Origin: Lotus japonicus
Taxonomy: Eukaryota; Streptophyta; Magnoliopsida; Fabales; Fabaceae
Assembly: GCF_012489685.1 (NCBI RefSeq)
Contig: NC_080046.1
Span: 27,968,223-28,032,222, forward strand
DNA length: 64,000 bases
Direction: 5' to 3'
Below, piece by piece: positions 1 to 64,000 of this stretch; position 1 is the first letter of the stretch; every line of letters begins with the position of its first letter. A program made the translations under genes and the position numbers. Below the pieces are notes generated by a model, which saw only the letters and a list, made by a program, of their open reading frames with translations, did no database searches and had not been told where the DNA came from.

Positions 1-1173
1 GCTGAGATGATGGCCACTATGGCCCAAGCTGTGACGGCGCAAGCAAACGATAATGCCATGAGGCGTGCTGCTGAGGAGGCACGTGATCAGCATCAGCGCC
101 AGAGGGAAGTAACTCTGGACCAGAACAAAGGCCTGAATGACTTCAGGAGGCAAAACCCACCCAAGTTCTCTGGTGGTACTGATCCAGACAAAGCGGATCT
201 CTGGATCCAGGAAATCGAGAAGATTTTCGGCGTTCTGCAGACTGTAGAGGGTGCCAAGGTGGGCATGGCAACTTATCTTCTGCTGGGAGATGCTGAATAC
301 TGGTGGAAGGGCACCAGGGGGATCATGGAAGCTAACCATGAAGAGATCAACTGGAACTCTTTCCGGGACGCATTCTTGGAGAAATACTTTCCAACAAGTG
401 CTCGGGATGAGCGGGAGTCACAGTTTCTGACCCTCCGTCAGGGAGGTATGTCTGTACCGGAATTTGCTTCGAAGCTGGAATCCTTGGCGAAGCATTTCCA
501 ATTCTTTCATGACCACGTGAACGAGCGCTACATGTGCAAGCGTTTCGTTAATGGACTGAGGCCGGATATTGAGGACTCAGTGAGGCCACTGGGAATCATG
601 CGATTCCAATCATTGGTGGAGAAAGCCACTGAAGTGGAGCTGATGAAGAACCGGAGGTTGAACCGGGCTGGAGCTGGAGGGCCGATGAGGTCGGGCTCTC
701 AAAATTTTCAGAGCCGAGAGAAATTTCAGAGCAGGGGGCCATATCAGCGTCCTGCTGGAAGAGGATTTACTTCCGGATCTTACAGACCCATGACGGGTGC
801 TGCTGGAGGTTCCGGAGATCAGACCTTGAAGAATGAGACGACCTGTTTCAGATGTGGGGAGCCGGGGCACTATGCCAATGCTTGTCCCGACACGAGGCCT
901 AAATGCTACAATTGTAACAAAATGGGGCACACTGCCGATCAGTGCAGAGCACCCAAGACGGAGCCAACCGTGAACACTGCTCGTGGAAAGCGTCCTGCGG
1001 CTAAAGCAAGAGTTTACACCATGGACGGTGAGAGAGCTGAGGGGTTGGTCAGAGGAGAGCGCAAGAACGATGGTAACTTTCTAACCATTCTTTCTCATTC
1101 TAGTATAATATGTTCCATTTTTCTTGTAGAGTGTGCCAACACACCTATCTTACGTATATGGTTTACGCTTTGA
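1..1173 (+). CDS. gag: Gag polyprotein of element A, 5' end outside the window
   Basis: Capsid/nucleocapsid precursor of a Ty3/gypsy retrotransposon; Gag packages element RNA in cytoplasmic particles. The frame is open from base 1; the first Met is at 7, but the gag of B starts about ten residues further upstream, so the true start is probably outside. The central retrotransposon gag domain (around residues 65-220, with the WIQEIEKIF and YLLLGDAEYWW stretches) is followed by a basic Gly/Arg-rich linker and two CCHC zinc knuckles, near residue 280 (CFRCGEPGHYANAC) and residue 300 (CYNCNKMGHTADQC). It ends shortly after the point where the protease would begin: the active-site DSG seen in C is absent. 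In C the same frame continues into pol, so this is a gag-only product. Intactness beside a ruined pol suggests a non-autonomous element mobilised in trans. Confidence 0.85.
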   Translation, partial: AEMMATMAQAVTAQANDNAMRRAAEEARDQHQRQREVTLDQNKGLNDFRRQNPPKFSGGTDPDKADLWIQEIEKIFGVLQTVEGAKVGMATYLLLGDAEYWWKGTRGIMEANHEEINWNSFRDAFLEKYFPTSARDERESQFLTLRQGGMSVPEFASKLESLAKHFQFFHDHVNERYMCKRFVNGLRPDIEDSVRPLGIMRFQSLVEKATEVELMKNRRLNRAGAGGPMRSGSQNFQSREKFQSRGPYQRPAGRGFTSGSYRPMTGAAGGSGDQTLKNETTCFRCGEPGHYANACPDTRPKCYNCNKMGHTADQCRAPKTEPTVNTARGKRPAAKARVYTMDGERAEGLVRGERKNDGNFLTILSHSSIICSIFLVECANTPILRIWFTL

Positions 1174-1484
1174 CCTTATAGTTACTACGCCTATTATGAC
1201 TTTACTTCACTGTTACTCGTATTTTAGCTATAGAAGTTATACGAGGTTTAGAATGACACGCTAAGCCTAGAAAGTAGTCTTCTACCGATGCGTTTAAAAG
1301 GAAGCTAGAAGCTGAAGAATGAATTTCATAGAGATTCATTATGATAGTATACGTATGATGTCGAGGGTGTGTAGTTCCGTAGCGACATCATTGAAGATTT
1401 AACGTCAGGGTATTTGCGACCACTGGATGATAGGAACTCATTGACTGTTCCAGTGGGCTTTTTCTAGATTTTCACCTTCGATGT
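1174..1484 (+). pseudogene. Decayed protease region of element A
   Basis: This noncoding stretch still aligns with C's protease segment (compare the TTGACCTTATAGTTACTACG run with C near 15622) but has multiple stops and indels. The same decayed sequence, not merely the same gene region, appears in reverse near 7500-7841 in B. The decay therefore predates the split of A and B and is a property of the subfamily. Confidence 0.7.
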
Positions 1485-1870
1485 TGTAACACCCCGATTT
1501 CCAGGTGTCACTTTAATAACCAAAAATAAACTTTACGCGGAAAACAGGTAATTTTTTTTTTGATTGTTTCCTTTTAATAAAAGCAATAAAGAAATAAAAA
1601 CAAAGCCCAACAACTAAACTAACCGATAAACAACATATACAAAGGTACAGCCTCTGCTGCACTATCCCGTCACGCGCACACGCAGTGACTCCAAGGTAAC
1701 ATGCTCGTAGGCGAATATATACAAACCAAAACTGTACGCAAAAGCATCAAATATACCACTATCCAAGAGAAAGTCGGCCTCAAAATGGCCTCAACCCAAG
1801 ACCCCTATAGTCCGACAGACTCTCTGTGATCCTCAGCAAGAAAACCACACAAAAGCCATATATCGGGAAC

Positions 1871-2110
1871 CTACCCGGTCCCAAAAGTAAGACGAATCAG
1901 AGCTATGACAGTGACAACCAACTCAAAAGACTCTAACCACCCATATCCCACACTACTATCATCGACTCTCCCTCGATCAGCCATGAAGTCCGGGTCCTCG
2001 TCGAAAGCTTCAGTAATAGACATTTCGCTCCGGGTCTTTCCCGCACAACGAATCATCACGAACCGGCTGACAGACGCCTGGCAGCAGGCCGACCGCCCAA
2101 ACACAAACAT
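1871..2110 (-). pseudogene. Collapsed remnant of the LTR-encoded ORF in the B 3' LTR
   Basis: The 79-codon frame starts MFVFGRSACCQ exactly like the region just before the intact LTR ORF of element C (21714-21746), then has Ala-Ser-Val instead of the conserved Met and keeps only traces of the PSGGIRYE block. About 550 bp present in C between the CAG site and the downstream GGGACAGGGTAGG landmark are missing. The HRATY, GVLRR and VHCGPG blocks and the acidic tail are gone. I regard it as non-functional. Confidence 0.6.
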
Positions 2111-2532
2111 ACAAACAAAGCCAAGGTGCTAGGGTCAACTTACAGAATACAATAGATATACAATCAACATGCGATAGAGGGGGGTATGTTTATATGTTGT
2201 ATATATACATATAAGTTCTGCATTGTATCAAATCTCTAATACAATTCAATCATCAATACCTCAACAAATATAGTTAGAGTGCATGATATGTCAATGCAAC
2301 GTCAATTAAGAGGGTTCCGGAGGAAATAGGCTGGGCACGATCGAGTCGGTCCTAACACTGGCATTGTGTCGACCATAACCCTCGGGTGTCACTTACAACC
2401 TTGAAATAGTCGGATCAGTCCTAACCCTGCGGGTCGAATTTTCCCTCCGCTATGCCTGACATCAACAGGTCGATCCTAACCACACAGTCGATCATATCCC
2501 CCATCGAATGGCCGAGTTTCCCGAAGGCATGC

Positions 2533-3050
2533 TGTACCCGAAGGTATATACTGTACCCGAAGGTATATAGATATACTGTACCCGAAGGTATATACTGTAC
2601 CCGAAGGTATATAGATATACTGTACCCGAAGGTATATACTGTACCCGAAGGTATATAGATATATTGTACCCGAAGGTATATACTGTACCCGAAGGTATAT
2701 AGATATACTGTACCCGAAGGTATATACTGTACCCGAAGGTATATAGATATACTGTACCCGAAGGTATATACTGTACCCGAAGGTATATAGATATACTGTA
2801 CCCGACGGTATATACTGTACCCGAAGGTATATAGATATACTGTACCCGACGGTATATACTGTACCCGAAGGTATATAGATATACTGTACCCGAAGGTATA
2901 TACTGTACCCGAAGGTATATAGATATACTGTACCCGACGATATATACTGTACCCGAAGGTATATAGATATACTGTACCCGACGGTATATACTGTACCCGA
3001 AGGTATATAGATATACTGTACCCGACGGTATATACTGTACCCGAAGGTAT
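2533..3050 (-). repeat. 44-bp minisatellite in the B 3' LTR (about 12 copies)
   Basis: Each 44-bp unit is CTGTACCCGAAGGTATATA (19 bp) followed by the same sequence with a GATATA extension (25 bp). The array is almost perfectly regular. An A-to-C variant (CCCGACGG) recurs in the first half-unit of copies toward the right end. Long open frames on the minus strand through this array are a by-product of its lack of stop codons. Confidence 0.95.
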
Positions 3051-5474
3051 ATGTCGATTCGGCGACAAAAGACAATTAATTATGAAAGGAGTGCGATCAC
3101 CCTTGATGACTTCTTGAGTCATCTGACTCATCAAATCTCGATGGTCAAAAACTGCTCCGACCCAAACTCAAAACAACCCAAGAGTTAGTGTCGGTCAATA
3201 CAACACAACTCCACCAACAAGAATACACGAGGGTCTAGTGTCGGTCAATACAACACAGCCAAAACAAAACCCAGAGTCTGTGCCGGTCAATACAACACGA
3301 CTCGAACAACACTACCAGGAGTACTAGAGTACTCGGTGACTTTCAATCATCACCATAGCCCACCTTGATGGCTTTCCCAATTCCAAACTCTCCAAACCCA
3401 CAACATAAGTCGACTTTTCCCCGCCTTTCATAAATATTTTTCCCCTTCAGTTCTCCTATGCTTAAACGTTAATAAAAATGATTTCAATTCAAATTAGTCA
3501 AATTATGAGTTTATTTCTCAAAGTCTAAGTTTCCCAAGTCTTTATTTTTCGAAAGCTCTATCATTCTAAGTTTCCAAAAAATCAACCACCCAAAATACAT
3601 TTCCCGGGGAAAGTCTAGGAATTCCAACGAATCCCAACAAATGGCTAAGTCTCAAACCCCACATTCGGACTTGCCTAGGGTTGTTCATCCAACCCGAAAT
3701 GTCAAAGATCACCAGATCAATGAACCTCCACTCCGAAGTTGCGTCGAACGCTCAATTCAACACATCATCAATATCATAAGTTATGAAAACAATCATAACA
3801 ATAAATCATCATCATAAACAACATCAGATAAAGCATAAGTCGAATTTATCGACGCCTATCATGCAATCATAGCTAAATATAGCAAGTTGCCCTAACCTCG
3901 AGCTGTTCCAGCTTCGCAAACAAAGTTCTCCTCAAACAATTGCTCTGAGTATTCCAAAGTTCCTTCAACTGAACCTCGGAGGAAAACAAAGCAGAAACCA
4001 AACAAAATCGATTAGTTCGATCGCAAAACAATACATAAACGATAGACAAAGCATTAAAGCTTCAGAATACGACAATCGGGTACGAAAGGACAAGTTTTCG
4101 AAAACGAAAAACTCCCCCCTAAAGGTAATAACCCACGGCCTCAAAGGAAAAAGGGCTTCGACTCCTTTTCTTCGATCAAATCAATTCACAAGGTAGTTTT
4201 AGGGTAAAACTAAGGCAAAGAAACTGTCAGAACAATTTTCGGACAATCGGGCCGAAATACGACTATCCAGGGGCATTTTGGTCCAAAATAAAGGCTCAAA
4301 ACTTCAAAGTTATCAGTTCTGAAAACAAATTTGACAGCAATGATCCTCATGACATCCGTGACAACAAATCCTAAAGGCACGAAGTCAGATTAAGTCTTTT
4401 CGACAATAAAGTTTCGAAATGTGAGACAAAAAGGGTTTTGAAACAGTTTTTCAGATCCTGGACAACTGGATCACAATCAGCGTTTACTGACAGAGGTTTT
4501 AGACTCAGGGGAACGTAAGGAACATAACCCAACCAAGAAATCGAAGAAATCAGACCATTTTAGAAAAAGCTCAAAACTGTGAGCACAGAAACGACTTCAG
4601 AAACGCAACAGAAACAACAATCAGAGGTAGGTATCGTGTTAGTTACCTCGATACCTAGAAGTAGGGACGAACTGCACGAAGATTGGTCAAGTTTTCGCGA
4701 AAATCTCCTCCCCCCTTGCTCTCCACGAAATTCAGCCACAAAAGGAAGAAAATGAAGGAATTTTTGCTTTTTGAGCTATTTATAGGCAGGCGAAATCGCG
4801 GGAAAATGAAAATTTCGCGATTCCGATTTTTGCAGCACGATCACCGTGGAATTCTAAGAGAGATTCTGGCGTCAGAATTCCAGAACTCAAAACAAATATC
4901 TAAGATTTGGGAAAAACGATATCCAAAACGCCAAAAGCGGTGTAAGTTAGTCTGTCCCGAAAAACTACTTTTTGCTGTGATGCTCAGACGACAAAACTTC
5001 CAACAGAAGAAAGATTGGAAATGTCGAAACAATCTGGCCACGCGAACGGAATCTTCGTTAGATGTCCCGAATAGAAAAAGTCTTCATCCTTCGCTCAAAA
5101 CTAAGGTTTCGAAGCAAGGAAATTAGCGTCGGCGGACATCCGAAAAGTTAAACCTATCGTGCGTACAGTCCAGAGTTCCGAAATGAAACGCTGGTCGATG
5201 GAAAAATAAAGAGAAACTTTAAATTTTCCAAGAGTTCGAAATCTCACTTAAAACGTTGCTTTAAGAGCGAAATAGCCTATTCTGGACATGCTCGCCATAA
5301 GGCAGGTGTGCAGACGACTCGCACTAGCTCCGAAAGAAACAACGCCACATTCCTCGAGCAATTCCTGAACTTTCTTCTTCATTAATCTTTCTCAAATATC
5401 AAACTCCTGTCACGCTTACACTGATTCCACGCGTGAGTCGGAAATTAACTTGTTCCGAAAATCCGGGTCTTACA

Positions 5475-7841
5475 ATACTCCCCTCCAAAAAGAAAGTTTC
5501 GTCCTCGAAACTCAGAGTTCTGAGAAAAGTCCGGAATACAGTTCCTTGATCTGGTCTTCCAATTCCCCTGTAGCATTGCCCGTGTCATTGTTCCTCATAA
5601 CCTTTACTTAAGCAAGTTGTTTTCCCCTTAACTGTTTCACTCTTCTATCCCCACTGCTAACTGTCGGTGTCTCAAAAGACAAACCATCATTCAACTTCAT
5701 GTCGTCTGGCTCGATCACTTGCGTCGGATCTCTTCTTGAAATGATACCGGTTGGCATTCCGTGAAGTCGCACAATCTTAGCCACTTACTTCTTTACTTTC
5801 GGTCGTCCGAAATTTTTCTTAAACTCAGTGCCTCTCTGTCATCTCAAAATAGATACCCAGCTTGTCCTCGTGATCTTCATCTACAGTCCAAAACTCCACT
5901 TGTCCGTTCGATAACTCCTAGATGAAATCTTGCGTTGGAATCTAATAGTCCATTAAAACACCTCCAACTTCGTAACTATCTTTACACACACCAAGTAATC
6001 AAACTTCTACTTAGTCACTATTCGAATTAAAACTCGACTTATGTCCTTATTCCTTGTCCTTCACTAATCTTATCCCCCTTCAACATCAATTTATCAACAA
6101 CTTATAAGATAATCCTCCTCTTAATATCTAACAATCCGTTTTTACCGTCTTCTTCCTCGAAACTTCCCTCACTCAAACCTATTTACACTCACTGAAATCC
6201 CTAACCCTTCGCACAAATCGAGACTTATCCTCTAGAAGATTACATCATAACTATACCTCAAGGGACTTAACTAGCCATTGACTCTTAAACTCTACGAAAC
6301 TCGTCAAAATATAACAACCTCAGATATTCGTCTTAATACTAACACCTTCCTTTTTGTGACTCAATCACCATCTCGTCAATCAACTTCTTAATTTCTCAAT
6401 CAAATTCTGACAAACTTCAAGTCCTACACACCTTAGACAGACATTCATAGATTTAAAACCTAAACCTTCACCAAGTTTGGTCCTCTAATGACCTTTAATC
6501 CTTCAATACTTCTTAAATGAATATCAGTTTCTTAAAAACTATAACTCCTTCACTTACCCAAACGACCTGACCAGTGTCGTCATGCTTTCACATCCACAAC
6601 TTATTATGCTAACATCATTCAAATCATATCACATGGCTCATTATGTCCGCAACCTTATAATCAACATCAATCGATCATCGACCTTAACACTCCACACAAC
6701 CCAGAATTCCTTTACTTCAAGATCACTCTTATATTATACCTCAATGGTCTTAACCCGAAGCTCACCTTCAGGTCTTCAATCTTCTAAGATTCAACTCCTA
6801 TTGTCACACCTACAACCATAAGATCTCCTATTCGTACGCGATTCTCGACTCTCAAGATTCAACCTTAACCCTAAGATTTCAATCCAACTTAGTAAATCTC
6901 ACTTAGTAATCTTAGCATATTTCTTTGGAATCCATATCAACAACCTCAAGTATTCAACTTATGCTAAAACTTTCTTTCTCCAACTTAATCATTAATTCAA
7001 CACTTTTCAAGCGAAAATTCATCTCTTAAGACTATAATGTCTCCACATATTAATCCAACGCTTAGCAAAACTTATTCCCCGAACTCGACTATAACAATCT
7101 AGTTCAGAGTTAATTCTTCTCAATCTCGCTACCATCAAGCTATCATCTAAAACCTGATTACATTCAACTTATTTAGTCTCTAACAATTCCACTCAGTAAT
7201 CACATAACCTATGACTTCATAACTTCCGAGAAACTACTTAATACTTTTCCGGCATTAAACCTCTTGACTTAGTCTACCTCTACTTGGAGTAATCACACGA
7301 ACTAACCAATCAATGTACATACGACACTCATCGAATTCCAAAGATTTAAATCTTAATCTTTCACAATCAAGTGCTTAACACGAACTTTCCTCCCAAATCC
7401 GACTAATCCTCAATCAATTCAAATTCATCTTACACATCTTTCTATCAAAGTCCATAACCAGCTGTGATTCCGAATATCACCCCCTCAATATTAGGTTGAT
7501 CAGGCCTAATACATCGAAGGTGGAAATTTAGAAAAACCCACTGGAACAGTCAATGAGTTCCTATCATTCAGTAGTCACAATTATCCCAACATCCAATCCT
7601 TAACGGTCCCGCTACGGAACTACGCACCCTCAACATAACACGTATACTACCCATAAGGAATCTCTCTAAGATTCGTTCTCCAGCTACTAGCTTCCTTATA
7701 ATCGCATTGGTGGAAGACTACTTTCTAGACTTAGTATGTTATTCTAAACCTCGTGTAACTTCTATAGTTAAAACACGAGTAGCAGTCAAATAAATTCTTA
7801 ATAGGTGTAATAACTGTAAGGTCAAAGCTCAAACAGTATAA
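5475..7841 (-). pseudogene. Decayed pol region of element B with 3' polypurine tract
   Basis: About 2.4 kb replaces roughly 3.3 kb of pol in C. The minus-strand end (5475-5660) is still recognisable as the C-terminal chromodomain region: it reads [12 protein letters not shown], then a stop, then residues matching C's [21 protein letters not shown]. Further in, the sequence is AT-rich with frequent stops and no usable frame. The polypurine tract lies against the LTR (plus-strand ATACTCCCCTCC at 5475-5486). No reverse transcriptase or integrase motif survives, so B cannot replicate on its own. Confidence 0.8.
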
Positions 7842-9014
7842 CTAAGTTAGGCGTGTTGCACACGCTACGAGAGTAATGAAGCGTATTATACTGGAATGCG
7901 AAAGAATGGGTAGAAGGTTACCATCGTTCTTACGCTCTCCTCCTGTTAACCCATCAGCTCCCTCACCGTCCATGATATAAACCCTTCCTCTAGCAGCAGG
8001 GCGCTTTACCCTTGCAGTGTTAACGGATGGCTCCCTCTTGGGCGCCTTACAGTCCACGGCTAGATGCCCCACTCGGTTGCAATTAAAGCATCTTGGTCCA
8101 GTCGCTGAACACTTGTCAGCAAAATGTCCAGTCTTCCCACACCTGAAACATGTCACACCCTTGTTGTCGGTTTGATTCCCTGCACCTCCAGTAGCAATGG
8201 TCATCGGTTTGTACTGTCCCGGGGTAAAACCTTCCCCTATAGGACGCTGATAAGGCTTCTTCATCTGAAACTTTCCTTTTCCTTGATAGCTCCGGGAACT
8301 TGACCTCATTGGTCCCCTAGTTCCAGCCCGATCCATCCTCCTATTCTTCATCAGTTCCACCTCGGTGGCCTTCTCAACCAAAGCTTGAAACCTCATAATC
8401 CCCAACGGTCTCACTGAGTCCTCAATGTCAGCTCTCAGTCCCCTCACAAAGCGCTTGCAGATATAGGGTTCATCAACCTGATCACGGAAAAACCGGAAGT
8501 GCTTGGCCAAAGATTCCAACTTAGCAGCATATTCCGGAATAGTCATGCTCCCTTGACGAAGAGTCAGAAACTGCGACTCACGCTCGTCACGAGCACTATC
8601 AGGAAAATACTTCTCCAGAAAAGCAGCACGAAAAGAATTCCAGTTCACCTCAACATGGTTTGCCTCCATCATCCCTCTGGTGCCCCTCCACCAGTACTCA
8701 GCATCGCCCAGTAGTAGATAAGTTGCCAGGCCCACCTTAGCCCCTTCACTAGTCTGTAGTACTTCGAAAATCTTCTCTATCTCTTGGATCCAGAGATTCG
8801 CCTCGTCCGGGTCAGTCCCGCCCGTGAACTTGGGTGGATTCTGTCTTATGAAATTATTCAATCCCCTGTTCTGGTCCAGAGATGCTTCCCTCTGACGCAG
8901 GTGTAGCTCGCGTGCGTCCTCAGCAGCACGCCTCTGTGCATTGTCATTCGTTTGTACAGTCATCGCTTGGACCAAAGTGGCCACCATCTCAGCAAGTTGG
9001 TTCGCGTTCACCAT
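7842..9014 (-). CDS. gag: Gag polyprotein of element B, intact (390 aa)
   Basis: Complete Gag of a Tekay-type gypsy element, starting at the ATG at 9014, about 210 bp downstream of the LTR edge. The gag domain spans roughly residues 70-230, with WIQEIEKIF, YLLLGDAEYWW and the [10 protein letters not shown] block shared with C. A basic Gly-rich linker precedes two CCHC zinc knuckles, CFRCGKTGHFADKC and CFNCNRVGHLAVDC (about residues 285-320), which would bind the element RNA. The frame stops just after, where C continues into protease. Compared with A it has many amino-acid differences yet no stop, so the gag frame has stayed open in two separate copies whose pol regions are dead. Gag made here might serve the element itself, with enzymes supplied by a relative such as C. 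Confidence 0.9.
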   Translation of the reverse strand: MVNANQLAEMVATLVQAMTVQTNDNAQRRAAEDARELHLRQREASLDQNRGLNNFIRQNPPKFTGGTDPDEANLWIQEIEKIFEVLQTSEGAKVGLATYLLLGDAEYWWRGTRGMMEANHVEVNWNSFRAAFLEKYFPDSARDERESQFLTLRQGSMTIPEYAAKLESLAKHFRFFRDQVDEPYICKRFVRGLRADIEDSVRPLGIMRFQALVEKATEVELMKNRRMDRAGTRGPMRSSSRSYQGKGKFQMKKPYQRPIGEGFTPGQYKPMTIATGGAGNQTDNKGVTCFRCGKTGHFADKCSATGPRCFNCNRVGHLAVDCKAPKREPSVNTARVKRPAARGRVYIMDGEGADGLTGGERKNDGNLLPILSHSSIIRFITLVACATRLT

Positions 9015-9225
9015 GTTCTGTATTCGTTTAGCAAACAGTCAGTACCAATCATAAGATAGTATTATGCATAGCTATACAATATGATTAGGTAGCAACTTCA
9101 ATCAATTAAAGCGAAGATCGCTTGGCAGACAATCAATTTTTACTCTTTGCAGAGTCACACGACCTAGCACAGAAGACCTATTCCCCAAAGACTCTCGAAA
9201 GACTCGACAAGCTCTGATACCACAA
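9015..9225 (-). promoter_or_regulatory. Leader and primer-binding site of element B
   Basis: Plus-strand GCTCTGATACCA at 9211-9222 is the reverse complement of TGGTATCAGAGC, the usual site for priming by initiator tRNA-Met. It sits three bases from the LTR edge. The remaining bases up to the gag ATG are untranslated leader. Confidence 0.85.
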
Positions 9226-9610
9226 TGTAACACCCCGATTTCCAGGTGTCACTTTAATAACCAAAAATAAACTTTACGCGGAAAACAGGTAATTTTTTTT
9301 TTGATTGTTTCCTTTTAATAAAAGCAATAAAGAAATAAAAACAAAGCCCAACAACTAAACTAACCGATAAACAACATATACAAAGGTACAGCCTCTGCTG
9401 CACTATCCCGTCACGCGCACACGCAGTGACTCCAAGGTAACATGCTCGTAGGCGAATATATACAAACCAAAACTGTACGCAAAAGCATCAAATATACCAC
9501 TATCCAAGAGAAAGTCGGCCTCAAAATGGCCTCAACCCAAGACCCCTATAGTCCGACAGACTCTCTGTGATCCTCAGCAAGAAACCACACAAAAGCCATA
9601 TATCGGGAAC

Positions 9611-9850
9611 CTACCCGGTCCCAAAAGTAAGACGAATCAGAGCTATGACAGTGACAACCAACTCAAAAGACTCTAACCACCCATATCCCACACTACTATC
9701 ATCGACTCTCCCTCGATCAGCCATGAAGTCCGGGTCCTCGTCGAAAGCTTCAGTAATAGACATTTCGCTCCGGGTCTTTCCCGCACAACGAATCATCACG
9801 AACCGGCTGACAGACGCCTGGCAGCAGGCCGACCGCCCAAACACAAACAT
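9611..9850 (-). pseudogene. Collapsed remnant of the LTR-encoded ORF in the B 5' LTR
   Basis: Same 79-codon residue as in the partner LTR at 1871-2110; the conserved start Met and most conserved blocks are missing. Being identical in both LTRs, the collapse predates the insertion of B. Confidence 0.6.
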
Positions 9851-10265
9851 ACAAACAAAGCCAAGGTGCTAGGGTCAACTTACAGAATACAATAGATATA
9901 CAATCAACATGCGATAGAGGGGGGTATGTTTATATGTTGTATATATACATATAAGTTCTGCATTGTATCAAATCTCTAATACAATTCAATCATCAATACC
10001 TCAACAAATATAGTTAGAGTGCATGATATGTCAATGCAACGTCAATTAAGAGGGTTCCGGAGGAAATAGGCTGGGCACGATCGAGTCGGTCCTAACACTG
10101 GCATTGTGTCGACCATAACCCTCGGGTGTCACTTACAACCTTGAAATAGTCGGATCAGTCCTAACCCTGCGGGTCGACTTTTCCCTCCGCTATGCCTGAC
10201 ATCAACAGGTCGATCCTAACCACACAGTCGATCATATCCCCCATCGAATGGCCGAGTTACCCGAA

Positions 10266-10821
10266 GGCATGCTGTACCCGAAGGTATATACTGTACCGAA
10301 GGTATATAGATATACTGTACCCGAAGGTATATACTGTACCCGAAGTATATACTGTACCCGAAGGTATATAGATATACTGTACCCGAAGGTATATACTGTA
10401 CCCGAAGGTATATAGATATACTGTACCCGAAGGTATATACTGTACCCGAAGGTATATAGATATACTGTACCCGAAGGTATATACTGTACCCGAAGGTATA
10501 TAGATATACTGTACCCGAAGGTATATACTGTACCCGAAGGTATATAGATATACTGTACCCGACGGTATATACTGTACCCGAAGGTATATAGATATATGTA
10601 CCCGAATATATACTGTACCCGAAGGTATATAGATATACTGTACCCGAAGGTATATACTGTACCCGAAGGTATATAGATATACTGTACCGAGTATATACTG
10701 TACCCGAAGGTATATAGATATACTGTACCCGAGGTATATACTGTACCCGAAGGTATATAGATATACTGTACCCGAAGGTATATACTGTACCCGAAGGTAT
10801 ATACTGTACCCGAAGGTATAT
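10266..10821 (-). repeat. Irregular 44-bp minisatellite in the B 5' LTR
   Basis: Same 19+25-bp unit as at 2533-3050 but with many small indels inside units (for example CTGTACCGAAGG, CCCGAAGTATATA, TGTACCGAGTATATA) and a different copy number. The partner array is almost perfect, so the irregularity is either fast array evolution or consensus error in this copy. Confidence 0.9.
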
Positions 10822-13459
10822 GTCGATTCGGCGACAAAAGACAATTAATTATGAAAGGAGTGCGATCACCCTTGATGACTTCTTGAGTCATCTGACTCAT
10901 CAAATCTCGATGGTCAAAAAATGCTCCGACCCAAACTCAAAACAACCCAAGAGTTAGTGTCGGTCAATACAACACAACTCCACCAACAAGAATACACGAG
11001 GGTCTAGTGTCGGTCAATACAACACAGCCCAAACAAAACCCAGAGTCTGTGCCGGTCAATACAACACGACTCGAACAACACTACCAGGAGTACTAGAGTA
11101 CTCGGTGACTTTCAATCATCACCATAGCCCACCTTGATGGCTTTCCCAATTCCAAACTCTCCAAACCCACAACATAAGTCGACTTTTCCCCGCCTTTCAT
11201 AAATATTTTTCCCCTTCAGTTCTCCTATGCTTAAACGTTAATAAAAATGATTTCAATTCAAATTAGTCAAATTATGAGTTTATTTCTCAAAGTCTAAGTT
11301 TCCCAAGTCTTTATTTTTCGAAAGCTCTATCATTCTAAGTTTCCAAAAAATCAACCACCCAAAATACATTTCCCGGGGAAAGTCTAGGAATTCCAACGAA
11401 TCCCAACAAATGGCTAAGTCTCAAACCCCACATTCGGACTTGCCTAGGGTTGTTCATCCAACCCGAAATGTCAAAGATCACCAGATCAATGAACCTCCAC
11501 TCCGAAGTTGCGTCGAACGCTCAATTCAACACATCATCAATATCATAAGTTATGAAAACAATCATAACAATAAATCATCATCATAAACAACATCAGATAA
11601 AGCATAAGTCGAATTTATCGACGCCTATCATGCAATCATAGCTAAATATAGCAAGTTGCCCTAACCTCGAGCTGTTCCAGCTTCGCAAACAAAGTTCTCC
11701 TCAAACAATTGCTCTGAGTATTCCAAAGTTCCTTCAACTGAACCTCGGAGGAAAACAAAGCAGAAACCAAACAAAATCGATTAGTTCGATCGCAAAACAA
11801 TACATAAACGATAGACAAAGCATTAAAGCTTCAGAATACGACAATCGGGTACGAAAGGACAAGTTTTCGAAAACGAAAAACTCCCCCCTAAAGGTAATAA
11901 CCCACGGCCTCAAAGGAAAAAGGGCTTCGACTCTTTTTCTTCGATCAAATCAATTCACAAGGTAGTTTTAGGGTAAAACTAAGGCAAAGAAACTGTCAGA
12001 ACAATTTTCGGACAATCGGGCCGAAATACGACTATCCAGGGGCATTTTGGTCCAAAATAAAGGCTCAAAACTTCAAAGTTATCAGTTCTGAAAACAAATT
12101 TGACAGCAATGATCCTCATGACATCCGTGACAACAAATCCTAAAGGCACGAAGTCCGATTAAGTCTTTTCGACAATAAAGTTTCGAAATGTGAGACAAAA
12201 AGGGTTTTGAAACAGTTTTTCAGATCCTGGACAACTGGATCACAATCAGCGTTTACTGACAGAGGTTTTAGACTTAGGGGAACGTAAGGAACATAACCCA
12301 ACCAAGAAATCGAAGAAATCGGACCATTTTAGAAAAAGCTCAAAACTGTGAGCACAGAAACGACTTCAGAAACGCAACAGAAACAACAATCAGAGGTAGG
12401 TATCGTGTTAGTTACCTCGATACCTAGAAGTAGGGACGAACTGCACGAAGATTGGTCAAGTTTTCGCGAAAATCTCCTCCCCCTTGCTCTCCACGAAATT
12501 CAGCCACAAAAGGAAGAAAATGAAGGAATTTTTGCTTTTTGAGCTATTTATAGGCAGGCGAAATCGCGGGAAAATGAAAATTTCGCGATTCCGATTTTTG
12601 CAGCACGATCACCGTGGAATTCTAAGAGAGATTCTGGCGTCAGAATTCCAGAACTCAAAACAAATATCTAAGATTTGGGAAAAACGATATCCAAAACGCC
12701 AAAAGCGGTGTAAGTTAGTCTGTCCCGAAAAACTACTTTTTGCTGTGATGCTCAGACGACAAAACTTCCAACAGAAGAAAGATTGGAAATGTCGAAACAA
12801 GTCTGGCAACGCGGACGGAATCTTCGTTAGATGTCCCGAATAGAAAAAGTCTTCATCCTTCGCTCAAAACTAAGGTTTCGAAGCAAAGAAATTAGCGTCG
12901 GCGGACATCCGAAAAGTTAAACCTATCGTGCGTACAGTCCAGAGTTCCGAAATGAAACGCTGGTCGATGGAAAAATAAAGAGAAAATTTAAATTTTCCAA
13001 GAGTTCGAAATCTCACTTAAAACGTTGCTTTAAGAGCGAAATAGCCTATTCTGGACATGCTCGCCATAAGGCAGGTGTGCAGACGACTCGCACTAGCTCC
13101 GAAAGAAACAATGCCACATTCCTCGAGCAATTCCTGAACTTTCTTCTTCATTAATCTTTCTCAAATATCAAACTCCTGTCACGCTTACACTGATTCCACG
13201 CGTGAGTCGGAAATTAACTTGTTCCGAAAATCCGGGTCTTACATCGAGTGAGGTCGGAGACGTTGTTTGGCTAATCACTGCATTGCATGCACTCATTAAG
13301 TGGTTTAAACACGGCGAGATACCGGACCACGGCGGATTCCAAAATTGGTTATAAGACCAGGATTTCCGCGTAAGAGCACTGCTAGGTGACTCTTAGTAGC
13401 AGACCGAAATGGCAGACCTACGGGTTATGGCTGATCTGGCTACCTTGGTTTGGTGTAAG

Positions 13460-13665
13460 AGACACGCGGGCAGAATGGTCCCACCGTTGCTGGTGCTAGG
13501 ATTGATCCGGTTGATGTCCATCCCAGAGGCACGCGAGCAGAATGGTCCCACCGTTGCTGGTGCTAGGATTGACTCGTTTGATGTCCATACCTATGTTTGG
13601 TTAAGAGGCACGCGGGCAGAATGGTCCCACCGTTGCTGGTGCTAGGATTGATCCGTTTGATGTCC
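13460..13665 (+). repeat. Three tandem copies of a 60-80-bp block in the type 2 LTR
   Basis: The block containing CAGAATGGTCCCACCGTTGC, GGTGCTAGGATTGA and GATGTCCAT occurs three times. The solo LTR at 37243-41360 has a single diverged copy near 38500-38560, so this is a local expansion. Confidence 0.85.
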
Positions 13666-13967
13666 ATCCGTTCCGGATTGCATATTGGTTGACTGGGTTA
13701 ATCTGCATATCATTTCATGCAACATGCATACTGACTTAGTTGTTGAGTGTGTTTGATACTTGTTAATTCTACTTGAGGCATGTTAACTGTGATTTATTGT
13801 TGTTTACATTCATTGTGAAATATACAACCCTAGGATGTAATCCCTAGTTATAAGCCTAAGTGGCTAATCTTTTATCGGTATCTATTGGTGGTATTATTTA
13901 TATAATTCTTTGGAGTTGACCCTCGCGTCTTCTGTGTGTGCTTTGGCGAACAAATGCCCTTTGTCAG

Positions 13968-14130
13968 ATGTCTTCGGCGGGCTGATTCATGATGGTTCAT
14001 CCTTCGGGAGGAACTAGGGTTGAGATGCTGGAACAGGAGCGCATCGCGGTAGCGAGAGGAGGACGGATGGTGTACATAGAGTAGGTCGTTCTGGATTTCG
14101 AATTCGGACGACGATCATGCTAGCATGTAG
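13968..14130 (+). pseudogene. Broken LTR-encoded ORF in the truncated type 2 LTR
   Basis: Starts like the intact ORF of the solo LTR after a TGTCAG, but the conserved Trp of ADWF is replaced by a stop (TGA). It keeps MVHPSGG, then jumps across about 330 missing bp to ERIAVARGG, and has another in-frame stop before the degraded acidic end. The deletion differs from the one in B, so the ORF was lost independently. Confidence 0.75.
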
Positions 14131-14609
14131 GTTTTAGTGCTGGTGTGAGCTCCTCAAGATGGGAATTAGTGTAGGAGTAGAGTCTTAGCTCTGAACATCA
14201 TTTGTTTCTTTTGGGACAGGGTAGTTTCCCACCTATAGCTTTTTGTGTGGTTTCTTTACGGGAATCACAGAGAGTTGGTTGGACTTAGGAGGTCTTATTT
14301 TCAGACCATTGGGTCAACTTATTCTCAGTTTTGAGGGATGGTGTTGCGGACACTTCACCCTTTCATTCGGTTTGTACATATTGCCTACGGGCGTTACACT
14401 TTTCTTTCCGTCACTGGAGGTTTACTCGTGACGAGGTTGCTACTTACAGCGGGGGCTGTTTATATATTGTATATTAGTTTTATTGTTTTTCGCATTTGGG
14501 TTTCATTTAATTCAGTCTTGTCTTAGTTATTATCAAAAAAAAAAATATTCACGTTTTTCCGCATTAAGTTTACTTTTGGTTACTAAAGTGACGCCACCGA
14601 AATCGGGGT

Positions 14610-14709
14610 NNNNNNNNNNNNNNNNNNNNNNNNNNNNNNNNNNNNNNNNNNNNNNNNNNNNNNNNNNNNNNNNNNNNNNNNNNNNNNNNNNNNNNNNNNN
14701 NNNNNNNNN
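14610..14709. other. Assembly gap (100 N)
   Basis: Exactly 100 N, the usual placeholder for a gap of unknown size. The 5' LTR junction, primer-binding site and N-terminal gag codons of element C would fall here. Confidence 1.
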
Positions 14710-14970
14710 CAACCTATCTGTTGTTGGGAGATGCTGAATACTGGTGGAGAGGCGCCAGAGGAATGATGGAGGCAAATCATGTGGAGGTGAACTGGAATTC
14801 TTTTCGAACTGCTTTTCTCGAGAAGTATTTCCCAGACAGTGCTCTGACGAGCGTGAATCACAGTTTCTGACTCTGAAACAAGGAAGCATGACCATTCCGG
14901 AGTATGCTGCAAGTTAGAGTCTCTGGCAAAGTACTTTCGGTTTTTCCGTGATCAAGTTGATGAACCCTAC
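14710..14970 (+). pseudogene. gag: Gag N-terminal part of element C with two single-base deletions
   Basis: From 14712 the frame reads TYLLLGDAEYWW as in A and B. One base is missing near 14840 (GTGCTCTGACGAGCG against GTGCTCGTGACGAGCG in B) and another near 14910 (GCTGCAAGTTAGAG against GCTGCTAAGTTGGAA). Together they move the frame to that of the ORF that starts at 14971. Being next to the gap, these could be assembly errors; otherwise the gag of C is broken. Confidence 0.75.
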
Positions 14971-17900
14971 ATGTGCAAGAGATTTGTGAGGGGATTGAGG
15001 CCTGATATTGAAGATTCGGTGAGACCATTGGGGATCATGAGATTCCAGGCATTGGTTGAGAAGGCAACTGAGGTGGAATTGATGAAGAATCGGAGATACA
15101 ACAGGGCTGGAACAGGAGGACCGGCGAGGTCGACACCACAGAGTTTTCAGGGAAAAGGGAGGTTTCAGGCGAGGAAGCCATATCAACGACCTGCGGGGAG
15201 AGGGTTTACCCCGGGATCTTACAAGCCGATGGCTGCTGCTACTTCAGGAGGGTCGGGAAGCCGTACCCCAAACCGTGAAGTGACTTGTTTCCGGTGTGGA
15301 GGAACCGGGCACTATGCAAACAATTGCACGAGGCCACCAAGATGCTACAACTGCAATAAATCTGGGCATCTGGCTACGGAATGCAAGGCACCGAAGGTTG
15401 AACCGGCTGTGAATGCTGTTAGTGGGAAGCGCCCAGTGGCTAAGGGAAGAGTGTATACAATGGATGGAGAAGAAGCTGAAGGAGCTGATGGGTTGATCAG
15501 AGGGGAATGTGAAATTGACGGTAATCTTCTAACTGTACTCTTTGATTCTGGTGCAACTCATTCATTTGTCTCTAAGGATTGCGTATCAAGACTGCATCTG
15601 CCTATTACTACTTTGAGTTTTGATCTTATGGTAACTACACCTGCTAGGACTCTAATTGCTAATGCCGCATGCATGCACTGTTCAGTAGTATATAAAGATA
15701 GAACTTTTCATGCCAACCTAGTATGTCTATCCCTTAAAAACCTAGATGTAATCCTCGGGATGGATTGGTTATCCCACTACCATTGTCTTTTGGACTGTAG
15801 TCGAAAGAAAGTGGTGTTCCCAGACTCGGATCTTTTCGAGTATCTTTCTATTAACCACATTAGTGCATCGTTGAGCGAGGGCACTCAGAAGTACTTTTCA
15901 TTGCTAAGTCTGGAGGGGAAGAAGGAATCGGATATTCAAGGTATTCCGGTGGTTCGAGATTTTGCGGATGTTTTTCCTGGAGATGTACCTGGACTGCCGC
16001 CTGTACGCGATGTGGAGTTTGTGATCGACATTGTACCCGGAACCGGACCGATTTCGATCGCACCTTACCGTATGGCACCTGCGGAGTTAGCGGAGTTGAA
16101 ATCTCAGTTGGAGGATCTTTCGGCAAAAGGATTCATTCGACCAAGTGTTTCACCGTGGGGAGCGCCAGTGTTGTTAGTTAAGAAGAAAGACGGAAGGTCG
16201 AGATTATGTGTGGATTATCGACAACTGAACAAGGCGACGATCAAGAACAGATACCCGTTGCCGAGGATAGATGATTTGATGGATCAATTACGAGGGGCTG
16301 CTGTATTTTCGAAGATAGATTTGAAATCAGGCTATCATCAGATCAGAGTGAAGACTGAGGATATACCGAAGACTGCATTCAGAACACGCTACGGACACTA
16401 CGAGTACTTAGTGATGCCGTTTGGAGTGACAAATGCACCTGCTGTTTTCATGGATTACATGAACCGCATCTTTCATGAATTCTTAGATCGGTTTGTGGTG
16501 GTGTTTATTGATGATATACTGATATACTCGAAGGATGCAACGGAACATGAAGGACATTTGCGCCAAGTTCTACAAGTGTTGAGAGAGAAGAAGCTGTATG
16601 CGAACCCTTCTAAGTGTGAATTTTGGCTGGAGAAAGTCAATTTCTTAGGCCACGTTATCTCAAAGGAAGGCATAGCTGTGGATCCGGCGAAAGTAGAGAC
16701 TGTTTTGGCTTGGGAGCAACCGAAGACAGTGACAGAAATCAGAAGTTTTGTGGGTTTGGCTGGATACTATAGACGCTTCATTGAGGGATTTGCCAAGATC
16801 GTTGGACCTTTGACTCAACTAACGAGGAAGGATCAACCTTTTGCATGGACTGAGGCGTGTGAATCAAGTTTTCAGACTCTGAAGGAACGTTTGACGACGT
16901 CACCTGTGCTTATTTTGCCGCAACCAGAAGAACCTTATGAAGTTTATTGTGATGCTTCGTATCAAGGCTTGGGATGTGTGCTGATGCAACATCGAAAAGT
17001 GGTGGCGTATGCTTCGAGACAGTTGAAGACGCATGAGAGGAACTATCCGACTCATGATTTGGAGTTAGCTGCCATTGTGTTTGCGCTGAAGATCTGGAGA
17101 CATTACCTCTATGGTTGTACTTTCACGATATTTAGCGATCACAAGAGCCTTAAATACTTGTTTGATCAGAAGGAGTTGAACATGAGGCAACGAAGATGGA
17201 TGGAGTTCATCAAAGACTATGAGTTTACGTTGCAATATCACCCTGGGAAGGCGAACGTAGTTGCTGATGCTTTGAGCAGAAAGATGCATGTCTCGTCAAT
17301 GATGGTTAAAGAGCTGGAGTTACTGGAACAATTTCGAGATATGAGTCTAGGTGTGACACCGTCTGAGGGAAAGTTGAAGTTCGGTATGATCAGAATTGCC
17401 AGTGGACTGATGGAAGAGATTAGAGAGCAACAACTGCAAGATGAGTTTCTGCTGGAGAAGAGGAACTTGGTAAATCAAGGGAAAGACCCGGAATTCAAGA
17501 TCGGAACGGATGATATTTTAAGATGCAAAGACAGAGTGTGTGTACCCAATAATTCAGAACTGAGAAGGATGATCATGGATGAAGGGCACAAGAGCAAATG
17601 GAGTATTCATCCGGGAATGACCAAGATGTATCAAGATTTGAAGCTGAATTTCTGGTGGCCAGGAATGAAGAAACAAGTGGCCGAGTATGTAGCTGCATGT
17701 TTGACTTGTCAGAAGGCCAAGGTAGAGCATCAAAGACCTGCTGGTATGCTACAGAGTTTAGACGTGCCAGAATGGAAATGGGATAGTATATCCATGGATT
17801 TTGTGGTGGCTTTGCCAAGAACACAGAAGAGACACGATTCGATTTGGGTGATTGTAGATCGTTTGACCAAGTCAGCGCATTTTCTACCAGTGAGAACTAC

Positions 17901-18837
17901 CTACAATGTGGAGAAGTTGGCCGAGATCTATGTGGCGGAGATTGTGAGACTACATGGAGTTCCGACAAGTATTGTGTCTGATCGGGATCCAAAGTTTACT
18001 TCGCACTTTTGGGGAGCTCTTCATGATGCGTTAGGAACCAAGCTGAGGTTGAGTTCGGCGTATCATCCACAAACGGATGGGCAAACAGAGAGAACTATTC
18101 AGTCGCTAGAGGATCTACTACGGGCTTGTGTGCTAGATAACAGAGGAAGCTGGGATGATCTTCTGCCATTGGTTGAATTCACCTACAACAATAGTTTCCA
18201 TGCGAGCATTGGGATGGCACCGTATGAAGCTTTGTATGGTCGGAAGTGTAGGACACCTTTGTGTTGGTATCAAGATGGGGAGAGTTTGTTGATTGGGCCA
18301 GAAATGCTGCAACAGACGACTGAGAAGGTTAAGCAGATCAGAGAACAGATGAGAGCTTCACAGAGCAGACAGAAGAGCTATGCTGATCAGAGACGTAGAA
18401 CCCTAGAGTTTGAGGAAGGTGACCATGTGTTTCTACGAGTTACTCAGACTACGGGGGTTGGACGAGCTATTAAGTCAAGGAAACTTGCGCCAAAGTTTAT
18501 TGGGCCTTATCAAATCACTCGACGTGTTGGACCAGTTGCGTATCAGATTGCACTACCGCCATTTCTTTCCAACATTCATGATGTATTTCATGTGTCGCAG
18601 TTGAGGAAGTACATTCCAGACCCGACTCATGTGATCGTGCCAGACAACGTTGAACTGAAGGATGATTTGACCTTTGAGGCACCGCCAGTGAGTATTGGGG
18701 ATAGGAGAGTGAAACAGCTGAGGGGAAAGCAGATTTCGTTGGTAAAAGTGATATGGAACAAGGATACGGGAGATGCTACATGGGAATTGGAAGATAAGAT
18801 TAAGGAATTGTACCCCGGACTTTTTGCTGAACTCTGA
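14971..18837 (+). CDS. pol: Gag-pol polyprotein of element C (1288 aa from the first Met after the frameshifts)
   Basis: One continuous gag-pol frame, as usual for Tekay/Del elements. Gag C-terminus with two CCHC knuckles (near residues 106 and 125), aspartic protease with DSGATHS at Asp192, and reverse transcriptase with [13 protein letters not shown] and the catalytic FIDDILIYS near 511. RNase H begins near 655 with CDASYQGLG and includes [10 protein letters not shown]. Integrase has an HHCC zinc finger (GHKS, IHPG, CLTC) and catalytic Asp near 943 and 1003 and Glu near 1040, in [15 protein letters not shown]. The C-terminus from about 1245 ([10 protein letters not shown]...VKVIWNK...ATWELED) is a Tekay-type chromodomain, expected to steer integration to heterochromatin. 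All catalytic residues I looked for are present, so only the frameshifts upstream count against function. The real start codon is lost in the gap; the Met at 14971 is internal to gag. Confidence 0.93.
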
Positions 18838-18862
18838 GTTTCGAGGTCGAAACTTTCTTTTT

Positions 18863-18874
18863 GGAGGGGAGTAT
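18863..18874 (+). promoter_or_regulatory. 3' polypurine tract of element C
   Basis: GGAGGGGAGTAT lies directly against the LTR start TGTAAGACC and would prime plus-strand synthesis. The same tract is found in reverse in B at 5475-5486. Confidence 0.85.
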
Positions 18875-19565
18875 TGTAAGACCTGAATTTTCAGAACAAG
18901 CTAGTTTCCGACTCACGCGTAGGATCAGTGTAAGCGTGACAGGAGTTTGATATTTGAGGAAGATTAATGAAGAAGAAAGTTCAGGAATTGCTTGAGGAAT
19001 GTTGCGTAGTTGTTTTCGGAGTTAGTGCGAGTCGTCTGCACACCTGCCTTAGGGCGAGCGTGTCCAGAATAGGCTATTTCGCTCTTAAAGCAACGTTTTG
19101 AGTGAGATTTCGAACTCTCGGAAAATTTAAAGATTCTCTTTATTTTTCCATCGACCAGCGTTTCATTTCGGAACTCTGGACTGTACGCACGATAGGTTTC
19201 ACTTTTCGGATGTCCGCCGACGCTAATTTCTTTGCTTCGAAACCCTATTTTCGAGCAATGGATGAAGACTTTTTCTATTCGGGATTTCTAACGAAGATTC
19301 CGTCCGCGTTGCCAGACTTGTTTCGACATTTCCAATCTTTTTTCTGTTGGAAGTTTTGTCGTTTGAGCATCACAGCAAAAAGTAGTTTTTCGGGGCAGAT
19401 TAACCGACACCGCTTTTGAGTTTTTCGATATCGTTTTTCCCAAATCTTAGATGTTTGTTTTGAGTTCTGGAATTCTGACGCTAGAATCTCTCTTAGAATT
19501 CCATGGTGATCGTGCTGCAAAAATCGGAATCGCGAAATTTTCATTTTCCCGCGATTTCGCCCGCC

Positions 19566-19573
19566 TATAAATA
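19566..19573 (+). promoter_or_regulatory. TATA box of the C LTR, with potential downstream splice donor
   Basis: TATAAATA in a CCGCCTATAAATAGG context, conserved in the B LTRs. About 130 bp downstream, CAAG|GTAACT (GT at 19703-19704) is a plausible donor. B (GAG|GTAACT) and the solo type 2 LTR (GAG|GTATAG) have a GT at the same position, each 25 bp before the end of a shared ACCTCTG. Confidence 0.65.
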
Positions 19574-21040
19574 GGCGAAAAAGCTAATATCTTCTTCATT
19601 TTCACTCATTTGGCCGAAAATTGTAGAGAGAGAGGGAGAGGAGAGATTTCGAGAAATCTTGACCAATCTTCGTGCAGTTCGTCCCTACTTCTAGGTATCA
19701 AGGTAACTAACACGATTTCTACCTCTGATTGTTGTTTCTGTTGCGTTTCTGAAGCCGTTTCTGTGCTCTAAGTTTTGAGCTTTTTCTAAAATTGTCCGAT
19801 TTCTCTGATTTCTCGCTTGGGTTATGTTCCTTATGTTCCCCTGAGTCTAAAACCTCTGTCAGTAAACTCTGTTTTCGATTCAGTTGTCCAGGATCTGAAA
19901 AATTGACTCAAAACTCTTTTTGTCTCACATTTCGAAACTTTATTGTCGTAAAGCTATAATCTGACTTCGTGCCTTTAGGATTTGTTGTCACGGATGTCAT
20001 GAGGATCGTTGCTGTCAAATTTGTTTTCAGAACTGATAACTTTGAAGTTTTGAGCCTTTATTTTGGACCAAAATGCCCCTGCGTAGTCGTATTTCGACCC
20101 GATTGTCCGAAAATTGTTCTGACAGTTTCTTTGCCTTAGTTTTACCCTAAAACTACCTTGTAAACTGATTTGATCGAAGAAAAAGAGCCGAAGCCCTTTT
20201 CTCCTTATGGCCGTGGGCTATTTCTAAGGGGGGGAGTTTTTCGTTTTCGAAAACTTGTCCTTTCGTACCCGTTTGTCGTATTCTGAAGCTTTGATGCTTT
20301 GTCTATCGTTTATGTATTGTTTTGCGATCGAACTAATCGATTTTGTGTGGATTCTGCTTTGTTTTTCCTCCGAGGTTCAGTTGAAGGAACTTTGGAAGTT
20401 TCAAGGCATTCCTGTGAAGGAGATTTGATTTGCGAAGCTGGATCAGCTCGAGGTTAGGGCAACTTACATATTAGCTATGATTGCATGATAGGCGTCGATA
20501 AATTCGACTTATGCTTTATCTGATGTTGTTTATGATGATGAGTTGATGTTATGATGCTTTTCCATAACTTGTGATATTGTGATATTGTTGGATTGTGCGT
20601 TTTGACGCAATTTCGGAGTGGAGATTCATTGATCTGGTGATCTTTGATATTTCGGGTTGGATGAACAACCCTAGGCAAGTCCAAATGTGGGGTTTGAGAC
20701 TTAGCCATATGTTGGTTTACTTAGACTTTCCCCGGGAAATGTATTTTGGGTGGTTGATCCTTGAAAACTTAGAATGATAGAGCTTTGAAAAACTAAAGAC
20801 TTGGGAAACTTAGACTTTGAGAAATAAACTCATAACTTGACTAATTCGAATTGAAACAATTTTTATTAACGTTTAAGCATAGGAGAACTGAAGGGGAAAA
20901 TATTTACGAAATACGGGGAAAAGTCGACTTTGTTGTGGGTTTGGAGAGTTATCGGAATTGGGGGAAGCCACTAAGGTGAGCTATGGTGATGATTGAAAGT
21001 CACCGAGTACTCTAGTACTCTTGGGGATTGTTGTGGAGCC

Positions 21041-21179
21041 GTGTTGTATTGACCGACACCTAGTGCTCTTGTTGTTTGGGCTGTGTTGTATTGACCGACA
21101 CTAGACCCTTGTGTTTTCTTGTTGGAGTTGTGTTGTATTGACCGACACTTACTCCGAGTTGTGTTGTATTGACCGACAC
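21041..21179 (+). repeat. Four copies of a 19-bp hairpin repeat in the C LTR
   Basis: GTGTTGTATTGACCGACAC occurs at 21041, 21083, 21130 and 21161 with unequal spacers. Each copy can fold with a six-pair stem (GTGTTG against CGACAC, one U-G pair). Three copies occur at the matching place in each B LTR (3188-3206, 3238-3256, 3280-3298 on the minus strand). Confidence 0.85.
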
Positions 21180-21272
21180 TAACTCATTGGGTTGGTTGAG
21201 ATTGGGTTGTGAGCTAAACACTTTCGTGGTAAGGGCGATTCGTTGTTTGGCTAACCACGTTGCATTCAATCG

Positions 21273-21509
21273 GGTGAATAACGGGAATGGTTCACCTGTG
21301 CATATCATGGTGAATAACGGGAATGGTTCACCTTGCATTAATGATGAATAACGGGAATGGTTCATCATTCGGTGAATAACGGGAATGGTTCACCAAGGAT
21401 GAATAACGGGAATGGTTCATCCAGGATGGATTTCATCCAGGATGGATAACGGGAATGGTCCATCCATAGTGAAAATGCTTCACTTGTGGCGAACGGGAAC
21501 GCGTCACAA
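21273..21509 (+). repeat. Array of eight small hairpins with covarying stems
   Basis: Six units share the loop TAACGGGAATGG. Their stems are GGTGAA/TTCACC (21273, 21309, 21371), ATGATGAA/TTCATCAT (21341), GGATGAA/TTCATCC (21397) and GGATGGA/TCCATCC (21440). A short GGATG/CATCC hairpin lies between at 21424. Two more follow: AGTGAA/TTCACT (21468) and TTGTGGCG/CGTCACAA with one G-U pair around AACGGGAACG (21484). Both arms change together while the loop stays fixed. Confidence 0.88.
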
Positions 21510-21746
21510 ATCCGGATTCATATTGTGCATTTCACGCATACATTCATGCTGACTGAGACTGTGTGCTGTTTGTTTATTGAAGTAATGCTAGAGCCATAAC
21601 ATGCTAGGATTATTTATATGCTTATATAACAACTTATATATATACCCTGTCACATGTTGTGTGTATATGTACTTATTGCTGTGAGTTGACCCTAGCGCCT
21701 TGGCTTTGTCTGTATGTTTGTCTTTGGGCGGTCGGCCTGCTGCCAG

Positions 21747-22415
21747 ATGTCGATGGCCGACTGGTTCTCGACGGTCTCTCCCTCGGGGGGGATCAGATAT
21801 GAGTTGCTGGATAGGGATGCCCCCACCGCTTGGGTGATCGATGTGGCTGGTCACCGGGCGACGTATAGGGGAAGGGTCATGGAGGACCGGACGGATGAGC
21901 GAGGACGCCTGACGAGCGGAGTGCTACGGCGTATGGAGCTGAGTTTTGACTTGCCGCCCTCAGTTCATTGTGGACCAGGCACTGGACATGCACCACCTGC
22001 ACCACCTCCGACTTCACCTTCTGTTGAGGAGGACCCAGAGGAGATCGAGCCTGCTGCTGCTGCTATATCTGTTGTGCCACCTCCGGCTACTGCCATCGCT
22101 TCTACCGACGTGGCGTCGTCCTCTAGGCTCGTACAGTCGAGGAGGGAGTCTGTTGTCCCATCTGCCTCACGTCTCTTATCTTTCTCTTCACCGCACGGCT
22201 ACCGTGTGGACCCCTTGATGAGGGTGGAGGAGGAGGATGTTCTCACAGGAGAGGTGGATGTGGAGACCGGCTCGACTAGGGCGGTGCGCAGGACAGTGAG
22301 GAGGGAGGTTATGGACTTGGACACCGAGATGATTACGGTGGATTCCGACTCTGACTCCGAGAGCAGTGGGGAGAGCTACTCGCCGAGCAGCGATGAGGAG
22401 GAGGATGATTGGTGA
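21747..22415 (+). CDS. LTR-encoded protein of unknown function, type 1 (222 aa)
   Basis: This ORF lies wholly within the C LTR. I do not recognise the family. I chose the ATG at 21747 because similarity to the solo-LTR homologue (38211-37732) starts exactly there; the frame is open to 21714. Residues 1-78 align without gaps with 51 identities, including ADWF, PSGGIRYE, HRATY, MED, SGVLRR, LPP and VHCGPG; 25 of these 51 residues use different codons. A Pro-rich stretch follows, and then a long low-complexity part with an Arg-rich segment and a strongly acidic Ser/Asp/Glu tail ending in DEEEDDW. No signal peptide or membrane segment is evident. The ATG follows CTGCCAG directly, a possible splice acceptor. 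In a 5' LTR copy this would be the first sizeable ORF on the transcript, ahead of gag. Role unknown; an accessory or regulatory protein is a guess. Confidence 0.72.
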   Translation: MSMADWFSTVSPSGGIRYELLDRDAPTAWVIDVAGHRATYRGRVMEDRTDERGRLTSGVLRRMELSFDLPPSVHCGPGTGHAPPAPPPTSPSVEEDPEEIEPAAAAISVVPPPATAIASTDVASSSRLVQSRRESVVPSASRLLSFSSPHGYRVDPLMRVEEEDVLTGEVDVETGSTRAVRRTVRREVMDLDTEMITVDSDSDSESSGESYSPSSDEEEDDW

Positions 22416-22885
22416 GCTGAGCTGGGAGGGTAGGTTAGGATTAGCGACATTTTTTGTGTAGAGCTCTGATCGTCAGTTTCTTGTTGGGACAGGGTAGGTT
22501 CCGATGTGTGGCTTTTTGTGTGGTTCTTTTGAGGAGGATCACAGAGAGTCTGTCGGAGTATAGGGGTCTTCCTTTCAGGCCATTTTTGAGTGCCGACTTT
22601 CTCTTGGATAACTGTATTTTGATACTTTTACTCACAGTTCTGGTTTGTATATTTGCCTGCGGGCGTACTACTTTGGAGTCACTGCGGCTTCGCGTGACAT
22701 GGAGTGCAGCCGAGGCTGTACAGATGTATATATATTTGTATATCGGTTAGTTTAGTTGTTGGGTGTTGTCTCTACTTCTTTATCGTTTTGATTTAAAGGA
22801 AAGAAACGAAAAAAAAATTTACCTGTTTTCCGCGTAAAGTTTATTTTTGGTTACTAAAGTGACACCTGGAAATCGGGGTGTTACA

Positions 22886-23214
22886 CTGTTAAACAGAACA
22901 GAGCCATCGATTTGACTTACAGCCCGGCAGGACTTTTGATTGAATATAACATCATAACCCTTGTCAGCTAATTGACTTATAGACAATAAGTTATGTGTTA
23001 AGCCGTCTACCAATAACACATTATCAATGCATGGATTACTATCTACACAAATAGTACCAGTACCAACAATTTTACCCTTTTCATTTCCTCCAAAGCCAAC
23101 TTCGCCTCCAGGCTTAAGTTTTAGCTCTTGGAACATACGCCTTTCTCCCGTCATGTGACGCGAGCATCCACTGTCCAGATACCATGAGGTTGTCTGCAAG
23201 GATATCTGCAACAT
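22886..23214 (-). pseudogene. pol: Pol N-terminus of element D, truncated by element C
   Basis: Starts at the ATG at 23214, in the +1 frame relative to gag and overlapping its last 101 bases. Contains the copia protease active site [13 protein letters not shown] and reads on to SVLFNS, where the gypsy LTR begins. The matching place in F is at 50293-50298. Integrase, reverse transcriptase and RNase H are missing. Confidence 0.85.
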
Positions 23215-25012
23215 AGATAATCTTGTCCTTAGGTACCCACTTTCTGGGTCCTTTCTTGTTAGTTACCCCAGAGGTTCTGATCACCTTGGGTGTCTCAACA
23301 TGATATTTTAAAGAAATATTTGCATGATATTTAGACATAGAGAAGGATCCCTTTTTAAGAGGGTTTTTAGCAACTTTAGCAGGTAAAGGATCAGGCAATA
23401 TGGTACCAGAGGGAACAAAGCATTCATACAAGGATTTAGCTTTAGACACAGAGGGCTCATTTCTAATTGGTTTAGAATAGCCAATGCCATGCATTCCATT
23501 TCTGCTTACGCCATAGATCATTGAAGCCATTAAGCTTCTATCCACGCTTTTAGCTAGGAATCTTTGAAAAGACTTTTCATATTTAGACTCATTTCTACAA
23601 TCAGAGACATCACAAGCAACAATTTCTTCTAACTTAGCAATCTGGTTCTTAAGCACAGAGTTAGAATTGATCAAAGCATGATTATCATTTTTCAAATCAG
23701 AAATAATTTTCTCATGTTCAGAAGGAGTCTTGGAAACAGCAGATAAGTCCTTTTTCAACTTCTTATGCTTAGACAATAAGGAGGTATACTTATCCATGAT
23801 ATCAGACAATGCATGTTTCAGTTCAGAGGTAGAGAAAGAAGCGAATACCTCATTTTCATCGTCTGAGTTAGGATCTCCTTCTGATTCTGAGTCAGAGTCA
23901 ACAGCTCCCTTTGACTCTGCTTCTTTGTCTTTGACAATAGCCATGAGTCCTTGGACTTCACCATCAGAGTCAACATCCTCTGACTCTGATTCATCAAATG
24001 TTACCATCAGACTCTTCTTTGTCTTGAAGTGCTTCTTTGGCTTCTTGTCCTTCTTCAACTTTGGACAGTCACTTTTGTAGTGCCCTGATTCTTTGCACTC
24101 AAAGCATGTGACTTCCTTAAGTGAGGACTTCTTCTGACCTGAGGATTCAGACTTTCCTTTTGCCTTTCCAGAGCCTTTGTATTTGCTCTGCCTGTGCTTC
24201 CAGATGCGATTGAGTCTCTTGGAGATCAGAGTCAGCTCATCTTCATCAGAATCTTCTGATGCTTCTTCAGATTCCTCTTCTTCAGCTTGAAGAGCTTTTG
24301 ACTTCTCAGCCTTAGCCTTTTCAGATTTAGATTTCAAGGCTATGGACTTTTTCCTCAGATCTTGCATCTCTGAGCGCTTCAGCTCATGGCATTTCAAAAT
24401 GCTGATGAGTTCTTCTAAACTCATATTCTCAACATCTCTCGTGAGCTCTATTGAAGTCACTAAAGGCATCCAACTTTCAGGAAGACACCTGATGACCCTT
24501 ATGACATGATCTTTTGTTGTGTAGCTCTTGTTGAGAGGTCGTATGCCAGCTACAAGCAACTGAAATCTGGAGAACATTTCTTCAATGGACTCATTTGGCT
24601 CCATGATGAAGGATTCATACTTTTGGATCAAAGACAATGCCTTTGATTCTTTGACTTTCTTGTTTCCTTCATGAGACATCTTCAGAGATTCGAAAATGCC
24701 TTTCGCAAACTCACGATCTGTAATCTTCTGGTACTCTTCATAGGAAATAGCACTTAGAAGAATTGCTCTTACTTTGTGATGTTGTGAGTACAGCTTCTTT
24801 TGATCTGCAGTCATCTCTGACCTTGGGATCTTCTTGCCATCTGCATCAACTGGACACTCGTAGCCATCCACAATAATATCCCAGAGATCTGCATCGAAAC
24901 CCAGAAAGAAACTTTCCAGTCTATCTTTCCAATATTCGAACCTTTGACCGTCGAACATAGGAGGCTTTGCATTGTAACCATCTCTTTGAGTTTCACTGGT
25001 GGTGGCAGCCAT
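23114..25012 (-). CDS. gag: Gag of element D, intact (632 aa)
   Basis: Copia Gag from the ATG at 25012, downstream of the primer-binding site. The N-terminal UBN2/Retrotran-gag type domain ([16 protein letters not shown] to about residue 220) is followed by a Glu/Lys-rich charged stretch, one CCHC zinc knuckle ([14 protein letters not shown] near residue 304), a Ser/Asp/Glu-rich acidic region and a predicted coiled coil around [15 protein letters not shown]. The C-terminal [17 protein letters not shown] is the usual linker ahead of the copia protease, but here the gag frame ends soon after and the protease is in the +1 frame. F is arranged identically. Close relatives lie at 48158-50068 (intact) and 43810-45099 (broken). 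Confidence 0.9.
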   Translation of the reverse strand: MAATTSETQRDGYNAKPPMFDGQRFEYWKDRLESFFLGFDADLWDIIVDGYECPVDADGKKIPRSEMTADQKKLYSQHHKVRAILLSAISYEEYQKITDREFAKGIFESLKMSHEGNKKVKESKALSLIQKYESFIMEPNESIEEMFSRFQLLVAGIRPLNKSYTTKDHVIRVIRCLPESWMPLVTSIELTRDVENMSLEELISILKCHELKRSEMQDLRKKSIALKSKSEKAKAEKSKALQAEEEESEEASEDSDEDELTLISKRLNRIWKHRQSKYKGSGKAKGKSESSGQKKSSLKEVTCFECKESGHYKSDCPKLKKDKKPKKHFKTKKSLMVTFDESESEDVDSDGEVQGLMAIVKDKEAESKGAVDSDSESEGDPNSDDENEVFASFSTSELKHALSDIMDKYTSLLSKHKKLKKDLSAVSKTPSEHEKIISDLKNDNHALINSNSVLKNQIAKLEEIVACDVSDCRNESKYEKSFQRFLAKSVDRSLMASMIYGVSRNGMHGIGYSKPIRNEPSVSKAKSLYECFVPSGTILPDPLPAKVAKNPLKKGSFSMSKYHANISLKYHVETPKVIRTSGVTNKKGPRKWVPKDKIIYVADILADNLMVSGQWMLASHDGRKAYVPRAKT

Positions 25013-25070
25013 TGTTTTTCACACCGGCCCGGATCACTGAACACTGTTAGGTGTGGTAATCAGAACTTGC

Positions 25071-25082
25071 GCTCTGATACCA
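25071..25082 (-). promoter_or_regulatory. Primer-binding site of element D
   Basis: GCTCTGATACCA on the plus strand, that is TGGTATCAGAGC on the element strand, two bases from the LTR edge; matches initiator tRNA-Met. Confidence 0.85.
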
Positions 25083-25084
25083 AT

Positions 25085-26294
25085 TGAAGGTATGAAAAAC
25101 GGTAGAAAGGGGGGGGGGTTTGAATAACGTTTTCAAGATAAAGCTTCCACCTTAAAGATTTTGACAAATCTTTCGAGAACTTAAGTGCTAAAGATAAGAG
25201 ATAGAAAAGCACACAAGGATTTTATCCTGGTTCACTTGATAAATCACTCAAGCTACTCCAGTCCACCCGTTAAGGTGATTTCTTCCTTCTTAGAATGAAG
25301 GCAATCCACTAATCAGGTAAGAGTTACAACTGCACTTGAAACCTACAAGTGACTAACAATTACACTGACTTAGCTCACACTAAGATTCACTCTCTTAGTC
25401 TTCTCTAGGATCCGATCAACCTTGATCTCCTAAAGGAACTAAACAAACTGTTTATCAAAGAATTGTTTACAAGAGATTTGCTTCTAAAAAGCTAATAGTA
25501 AACTCAATGAATTTCAGATGAAAGAAAGCTTAGAAGAATTTGAATTTGTCTTGCGCGTATGTGAATGCTTCTTTTTGCTTCTTTCAGTCTTCAGCCTCTT
25601 TATATACTCCAAGGATTAGGGTTGAGCGTTGCATGGGAAATGCTACCGTTGGAGGGCAGTTCTGGAAAATCCAGCTTCTGCTGTGTCTGAGACTGTTAGG
25701 TAGGTCGTCAGGAAGGTACAGTTGCTTTTGTACTTGGATAGCGACTTGACCTTTAAACCTAGGAGACTTCTGATCAGGAGAAAGCTTCATGTTGGAACTT
25801 GTGAAGCCGGTTGATCAGAGTCAGAGGGAAAGCCCAGATCCTCTGACCATTGTTTCTTCTGATTCTGAGCTCAGAGGGAAGTACATGGTCTTCAGAGTAT
25901 CTTGCTTCTGGACATCAGAATTTCACTAATCAGCTTCTGGATCTTCAGAGTCTTCTACACCATCAGAATATCTGAGCCTTCAGTGTTTCTTGGTTATCAG
26001 ACTTTCTGGATCTTCAGAACTTCTAGTGACTGAGTCCACATCAGAGTTTGTATAACTTCAGAACTTCTGAAGCTTTTCCACTGTTCATACTGAACATGGT
26101 GAATGCGAAAGCGTTGCTTGGGTCGCTCTTTATACACAGGGCTTCTGATTTGTGTGAGATTGAGTTGAGGTCAGAGCCTGTAAATAGCACACTCAGAAAA
26201 ACACGTTAGAGTACCACAATTGTTCATATCAAAATTTTAACTTGTAATCATCAAAACATAGAGTTGTACTACTAGATCAAAACTTGATCTTACA
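25085..26294 (-). repeat. 5' LTR of element D (1210 bp)
   Basis: Element-strand ends TGTAAGATC or close variant, and ATACCTTCA. Same family and almost the same length as the LTRs at 42528, 45100 and 57741. Carries a TATA motif in a GAGTATATAAAGAGGCTG context and many short TCAGAAG/CTTCTGA repeats. Confidence 0.9.
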
Positions 26295-27047
26295 GAAATC
26301 CGTGTGGACTCCGAGATCAGAACTCTCATGCGACGCGGAGTCGAACCACGCCGCCGCGCCTGATCTTCATCGCGTCGTCGACGACGTGTCTCCATCGATC
26401 TTCGCTAGTGAGGCGAAGAACTCGATCGGAAAAATCTAAAAACCGAAGAAAATCACACAGAAAATTGAACTTCTCTGGACCAAAGAAGTCGCAATCCACG
26501 TAGTCCGCGAATCGAAATCTACCGATCCCTACAGACAACGCCAAATGTTCTATCCATGAACATTGAGATGAGGTATAGTACTTAGAGTGTAAGGAACGTG
26601 ATGTGAGATTCCTAGAGAGAATGAGAGCGTAATCGCTTTAGAGAGAGAAAGGAACTGAATTTCAATCTTGTTATTTCTCAAATGAGCCAAGAGTCCTTTA
26701 CAATTGGTATTCATCCCCTATTTATAGATGTGAAGTTGGGCTTGGCGCCTCTATCCCTTCCTAATGGGCCGGTTGGGAGAGGCCCAAGTCCCTGGTCTGC
26801 TCGTCGCCCTAAGCTAGCGCTCCTAGGCGAGGGACCCTGGGGTCTCGCCTAGTCCAAGATGCTAGAGAAACACCAAAACCACCAAACAACAACAGCTCAA
26901 GACCAAATCGCCTCCATACTAGCGAAACCTGCGAACCAGACTCAGCCGCAATCCCAGAACCTTAGTCACACCCATGGTCAAAGAACCAGCACCGCTAGGA
27001 AGTAACCGACCCACACGACCTAGATTGCCCACCGTTGACCCCCAACA
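26295..27047 (-). mobile_element. Element K: LTR (26546-27047) and leader fragment of another LTR retrotransposon
   Basis: Plus strand 26546-27047 runs from TGTTCTATCC to CCCCCAACA, so the element-strand LTR is TGTTGGGGG to GATAGAACA, 502 bp. It has TATAAATA (minus strand, 26726-26719). Directly beside it, 26525-26545 reads TTTGGCGTTGTCTGTAGGG on the minus strand, resembling the TGGCGCCGTCTGTGGG-type binding site of many plant gypsy elements. 26295-26545 is leader, cut by D. The base composition is less AT-rich than in its neighbours. Family assignment is tentative. Confidence 0.55.
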
Positions 27048-27178
27048 TCACTCTAAAAGCCTGAATCGCCTATACTCAAACCAAATCCATGACGAACAAG
27101 TTATTCATTGTTTCTTTTATTTAACATATTAAAAAAATTCCCTTACTAATTCTTTTAGTTCCATTCTTGAAGAGATCA
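27048..27178. other. Short unassigned spacer between elements K and J
   Basis: 131 bp of AT-rich sequence resembling nothing else in the window. Possibly original host DNA or an older element. Confidence 0.5.
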
Positions 27179-28381
27179 TGAAGGTATGAAAAACACTAGA
27201 AGGGGGGGATTGAATAGGGTTTTACATTTAAAAACTTTCCCTTTAAAATTTTAGCAAATCTTCTCGGTTTCTAAGAACCCAACGTGCAAGAGATAAAGAG
27301 AGGATAAAAGCACACAAGTGTTTTATCCTAGTTCACTTGATAAATCCCTCAAGCTAATCCAGTCCACCCATTAAGGTATTTTCTTCCTTCGTAGAAGGAT
27401 GACAATCCACTAATCAAAGATTGTTACAACAACACTAGCATACCTTGCTCAGTGTCAAACAAATCTAAGAACTAGCAACACTAAGACACACAAGTCTTAG
27501 TTTTCTCAAGGAATCTAACCTACCTAGTCCCTCAAGGAATTACAAAGTTTTTGAAAGGTTTGAGTTTACAAAGAGTTGCTTCTAAACAAGCAGGAGTAAA
27601 CACATTAAGAACAATGAAGAAATATTGCTAAAGTATTCGCTGGTAAGTTTCACATGGATTGCACAATGGTTTCTTGGCCAATTTCTTCTCTCTTCAGCCT
27701 TTAAACACTCAAAGGTGAAGGTGTTGTATCCGTTGAAAGAATCTAACCGTTGGAGGGAAATTCTGGAAATTCCAGAACCTGCTATGGTTGAACCTCGCTA
27801 GTTAAGGCACCATATAGTACACTGCTTTTGTACTATTGAAAATGACCTTTGCCTTATCCTAGTTGACTTCTGATCTTGGGGACGCTTCATGTTGTAACTT
27901 GTGAAGCAACATGATCAAAGTCACCAGGAAGCTTGGATCCTCTAACCTTTATAACTTCTGCATCTGGACCGTTCACTTAGAATTTCTAGTCCTCAGAATC
28001 AGAAGCACTTTGGTCTTGAGAGCCAGCTTTCTCTAGGTCTACAAAATCTTCAAGTCTTCAGCTTCTAGACCGTTCGCTCAGAACTTTTGGTCTTCAGAAT
28101 CTTCAGCACTTGATTCTTCAGAGCCCACATCAGAGCTTTTATCATCAGAATATCTGAAGCATTTACTACCGTTCAAAAGAACGTAGTGATTGCAGAAGCG
28201 TTTCACTGGTTACTCTTTGGTGTTTATCTTCTGATGAATATGTCTTTGAATCAGAATCAGAACCTGTTTGTCAAACACTTAAAAGACAAACGTTAGAGTA
28301 CCATAATTGTTCATACACAAATATAAACTTGTTATCATCAAAATATAGAGTTGTACAACCTTATCAAAACTTGGTCTTACA
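27179..28381 (-). repeat. 3' LTR of element J (1203 bp)
   Basis: Plus strand starts TGAAGGTATG and ends GGTCTTACA, followed by the complement of the polypurine tract (ATATCCCCCTTTTT). GATCA lies to its left (27174-27178) as one candidate half of a target duplication; the other half is not visible. Confidence 0.85.
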
Positions 28382-29054
28382 ATATCCCCCTTTTTGATGA
28401 TGACAAAACCATGTATTTTGATGAACAATTCTTAAACAATAAACTGAATACACTCAAAGTTTAAGGTATCAGAGTTATACTTATCCTGATGTATAGTTTG
28501 GCTAGCTCCTTCTGAATCCAAGTCTAGAGCTTGATTCTGAGCTAAGCTCCCCCCTGAATCTAAGACTTAATGAAACTGTTAGAGTTGTCTAGATTCTGAT
28601 CTAAATTTGAGATATGTGATCATAGCGATATCAATCAGAGCAATATATAAATAGTTGACATATGAAATAAGCAATGTAATTGTATCAGAACTATAATTGA
28701 ACAGAGTATATAATCACTTCAAAAGAAGTTAAATGTATTCCATTTTATTGCCTCATGAAAGATCTATAGTTATAATGATTGATCACTTAATCTCCAAAAA
28801 TTTTAATTTACCAAAAACATAGGTTGTACTCCCCCTTTTTGTCATAAGAAAAAAAAGTGTGAAATACTTAGTTTTAAAAACAAGAAGTACTACATACTCC
28901 CTCTGGTGAAGGTAAATAAGAAAAACTAAGTTCACATAAGATAAAATAAGCAAAAAAATTAAGGAGGTTAGATGCAAAACTTATATATATAGATAAAGTA
29001 GAAATATAAAAACTTCAGAAACAAGAAGAAAACATAAATAGAAATCCTTAGGGA
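28382..29054 (-). other. 3' untranslated region of element J
   Basis: Noncoding AT-rich DNA between ORF3 and the LTR, with a second purine-rich tract (plus strand ACTCCCCCTTTTTGTCATAA near 28828). Unlike F and G it has no antisense ORF. Confidence 0.7.
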
Positions 29055-31713
29055 CTAAGGCTTAGGATCTTCTGGAGCAGAGAACTTTTTCATAAACCAG
29101 TCCATCATCCCAGTAAGATGTTGATTGACAGCAGTTTGTTCCTCAATATGCCTTTGGAATTGGTCAAGTCTGGAGACGATTGCAGAAAGATCAGGTTGAA
29201 CCGGAGCAGAGGGTGCGGCTTGAACAGAAGATGTATCCTGAGCAGAACTTGTAGCAACCTCAGAACCAGAAGCAAGTGCATGTGCCTTTAAGGAGACAGC
29301 TTCAGCTTCCAACTTACCAGCCCTTTCCAGAGCATCTAAGATAGCATCTTCTTTTCTAGCAGATTCAACCCTTCCAGCTTCAACTCTGGAAGCTGCAGCT
29401 CTTTCAAGTTCTTCAGCTTTAGCTTCTAATTTCTCAGCTTGTACCCTTTCAGCCTCAGCTTTCGCTTTCTGAGCATCTTCTTCTCTGTTTTTGGCTTCCA
29501 AAGCACCTTGTCTCAAATTCTCTCTAAGATGTAGTTCAACAAGTGCTTGTCTTCTTCTGTTCTGAATAGCTTGCCTCTCCTTAGCATCACTAACTCTGTC
29601 ATCCTTGTCTCGATAAGAGAACTCCAATCTATCTTGAACGCGAGATTGCAACCAACCATTGAATTCATCCCAAAGTGTAGCAACAAGGTTGGGCCTTTCA
29701 CTTGTGTCAGTAGCAGCATAAAGGTTTCTCAGCCTTATAGTTGCCCTATCATTAAAGATATTGATGCATTCCAGAAGATTGGTTGGTTCAGAATATGCAT
29801 AAGGAATGATTTGCAGGGTAGGGTTTGGTGAAGGGTGAGGAGCAAGATTTGAATTGGTTGCTTCAGAAATTGCTTGACCAGAAGCATCTGATCAGAAGTA
29901 GTCTGTTCAGGAATGAGTTCAGAAGGTTGAACTTCAGGGTTTGAGAAATCAAATTCCCGAGAGTTCAGAGGGGAATATGCTGAAAGAGAAACATTTGAAG
30001 TTTCTAAAGATGTAAGAGGAGGAAAGACGACAGAGAGAGGAGTTAGGTTACTTGGAGTGGGTTGAGTGGAGGCTTCTGTGTATGGAAGTACAATGGTGAA
30101 TGGTGTTTCAGAATTTCTTTGACTTAGAACTTTGAAAAAGGCTTGTTCAGAGGCACTGTAGTTTGTGAGAAATGAAGGTTTAGCGGTGGTGCAACGGTGG
30201 TTGTAACTGTGGTAGTGGTAATTGGGTTAGAAGTTGAGATTAAAGGAATGTGAAGAGGGGAAAATGGTGAAGTAAAAGGAGGCAGAGTGTGAGGAGTAGA
30301 AGATGGAATAGCATCGACATCAATAATGAAAGGAACAGAAACAATGATAGTTGGCTTACTTGTATCTCTGGCAGAAGCTCTTGTAGTTTTGGGACCTTGG
30401 TTTTGAGCCAGGTGAGAACCAACTGCCTTAGTTTCTTCCTTGATCTTCTTCTTCTTCTTGGGTTTCTCCTCAGACTCAGTATCAGAATCATCGCGCTTCT
30501 GCTTCCTGGGAGGAACTTCTTCATCAGGGGGACCGGCTGGAAGGGTACTGAAGAATTCCTCTACATTAACTTCATAACCTTCTTCTATCATCAGATTTAG
30601 ATAATGAAGGATTATAGTCCTGTCATCTTTCTTAGTCCATAAGGGATAGTCATCAAGAGGGATTCTCCGTTGGATGATATCCTCTAGAGACTCATCAGAA
30701 GGAGGTACCTTGATTGTCTTCACAGTTTTCATCTTCTTCAAGTTCATGGCGTTGAGTGCATCTCCAGAAGTAGCAAGCAAGTCCTTCACTAAGCCACTTT
30801 CCACAAAGATGTCAGAAAGAAACTTTCCAAAGGGAATGTAGTAGATGACAACTTTCTTCTAAGAAATTGTGCTTCTGGACTTCCTCAAGAAATATTTCAG
30901 ATAGGTGAAGAGAAAGAAGGGAAGACACAACTTCTGCTTCTTCTTGATGAAGTAGAGCATCACCTTCTGAGTCGTGTTGATGTAGTCAAAAGAACTTGTT
31001 AAGGGCCTGGGGTTGATGTAGGTCAGAATAATCTTGTGCCTCATTCTCAGGTCTGCATAGACATCACTGGACTTGTACTCAATCTTCTTCAACTGCCAGT
31101 TAACAAAAAGCTCTTTGTTAACCATTTTCCTGATCCCAAAAAGTCTGTTGTCAACATTCTGAAATCTCTTCGCCTTAACCAGATCCATTCCTAGAAGTTG
31201 AGTTATTGACTTCTCAGTGATGATGATTTTTCTGCCCAGAACATGTGAGACTACTTGACAATCATCACAATCAGCATGCTTCCAGAACTCTTTCACCAGT
31301 TTCTCATACACTAGTCCAGAGAGCCTTTTAAAGCAACTCTTCCATCCTTGAACCATCATCTCAGGAATGAGGTTTACTCCATTTGCAGCCATATTCTCAA
31401 AGTCTACCCTCAATTCACTGAGAACAGTGAGTTCTTCTACCTTGAAGTTGCAAGTAACAGCGGCTGCCCTTTCTGAAATTGGGATCACTTGTTCTTCCTC
31501 TAGCATGTCTATTTCCTCATGTTGTTTCTCTTGAACTCTCGGTGTAGCTTGACCAGTTGGAGCGGATTGTCCAGTTGCCAAACCCACAACCATTACCGGA
31601 AATACTGTACCGTCAGCAGAATTAGCCCTTGCAGCTCTTTCTTGGGCAAGATGCTCTTGCAAATTCTCAAGTGCAGCTTGCTCTTGTGGATCTGCAGAAG
31701 TATTGTGAGACAT
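29055..31713 (-). pseudogene. ORF3 of element J, interrupted
   Basis: Homologue of the accessory ORF3 of F and G. It starts at the ATG at 31713 (MSHNTSADPQ) and shares PVMVVGLATGQ, LVKEFWKHADCDDCQVVSHVLGRKIIITEKS and IPFGKFLSD. A TAG at 30859-30861 interrupts the frame just before the IPFG block; the same frame then continues to 30124. The C-terminal coiled-coil part (29651-29055, Glu/Ala/Lys-rich) is in another frame, so at least one frameshift lies within the Pro/Ser-rich middle (29652-30123). Three stretches therefore survive as separate open segments. The conserved N-terminal block resembles the plant transposon protein domain PF20167 by my recollection of the family. Confidence 0.8.
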
Positions 31714-31793
31714 GATGAAGAATTCTGAGGTTTTGGGTAATGAGGGATGAAGAAAAGGAGAGAGAATGGAGAGAATGCAAACACTTAGTGATA

Positions 31794-33166
31794 TGTAAAT
31801 AAGTAACACAAGAAAGGGGGGGTTTGAATTGTGTTCTTAAAAATTACTTGTTAAAACTTTAGTTTATGAAAAGAAGATAAGTTCTTAAGAAAATTGTTCT
31901 GGTGACTTTTCAAAAACAGTTTAGTGCAGCGGAAGTAAGTAAATAAAGCAGAACGATCAGCACACAGGAATTTATACTGGTTCACCCTAAACGATTGGGC
32001 TACGTCCAGTACTTGGCCACCACCAAGATTTTCACTAGCAAGTATCAAGGACTTCTCCAATACAAGTATTAGACAGGACTTCTCCAAGTATTATCACGGA
32101 CTTCTCCAAGTACTGTACAGGACTCCTCCTAGTATTATCACGGACTTCTCCAAGTATTGTACAGGACTCCTCCTACAATCAACAAGATTGTTTGGCTCTA
32201 CAAGAAATCTCTTCTCAAAAGAGTTGGTGTAGACAATTTATGGCACTGGAACTCTCAAGTGTTTTGGGTTCTGAAAGGACGTTGGAACACACAAGAGTTC
32301 AGAATCTAAGAGAGAAGTAAGAGAAGAGGTTTGACTCTTTTAAGGTTTGGTATTCTCTCTTGATTTAGCAGAGGTATGAGATCGGATTTGACTCTTAGGA
32401 AATCTGCTGTGAGCTTTTAATGCTTTGAAGAATGTTTGGAGTAACTGCTCTGAGTTCTTTCTTTTCTTGCAATAAATTTTTCTCTTCTATATTTCTTCAA
32501 TCTTCAGATATGTCCTTTATATATGATCTTGCTAGTTGTGTAGCCGTTGAGACACAAAATCTGGCCGTTGTTTGTAGCCGTTGTGAGTGTCATCTAACCA
32601 TTGATTCAAATCTCCGGTTGGTAGCTTCATTAAATGCATGCTGCTGTTCAAAGCTATCCTTTAGCCAAAAAGGTGTACTTTGTCAGCTAGTAGGTGGTGA
32701 TAGCTTTGGGCTACTTTGCAGAAGAGAGACATTTTGGAAAAGTGATGTTGACGTGTTGTCCTTTTTCCTCTTCATTGGTCATCGAGACTTCTCTCTTCAA
32801 AGGTAAATCAGTTTGCACGTGACCAGATTAGTTTCCTTCTGACTAAAGCATGGGGCAAATAGTTGAGATACAATTTTGACTTTCCCGCTCAAAGGCTTCT
32901 TCTGAAATTCTGAGGTATGAGGTGGCATGAAACGATACAGAATAAGTGTCTTCCTTGTTTACTGGACGATGCGGTCATATCTTGCGTAAACTTCTTTTTC
33001 CTTATAAGGCTTAGACATATTCGTTGAAGCATGCGACCTTATAATATATATTTCCTGAAAAATGTCATTAACAACTGGAATTAGATTTTAGTAGAGAAAA
33101 GTATTTATAAAAATTGTTAGGATCAAAATAAGATTGAAACACGTTGTAACACGTTTGAACTTAACA
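31794..33166 (-). repeat. 3' LTR of element I (about 1373 bp)
   Basis: Starts on the element strand with TGTTAAGTTC at 33166, next to the polypurine tract. The far end is inferred at a TG/CA dinucleotide near 31794 since no partner LTR is present. At 32040-32176 it has tandem repeats of about 25 bp built on GGACTTCTCCAAGTATT. Confidence 0.65.
32040..32176 (-). repeat. Short tandem repeats within the LTR of element I
   Basis: At least five imperfect copies of a unit around GGACTTCTCCAAGTA alternating with ACAGGACTCCTCCTA, spaced about 22-27 bp. Confidence 0.8.
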
Positions 33167-33576
33167 ATCTCCCCCTTTTTGATAATGACAATTTTTATTG
33201 AAAAGGATAATGATCAAGAGTAAAAAGAATTTATGCTCCCCCTAAATTGGGTAAGATAAAAGTTTTTAAAAAAAACTTATTCAAATCATATTACTCCCCC
33301 TGAGTTGTATAAAACTTTGGTGTTAGGTTAAGGAAACAACCTTGAACTTGATCTTAAACTTTTCTATAATTCCTAATTCCTATTTTCTCCCCCTTTGGCA
33401 TTATTAAAAAGAAAGGGAAAAGAAATTAGTAGAAAGGTATAATATGCATAGTAAACATGGCAAACGTTAGTTATAAAACGATAAGCATGATGGAACGATA
33501 AAATATGCATAATCAGTGAAAAATTGTCTGAAAACATAAAAGTAAATGCGAATTGTTCAGGATAGAGAGTTGGCCA
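33167..33576 (-). other. 3' untranslated region and polypurine tract of element I
   Basis: Noncoding. Plus-strand ATCTCCCCCTTTTTGATAATG against the LTR is the complement of the polypurine tract, and similar purine tracts recur near 33230, 33290 and 33385. No ORF on either strand. Confidence 0.7.
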
Positions 33577-35958
33577 TTAGCCAAAGCGTGTCAGCAGCTG
33601 ATCGATTTTCTGGGCAAGAGTCATGAACTGCTGGTTGATGTGGTCACGGTGGTCTTCAAAGTCTTCTCTGGTGACAAATTGAGTCGCCAAGACTTGAGCA
33701 CTTGAGCTTCCACTTTCAGTCTTGAAATCAGCTTGAAGTCCCTCAGATTCATCTTCTTCTTTTCCATCAGCAGAGCTGTTCAGTTGTGACTCTGTATCAT
33801 CTGCTTCTTCAAGCATCTTCTCCTTTCCTTTTTCAGTGTTGGCTTTCTCAGAATGAGAAACAACTTCAGGAATGTGAGTGGGTAGGAGTACAAACACCCA
33901 AGTTCCAAATTTCAGTGAGAGCGCGGAGGTCCGATTCATGAGAGAATATGGCAGAGTACCAACATATCCCTCAGAGACACTCAATTTCCAGAACTCTGGA
34001 TCAGGAACTTTGCAAGCGTGAAGTTGGAACAAGTAGTTGTCACCCTCTTGTCGTTTCCATGTAGCGGTGAGCTGATTGCTTGAAGACTTGTCAATCTTTC
34101 TTGCCAGAAGGTTCAGGTAGCTTTTGAACGATCCCTTGGTAGTCCTCAAGGTGCGTCTGCGTTGGATAGCAGAGGACACTAGCGTCTGAAGGCGCCTCTT
34201 TCTTGCTTGAGAAAAATAGAGAACAGTACCGGATCTGCTTGCCTTCTTCGTGCTTGCTTTCGTGAACGGTTTGAGAGTAGAAGTCATATGCTCATCGGCA
34301 ATCAATGACTTAGGCAAAGATTGAACAAGTTGGAATGCAGAGGCATTCTCTTGTGCAACGGCAGTTTGGTCAGTGATGAAAGCAGTGTTCATGGTAGAGT
34401 TTGGTTGAGATGTGAGTGGTTCATTTGTTGTTTCAGTCAAGGGTTCATTGAGGTTTGTGTTTGGTGGGAGTTTTGGCAATGGTTCAGTGTGGTGTTGTGA
34501 ATGTGTTGGAGAGGAGTGTGGTGTTTGAGTGTTGTCAACAAACAGTGAATCCAGAAATTCTTTGTTGGACATTTCAGAAGGAATTTCTTGATAAGGTAAG
34601 AGAGAGTTTGCTAACCTTGTGTGAAGAACAATGTCCTCATCAAAGACGGGCTCCTCAGGTTCAGCAGAGAAAATCTTCCTTTTCTGACATGCAGGTTGTG
34701 GTTCAACAGTAACTTGAGATTCTTCAAATTGCTTCCTCAATCTCTTTAGCTTTTTGGGTTCAGCATTCTTGACAGGCGGAGAACCTTTTCCTGATCTGGT
34801 TCTTGAAGCGATGGGGTTGGTTTGAGAATGCAATGGTTCACCACACTTCACAATCTTGATTCGAACAGACTGTTCTTCCTCGTCCTCAGGGAACGGTGCG
34901 ATGCGGAGAGCTGCAGGAACGGTTCTCTTGGACGGTTCCTTCTTTGACACATCGGACAGTTCTGTCAGATTTTTCTTCCTTGTCTGGACAGTCTGTTCAT
35001 CAGATACCTTTTCTTTTCCTCTGGTGTTTTTCCTTGTTCTGGGCAAGTATTCTTCAGGAACATCAGAGGCATCAAAGGGAATGTTCATTTTGCTCACATC
35101 TCCCAGTCTGATCGGTGAAGGAAAGATCACATCTTCATTCAAGCGATCCTTTGATTCCAGAAACTCTTTGATAACACCTTTCTTTTCGAAAATAACGGTC
35201 AGCAGCGAGCCAAAAGGAAGGTATCCTTGGCTTTTCTCCAGATAGTTGATCAAGTAGTTCCACATCAAGTGTGCAGGGTTAATTTTCACTCTTTTCAAGA
35301 TCTTGTACAATGCGTACCTTGCATGCGCATTTACATAATTTCTTGCACCATCCTTTGGTAAGACAACCTTGCTAATCACAGCATTGTTGAACTTTACATC
35401 ATCAATGAGATTGCCCACTTCCATAGTCAGTGGTTCCTCTTGGTTCTTCCAAATGCACTTCCAGTCATTAACTTTCGCAAACCAATTTGGGGAATATTTT
35501 TCACCAACTTCCAACTTCACATTCAGTGCTTCAGCCATGTCGTTGAGAGTCACTGAGATGATCTTGTCATTTACTTTGGACTTAATGACTTGTCTGTGAT
35601 TTATCACAACGGCACAGTCATAAAATTCCTTTACCAAAGGCACATACACTTCGCGCTGAGCCATGGTGTACACCGTCTCCCAGTCCTGATGAAGTAAGTC
35701 TGCAAGCCCAGCCATCTTCACGAAGGCAAACACCTTCAGATCAAAGTACCTTGGGGACACAAGAGAGTTGTCACCCAGTTTCTCAGTTTTCACGGCTCCA
35801 ACCTCCTTGAGTTTAACAGAGCGTTGGCGGTTGATCCTCTCTGATCTCCTCTGGATGATCTCCATTTCTTCAGCAGAGTAAGGTGTTTTACCACCTTTCT
35901 TGGATGGGGCCTTAGATTTGGAAGGGGCTTTGGAAGAGGTAGCAAGAACTCCGGCCAT
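33577..35958 (-). CDS. ORF3 accessory protein of element I, intact (793 aa)
   Basis: Third ORF in the position of the so-called env-like gene of SIRE/Maximus elements, starting at the ATG at 35958, about 500 bp after the pol stop. Lys/Ser-rich basic N-terminus, then a globular part of roughly 220 residues (YFDLKVFAFVKMAGLADLLHQ to YLPFGSLLTVIFEKKGVIKEFL) that parallels the ORF3 core of F, G and J (PF20167-like as I recall that family). A long low-complexity segment with basic clusters such as KKLKRLRK follows, and a possible coiled coil at the end (FEDHRDHINQQFMTLAQKIDQLL). I see no signal peptide, transmembrane helix or fusion-like segment, so the sequence does not support an envelope role. 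Function unknown. Confidence 0.82.
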   Translation of the reverse strand: MAGVLATSSKAPSKSKAPSKKGGKTPYSAEEMEIIQRRSERINRQRSVKLKEVGAVKTEKLGDNSLVSPRYFDLKVFAFVKMAGLADLLHQDWETVYTMAQREVYVPLVKEFYDCAVVINHRQVIKSKVNDKIISVTLNDMAEALNVKLEVGEKYSPNWFAKVNDWKCIWKNQEEPLTMEVGNLIDDVKFNNAVISKVVLPKDGARNYVNAHARYALYKILKRVKINPAHLMWNYLINYLEKSQGYLPFGSLLTVIFEKKGVIKEFLESKDRLNEDVIFPSPIRLGDVSKMNIPFDASDVPEEYLPRTRKNTRGKEKVSDEQTVQTRKKNLTELSDVSKKEPSKRTVPAALRIAPFPEDEEEQSVRIKIVKCGEPLHSQTNPIASRTRSGKGSPPVKNAEPKKLKRLRKQFEESQVTVEPQPACQKRKIFSAEPEEPVFDEDIVLHTRLANSLLPYQEIPSEMSNKEFLDSLFVDNTQTPHSSPTHSQHHTEPLPKLPPNTNLNEPLTETTNEPLTSQPNSTMNTAFITDQTAVAQENASAFQLVQSLPKSLIADEHMTSTLKPFTKASTKKASRSGTVLYFSQARKRRLQTLVSSAIQRRRTLRTTKGSFKSYLNLLARKIDKSSSNQLTATWKRQEGDNYLFQLHACKVPDPEFWKLSVSEGYVGTLPYSLMNRTSALSLKFGTWVFVLLPTHIPEVVSHSEKANTEKGKEKMLEEADDTESQLNSSADGKEEDESEGLQADFKTESGSSSAQVLATQFVTREDFEDHRDHINQQFMTLAQKIDQLLTRFG

Positions 35959-36452
35959 TTGGGAATGAGAGGAAGTTTCAGAGAAGGCTTAGGGTTTCTT
36001 TACTTGGAAGAGAGAGAGAGAGTAAATGTCAAATGAAGTGAGGTGAAAGAGAGAGAAGGAAATCTTTTGGATATATTTGATTTGGAATAAGGAATGGCAG
36101 TTTTGGGTGGTGTGCAGATGGCGGTTTTCTTTTCATGAGAGGGAAACTATTAAACAATTGAGCAGTTGAGACCACGCGCGTTAAAAGTAAGAGAGATAAC
36201 TGCTTCGCATTTAATGTGATGAGACCTTTCAAAGTTCACTGTTGTAGCACGTGCAAGAGTAATGATGCATTGAACTAAACAATGTCTTTGCCAGCTGTTA
36301 ACCAAACGATATAGATTTCTTGAGAGCAACTTCATTGAACGGAGAGTTGTTGATCGATTTGATCTACTGGTTGAACAGTGAGGAGACAGAACAGTGCGGA
36401 TGTTCTTCGAAGAACGAAACCTGCAAAATAGAAACCTTTGTTTCCATACCTT
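35959..36452 (-). other. Intergenic spacer between pol and ORF3 of element I
   Basis: About 490 bp with a CT-rich (on the element strand) leader close to the ORF3 start, comparable with 53061-53502 in F. No gene seen. Confidence 0.6.
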
Positions 36453-37242
36453 TTATTGAGCAGAGTGCATATTTATCCTTGTTCTTAGATCTGAGAATCT
36501 GCCTTCTAAAAGAGGTTTCGTGAGTATGTCAGCAAGTTGATCTTCTGTGTGTATATGAGATATATCAATGTTTCCCTTTGCCACAAGATCTCTAATGAAA
36601 TGATGTTTGATCTCAATGTGCTTTGTTCTTGAATGCTGAACTGGATTCTTGGCAATATTGATGGCACTTGTGTTATCACATAAAAGAGGTATCTTGTTTT
36701 CATGAATGTTGTAATCCTCAAGTTGATGCTTTATCCATAGGAGTTGTGTACAACAAGAACTTGCTGCCACATATTCAGCTTCAGCAGTGGATAAGGAAAT
36801 AGTGCTTTGACGTTTACTTGTCCAGGATACTAAACAGTTTCCCAGAAAGTGACATCCTCCACTAGTGCTTTTCCGTTCAACTCGATCACCAGCATAATCC
36901 GCATCACAAAATCCTTTCAACCTGAAATCTTCACCTTTCTCATATAATAGACCAAGATTAGCAGTACCAATTAAATATCTAAAGATTCGCTTAACAGCAC
37001 TAAGATGAGATTGCTGGGGGTTTACCTGAAACCTTGCACATAGACAAACACTAAACATTATGTCTGGTCTGCTGGACGTTAAATAAAGAAGTGAACCAAT
37101 CATCCCTCTGTACGATGTTGGGTCAACTGGTGAGCTTTCATCACTTTTGTCCAGAACAGTGTTGGGATACATAGGAGTACTCATCTCATTTGACTTGTGC
37201 ATGTTGTATTTCTTGAGCATATCCTTTATGTACTTGGACTGA
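36453..37242 (-). pseudogene. pol: Pol C-terminus of element I (RNase H), separated by the solo LTR
   Basis: Carries the end of the reverse transcriptase ([34 protein letters not shown]) and the copia RNase H with [17 protein letters not shown] and LSTAEAEYVAASSC, to the pol stop at 36453. It continues exactly from the 41366-42527 fragment once the LTR and one copy of the ACTGA duplication are discounted. Confidence 0.88.
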
Positions 37243-37731
37243 TGTAACACCCCGATTTCGGTGGCGTCACTTTAGTAACCAAAATAAACTTAATGCGGAA
37301 AAACGTGGATATTTTTTTTTTTCGATAATAACTAAGACAAGACTGAATTAAATAAAACCCAACAATAACAATAATCAGAACTAATATACAATATATAAAC
37401 AGCCCCCGCTGTAGTAGTAACCTCGTCATGAGTAAACCTCCAGTGACGGGAAGAAAAGTGTAACGCCCGAAGGCAATATATACAAACCAAAAGAAAAGGG
37501 TGAAGTGCCCGCAACACCATCCCTCAAAACTGAGAATCAGCTGACCCAATGGCCTGAAAATAAGACCTCCTAAGTCCAACCAACTCTCTGTGATTCCCGT
37601 AAGGAAACCACACAAAAAGCTATAGGCGGATCTACCCTGTCCCCTAAGTAACAAATGAAGCAAGACTGTCAGAGCTAAAACTCTACTCCTACACTAATCC
37701 TAACTCGAGGAGCTCATACCAACACTCAAAA

Positions 37732-38211
37732 CTATGTGCTAGCATGATCGTCGTCTGAATCAGAATCCAGAACGACCAAGTCTACTAACCCTATCCGTCC
37801 TCCCCTCGCAACCGCAGTACGCTCCGATGCTGGACTCACGGGCTTAGGGCCCGAACCCTGATCATCGATGATCGCAACAGAGGGTGCACTAGACCCTGCC
37901 GAAGGCACTCCCACTGGAATCTCCTCTGAGGGATCCTCCTCCTCTGAAGATGACGGTGGCGGCGGTGGTCCTCCGAATCCTGGTCCGCAGTGAACGCCCG
38001 GTGGCAAGTTGAAGCTGATAGAGCATCGCCTCAACACTCCTGACCTCAAGAGTCCTCCACTGTCCACGTGGTCCTCCATGATGCGCCCCGAATACGTCGC
38101 TCGATGGCTCGCGGGGTCAACCACCCACGACCAGGGGTCGTCCTGATCGATCATCTCATACCTAATCCCCCCCGAAGGGTGGACCATGGTGAACCAATCC
38201 GCAATATTCAT
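37732..38211 (-). CDS. LTR-encoded protein of unknown function, type 2 (159 aa)
   Basis: Homologue of the C LTR ORF at 21747-22415, lying in a solo LTR. The ATG at 38211 follows TTTTGTCAG directly, and similarity between the two subfamilies begins at this Met. Conserved blocks in order: IADWF, HPSGGIRYE, HRATY, RIMED, SGVLRR, LPPGVHCGPG. A Pro/Ser stretch (PPPPPSSSEEEDPSEE) and a short acidic tail (VLDSDSDDDHAST) follow; the middle variable part is about 60 residues shorter than in C. The frame extends upstream to 38424 but nothing there is conserved. Function unrecognised. Confidence 0.72.
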   Translation of the reverse strand: MNIADWFTMVHPSGGIRYEMIDQDDPWSWVVDPASHRATYSGRIMEDHVDSGGLLRSGVLRRCSISFNLPPGVHCGPGFGGPPPPPSSSEEEDPSEEIPVGVPSAGSSAPSVAIIDDQGSGPKPVSPASERTAVARGGRIGLVDLVVLDSDSDDDHAST

Positions 38212-38929
38212 CTGACAAAAGGCGTTGTCCGCCAAAACACACACAGAAGACGCGAGGGTCAACTCTAAAGAACTATGTAGATAATAAACCCAATAGGTAC
38301 AAATAATAAATAGCCACTTAGGCTTATAACTAGAGATGTCATTCCTAGGGTTGCATGTTCCATATCGAACGTAAAGGACAACAATAACAAATAGCATGTT
38401 CCAAATAGGATTGACAAATAACAATCACACTCGACGACTAAATTAGTATGTATGTTGCATGATATGCAATGCAGGTTAACCCAGTCAACCAATATGCATT
38501 CCGGAACGGATGGACATCATCGGATCAGCCCTTCACCAGCCACGGTGGTGCCATTTCGGCCCGTGATGCCTCTTACTCCAACATCATCATGTAGCCAGAT
38601 CAGCATAAAACCCGAAGGCCTGCCATTTCGGTCTGCTACTAAGAGTCACCTAGCAGCGCTCTTACGCGGAAATCCTGGTCTTATAACCAATTTTGGAATC
38701 CGCCGTGGTCCGGTATCTCGCCGTGTTTAAACCACTTAATGAGTGCATGCAATGCAGTGATTAGCCAAACAACGTCTCCGACCTCACTCGACACGTCGCC
38801 ACGTGTTCTAGCTAAATTAATGTCTCTAAAAGCTTACCCTAAGGTAAAGTCGATTCTGCGACAAAATACAATAATCATTAAACGAGTGCAACCACTCACG
38901 ATGACTCTTCGGGTCATCAATACTCTCAC

Positions 38930-39065
38930 GAAGTCTCACGCTTCAGTGAAGTTTCATGCTCTCACAAGGTCTCACGCCTCAGTGGAGTTCCATGCTTTCC
39001 ACAAGGTCTCACGCCTCAGTGGAGTATCCCGCATTCACAAGGTCTCACGCCTCAGTGAAGCTCCT
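38930..39065 (-). repeat. Tandem repeats in the solo LTR
   Basis: Four imperfect units carrying CACAAGGTCTCACGCCTCAG at spacings of about 30-40 bp. They lie where B has the 44-bp array and C the hairpin array, judging by the common flank that in B and here ends in TTTTGTCGC followed by an AATCGAC block. Confidence 0.75.
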
Positions 39066-41365
39066 CGGCTCATCTCTTGGATGGCTAACAAACTGCTCAA
39101 CGAGCGAAGGAGTACCAACATACTCAGAACTTACCAACTCCTCAACACTTGGATCCGACGACACTCCTCGTTTTCCCAAAACTATGATTTGACTTCCAAT
39201 GCCTTCCTTCGAGGTTGTTATCATTACTTAAAGATTTTGAGGTTATTTAAGGTCTTATGAATTTTCTTTATAAAATAGATTCCATTTTGTCTTATCGCAG
39301 GTCTTATACATTTGCAGGATCTCCCAATCCCAAGTCGCTTCCAGAGGATATCTCGATCCACTAAACAAAATTAAGGCCCGAACCTCGTTCGTCCTATCAA
39401 ACTTTCTCAAAACTCTCAAAATAAAATCGGCATGACCTGCCCGCTATTCTCACCATTCAGAATCTCAGATTCCAGTACAGAGCATATTTAAATCATCACA
39501 ATCAACAACATGTCATATATCAATAAATCGCATCATAAACACTTAGCACTTAGCATATAAAGCATGCACCACACATCCTAGATTACCCACATAGCACATA
39601 GCATGTAAGACAATCTCAAAAACATTCAGTAGATGAATCATCTACATTGTCAGCCGAAGCCTCAGAAAACATTTTCCAATCACACACAATTCCAGTGCAT
39701 AAACAGTAAACAATGTCGAAACATCGACCCTAAGCATTAACTAGAGATTCAGTGAGAAGCCCTCACCTGAAGGTTCTCCAGTATGATCGTCAAGCGCTTC
39801 CTCGCACTCAAAGTGTTGTTCCTCAGAGAAATCCTCAAAAGCACCTTTACAACAAAATCACAGAATACTATAAGAATCTATCGATACTTACTAAGGTTAC
39901 TCGAAGTAATGTATACTCTAAGGTACGATAATCTAGCGCGAAAGGACAAGTTTTCGGAAAAGGAAATTTTCCTCCTCCCCCCTATAGGGCTCGGCCACTT
40001 TGGTTAATTATGGGGCTCGATTTTTCTTCGATCAAACTTGGTTCCTATGCTTTCATAAGCCGTAACTAAGGGTATTCTGAACTCGGAAAAATTATCGGAT
40101 CAAAAACTGTCGCAGGGGTATTTTGGTCATGATTTTTAACTTAGGATTTTCAAAACTGAAATCCCAAAAATAAAATTTTGCAGGGACGTCACCAACGACG
40201 TTTATGACAACTAATCCTACTAGCACTAAGCTAAGGCGATAGTTTTCAGCCTAAAGGTTGAAGCTTTACACCAAAATCTCCAAAAATGGGTATTTTAGGT
40301 TCAAATTGATTCCGGCGGAATTCCGGCGACACAACGGAAAAACTAACCCGGCAGAAGTGATCTTGGGCACATATAGAAGAGGTTTAGAATGAGAAATGAA
40401 AGATTCAGGATAGTTTTGCAAAAACCCATAAACTATCAGCTCAGAAAACTCTACAGAAAAGCTATGGAAAAAGCGATCAGAGGTAAGGATTAGCGACTAT
40501 ACCTCGAAACCTTGAAGCAGCAACTGATTGATCGACGATCAAGCAAGGATTGAACAAAATCTCTTCTCCTCCTCTCCTTAGCAAACTCGCGGCCTCCTTG
40601 GGAAGAAATGGGTAGTTTTTGTGTTTTTTTCTCATTTCTTGGCTATATATAGAGGTTGGAAATTCGCGGGAAAATGAAAGTTTCGCGAATCTGATTTTTT
40701 CCGGCGTCATTCTCCGTGAATTAATAGATATGTTTTGGCGAAAGAATTCCAAAACTAAGATGAGGTCTCCTTGTATTTTTGGCAACTAATGCATAGTCGG
40801 TATAAAACTATTTTACCCGATAAGTTGCTTTTTGCATCGAATGTCGGAATAGAAAACTTCCTTCGGAAGAAAGATTGAAATCATCAAGAGAAATGGGTGT
40901 ACGCGTGTAGAATATTCATTTGAAGCTCTGAATAGATAAAGTCTTCATTGTCGAGAAATTCTAGGGTTTCGAAATACCAGGGTTTCGGTTTCGGCAAACT
41001 TCCGATGATTGGAATCGGACGTTCGTAGATCCTAGAGTTTCGCCTCGAAACGATTTTGATATATGGAAAAAGAGAAGTTCTAACATTTCTCTGAAGATTT
41101 TTTGGAATTAACTGCCAGCGTGCCTAAAAGTGAAAATTAGCTATATACTAGGGTTTCTGACCTAGGTTTAAGCGTGTAACGATCGTGCTATAACTTTTAT
41201 CGATCATAATGCAATCCTTGAACTTTTCCTGAACTTTCTCCTTCATAAATATATTTCATTTAATAAACTTTCGTTCAGGTTTCCCTTCACATTACATCAG
41301 CCCTAATCGTGAATAAGAAGTTTATTCACTTAGCATAAACTTAAAAACTCGGGCCTTACAACTGA

Positions 41366-42527
41366 TGTATGAAGATCTTGTCTTTCTCTTGCTTGATTTG
41401 AAGTCCCAGAAAGAATTTCAGTTCTCCCATCATACTCATTTCAAATTCACTTTGCATGAGAGTAGAAAATTCTTTACACAGTTTATCGCTAGTTGCACCG
41501 AAGATGATATCATCAACATACAATTGTACAAGGATGTAGTCGTCCTTCAATTGCTTCCTGAAGAGGGTGTTGTCAATCTTTCCTCTTGAAAAACCATTCT
41601 TCATGAGAAAGTTGCTTAGACGATCATACCAAGCCCTTGGGGCTTGTTTTAAACCGTACAGAGCTTTCTTCAACCTGTACACGTAGTCTGGAGTGGTTGC
41701 TTCACATAGACTTCCTCTTCAATTACTCCGTTCAGAAAGGCGCTTTTGACATCCATTTGATATAGCTTGATGGAATGTTGACATGCAAAAGCTAGGAGTA
41801 TCCTTATTGCTTCAATTCTTGCAACTGGTGCGAACGTTTCAATGTAGTCAATTCCTTCTTGTTGGTTGTAACCTTGTGCTACTAGTCTCGCTTTGTTTCT
41901 AGTGACATTCCCATTTTCATCCATCTTGTTTCTGAAGACCCATTTAGTACCAATGATAGATTTTCCAGTTGGTCTTGGAACTAGGGTCCATACTTGACTT
42001 CTTTCAAATTGATTTAGTTCTTCTTGCATAGCCAGAATCCATCCTTCATCTTGTAGAGCCTCTTCAACGTTCTTTGGTTCAATCTCTGAGATGAATGCGC
42101 TGTTTGATTCTTCTCTGAATGCTGATCTGGTCTTTACTCTTTCTGATACACTTCCAATGATTTGCTCTGGTGGATGATCACTTCTGTACTTCCACTCCTT
42201 TGGAAGTGAGATTCCGCTTGAAGTCATGACTTGGTCGGACTGTTCAGGAATAGTACCAGGAGGTGACGGAGATTGATCTTCATGAACTGATTCTGATGGT
42301 TGAGCTCTTGTTGTGTCGTCATCTGCTTCATCATGATCTGATAGGTCTAGATTGAGAAAATCTCTTTCTAAACGATCAACGGCCTTGATTGAACTATCAT
42401 CGAACTTGACATTGATAGATTCTTCAACAACTTTTGTTCTTGAGTTGTAAACTCTATAGGCTTTGGAGTGAGAAGAATATCCAAGGAGAATTCCTTGATC
42501 AGACTTATTGTCAAATTTTCCGATGTT
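41366..42527 (-). pseudogene. pol: Pol middle part of element I (integrase end and reverse transcriptase)
   Basis: Open from 42527, where E cuts it, through the integrase-RT linker ([18 protein letters not shown]) into reverse transcriptase ([48 protein letters not shown]). Near 41690 a short deletion after YVKQP shifts the frame; the following frame carries [22 protein letters not shown] and the catalytic YVDDIIFG. The pol of I is thus dead through this frameshift as well as through the inserted LTR. Confidence 0.85.
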
Positions 42528-43737
42528 TGTAAGATCAAGTTTTGATCTAGTAGTACAACTCTATGTTTTGATGATTACAAGTTAACCTTTTGATATGAAC
42601 AATTGTGGTACTCTAACGTGTTTTTCTGAGTGTGCTATTTACAGGCTCTGACCTCAACTCAATCTCACACAAATCAGAAGCACTGTGTATAAAGAGCAAC
42701 CCAAGCAATGCTTTCGCATTCACCATGTTCAGTATGAACAGTGGAAAAGCTTCAGAAGTTCTGAAGTTATACAAACTCTGATGTGGACTCAGTCACTAGA
42801 AGCTCTGAAGATCCAGAAAGTCTGATAACCAAGAAACACTGAAGGCTCAGATATTCTGATGGTGTAGAAGACTCTGAAGATCCAGAAGCTGATTAGTGAA
42901 ATTCTGTTGTCCAGAAGCAAGATACTCTGAAGACCATGTTCTTCCCTCTGAGTTCAGAATCAGAAGAAACAATGGTCAGAGGATCTGGGCTTTCCCTCTG
43001 ACTCTAATCAACCGACTTCACAAGTTCCAATATGAAGTATTCCCCTGATCAGAAGTCTCCTAGGTTTAAAGGTCAAGTCGCTATCCAAGTACAAAAGCAA
43101 CTGTACCTTCCTGACGACCTACCTAACAGTCTCAGACACAGCAGAAGCTGGATTTTCCAGAACTGCCCTCCAACGGTAGCATTTTCCATGCAACGCTCAA
43201 CCCTAATCCTTGGAGTATATAAAGAGGCTGAAGACTGAAAGAAGCGGCTAGAAGCATTCACATACGAGCAAGACATATTCAAATTCTTCTAAGCTTTCTT
43301 TCATCTGAAATTCATTGAGTTTACTATTAGCTTTTTAGAAGCAAATCTCTTGTAAACAATTCTTTGATAAACAGTTTGTTTGGTTCCTTTAGGAGATCAA
43401 GGCTGATCGGATCCTAGAGAAGACTAAGAGAGTGAATCTTAGTGTGATCTAAGTCAGTGTAATTGTTAGTCACTTGTAGGTTTCAAGTGCAGTTGTAACT
43501 CTTACCTGATTAGTGGATTGCCTTCATTCTAAGAAGGAAGAAATCACCTTAACGGGTGGACTGGAGTAGCTTGAGTGATTTATCAAGTGAACCAGGATAA
43601 AATCCTTGTGTGCTTTTCTATCTCTTATCTTTAGCACTTAAGTTCTCGAAAGATTTGTCAAAATCTTTAAGGTGGAAGTTTTATACTGAAAACGTTATTC
43701 AAACCCCCCCCCCTTTCTACCGTTTTTCATACCTTCA
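42528..43737 (+). repeat. 5' LTR of element E (1210 bp)
   Basis: TGTAAGATCAAG to CATACCTTCA, followed by AT and TGGTATCAGAGC. TATA box at 43215-43222 in a GAGTATATAAAGAGGCTG context. Confidence 0.92.
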
Positions 43738-43809
43738 ATTGGTATCAGAGCGCAAGTTCTGATTACCACACCTAACAGTGTTCAGTGATCCGGGCCGGTG
43801 TGAAAAACA

Positions 43810-45099
43810 ATGGCTGCCACCACCAGTGAAACTCAAAGAGATGGTTACAATGCAAAGCCTCCTATGTTCGACGGTCAAAGGTTCGAATATTGGAAAGATA
43901 GACTGGAAAGTTTCTTTCTGGGTTTCGATGCAGATCTCTGGGATATTATTGTGGATGGCTACGAGCGTCCAGTTGATGCAGATGGCAAGAAGATCCCAAG
44001 GTCAGAGATGACTGCAGATCAAAAGAAGCTGTACTCACAACATCACAAAGCAAGAGCAATTCTTCTAAGTGCTATTTCCTATGAAGAGTACCAGAAGATT
44101 ACAGATCGTGAGTTTGCGAAAGGCATTTTCGAATCTCTGAAGATGTCTCATGAAGGAAACAAGAAAGTCAAAGAATCAAAGGCATTGTCTTTGATCCAAA
44201 AGTATGAATCCTTCATCATGGAGCCAAATGAGTCCATTGAAGAAATGTTCTCCAGATTTCAGTTGCTTGTAGCTGGGATACGACCTCTCAACAAGAGCTA
44301 CAAAACAAAAGATCATGTCATAAGGGTCATCAGGTGTCTTCCTGAAAGTTGGATGCCATTAGTGACTTCAATAGAGCTCACGAGAGACGTTGAGAATATG
44401 AGTTTAGAAGAACTCATCAGCATTTTGAAATGCCATGAGCTGAAGCGCTCAGAGATGCAAGATCTGACTAAGGAAAAAGTCCATAGCCTTGAAATCTAAA
44501 TCTGAAAAGGCTAAGGTTGAGAAGTCAAAAGCTCTTCAAGCTGAAGAAGAGGAATCTGAAGAAGCATCAGAAGATTCTGATGAAGATGAGCTGACTCTGA
44601 TCTCCAAGAGACTCAATCGCATCTGGAAGCACAGGCAGAGCAAATACAAAGGCTCTGGAAAGGCAAAAGGAAAGTCTGAATCCTCAGGTCAGAAGAAGTC
44701 CTCACTTAAGGAAGTCACATGCTTTGAGTGCAAAGAATCAGGGCACTACAAAAGTGACTGTCCAAAGTTGAAGAAGGACAAGAAGCCAAAGAAGCACTTC
44801 AAGACAAAGAAGAGTCTGATGGTGACATTTGATGAATCAGAGTCAGAGGATATTGACTCTGATGGTGAAGTCCAAGGACTCATGGCTATTGTCAAAGACA
44901 AGGAAGCAGAGTCAAAGGGAGCTGTTGACTCTGACTCAGAATCAGAAGGAAATCCTAACTCAGACGATGAAAATGAGGTATTCGCTTCTTTCTCTACCTC
45001 TGAACTGAAACATGCATTGTCTGATATCATGGATAAGTATAACTCCTTATTGTCTAAGCATAAGAAGCTGAAAAAGAACTTATCTGCTGTTTCCAAGAC
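43810..45099 (+). pseudogene. gag: Gag of element E, frameshifted and truncated
   Basis: Same start and sequence as the gag of F. Four extra bases near 44467 (CTGACTAAGGAAA against CTGAGGAAA in F) shift the frame, closing the first part at 44499; the remaining gag, including the [14 protein letters not shown] knuckle, is open in the other frame. It ends after SAVSKT, where the H LTR begins. Confidence 0.88.
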
Positions 45100-46802
45100 T
45101 GATGGTATGAAAAACGGTAGAAAGGGGGGGGTTTGAATAACGTTTTCAGTATAAAACTTCCACCTTAAAGATTTTGACAAATCTTTCGAGAACTTAAGTG
45201 CTAAAGATAAGAGATAGAAAAGCACACAAGGATTTTATCCTGGTTCACTTGATAAATCACTCAAGCTACTCCAGTCCACCCGTTAAGGTGATTTCTTCCT
45301 TCTTAGAATGAAGACAATCCACTAATCAGGTAAGAGTTACAACTGCACTTGAAACCTACAAGTGACTAACAATTACACTGACTTAGCTCACACTAAGATT
45401 CACTCTCTTAGTCTTCTCTAGGATCCGATCAACCTTGATCTCCTAAAGGAACTAAACAAACTGTTTATCAAAGAATTGTTTACAAGAGATTTGCTTCTAA
45501 AAAGCTAATAGTAAACTCAATGAATTTCAGATGAAAGAAAACTTAGAAGATTTTGAATATGTCTTGCGTATGTGAATGCTTCTAGCCGTTTCTTTCAGTC
45601 TTCAGTCTCTTTATATACTCCAAGGATTAGGGTTGAGCGATGCATGGGAAATGCTACCGTTGGAGGGCAGTTCTGGAAAATCCAGCTTCTGCTGTGGCTG
45701 AGAACGTTAGGTAGGTCGTCAGGAAGGTACAGTTGCTTTTGTACTTGGATAGCGACGCGACCTTTAAACCTAGGAGACTTCTGATCAGGGGAATGCTTCA
45801 TATTGGAACTTATGAAGCCGGTTGATCAGAGTCAGAGGGAAAGCCCAGATCCTCTGACCATTGTTTCTTCTGATTCTGAACTCAGAGGGAAGAACATGGT
45901 CTTCAGAGTATCTTGCTTCTGGACATCAGAGTTTCCACTATTCAGCTTCTGGATCTTCAGAGTCTTCTACACCATCAGAATGTCTGAGCCTTCAGTGTTT
46001 CTTGGTTATCAGACTTTCTGGATCTTCAGAGCTTCTAGTGACTGAGTCCTCATCAGAGTTTGTATAGCTTCAGAACTTCTGAAGCTTTTCCACTGTTCAT
46101 ACTGAACATGGTGAATGCGAAAGCGTTGCTTGGGTCACTCTTTATACACAGTGCTTCTGATTTGTGTGAGATTGAGTTGAGGTCAGAGCCTGTAAATAGC
46201 ACACTCAGAAAAACACGTTAGAGTACCACAATTGTTCATATCAAAAGGTTAACTTGTAATCATCAAAACATAGAGTTGTACTACTAGATCAAAACTTGAT
46301 CTTACAATCTCCCCCTCTTTGATGATGACAAAACTAAGATTTTTGATGAACAATTCTTAAACATTAAACTGAATTCACTCAGAGTTTAGAGATATAGAAT
46401 AAGACTTATCCTGATGTGAATAGTTTATCATGCTCATTCTGAATTCAAGTCACTGCTTGATTCTGAGCTTAGCTCCCCCTGAATCTAATACTTGATGAAA
46501 ACGTTAGTAAAGTCTAGATTCTGAGCTAAATGATATAAGAGTTCAGAGTGAAAAACTTATGACATAGATGAAAATCGAATAATCAGAGCGCATAAGTAAT
46601 CAGAGTCACGGACAAGGTATCAGAGTCTTGGGTATCAGAGTCAACTTAGAATCACTTCAGAAGAAGTCAAATGTATTCCTTGTATTTGCCCAGTGACACA
46701 TCTATGGTCATGAAGGTGGAACTCTTAAATTCTCCAAAAGAAAAAATAAATCACACTAACACATCTTACACATCAAAAACTGGGTTTACTCCCCCTTTTT
46801 GT
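45100..46802 (-). mobile_element. Element H: inverted 3' end of a copia family D-H element
   Basis: 3' LTR (46306-45100, 1207 bp) and 496 bp of 3' untranslated region with the polypurine tract complement (ATCTCCCCCTC at 46307). Left flank AAGAC (45095-45099) in the gag of E is one candidate half of a target duplication. At 46802 it is cut by F, right beside a second purine tract (complement ACTCCCCCTTTTTGT). Confidence 0.88.
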
Positions 46803-48085
46803 TGTAAGATCAAGTTTTGATCTAGTAGTACAACTCTATGTTTTGATGATTACAAGTTAACCTTTTGATATGAACAATTGTGATACTCTAACGTGTTTTT
46901 CTGAGTGTGCTATTTACAGGCTCTGACCTCAACTCAATCTCACACAAATCAGAAGCACTGTGTATAAAGAGTGACCCAAGCAACGTTTTCGCATTCACCA
47001 TGTTCAGTATGAACAGTGGAAAAGCTTCAGAAGTTCTGAAGCTATACAAACTCTGATGTGGACTCAGTCGCTAGAAGCTCTGAAGATCCAGAAGTTCTGA
47101 TAACCAAGAAACACTGAAGGTTCAGATGTTCTGATGGTGTAGAAGAATCTGAAGATCCAGAAGCTGAATAGTGGAAACTCTGAAGTCCAGAAGCAAGAAA
47201 CTCTGAAGGCCATGTTCTTCCCTCTGAGTTCAGAATCAGAAGATACAATGGTCAGAGGATCTGTGCTTTCCCTCTGACTCTGATCAACCGGCTTCACAAG
47301 TTCCTATATGAAGTATTCCCGTGATCAGAAGTCTCCTAGGTTAAAAGGTCAAGTCGCTATCCAAGTACAAAAGCAAGTGTACCTTCCTGACGACCTACCT
47401 AACGTTCTCAGCCACTGCAGAAGCTGGATTTTCCAGAACTGCCCTCCAACGGTAGCATTTCCCATGCAACGCTCAACCCTAATCCTTGGAGTATATATAG
47501 AGGCTGAAGATTGAAAGAAGCTGCTAAGAAACTAGCAAGAAGCAATACACGCGCAAGACATATTCAAAATATTCTAAGCCTTCTTTCATCTGAAATTCAT
47601 TGTGTTTACTATTAGCTTTTTAGAAGCAATTTCTTTGTAAACAAGAACTTCATATACAGTTGTATAGTTTGCCTTTAGGAGATCAAGGTTGATCGGATCC
47701 TAGAGAAGACTAAGAGAGTGAATCTTAGTGGTGATTCCTTTAGGAGATCAAGGTTGATCGGATCCTAGAGAAGACTAAGAGAGTGAATCTTAGTGTGAGC
47801 TAAGTCAGTGTAATTGTTAGTCACTTGTAGGTTTCAAGTGCAGTTGTAACTCTTACCTGATTAGTGGATTGCCTTCATTCTAAGAAGGAAGAAATCACCT
47901 TAACGGGTGGACTGGAGTAGCTTGAGTGATTTATCAAGTGAACCAGGATAAAATCCTTGTGTGCTTTTCTATCTCTTATCTTTAGCACTTAAGTTCTCGA
48001 AAGATTTGCCAAAATCTTTAAGGTGGAAGTTTTGTACTGAAAACGTTATTCAAACCCCCCCTTTCTACCGTTTTTCATACCTTCA
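46803..48085 (+). repeat. 5' LTR of element F (1283 bp)
   Basis: Longer than its relatives because a block from CTTTAGGAGATCAAGGTTGA to GAGTGAATCTTAGTG is duplicated in tandem at about 47673-47800. TATA variant GAGTATATATAGAGGCTG near 47490. Confidence 0.92.
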
Positions 48086-48087
48086 AT

Positions 48088-48099
48088 TGGTATCAGAGC
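48088..48099 (+). promoter_or_regulatory. Primer-binding site of element F
   Basis: TGGTATCAGAGC two bases after the LTR, complementary to initiator tRNA-Met 3' end; the same site occurs in E (43740-43751). Confidence 0.9.
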
Positions 48100-48157
48100 G
48101 CAAGTTCTGATTACCACACCTAACAGTGTTCAGTGATCCGGGCCGGTGTGAAAAACA

Positions 48158-50068
48158 ATGGCTGCCACCACCAGTGAAACTCAAAGAGATGGTTACAATG
48201 CAAAGCCTCCTATGTTCGACGGTCAAAGGTTCGAATATTGGAAAGATAGACTGGAAAGTTTCTTTCTGGGTTTCGATGCAGATCTCTGGGATATTATTGT
48301 GGATGGCTACGAGCGTCCAGTTGATGCAGATGGCAAGAAGATCCCAAGGTCAGAGATGACTGCAGATCAAAAGAAGCTGTACTCACAACATCACAAAGCA
48401 AGAGCAATTCTTCTAAGTGCTATTTCCTATGAAGAGTACCAGAAGATTACAGATCGTGAGTTTGCAAAAGGCATTTTCGAGTCTCTGAAGATGTCTCATG
48501 AAGGAAACAAGAAAGTCAAAGAATCAAAGGCATTGTCTTTGATCCAAAAGTATGAATCCTTCATCATGGAGCCAAATGAGTCCATTGAAGAAATGTTCTC
48601 CAAATTTCAGTTGCTTGTAGCTGGCATACGACCTCTCAACAAGAGCTACACAACAAAAGATCATGTCATAAGGGTCATCAGGTGTCTTCCTGAAAGTTGG
48701 ATGCCTTTGGTGACTTCAATAGAGCTCACGAGAGACGTTGAGAATATGAGTTTAGAAGAACTCATCAGCATTTTGAAATGCCATGAGCTGAAGCGCTCAG
48801 AGATGCAAGATCTGAGGAAAAAGTCCATAGCCTTGAAATCCAAATCTGAAAAGGCTAAGGTTGAGAAGTCAAAAGCTCTTCAAGCTGAAGAAGAGGAATC
48901 TGAAGAAGCATCAGAAGATTCTGATGAAGATGAGCTGACTCTGATCTCCAAGAGACTCAATCGCATCTGGAAGCACAGGCAGAGCAAATACAAAGGCTCT
49001 GGAAAGGCAAGAGGAAAGTCTGAATCCTCAGGTCAGAAGAAGTCCTCGCTTAAGGAAGTCACATGCTTTGAGTGCAAAGAATCAGGGCACTACAAAAGTG
49101 ACTGTCCAAGATTGAAGAAGGACAAGAAGCCAAAGAAGCACTTCAAGACGAAGAAGAGTCTGATGGTGACATTTGATGAATCAGAGTCAGAGGATGTTGA
49201 CTCTGATGGTGAAGTCCAAGGACTCATGGCTATTGTCAAAGACAAGGAAGCAGAGTCAAAGGAAGCTGTTGACTCTGACTCAGAATCAGAAGGAGATCCT
49301 AACTCAGACGATGAAAATGAGGTATTCGCTTCTTTCTCTACCTCTGAACTGAAACATGCATTGTCTGATATCATGGATAAGTATAACTCCTTATTGTCTA
49401 AGCATAAGAAGCTGAAAAAGAACTTATCTGCTGTTTCCAAAACTCCTTCTGAACATGAGAAAATTATTTCTGATTTGAAAAATGATAATCATGCTTTGAT
49501 CAATTCTAACTCTGTGCTTAAGAACCAGATTGCTAAGTTAGAAGAAATTGTTGCCTGTGATGCCTCTGATTGTAGAAATGAGTCTAAGTATGAAAAGTCT
49601 TTTCAAAGATTCCTAGCTAAAAGCGTGGATAGAAGCTTAATGGCTTCAATGATCTATGGCGTAAGCAGAAATGGAATGCATGGCATTGGCTATTCTAAAC
49701 CAATTAGAAATGAGCCCTTTGTGTCTAAAGCTAAATCCTTGTATGAATGCTTTGTTCCCTCTGGTACCATATTGCCTGATCCTGTACCTGCTAAAGTTGA
49801 TAAAAACCCTCTTAAAAAGGGATCTTTCTCTATGACTAAATATCATGCAAATATTCCTTTAAAATATCATGTTGAGACACCCAAGGTGATCAGAACCTCT
49901 GGGGTAACTAACAAGAAAGGACCCAGAAAGTGGGTACCTAAGGACAAGATTATCTATGTTGCAGATATCCTTGATAGCTCCACTGAAACACCAATCATGG
50001 TATCTGGACAGTGGATGCTCGCGTCACATGACGGGAGAAAGGCGTATGTTCCGAGAGCTGAAACTTAA
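48158..50068 (+). CDS. gag: Gag of element F, intact (636 aa)
   Basis: Copia capsid/nucleocapsid precursor, near-identical to the gag of D. N-terminal gag domain to about residue 220, charged Glu/Lys linker, CCHC knuckle [14 protein letters not shown] near residue 304, acidic Ser/Asp region, coiled coil and the protease-proximal linker [17 protein letters not shown]. It ends at 50068, 113 bases beyond the start of the pol frame. The overlap codes for the protease active site in the +1 frame and for the tail [22 protein letters not shown] in the gag frame. Confidence 0.92.
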
Positions 50069-53060
50069 GCCTGGAGGCGAAGTTGGCTTTGGAGGAAATG
50101 AAAAGGGTAAAATTGTTGGTACTGGTACTATTTGTGTAGATAGTAGTCCATGCATTGATAATGTGTTATTGGTAGACGGCTTAACACATAACTTATTGTC
50201 TATAAGTCAATTAGCTGACAAGGGTTATGATGTTATATTCAATCAAAAGTCCTGCCGGGCTGTAAGTCAGATCGATGGCTCTGTTCTGTTTAACAGCAAG
50301 AGGAAGAACAACATCTATAAGATCAGATTATCTGAGTTGGAGGCTCAGAATGTGAAGTGCCTTCTGTCTGTTAATGAAGAGCAGTGGGTATGGCATAGAC
50401 GGTTAGGGCATGCCAGTATGAGAAAGATTTCTCAGCTGAGCAAGCTAAACCTTGTCAGGGGCTTACCCAATCTGAAGTTCGCTTCAGACGCTCTTTGTGA
50501 AGCATGTCAGAAAGGCAAATTCACAAAAGTCCCTTTCAAGGCAAAGAATGTTGTCTCAACCTCAAGGCCGTTGGAACTTCTGCATATCGACCTTTTTGGA
50601 CCAGTGAAAACTGAGTCTATAGGTGGCAAGAGATATGGGATGGTTATCGTTGATGATTATAGCCGCTGGACATGGGTAAAGTTTCTAACCCGCAAGGATG
50701 AGTCTCATGCTGTGTTCTCTACCTTCATTGCTCAAGTGCAAAACGAGAAGGCTTGTAGGATTGTGCGTGTCAGAAGTGACCATGGTGGAGAGTTTGAGAA
50801 TGACAAGTTTGAGAGTCTGTTTGATTCCTATGGAATTGCACATGATTTCTCTTGTCCCAGAACTCCTCAACAAAATGGTGTTGTTGAAAGGAAGAACAGA
50901 ACTCTTCAGGAGATGGCTAGAACCATGCTCCAAGAAACTGGCATGGCTAAGCACTTTTGGGCAGAGGCAGTAAATACAGCATGTTACATTCAGAACAGAA
51001 TCTCTGTGAGACCAATTCTGAATAAGACTCCTTATGAATTGTGGAAGAACATAAAACCCAAAATTTCTTATTTTCATCCTTTTGGCTGTGTTTGTTATGT
51101 TCTCAATACTAAGGATAGATTGCATAAATTTGATGCTAAGTCTTCTAAGTGTCTATTACTCGGTTACTCTGAGAGATCTAAAGGTTTTAGATTTTATAAT
51201 ACTGATGCTAAGACTATTGAAGAATCTATTCATGTTAGATTTGACGATAAGCTTGACTCTGACCAGTCAAAGCTAGTTGAAAAGTTTGCAGATTTAAGCA
51301 TTAATGTTTCTGACAAAGGCAAAGCTCCAGAGGAAGATGAGCCAGAGGAAGATGAACCAGAGGAAGAAGCTGGTCCCTCTAACTCACAAACTCTGAAGAA
51401 GAGTAGAATCACTGCAGCTCACCCTAAGGAATTGATTCTGGGCAACAAAGACGAACCAGTCAGAACCAGATCTGCCTTCAGACCCTCTGAAGAGACCTTG
51501 CTCAGTCTGAAAGGATTGGTGTCCTTAATTGAACCCAAGTCCATAGATGAAGCTCTTCAGGACAAGGATTGGATTCTGGCCATGGAAGAAGAAGTGAATC
51601 AATTTTCCAAGAACGATGTTTGGAGCTTAGTGAAGAAGCCTGAGAGTGTCCATGTTATTGGAACGAAGTGGGTATTCAGAAACAAGCTGAATGAGAAAGG
51701 AGATGTAGTCAGAAACAAGGCAAGGCTAGTTGCTCAAGGCTACAGCCAGCAGGAAGGAATAGACTACACTGAAACATTTGCTCCAGTAGCAAGACTGGAG
51801 GCAATCAGACTGTTGATTTCTTTCTCAGTAAATCACAACATAGTTCTACATCAGATGGACGTAAAGAGTGCCTTCCTAAATGGTTATATCTCAGAGGAAG
51901 TCTATGTTCATCAACCCCCAGGTTTTGAAGATGAGAAGAAACCAGACCATGTGTTCAAATTGAAGAAATCACTCTACGGTCTGAAGCAAGCTCCCAGAGC
52001 ATGGTATGAGAGACTTAGCTCATTCCTTCTGGAGAATGAGTTTGTAAGGGGTAAAGTAGATACAACTCTTTTTTGCAAGACTTATAAAGATAATATCTTA
52101 ATTGTGCAAATTTATGTTGATGATATTATATTTGGTTCTGCTAATCAATCTCTATGCAAAGAATTTTCTGAGATGATGCAGGCTGAATTTGAGATGAGTA
52201 TGATGGGAGAATTAAAGTACTTTCTGGGAATACAAGTTGATCAAACACCAGAAGGAACATATATCCATCAGAGCAAATACACTAAAGAACTTCTGAAGAA
52301 GTTCAATATGCTGGAATCTACAGTGGCCAAGACTCCAATGCATCCTACATGCATTCTGGAGAAAGAAGATAAAAGTGGTAAAGTATGTCAGAAGCTCTAT
52401 CGTGGCATGATAGGTTCACTTCTATACTTAACTGCATCTAGGCCAGACATATTATTTAGTGTTCACTTATGTGCTCGTTTCCAATCAGATCCAAGGGAAA
52501 CCCACTTAACTGCTGTTAAGAGGATCCTAAGGTATTTGAAAGGCACCACTAACCTTGGCTTGATGTATAAGAAAACATCAGAGTATAAGCTTTCAGGTTA
52601 CTGTGATGCTGATTATGCTGGAGATAGAACAGAGAGAAAAAGTACTTCTGGAAATTGTCAATTTCTGGGAAGCAATCTAGTCTCATGGGCAAGCAAGAGG
52701 CAATCAACCGTTGCACTATCAACTGCAGAGACAGAATATATCTCAGCAGCAATATGCAGCACTCAGATGCTCTGGATGAAACATCAGCTGGAGGATTATC
52801 AGATCCTTGAGAGCAATATCCCAATCTATTGTGATAATACTGCTGCAATCTCATTGAGTAAGAATCCTATCTTGCATTCAAGGGCAAAGCACATTGAGGT
52901 AAAGTATCACTTTATTAGAGATTATGTACAGAAGGGCGTACTTCTTCTGAAGTTTGTTGATACTGACCATCAATGGGCAGATATCTTTACAAAGCCCTTA
53001 GCAGAGGATAGATTTAATTTTATTCTGAAAAATCTAAACATGGACTTTTGTCCAGAGTGA
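49956..53060 (+). CDS. pol: Pol of element F: protease, integrase, reverse transcriptase, RNase H (1034 aa)
   Basis: Open from the ATG at 49956, in the +1 frame relative to gag. Protease Asp18 in [13 protein letters not shown]. Integrase with the HHCC finger ([16 protein letters not shown]) and catalytic triad: HIDLFGP near 211, SDHGGEF and Glu near 311 in GVVERKNRT. Reverse transcriptase with [33 protein letters not shown] and the catalytic YVDDIIFGS near 720. RNase H with [17 protein letters not shown] near 883 and [12 protein letters not shown]. The order protease-integrase-RT-RNase H is that of Ty1/copia. All catalytic motifs are present. It is not clear whether pol is made by +1 frameshifting near 49956-50000, by re-initiation, or not at all. 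Upstream neighbour gag overlaps; ORF3 follows after about 440 bp. Confidence 0.92.
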
Positions 53061-53502
53061 AGATGGATCAGAACCTCTGACTATGATACTTCTTGATCAG
53101 AAGATGTCTAGTCCAGAAGGTAACTCAATCAGAGTGTGCGTACCCACTGGTACTGACTCTGAAGCTGAGACAACAACACGTGTGTCAGTATTTCTGATGC
53201 ATAGTTCCTTGTGCCCGTGTGACAGTCTGTTATGATTGCGTGTAGATGTGCTTCTCTCCTGTGTGTGATTGTGTATTTACTGTTACTATCTATCTTTAAT
53301 TTTCAACCGTTGATCTTAAAGTGCTTTTTGAATCAACAACGGTTATTTGTTAAAACCCACTATACACACACGATCTCTTTCACTTCCGGTTTTTACTCTC
53401 GCTCTCTCTGCTTTTCAAAAACCGCTTTTCTCGATTTCTCTCTCGATCTCTCTTCATCTTCCAACCTTCATCCTCTACCTCAAACCTTCAACCGCTTCAA
53501 AG
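53061..53502 (+). other. Spacer between pol and ORF3 of element F
   Basis: Noncoding, ending in a strongly pyrimidine-rich run (CTCTCTCGATCTCTCTTCATC) just before the ORF3 start; the same run precedes ORF3 in G and, less clearly, in J. It may be a leader or a splice-acceptor tract for a subgenomic ORF3 transcript. Confidence 0.5.
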
Positions 53503-56339
53503 ATGGTGAGACAAACCAGAAGATCTACTGCAGATGCACCCCAGTTCCCTCACATGGTAGTTGGTCTAGCAACGGGTCAAAGGGGCCCTGAGAATCCGAC
53601 ACCAGATCAAGTTCAAGCTCAAGAACAGAGTGTTCCAATTGCAGAACGGGGCTGTGCCGTTCACTGTAAATATGCTCCTGAGGAACTCCAAGTCCTGGCA
53701 GAATGGAGATTCGACCTCGACAACCTGGCTACAAATGGGTATGATCTTCGTCCTGAAGTCCAAGCTCAAGGTTGGGGAAATTACTTCAACAGACTTCGAG
53801 GACCGGTGTATGATAGACTGGTAAAGGAATTCTGGAAGCACGCCAACTGCGATGATACTCAGGTGGTATCTCATATTCTTGTAAGAAAGATCATCATCAC
53901 GGAGAAGTCCTTCTTGAACTTGCTGGGTGCAGACACTGCTTATGGGTATCGTTTCCAACTCACAGAATCGAAGCTGAAACCCAGCACCAAGGATACAATC
54001 AACCAGGCCCTGTACACCACTTACAAACCGGGCAAGACGAGTTACAAGGTGATGGACCTTCATCCCAAGCTCAGGATCTGGCACAAAATTTTGCTACACT
54101 GCATAAACCAGAGACCAAAGGGCAGTTCTCCAGACTACATCAACTTCAACCAGAAGGTGATGTTGTTCTTCATCCAAGACCAGAAGAAGATCTGCTTTCC
54201 CTACTTCCTGTTCTCCTACTTGAAGGAATGCATTCGGAAGTCTCGCACCACTGCCTCCATCAAGTCAGCAATCAAATATATCCCCTTTGGGAGACTGCTC
54301 TCAGACTTTCTCATTGAAAGCAACCTGGTGCAAGATCTGGTCAATGCTGGATGTGTAGAGGATCTGAGCACCATGGTCAGTGATGTCTTCACTGCAAACT
54401 CTCTGAAGAAGATGGGTTTGGTCCAGAAGAAGATTGCTCCTGCTCGTGAAGACACATCTTCTGAGATCAGAAGCAGAAGGATGCCTCTGAATGACTTCCC
54501 TCTGTGGACACAGGCAGACAATCCTGACGCCATTAGGTGCTATGTTGATGACCTAAGGGCTCAAGGATTCGAAATTGATCTTGATGATTTCGTCAGCAGA
54601 CTGCCGCCAGCTCCAGAGTTTCCTTCTCCTCCCAAGAAGAAAGCTCAGAGGAAGATGCTACTGGACGAATCTTCTGAGGAATCCGATGTCCCTCTGGTCA
54701 AAAAGAAGAAGAGAAAGCCTGATGATGGTGATGATAGTGATAATGAGATGGTCCTCCTAAGAAGAAGAAGAAGCAGGTCAGAATCGTGGTGAAGCCTACT
54801 CCGGTGGAACCAGCTGCTGAAGTGGTCAGAAGGACTGAACCTCCTGCCAGAGTGACTAGATCATCAGCACATTCAAGTAAGCCTGCACTTGCTTCTGATG
54901 ATGATTTGAATTTATTTGATGCACTCCCTATATCTGCCATGCTCAAACACTCCTCAAATCCCCTCACTCCTATTCCTGAATCCCAACCAGCTGCACAAAC
55001 CACCTCTCCACCACATTCCCCAAGATCTTCATTCTTTCACCCTTCCCCTACTGAAGCACCTCTCTGGAATTTGCTTCAGAACCAACCCTCTAGGTCAGAA
55101 GAACCTACCTCTCCCATCACCATTCCATACAACCCACTCGAACAACCAGAGCCTACCCACACACAACCTGGACCCAGAACCTCTGATCACTCTGTCCCAA
55201 GAGCATCAGAACGTCTGGCTCTCAAACCCACGGATACAGACTCTTCCACAGCCTATACACCCGTATCCTTCCCAACCAATGTTGCTGATTCTTCCCCCTC
55301 CAATAACTCTGAATCCATTAGAAAATTCATGGAGGTCAGAAAAGAAAAGGTGTCTACCTTAGAGGAATATTACCTCACTTGTCCAAGCCCTAGGAGATAT
55401 CCTGGCCCTAGACCTGAACGTCTAGTTGACCCAGATGAACCTATCTTGGCCAATCCTTTACAAGAGGCAGACCCTTTGGCTCAACAAGCTCACCCTGCCC
55501 CTGACCAACAAGAGCCTATTCAACCAGAACCTGAACCCGAACAATCAGTGTCTAACCAATCCTCGGTTAGATCACCCCATCCTCTGGTTGAAACTTCAGA
55601 CCCTCACCTTGGAACCTCTGAACCCAATACTCAAATGATTAACATTGGTTCTCCACAAGGTGCCTCTGAAGCTCATAGCAGCAATCACCCAGCCTCTCCT
55701 GAAACCAACCTCTCCATAATTCCTTATACTCACCTCCAACCCACATCTCTCTCTGAGTGCATCAATATTTTCTATCATGAAGCCTCTTTGAGGCTCCGCA
55801 ATGTGCACGGTCAGACTGACCTCAGTGAGAATGCTGCACGTGTGGCTGATGAGTGGAACAATCTGGGCACTTGGCTAGTGGCTCAAGTTCCAATTATGAT
55901 GCAGCTCCTGCATACAGAGGGAAGTCAGAGGATTGAGGCTGCCAAGCAAAGGTTTGCTCGAAGGGTGGCTCTTCATGAACAAGAACAGAGAAATAAGCTT
56001 CTTGAAGCTATTGAAGAAGCCAAGAGAAAGAAAGCTCAAGCAGAAGAAGCTGCACGTCAAGCAGCAGCTCAAGCTGAACAAGCCAGACTAGAGGCAGAGC
56101 GACTTGAAGCTGAGGCTGAAGCCCTTAGATGCCAAGCACTTGCACCAGTAGTGTTTACTCCTGCTGCTTCTGCTTCCATTCCAGATCCTCAAGCTGCTCA
56201 GAATGTTCCTTCCAGTTCTACTCAGTCAAGCTCATCCAGACTCGACATCATGGAACAGCGTCTTGACATTCATGAATCCATGCTGATTGAGATGAAGCAC
56301 ATGATGATGGAACTTCTGCGACGATCTGATAAACCTTAG
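53503..56339 (+). pseudogene. ORF3 accessory protein of element F, single frameshift
   Basis: Starts at the ATG at 53503 (MVRQTRRSTADA). N-terminal part (MVVGLATGQRG, WRFDLDNLATNGYDLRPE, LVKEFWKHANCDDTQVVSHI, KIIITEKS, IKYIPFGRLLSDFL) is the core shared with G, J and distantly I, similar in style to PF20167. One G is missing near 54748 (AATGAGATGG against AATGAGGATGG in G), so the frame ends at 54792 and the rest is read from 54786 in another frame: a Pro/Ser-rich middle and a Gln/Ala/Glu-rich coiled-coil end (EQRNKLLEAIEEAKRKKAQ). Two in-frame deletions against G lie just before the frameshift. No membrane segment or signal peptide is seen. Confidence 0.85.
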
Positions 56340-56537
56340 TTTTTAGGATCTCTTCATTTTCTTTCTTTTTCTTTAACGTTGTTTTATTTAAACTCTGTTT
56401 CTTTTTATTTATTTATTTTACTTTATTCGTTTGTGATTCTATATGCATATCTATATATATTTGTGTCACATATGTTTGCAAAAATCTTTTTATTCATCAT
56501 ATTTTTATGTTTACATCATACATTCTTTCCCTAAAAT

Positions 56538-56930
56538 CTAGAATGGAGGATCCCTCCTCATTCTTCTACACTCCTGGCGCTGCTCTGACCTATCCTTCTC
56601 CAGACGCTCCAGTACATGCTGGATGTTGCTGAGCCTGTCCTTTAGCTCATCCCTCTCCAGAATCTCTTCTGCAGTCTTGAGCTTCTCTTCCAAACTTTCT
56701 TTTTCTTCCAGCAGCTTGAGTTCAAGCCGGCTGAGTTCTTGCACCTCCTCCACGAAGGCAAGAAATTCCCTCAGGTCTCTCTTCACCTCTGGACGCAGGT
56801 CCTCTTCCAGCAGTGTTCGTGTCAGCTCCGCGATGGTCGTTGTACCCTCTGGATGCCTGATGTTCAGGAACAAGTCCTCCTCAAAGGCCTTCTTCCTCAG
56901 CTCTTCTAGTGCTACGATGTATGATGCCAT
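56538..56930 (-). CDS. Antisense ORF of element F: 130-aa coiled-coil protein
   Basis: Runs opposite to the element between ORF3 and the 3' LTR. ATG at 56930 (MASYIVALEELRKKAFEE). It is highly charged, rich in Glu, Leu, Lys and Arg, with heptad-like spacing from about residue 55 to the end, so mostly helical coiled coil; no domain recognised. The copy in G (63713-63321) has the same length and start. By hand I count seven amino-acid-changing and five silent differences. A TATA box lies 58-65 bp upstream (minus-strand TATATAAA at 56995-56988), and AATAAA (minus strand, 56494-56489) lies about 45 bp past the stop. Both signals recur at the same distances in G. The layout is of an independent transcription unit convergent to ORF3. 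Confidence 0.65.
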   Translation of the reverse strand: MASYIVALEELRKKAFEEDLFLNIRHPEGTTTIAELTRTLLEEDLRPEVKRDLREFLAFVEEVQELSRLELKLLEEKESLEEKLKTAEEILERDELKDRLSNIQHVLERLEKDRSEQRQECRRMRRDPPF

Positions 56931-56987
56931 TATTTTTTCCTTACTGAAAATTGTTCGAGGTGTGAAGCTTACCTTTCTCTCCAACGC

Positions 56988-56995
56988 TTTATATA
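56988..56995 (-). promoter_or_regulatory. TATA box of the antisense unit in element F
   Basis: TATATAAA in GCCTATATAAAGCG on the minus strand, 58-65 bp upstream of the antisense ATG; conserved at 63777-63770 in G. Confidence 0.55.
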
Positions 56996-57740
56996 GGCTT
57001 CACTTTCTCTCTGAAAGTTAATGCTCCTACGGTTTCTCGAGGTTAAGTTCTTGGTAACTGACCCTTCTCTTTACTCACTTGACCGGTGGTAAACGTTCTT
57101 CTCTTGCATTAACTCTTCTATTTATTTCGCCTAACTCTGATTCTTGCATCATTTTCATTTTCTTTAAACTTGGACCTTCTCTAAGGGGGAGTACCTTGTA
57201 CTTCAAGCTAAGTTTTTCACACCCCAAGCTTTTTGCTTATGACAAAAAGGGGGAGTAAACCCAGTTTTTGATGTGTAAGATGTGTTAGTGTGATTTATTT
57301 TTCTTTTGGAGATTTTAAGAGTTCCACCTTCATGACCATAGATGTGTCACTGGGCAAATACAAGGAATACATTTCACTTCTTCTGAAGTGATTATAAGTT
57401 GACTCTGATACCCAAGACTCTGATACCTTGTCCATGACTCTGATTACTTATGCGCTCTGATTACTCGATTTTCATCTATGTCATAAGTTTTTTTTTCACT
57501 CTGAACTCTTATATTATTTAGCTCAGAATCTAGACTTTACTAACGTTTTCATCAAGTATTAGATTCAGGGGGAGCTAAGCTCAGAATCAAGCAGTGACTT
57601 GAATTCAGAATGAGCAAGATAAACTATTCACATCAGGATAAGTCTTATTCTATATCTCTAAACTCTGAGTGAATTCAGTTTAATGTTTAAGAATTGTTCA
57701 TCAAAAATCTTAGTTTTGTCATCATCAAAAAGGGGGAGAT

Positions 57741-58946
57741 TGTAAGATCAAGTTTTGATCTAGTAGTACAACTCTATGTTTTGATGATTACAAGTTAACC
57801 TTTTGATATGAACAATTGTGGTACTCTAACGTGTTTTTCTGAGTGTGCTATTTGCAGATTCTGACCTCAACTCAATCTCACACAAATCAGAAGCACTGTG
57901 TATAAAGAGTGACCCAAGCAACGCTTTCGCATTCACCATGTTCAGTATGAACAGTGGAAAAGCTTCAGAAGTTCTGAAGTTATACAAACTCTGATGTGGA
58001 CTCAGTCACTAGAAGCTCTGAAGATCCAGAAAGTCTGATAACCAAGAAACACTAAAGGCTCAGATGTTCTGATGGTGTAGAAGACTCTGAAGATCCAGAA
58101 GCTGAATAGTGGAAACTGTGAAGTCCAGAAGCAAGAAACTCTGAAGGCCATGTTCTTCCCTCTGAGTTCAGAATCAGAAGATACAATGGTCAGAGGATCT
58201 GTGCTTTCCCTCTGACTCTGATCAACCGGCTTCACAAGTTCCAATACGAAGCATTCCCCTGATCAGAAGTCTCCTAGGTTTAAAGGTCGCGTCGCTATCC
58301 AAGTACAAAAGCTACTGTACCTTCCTGACGACCTACCTAACGTTCTCAGCCACAGCAGAAGCTGGATTTTCCAGAACTGCCCTCCAACGGTAGCATTTCC
58401 CATGCATCGCTCAACCCTAATCCTTGGAGTATATAAAGAGGCTGAAGACTGAAAGAAACGGCCAGAAGCATTCACATACGCAAGACATATTCAAAATCTT
58501 CTAAGTTTTCTTTCATCTGAAATTCATTGAGTTTACTATTAGCTTTTTAGAAGCAAATCTCTTGTAAACAATTCTTTGATAAACAGTTTGTTTAGTTCCT
58601 TTAGGAGATCAAGGTTGATCGGATCCTAGAGAAGACTAAGAGAGTGAATCTTAGTGTGAGCTAAGTCAGTGTAATTGTTAGTCACTTGTAGGTTTCAAGT
58701 GCAGTTGTAACTCTTACCTGATTAGTGGATTGCCTTCATTCTAAGAAGGAAGAAATCACCTTAACGGGTGGACTGGAGTAGCTTGAGTGATTTATCAAGT
58801 GAACCAGGATAAAATCCTTGTGTGCTTTTCTATCTCTTATCTTTAGCACTTAAGTTCTCGAAAGATTTGTCAAAATCTTTAAGGTGGAAGTTGTATACTG
58901 AAAACGTTATTCAAACCCCCCCTTTCTACCGTTTTTCATACCTTCA
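57741..58946 (+). repeat. LTR shared by elements F (3') and G (5'), 1206 bp
   Basis: TGTAAGATCAAG to CATACCTTCA. Preceded by the polypurine tract of F; followed after AAT by G's reverse transcriptase end instead of a primer-binding site. Lacks the internal duplication found in the F 5' LTR and differs from it at many positions. TATA box near 58428. Confidence 0.92.
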
Positions 58947-59778
58947 AATACAAGTTGATCAGACACCAGAAGGAACATATATCCATCAGAGCAAGTACAC
59001 TAAAGAACTTCTGAAGAAGTTCAATATGCTGGAATCTACAGTGGCCAAGACTCCAATGCATCCTACATGCATTCTGGAGAAAGAAGATAAAAGTGGTAAA
59101 GTATGTCAGAAGCTCTATCGTGGCATGATAGCTTCACTTCTATACTTAACTGCATCTAGGCCAGACATATTATTTAGTGTTCATTTATGTGCTCGATTCC
59201 AATCAGATCCAAGGGAAACCCACTTAACTGCTGTTAAGAGGATCCTAAGGTATTTGAAAGGCACCACTAACCTTGGCTTGATGTATAAGAAAACATCAGA
59301 GTATAAGCTTTCAGGTTATTGTGATGCTGATTATGCTGGAGATAGAACAGAGAGAAAAAGTACTTCTGGAAATTGTCAATTTCTGGGAAGCAATCTAGTC
59401 TCATGGGCAAGCAAGAGGCAATCAACCATTGCACTATCAACTGCAGAGGCAGAATATATCTCAGCAGCAATATGCAGCACTCAGATGCTCTGGATGAAAC
59501 ATCAGCTGGAGGATTATCAGATCCTTGAGAGCAATATCCCAATCTATTGTGATAACACTGCTGCAATCTCATTGAGTAAGAATCCTATCTTGCATTCAAG
59601 GGCAAAGCACATTGAGGTAAAGTATCACTTTATTAGAGATTATGTACAGAAGGGCGTACTTCTTCTGAAGTTTGTTGATACTGACCATCAATGGGTAGAT
59701 ATCTTTACAAAGCCCTTAGCAGAGGATAGATTTAATTTTATTCTGAAAAATCTGAACATGGACTTTTGTCCAGAGTGA
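58947..59778 (+). pseudogene. pol: Pol C-terminus of element G (RT end and RNase H)
   Basis: Begins at AATACAAG ([14 protein letters not shown]), matching 52229 onward in F, and runs to the normal pol stop. RNase H motifs [17 protein letters not shown] and LSTAEAEYISAA are intact. The frame happens to be open upstream into the LTR (58822), which creates an accidental LTR-pol fusion frame. About 4.1 kb are missing relative to F, with the three bases AAT common to both breakpoints. Confidence 0.9.
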
Positions 59779-60220
59779 AGATGGATCAGAACCTCTGACT
59801 ATGATACTTCTTGATCAGAAGATGTCTAGTCCAGAAGGTAACTCAATCAGAGTGTGTGTACCCACTGGTACTGACTCTGAAGCAGAGACAGCAACACGTG
59901 TGTCAGTATTTCTGATGCATAGTTCCTTGTGCCCGTGTGACAGTCTGTTATGATTGCGTGTAGATGTGCTTCTCTCCTATGTGTGATGTGTGTATTTACT
60001 GTTACTATCTATCTTTAATTTTCAACCGTTGATTTTAAATTGCTTTTTGAATCAACAACGGTTATTTGTCAAAACCCACTATACACACACGATCTCTTTC
60101 ACTTCCGGTTTTTACTCTCTCTCTCTCTGCTATTTCAATACCGCTTATCCTCGTTTTCTCTCTCGATCTCTCTTCATCTTTCAACCTTCATCTTCTACCT
60201 CAAACCTTCAACCGCTTAAA
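59779..60220 (+). other. Spacer between pol and ORF3 of element G
   Basis: Very close to 53061-53502 of F; ends with the same pyrimidine-rich run before the ORF3 ATG. No gene seen. Confidence 0.55.
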
Positions 60221-63121
60221 ATGGTGAGTCAAACCAGAAGAGCTACTGCAGATGCAACCCAGTTCCCTCATATGGTAGTTGGTCTAGCAACAGGTCAAAG
60301 GGGCCCTGAGAATCCGACACAAGATCAAGGTCAAGCTCAAGAGCAGATTATTCCAATTGCAGAACGGGGCTGTGCCGTTCATTGCGTTTTTGCTCCTGAG
60401 GAACTTCAAGTACTGGCAGAATGGAGATTCGACCTCGACAACCTTGCTACAAATGGGTATGATCTTCGTCCTGAAGTCCAAGTTCAAGGTTGGGGAAATT
60501 ACTTCAACAGACTTCGAGGACCGGTGTATGATAAACTGATCAAGGAATTCTGGAAGCACGCCGACTGCGTTGATACTCAGGTGGTATCTCACATTCTTGG
60601 AAGAAAGATCATCATCACAGAGAAGTCTTTCGTGAATTTGCTGGGTGCAGACACTGCTTTTGGGTATCGTTTCCAATTCACGGAATCGAAGCTGAAACCC
60701 AGGACGAAGGATGAGATCAACAAGGCCCTGTACACCAATTACAAACCGGGCAAGACGAATTACAAGGTGATGGATCTTCATCCCAAGCTCAGGATCTGGC
60801 ACAAAATTTTGCTCCACTGCATAAACCAGAGACCAAAGGGCAGTTCCCCAGACTACATCAACTTCAACCAGAAGGTGATGTTGTTCTTCATCCAAGACCA
60901 GAAGAAGATCTGCCTTCCCTACTTCCTGTTCTCGTACTTGAAGGAATGTATCCGGAAGTCTCGTACCACTGCCTCCATCAAGTCAGCGATCAAGTATATT
61001 CCCTTCGGGAGACTTTTGTCTGATCTCTTCATTGAGAGTGGCCTCATTCAAGATCTGATAAATGCTGGATGCACAGAGGATCTGACCACAATTGTCAGTG
61101 ATGTCTTCACGGCAAATTCTCTAAAGAAGATGGGCCTAATCAAGAAGAAGATTGCTCCTGCCCATGAAGACACATCTTCTGAGATCAGAAGTAGAAGGAT
61201 GCCTCTGAATGACTACCCTCTGTGGACACAGGCAGACAATCCTGACGCCATTAGGTGCTATATTGAAGACCTAAGGGCTCAAGGATTCGAAATTGATCTC
61301 GATGAATTCTTCAGCAGACTGCCGCCAGCTCCAGAGTTTCCTTCTCCTCCCAAGAAGAAAGTTCAGAGGAAGATGATCCTAGAAGAATCTTCTGAGGAAT
61401 CAGATGTCCCTCTAATCAAAAAGAAGAAGGCTGGTCAATCCAAGAGAAAGCAAGATGAAACCAGCAAGCCCGATGATGGTGATGATGGTGATGATGGTGA
61501 TAATGAGGATGGTCCTCCTAAGAAGAAGAAGAAGCAGGTCAGAATTGTGGTGAAGCCTACTCGGGTGGAACCAGCTGCTGCAGTGATCAGAAGGACTGAA
61601 CCTCCTGCCAGAGTGACAAGATCATCTGCACATTCAAGTAAGTCTGCAATTGCTTCTGATGATGATTTGAATTTATTTGATGCACTCCCCATATCTGCCA
61701 TGCTCAAACACTCTTCAAATCCCCTCACTCCTATTCCCGAGTCCCAACCAGCTGCACAAACCACCTCTCCACCACATTCCCCAAGGTCTTCGTTCTTTCA
61801 ACCTTCCCCTACTGAAGCACCTCTCTGGAATTTGCTCCAGAACCAACCCTCTAGGTCAGAAGAACCAACCTCTCCCATTACCATTCCGTACAACCCATTA
61901 ACTTCTGAACCCATCATTCTTGAACAACCAGAGCCTACCCAAACAGAACCTAGACCCAGAACCTCTGATCACTCTGTCCCAAGAGCATCAGAACGTCTGG
62001 CTCTTAGACCCACGGATACAGACTCTTCCACAGCCCTTACACCTGTATCCTTCCCAACCAATGTTGCTGACTCTTCCCCCTCCAATAACTCTGAATCCAT
62101 TAGAAAATTCATGGAGGTCAGAAAAGAAAAGGTGTCTACTTTAGAAGAGTATTATCTCACTTGTCCAAGCCCTAGGAGATATCCTGGCCCTAGACCTGAA
62201 CGTCTAGTTGACCCAGATGAACCTATCTTGGCCAATCCTTTACATGAGGCAGACCCTTTGGCTCAACAAGCTCACCCTGCCCCAGACCAACAAGAGCCTA
62301 TTCAACCAGAACCTGAACCCGAACAATCTGTGTCTAACCAATCCTCGGTTAGATCACCCCATCCTCTGGTTGAAACTTCAGAACCTCACCTTGGAACCTC
62401 TGAACCCAATGCTCAAATGTTTAACATTGGCTCTCCACAAGGTGCCTCTGAAGCTCACAACAGCAATCACCCAGCCTCTCCTGAAACCAACCTCTCCATA
62501 ATTCCTTACACTCACCTCCGACCCACATCTCTCTCTGAGTGCATCAATATTTTCTATCATGAAGCCTCTTTGATGCTACGCAATGTGCACGGTCAGACTT
62601 ACCTAAGTGAGAATGCTGAACATGTGGCTGATGAGTGGAACAATCTGGGCACTTGGCTAGTGGCTCAAGTTCCAATTATGATGCAGCTCCTGCATGCAGA
62701 AGGAAGTCAGAGGATTGAGGCTGCAAAGCAAAGGTTTGCTCGAAGGGTGGCTCTTCATGAACAAGAACAGAGACATAAGCTTCTTGAAGCTATTGAAGAA
62801 GCTAAGAGAAAGAAAGCTCAAGCAGAAGAAGCTGCACGTCAAGCAGCAGCTCAAGCTGAACAAGCCAGATTAGAGGCAGAACGACTTGAGGCTGAGGCTG
62901 AAGCCCTTAGATGCCAAGCACTTTCACCAGTAGTGTTTACTCCTGCTGCTTCTGCTTCCATTCCAGCTCCTCAATCTGCTCAGAATGTTCCTTCCGGTTC
63001 TACTCAGTCAAGCTCGTCCAGACTCGACATCATGGAACAGCGTCTTGACACTCATGAATCCATGCTAATTGAAATGAAGCACATGATGATGGAACTTCTG
63101 CGTCGAACTGATACACCCTAG
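60221..63121 (+). CDS. ORF3 accessory protein of element G, intact (966 aa)
   Basis: Intact version of the ORF broken in F and J. I chose the ATG at 60221 (MVSQTRRATADA) since F starts at the same place; the frame is open further upstream without a conserved start. Layout: basic N-terminus with MVVGLATGQRG (about 18-28); globular core to about residue 280 (WRFDLDNLATNGYD, LIKEFWKHADC, KIIITEKSFVNLLG, YIPFGRLLSDLF); an acidic/basic low-complexity part with Lys clusters near 395-440 (PPKKKKKQVR, nuclear-localisation-like); a long Pro/Ser-rich segment; an Ala/Glu/Gln-rich coiled coil (about 844-902); and a final helical LDIMEQRLDTHESMLIEMKH. No signal peptide or transmembrane helix. Function unknown; survival in an element that has lost gag and most of pol is notable. 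Confidence 0.85.
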   Translation: MVSQTRRATADATQFPHMVVGLATGQRGPENPTQDQGQAQEQIIPIAERGCAVHCVFAPEELQVLAEWRFDLDNLATNGYDLRPEVQVQGWGNYFNRLRGPVYDKLIKEFWKHADCVDTQVVSHILGRKIIITEKSFVNLLGADTAFGYRFQFTESKLKPRTKDEINKALYTNYKPGKTNYKVMDLHPKLRIWHKILLHCINQRPKGSSPDYINFNQKVMLFFIQDQKKICLPYFLFSYLKECIRKSRTTASIKSAIKYIPFGRLLSDLFIESGLIQDLINAGCTEDLTTIVSDVFTANSLKKMGLIKKKIAPAHEDTSSEIRSRRMPLNDYPLWTQADNPDAIRCYIEDLRAQGFEIDLDEFFSRLPPAPEFPSPPKKKVQRKMILEESSEESDVPLIKKKKAGQSKRKQDETSKPDDGDDGDDGDNEDGPPKKKKKQVRIVVKPTRVEPAAAVIRRTEPPARVTRSSAHSSKSAIASDDDLNLFDALPISAMLKHSSNPLTPIPESQPAAQTTSPPHSPRSSFFQPSPTEAPLWNLLQNQPSRSEEPTSPITIPYNPLTSEPIILEQPEPTQTEPRPRTSDHSVPRASERLALRPTDTDSSTALTPVSFPTNVADSSPSNNSESIRKFMEVRKEKVSTLEEYYLTCPSPRRYPGPRPERLVDPDEPILANPLHEADPLAQQAHPAPDQQEPIQPEPEPEQSVSNQSSVRSPHPLVETSEPHLGTSEPNAQMFNIGSPQGASEAHNSNHPASPETNLSIIPYTHLRPTSLSECINIFYHEASLMLRNVHGQTYLSENAEHVADEWNNLGTWLVAQVPIMMQLLHAEGSQRIEAAKQRFARRVALHEQEQRHKLLEAIEEAKRKKAQAEEAARQAAAQAEQARLEAERLEAEAEALRCQALSPVVFTPAASASIPAPQSAQNVPSGSTQSSSSRLDIMEQRLDTHESMLIEMKHMMMELLRRTDTP

Positions 63122-63320
63122 TTTTAGGATCTCTTCGCTTTTCTTTTTCCTTAACGTTGTTTTATTTTTGTTAACTTCTGTTTCTTTTTATTTAATTATT
63201 CTACTTTGTTCGTTTGTGATTATCTATGCATATCTATATATATATTTGTCACATGTGTTTGCAAAAATCTTTTTATTCATACTCTCTTTATGTTTACATC
63301 ATACATTCTTTCCATAGAAT

Positions 63321-63713
63321 CTAGAATGGAGAATCCCTCCTCATTCTTCTGCACTCCTGGCGCTGCTCTGACCTATCCTTCTCCAGACACTCCAGTGCAT
63401 ACTGGATGTTGCTGAGCCTGTCCTTTAGCTCATCCCTCTCCAGAATCTCTTCTGCAGTCTTGAGCTTCTCTTCCAAACTCTCTTTTTCTTCCAGCAGCTT
63501 GAGTTCAAGCCGGCTGAATTCTTGCACCTCCTCCACGAAGGCAAGAAATTCCCTCAGGTCTCTCTTCAACTCTGGACGCAGGTCCTCCTCCAGCAGTGTC
63601 CGTGTCAGCTCCGAGATGGTCGTTGTACCCTCTGGATGCCTGATGTTCAGGAACAAGTCCTCCTCGAAGGCCTTCTTCCTCAGCTCTTCTAGTGCTACGA
63701 TGTATGATGCCAT
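63321..63713 (-). CDS. Antisense ORF of element G: 130-aa coiled-coil protein
   Basis: Second copy of the antisense ORF of F, with the same start, stop and length. It has the TATA box at 63777-63770 and AATAAA (minus strand) at 63277-63272. Differences to F include Pro/Ser, Arg/Cys, His/Tyr, Val/Ala, Leu/Phe, Val/Leu and Ala/Ser changes, none introducing a stop. Charged heptad-rich helix from about residue 55. Confidence 0.65.
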   Translation of the reverse strand: MASYIVALEELRKKAFEEDLFLNIRHPEGTTTISELTRTLLEEDLRPELKRDLREFLAFVEEVQEFSRLELKLLEEKESLEEKLKTAEEILERDELKDRLSNIQYALECLEKDRSEQRQECRRMRRDSPF

Positions 63714-63777
63714 TTTTTTTCCTTACTGAAAATTGTTCGAGTTGTGAAGCTTACCTCTCTCTCCCACTCTTTATATA

Positions 63778-64000
63778 GGCTTCACTTTCTCTCTGAAAAT
63801 TAATGCTCCTACAGTTTCTCGAGATTAAATTCTTGGTAACTGACCCTTCTCTTTACTCCCTTGACCGGTGGTAAACGTTCTTCTCTTGCATTAACTCTTC
63901 TATTCATTTCGCCTAACTCTGATTCTTGCATCGTTTTCATTTTCTTTAAACTTAGACCTTCTCTAAGGGGGAGTACCTTGTACTTCAAGCTAAGTTTTTC
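63778..64000 (+). other. 3' untranslated region of element G, running off the window
   Basis: Matches 56998-57222 of F, including the TAAGGGGGAGTACC purine tract near 63965. The 3' LTR of G must lie beyond the window. Confidence 0.7.

What the first reader, a model, noticed from the sequence alone, without database searches (positions are those of the whole stretch)
21747..22415. Protein-coding ORF conserved inside the LTRs of two diverged gypsy subfamilies
The C LTR ORF (222 aa) and the solo type 2 LTR ORF (38211-37732, 159 aa) align from their first Met over 78 residues without a gap. By hand I count 51 identical residues; 25 of those use a different codon in the two copies. That pattern is expected from selection on protein and not from simple DNA similarity. 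Both have Pro/Ser stretches and acidic tails. LTRs normally hold no protein gene; the known analogue is the LTR-encoded gene of some animal retroviruses, to which I see no similarity. I recognise no family.
Basis: partly seen in the sequence, partly recalled or inferred. Interest (0 to 1): 0.9.

Follow-up and report, generated by a model that had tools for sequence, protein, structure and literature searches.

The report
Protein gene inside plant retrotransposon LTRs
In the legume Lotus japonicus, a large family of jumping elements carries a selection-maintained protein gene inside the repeated ends (LTRs) that are normally thought to hold only control sequences, so a complete copy carries the gene twice.

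Summary
The C LTR ORF (21747-22415 +) and the ORF of the solo type 2 LTR (37732-38211 -) share 51 of 78 residues without a gap, 25 of them with different codons. dN/dS is 0.21 in this frame, 1.15 and 1.79 in the others. With 31 chosen ORFs of five groups from this genome (Lotus japonicus by protein names), omega is 0.196; omega=1 fits 103 log units worse. The two LTRs of single insertions look nearly neutral (22 pairs, pN/pS 0.73). So the protein is kept while elements replicate and drifts after insertion. One C and one T2 copy checked have gag-pol and the full ORF; two pol-defective groups lack it (A) or keep about its first 73 codons (D). That fits a trans-acting protein. It has a conserved N-domain, a Pro/Ser linker and a SUMO-interaction-like tail; chickpea has relatives. 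No known domain or fold was found. My reading: an accessory protein, probably a SUMO-binding nuclear adaptor (inferred). My searches met LTR ORFs in print only for animal retroviruses.

The parts
21747..22415 (+). LTR ORF of the C type, 222 aa (an in-frame ATG at 21714 would give 233 aa)
   Evidence: dN/dS
21747..21980 (+). Conserved N-terminal domain (78 codons), predicted mostly beta
   Evidence: no gap in the 31 representatives; block-mean pLDDT 80-88 for residues 21-70
22311..22361 (+). C-terminal SUMO-interaction-like motif, MDLDTEMITVDSDSDSE
   Evidence: name of the motif recalled
18875..22885 (+). C-type LTR (3' LTR in the window), 4011 bp; holds the ORF at LTR positions 2873-3541
19566..19574 (+). 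Likely main TATA box (TATAAATAG), LTR position 692; also at 691/692 in the two A LTRs and as TATATATAG at 710 in T2
20453..20458 (+). Possible 5' splice site CTCGAG|GTTAGGGC; the aligned T2 sequence reads CTTCAG|GTGAGGGC
   Evidence: splicing not shown
21635..21645 (+). Second TATA-like run about 110 nt before the ORF; no TATATAT or TATAAA[TA]A match at this place in T2
21744..21746 (+). CAG directly before the ATG; AG there in 74 of 79 ORFs that keep the ATG (possible 3' splice site)
37732..38211 (-). LTR ORF of the T2 type, 159 aa
37747..37785 (-). T2 SUMO-interaction-like motif, VDLVVLDSDSDDD
37243..41360 (-). T2 solo LTR, 4118 bp, ACTGA on both sides
13244..14609 (+). Truncated T2-type LTR with a decayed copy of the ORF (13968-14124, stops inside)
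9226..13243 (-). A-type 5' LTR; flanks like C, but other sequence stands in place of the ORF from the ATG on
1485..5474 (-). A-type 3' LTR, same structure without the ORF
7845..9038 (-). gag ORF of the A element; no match to RT, RNase H or the integrase core of C within 5475-9225
14857..18837 (+). Ty3/gypsy pol ORF (1326 aa) upstream of the C 3' LTR

Best explanation
The ORF is a genuine protein gene carried in the LTRs of Ty3/gypsy elements of Lotus (shown by codon-level selection between subfamilies). Because it lies inside the LTR, an insertion with two LTRs carries two copies and a solo LTR can keep one (shown). The protein works in trans for the element and is not needed in cis for a copy to be mobilised (suggested: pol-defective groups A and D amplified without a full ORF). 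Most likely mode (inferred): a small nuclear adaptor. Its N-terminal domain binds an element or host partner, and its C-terminal motif, VDLVVLDSDSDDD in T2 or MDLDTEMITVDSDSD in C, docks on SUMO or sumoylated chromatin or silencing proteins, to relieve silencing or steer integration. Expression (inferred): transcription starts behind the TATA box near LTR position 700, and a leader intron from AG|GT[TG]AGGGC to CAG|ATG brings the ORF forward; unspliced or otherwise spliced RNA serves gag-pol. My estimates: real selected protein gene 0.95; trans-acting 0.8; SUMO contact 0.4; anti-silencing or targeting role 0.3.
For: Gapless 78-codon block with 25 identical residues in different codons. dN/dS 0.21 against 1.15 and 1.79 in the other frames; 0 of 5000 random placements. 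Between groups in the N-domain: C-P3 dN 0.067, dS 0.551; ratios C-P6 0.16, C-T2 0.21, C-T3 0.16, T2-T3 0.23. 31 sequences, 78 codons: omega 0.196, lnL -2046.28 against -2149.64 at omega=1. 22 LTR pairs: 87.5 nonsynonymous to 41.5 synonymous, pN/pS 0.73, binomial p 0.13 against neutrality; between C and a P3 copy 61:61, Fisher p 0.005. The 3' flank in the LTR is 61% identical between C and T2 and has many gaps. Full ORF absent in A and cut in D; C copy L017 and T2 copy L018 have the ORF and long gag and pol frames. Motif: pattern hit in 29 of 31 representatives, the other two reading VIELVVLDSDSDDD and VINVIVLDSDSDDD; a chickpea tail reads WVDLTSEESD. Lotus-chickpea profile match 94%, E 1.4e-7. 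A Lotus database protein, I3SYR4, matches the D-type ORF at 99%.
Against: No direct evidence of translation or of any function. The motif was read by eye and with a loose pattern written after seeing it; no control for it was run. The models have pTM 0.35-0.39 and no fold match at E 0.001. The ORF lies 2.15-2.41 kb behind the assumed start site, with 45 (C) and 50 (T2) ATGs in an unspliced leader; the proposed splice leaves 8 and 4 and is unproven. Elements with N-terminal frameshifts in both LTRs exist (L071/L072, L077/L078). D, with 150 of 150 places at one score, keeps only the N-domain. Two of three T3 copies viewed have out-of-frame ATGs just upstream. Of six between-group Fisher tests, three have p 0.037, 0.068 and 0.13. 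Within P6 the ratio is 0.64-0.66. C copy L021 has the full ORF but a split gag-pol, so ORF and pol do not always go together in single copies.
Confidence: 0.62

Rival explanations
1. The ORF is an open frame in a GC-rich regulatory or RNA part of the LTR; the similarity is conserved DNA or RNA, not protein.
For: The downstream LTR part is also conserved between C, T2 and A, so the LTR has conserved non-coding stretches.
Against: Changes concentrate at third positions (26/17/39); dN/dS is low only in the ORF's frame; omega=1 fits 103 log units worse; the A type does without the segment yet amplified.
Confidence: 0.03
2. A captured host gene that is still a host gene elsewhere; selection acted on the host gene rather than on the element.
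For: NCBI names several Lotus LOC proteins of this family, some with other N-termini (P0007, P0010), and relatives exist in chickpea.
Against: Of 79 fetched ORFs with the start codon, 75 have the same LTR leader motif upstream; the purifying signal is between element groups. The context of the many places not fetched was not examined, so a host gene could have been missed.
Confidence: 0.1
3. A real protein, but an upstream ORF that acts mainly as a translational switch on gag-pol, with little function of the product.
For: It precedes gag-pol in the 5' LTR; D keeps a shortened ORF at the same place.
Against: A switch does not need ratios of 0.12-0.23 in an 80-codon domain nor a conserved C-terminal motif.
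Confidence: 0.08
4. A structural accessory: the protein joins the particle or helps RNA packaging or reverse transcription, with the acidic tail as a simple interaction or solubility tail, no SUMO contact.
For: Acidic tails and disordered linkers are unspecific; the N-domain is the best-conserved part.
Against: Motif order (hydrophobic V/I-D-L core, then acidic/Ser run) is kept between groups at dS above 1 and, loosely, in chickpea.
Confidence: 0.35

Closest known systems
Additional ORFs (aORFs) of plant LTR retrotransposons, in particular the 5'aORF of sunflower Tekay group 2 (PMC11728184; abstract, passages and sections 2.4 and 2.5 seen)
   Same: Extra protein gene without known domain, upstream of gag-pol, Pro-rich and largely disordered, present in 500 of 523 copies in that paper, nuclear by prediction there
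   Different: The passages I saw place it relative to gag-pol and do not say that it lies in the LTR; 402 aa with helices. Sequences were not compared. Here the ORF is inside the LTR, hence twice per element with two LTRs
Env-like and antisense aORFs between pol and the 3' LTR (review PMC7264820; abstract, outline and one term search seen)
   Same: Conserved extra ORF in many copies of a family
   Different: Internal region, other position and partly other strand; that text has none of 'in the LTR', 'inside the LTR', 'within the LTR'
LTR-encoded superantigen ('LTR ORF', sag) of mouse mammary tumour virus (listing; details recalled)
   Same: Protein gene inside an LTR, so present twice per provirus
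   Different: Animal retrovirus; sag lies in U3 and codes a membrane protein (recalled). Here the ORF lies downstream of the likely main TATA box; a membrane segment was not computed, none was noticed
Transposon-encoded anti-silencing factors of plants such as VANC of VANDAL21 (recalled, no call)
   Same: Would be the functional analogue if the anti-silencing reading is right
   Different: DNA transposon; similarity not tested

Membership tests
Ty3/gypsy LTR retrotransposon (the carrier) | gag, PR, RT, RNase H, then integrase in that order; TG...CA LTRs; PBS and PPT | tested here: met
   Window pol frame has PR, RT, RNase H, integrase in order; gag, PR, RT and integrase in pieces of C copy L017, gag and integrase in pieces of T2 copy L018 (its RT was not scanned); LTR ends, PBS and PPT
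Chromovirus, Tekay/Del lineage | Chromodomain behind integrase and RT phylogeny | tested here: inconclusive
   No chromodomain model hit at E 1; plant group II chromodomains may be missed; no RT tree made
Plant aORF of the 5' type | Conserved extra ORF upstream of gag-pol in many copies | tested here: met
Plant aORF of the 5' type | Sequence homology to the described sunflower or grass proteins | not tested
   No such sequence was fetched
LTR-encoded gene (MMTV sag kind) | Whole ORF within the LTR | tested here: met
LTR-encoded gene (MMTV sag kind) | Homology to superantigen | tested here: inconclusive
   No viral structure match at E 0.001 and no Pfam match; no direct comparison made
SUMO-interacting proteins | Short hydrophobic core of V/I/L, often V/I-D-L, followed by acidic/Ser residues | tested here: inconclusive
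   Pattern in 29 of 31 representatives, the other two visible by eye, but the pattern was written after seeing the sequences and had no control; motif definition recalled
SUMO-interacting proteins | Physical SUMO binding | not testable with these tools
   Needs a binding assay

The most novel reading that the evidence does not exclude
The LTR itself is a gene cassette: promoter, spliced leader, ORF and 3' end within 4 kb, so very many insertions, solo LTRs included, can each express a SUMO-docking protein that counters host silencing in trans. It would be a legume-wide, LTR-encoded anti-silencing gene, exploited by pol-defective relatives that dropped it.
Probability: 0.22. Interest if true: 0.92.

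Novelty: new variant of a known kind. Interest (0 to 1): 0.78.

Why it matters
LTRs are treated as non-coding when they are used to date insertions and to define regulatory parts. Here an LTR segment evolves as a protein between subfamilies and nearly as neutral DNA within insertions, a clean built-in contrast. If the protein counters silencing or guides integration, Lotus, where active retrotransposons are known (PMC2832683, passages), offers a direct test of how plant elements defeat host defence, and of why pol-defective groups drop the gene. It also warns annotators: several Lotus 'uncharacterized' LOC proteins belong to this LTR family.

Tried and rejected

Dropped rows. Of 91 ORFs read, 31 intact and diverse ones went into the codon analysis; left out were the 12 without the ATG, copies with stops and near-identical copies. 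In one search pairs with dS of 0 or of 3 and more were dropped before averaging: 13 of 33 C-T3, 21 of 110 P3-T3, 2 of 10 P6-T2, 5 of 55 P6-T3 and 1 of 1 T2-T2 for the N-domain; 6 of 6 C-T2, 10 of 10 P6-T2, 4 of 33 C-T3, 5 of 20 P3-T2, 16 of 110 P3-T3 and 19 of 55 P6-T3 for the rest. Stop codons are left out of all pairwise counts.

Literature searches behind the statement that I met LTR ORFs in print only for animal retroviruses: (no paper); listings only unless stated. One search (six phrasings) gave 14 papers; by titles and abstract starts none concerns a plant element. The two papers use 'LTR-encoded' for internal proteins or domains (passages). Subscription journals are mostly not in that library.

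Full report
What is there. The window lies in a 554-Mb assembly. Protein look-ups name the best relatives Lotus japonicus. The C ORF (21747-22415 +) sits in a 4011-bp LTR, 18875-22885, at LTR positions 2873-3541. The T2 ORF (37732-38211 -) sits in a 4118-bp solo LTR, 37243-41360, with ACTGA on both sides. Paired-LTR copies elsewhere show LTR, PBS TGGTATCAGAGC, gag, pol, LTR. C copy L017 has a 1472-aa gag-pol frame, T2 copy L018 frames of 260 and 1202 aa. Pfam on pieces finds gag, PR, RT and integrase in L017, gag and integrase in L018, whose RT part was not scanned. C copy L021 has gag-pol split into 720 and 753 aa.

The observation. 51 of 78 identical, 25 of these with other codons, differences 26/17/39 by codon position. 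NG86: dS 1.47, dN 0.31, ratio 0.21; the two other frames give 1.15 and 1.79; 0 of 5000 random placements reach 51 identities. dS near 1.5 is close to saturation, so I looked for closer pairs.

More copies. Genome searches scored 150 places each: C (7026 candidates; 6 of 150 with a stop), T2 (8637; 3), P0003 (6618; 35), P0006 (5007; 21), P0011, called T3 (6469; 16). Many places come in pairs 8.2-8.8 kb apart, the spacing of two LTRs. The lists are ranked by protein score, so they favour intact copies, and lists of related queries overlap. I read 91 ORFs: 79 keep the start codon, 75 of these have the leader motif AGTTGAC[AC]CT and 74 an AG directly before the ATG.

Selection. From 31 intact, diverse ORFs, N-domain ratios between groups are 0.12 (C-P3, dS 0.55), 0.16 (C-P6), 0.20 (P3-P6), 0.21 (C-T2), 0.16 (C-T3), 0.17-0.20 (P3 or P6 with T2 or T3) and 0.23 (T2-T3). 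Within groups they are 0.14 (T3), 0.17 (C), 0.24 (P3) and 0.66 (P6). The rest of the ORF gives 0.25-0.48 between groups and 0.64 within P6; saturated pairs were dropped. A codon model gives omega 0.196; lnL -2046.28 free, -2149.64 at omega 1. The contrast is with the two LTRs of one insertion, which are identical at birth: 10 C pairs gave 6 nonsynonymous and 6 synonymous changes, ratio 0.34; 6 P3 pairs 50 and 23; 6 T3 pairs 31.5 and 12.5; together pN/pS 0.73, p 0.13 against neutrality. Six between-group pairs set against these counts gave Fisher p of 0.0049, 0.0055, 0.037, 0.13, 0.068 and 0.026. Caveat: pairs came from lists ranked by protein score, which lowers nonsynonymous counts; this works against the contrast.

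Loss in pol-defective relatives. The A element of the window (LTRs 9226-13243 and 1485-5474, minus) has LTR flanks like C, but from the ATG on other sequence stands in place of the ORF. Its inside holds gag (80% to C), 90 residues that match the PR side weakly (46%) and the last 72 residues of the gag-pol frame; nothing matched RT, RNase H or the integrase core at E 1e-3. The A segment is found at 40 of 40 scored places at 100%, 1877 candidates, with several pairs 7.0-7.7 kb apart. A second group, D, was found through P0014 (UniProt I3SYR4, Lotus, named 'unknown'): 150 of 150 scored places at 99%, many in pairs about 7.73 kb apart. Two D elements, L122 and L123, match the C LTR on both sides of a gap from LTR position 3092 to 3538, that is after about 73 codons, leaving a 97-aa ORF with the N-domain only. 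Their gag match is partial (36-48%), and of pol there remain a stretch over the RT domain (residues 570-814, 81-91%), not covered by any open frame of 150 aa, and the last 71 residues. So among one A, two D, one C (L017) and one T2 (L018) element, a full LTR ORF goes with long gag and pol frames and a lost or cut ORF with defective pol. This is what a trans-acting protein predicts; five elements are few, and single copies such as L021 or solo LTRs can keep the ORF while pol is broken or gone.

Protein. The N-domain is predicted as beta strands (block-mean pLDDT 80-88 for residues 21-70), the middle is disordered, and residues 152-198 form a long hairpin in the C type. T2 and T3 lack the hairpin but keep the tail motif. 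The motif (VDLVVLDSDSDDD; IDLIVLDSDSDDD; MDLDTEMITVDSDSD) resembles SUMO-interacting motifs (recalled). No fold match was found.

Spread. A profile search returned 23 proteins at E 10 or better: 9 named Lotus, 8 unnamed, 6 chickpea. Lotus and chickpea profiles align over 60 columns with 94% probability, E 1.4e-7. Two of the six chickpea proteins (P0017, P0018) have both the N-domain and a WVDLTSEE tail; P0023 has only the tail side and P0020-P0022 only the N side. Whether the chickpea genes lie in LTRs was not testable here. The searches scored only the candidates sharing most words, so absence elsewhere is not shown.

Expression. C, A and T2 share a TATA box near LTR position 700. With a start 30 nt behind it (assumed), the ORF begins 2151 (C) or 2410 nt (T2) downstream, with 45 and 50 ATGs between. 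An AG|GT[TG]AGGGC sequence is aligned in C, A, D and T2; a splice from it to CAG|ATG would leave 857 and 855 nt with 8 and 4 ATGs. This is a model only. That I3SYR4 rests on a cDNA is recalled, not checked.

Against. Frameshifts in a G run at codons 13-15 occur in old copies and in both LTRs of two elements. Both LTRs derive from one reverse transcription (recalled), so a slip in that step would appear in both, but it shows that such copies can insert. D shows that the tail can be lost without stopping amplification, in a pol-defective group. Nothing here shows translation.

Literature. The sunflower Tekay paper (PMC11728184; abstract, passages, sections 2.4 and 2.5) describes a 5'aORF with a nuclear signal and disorder. 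The aORF review (PMC7264820; abstract, outline, a term search) treats aORFs between pol and the 3' LTR; a 2025 review (PMC12786077; passages) mentions aORFs in general. The Lotus LORE1 paper (PMC2832683; passages) describes LORE1 and LORE2 as chromoviruses with long ORFs; I could not tell whether any element here is LORE2.

Verdict. A protein-coding, selected LTR gene is well supported; its role is open. I rate it a new variant of a known kind (aORF), with position inside the LTR and the tail motif as the new features.

Noticed in passing
13244-22885: A T2-type LTR fragment at the 5' side, a pol frame (14857-18837) and a C-type LTR at the 3' side follow each other: looks like a chimera of two element types or the result of recombination.
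   Followed up: partly
1485-13243 and places: A type: gag-bearing, pol-defective element with LTRs that lack the ORF; 40 of 40 scored places identical over the A segment.
   Followed up: partly
L122, L123; places: D type: abundant, near-identical pol-defective element whose LTR ORF is cut to the N-domain.
   Followed up: partly
2441-3184 and 10242-10677: 44-bp tandem repeats inside the two A LTRs, arrays of different length in the two LTRs of the same element.
   Followed up: no
22886-25438 against 47735-50296, and 24355-26300 against 42522-44467: Long inverted stretches, 98% identical, that look Copia-type by eye (no domain search); the C LTR and the T2 solo LTR both abut such sequence.
   Followed up: no
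C ORF codons 13-15 (21783-21791); L071, L072, L077, L078 and other copies without ATG: A run of G near the start looks like a frameshift hot spot of the ORF in old copies.
   Followed up: partly
L115 (T3 copy): The sequence directly before CAG|ATG does not resemble the usual LTR leader, although the ORF itself is intact.
   Followed up: no
22462-22885, 37243-37651, 1485-1904: The last 400 nt of the LTR are conserved between C, A and T2 in blocks (GGGACAGGGTAG, ATCACAGAGAGT and others) with gaps between; could be RNA signals.
   Followed up: partly
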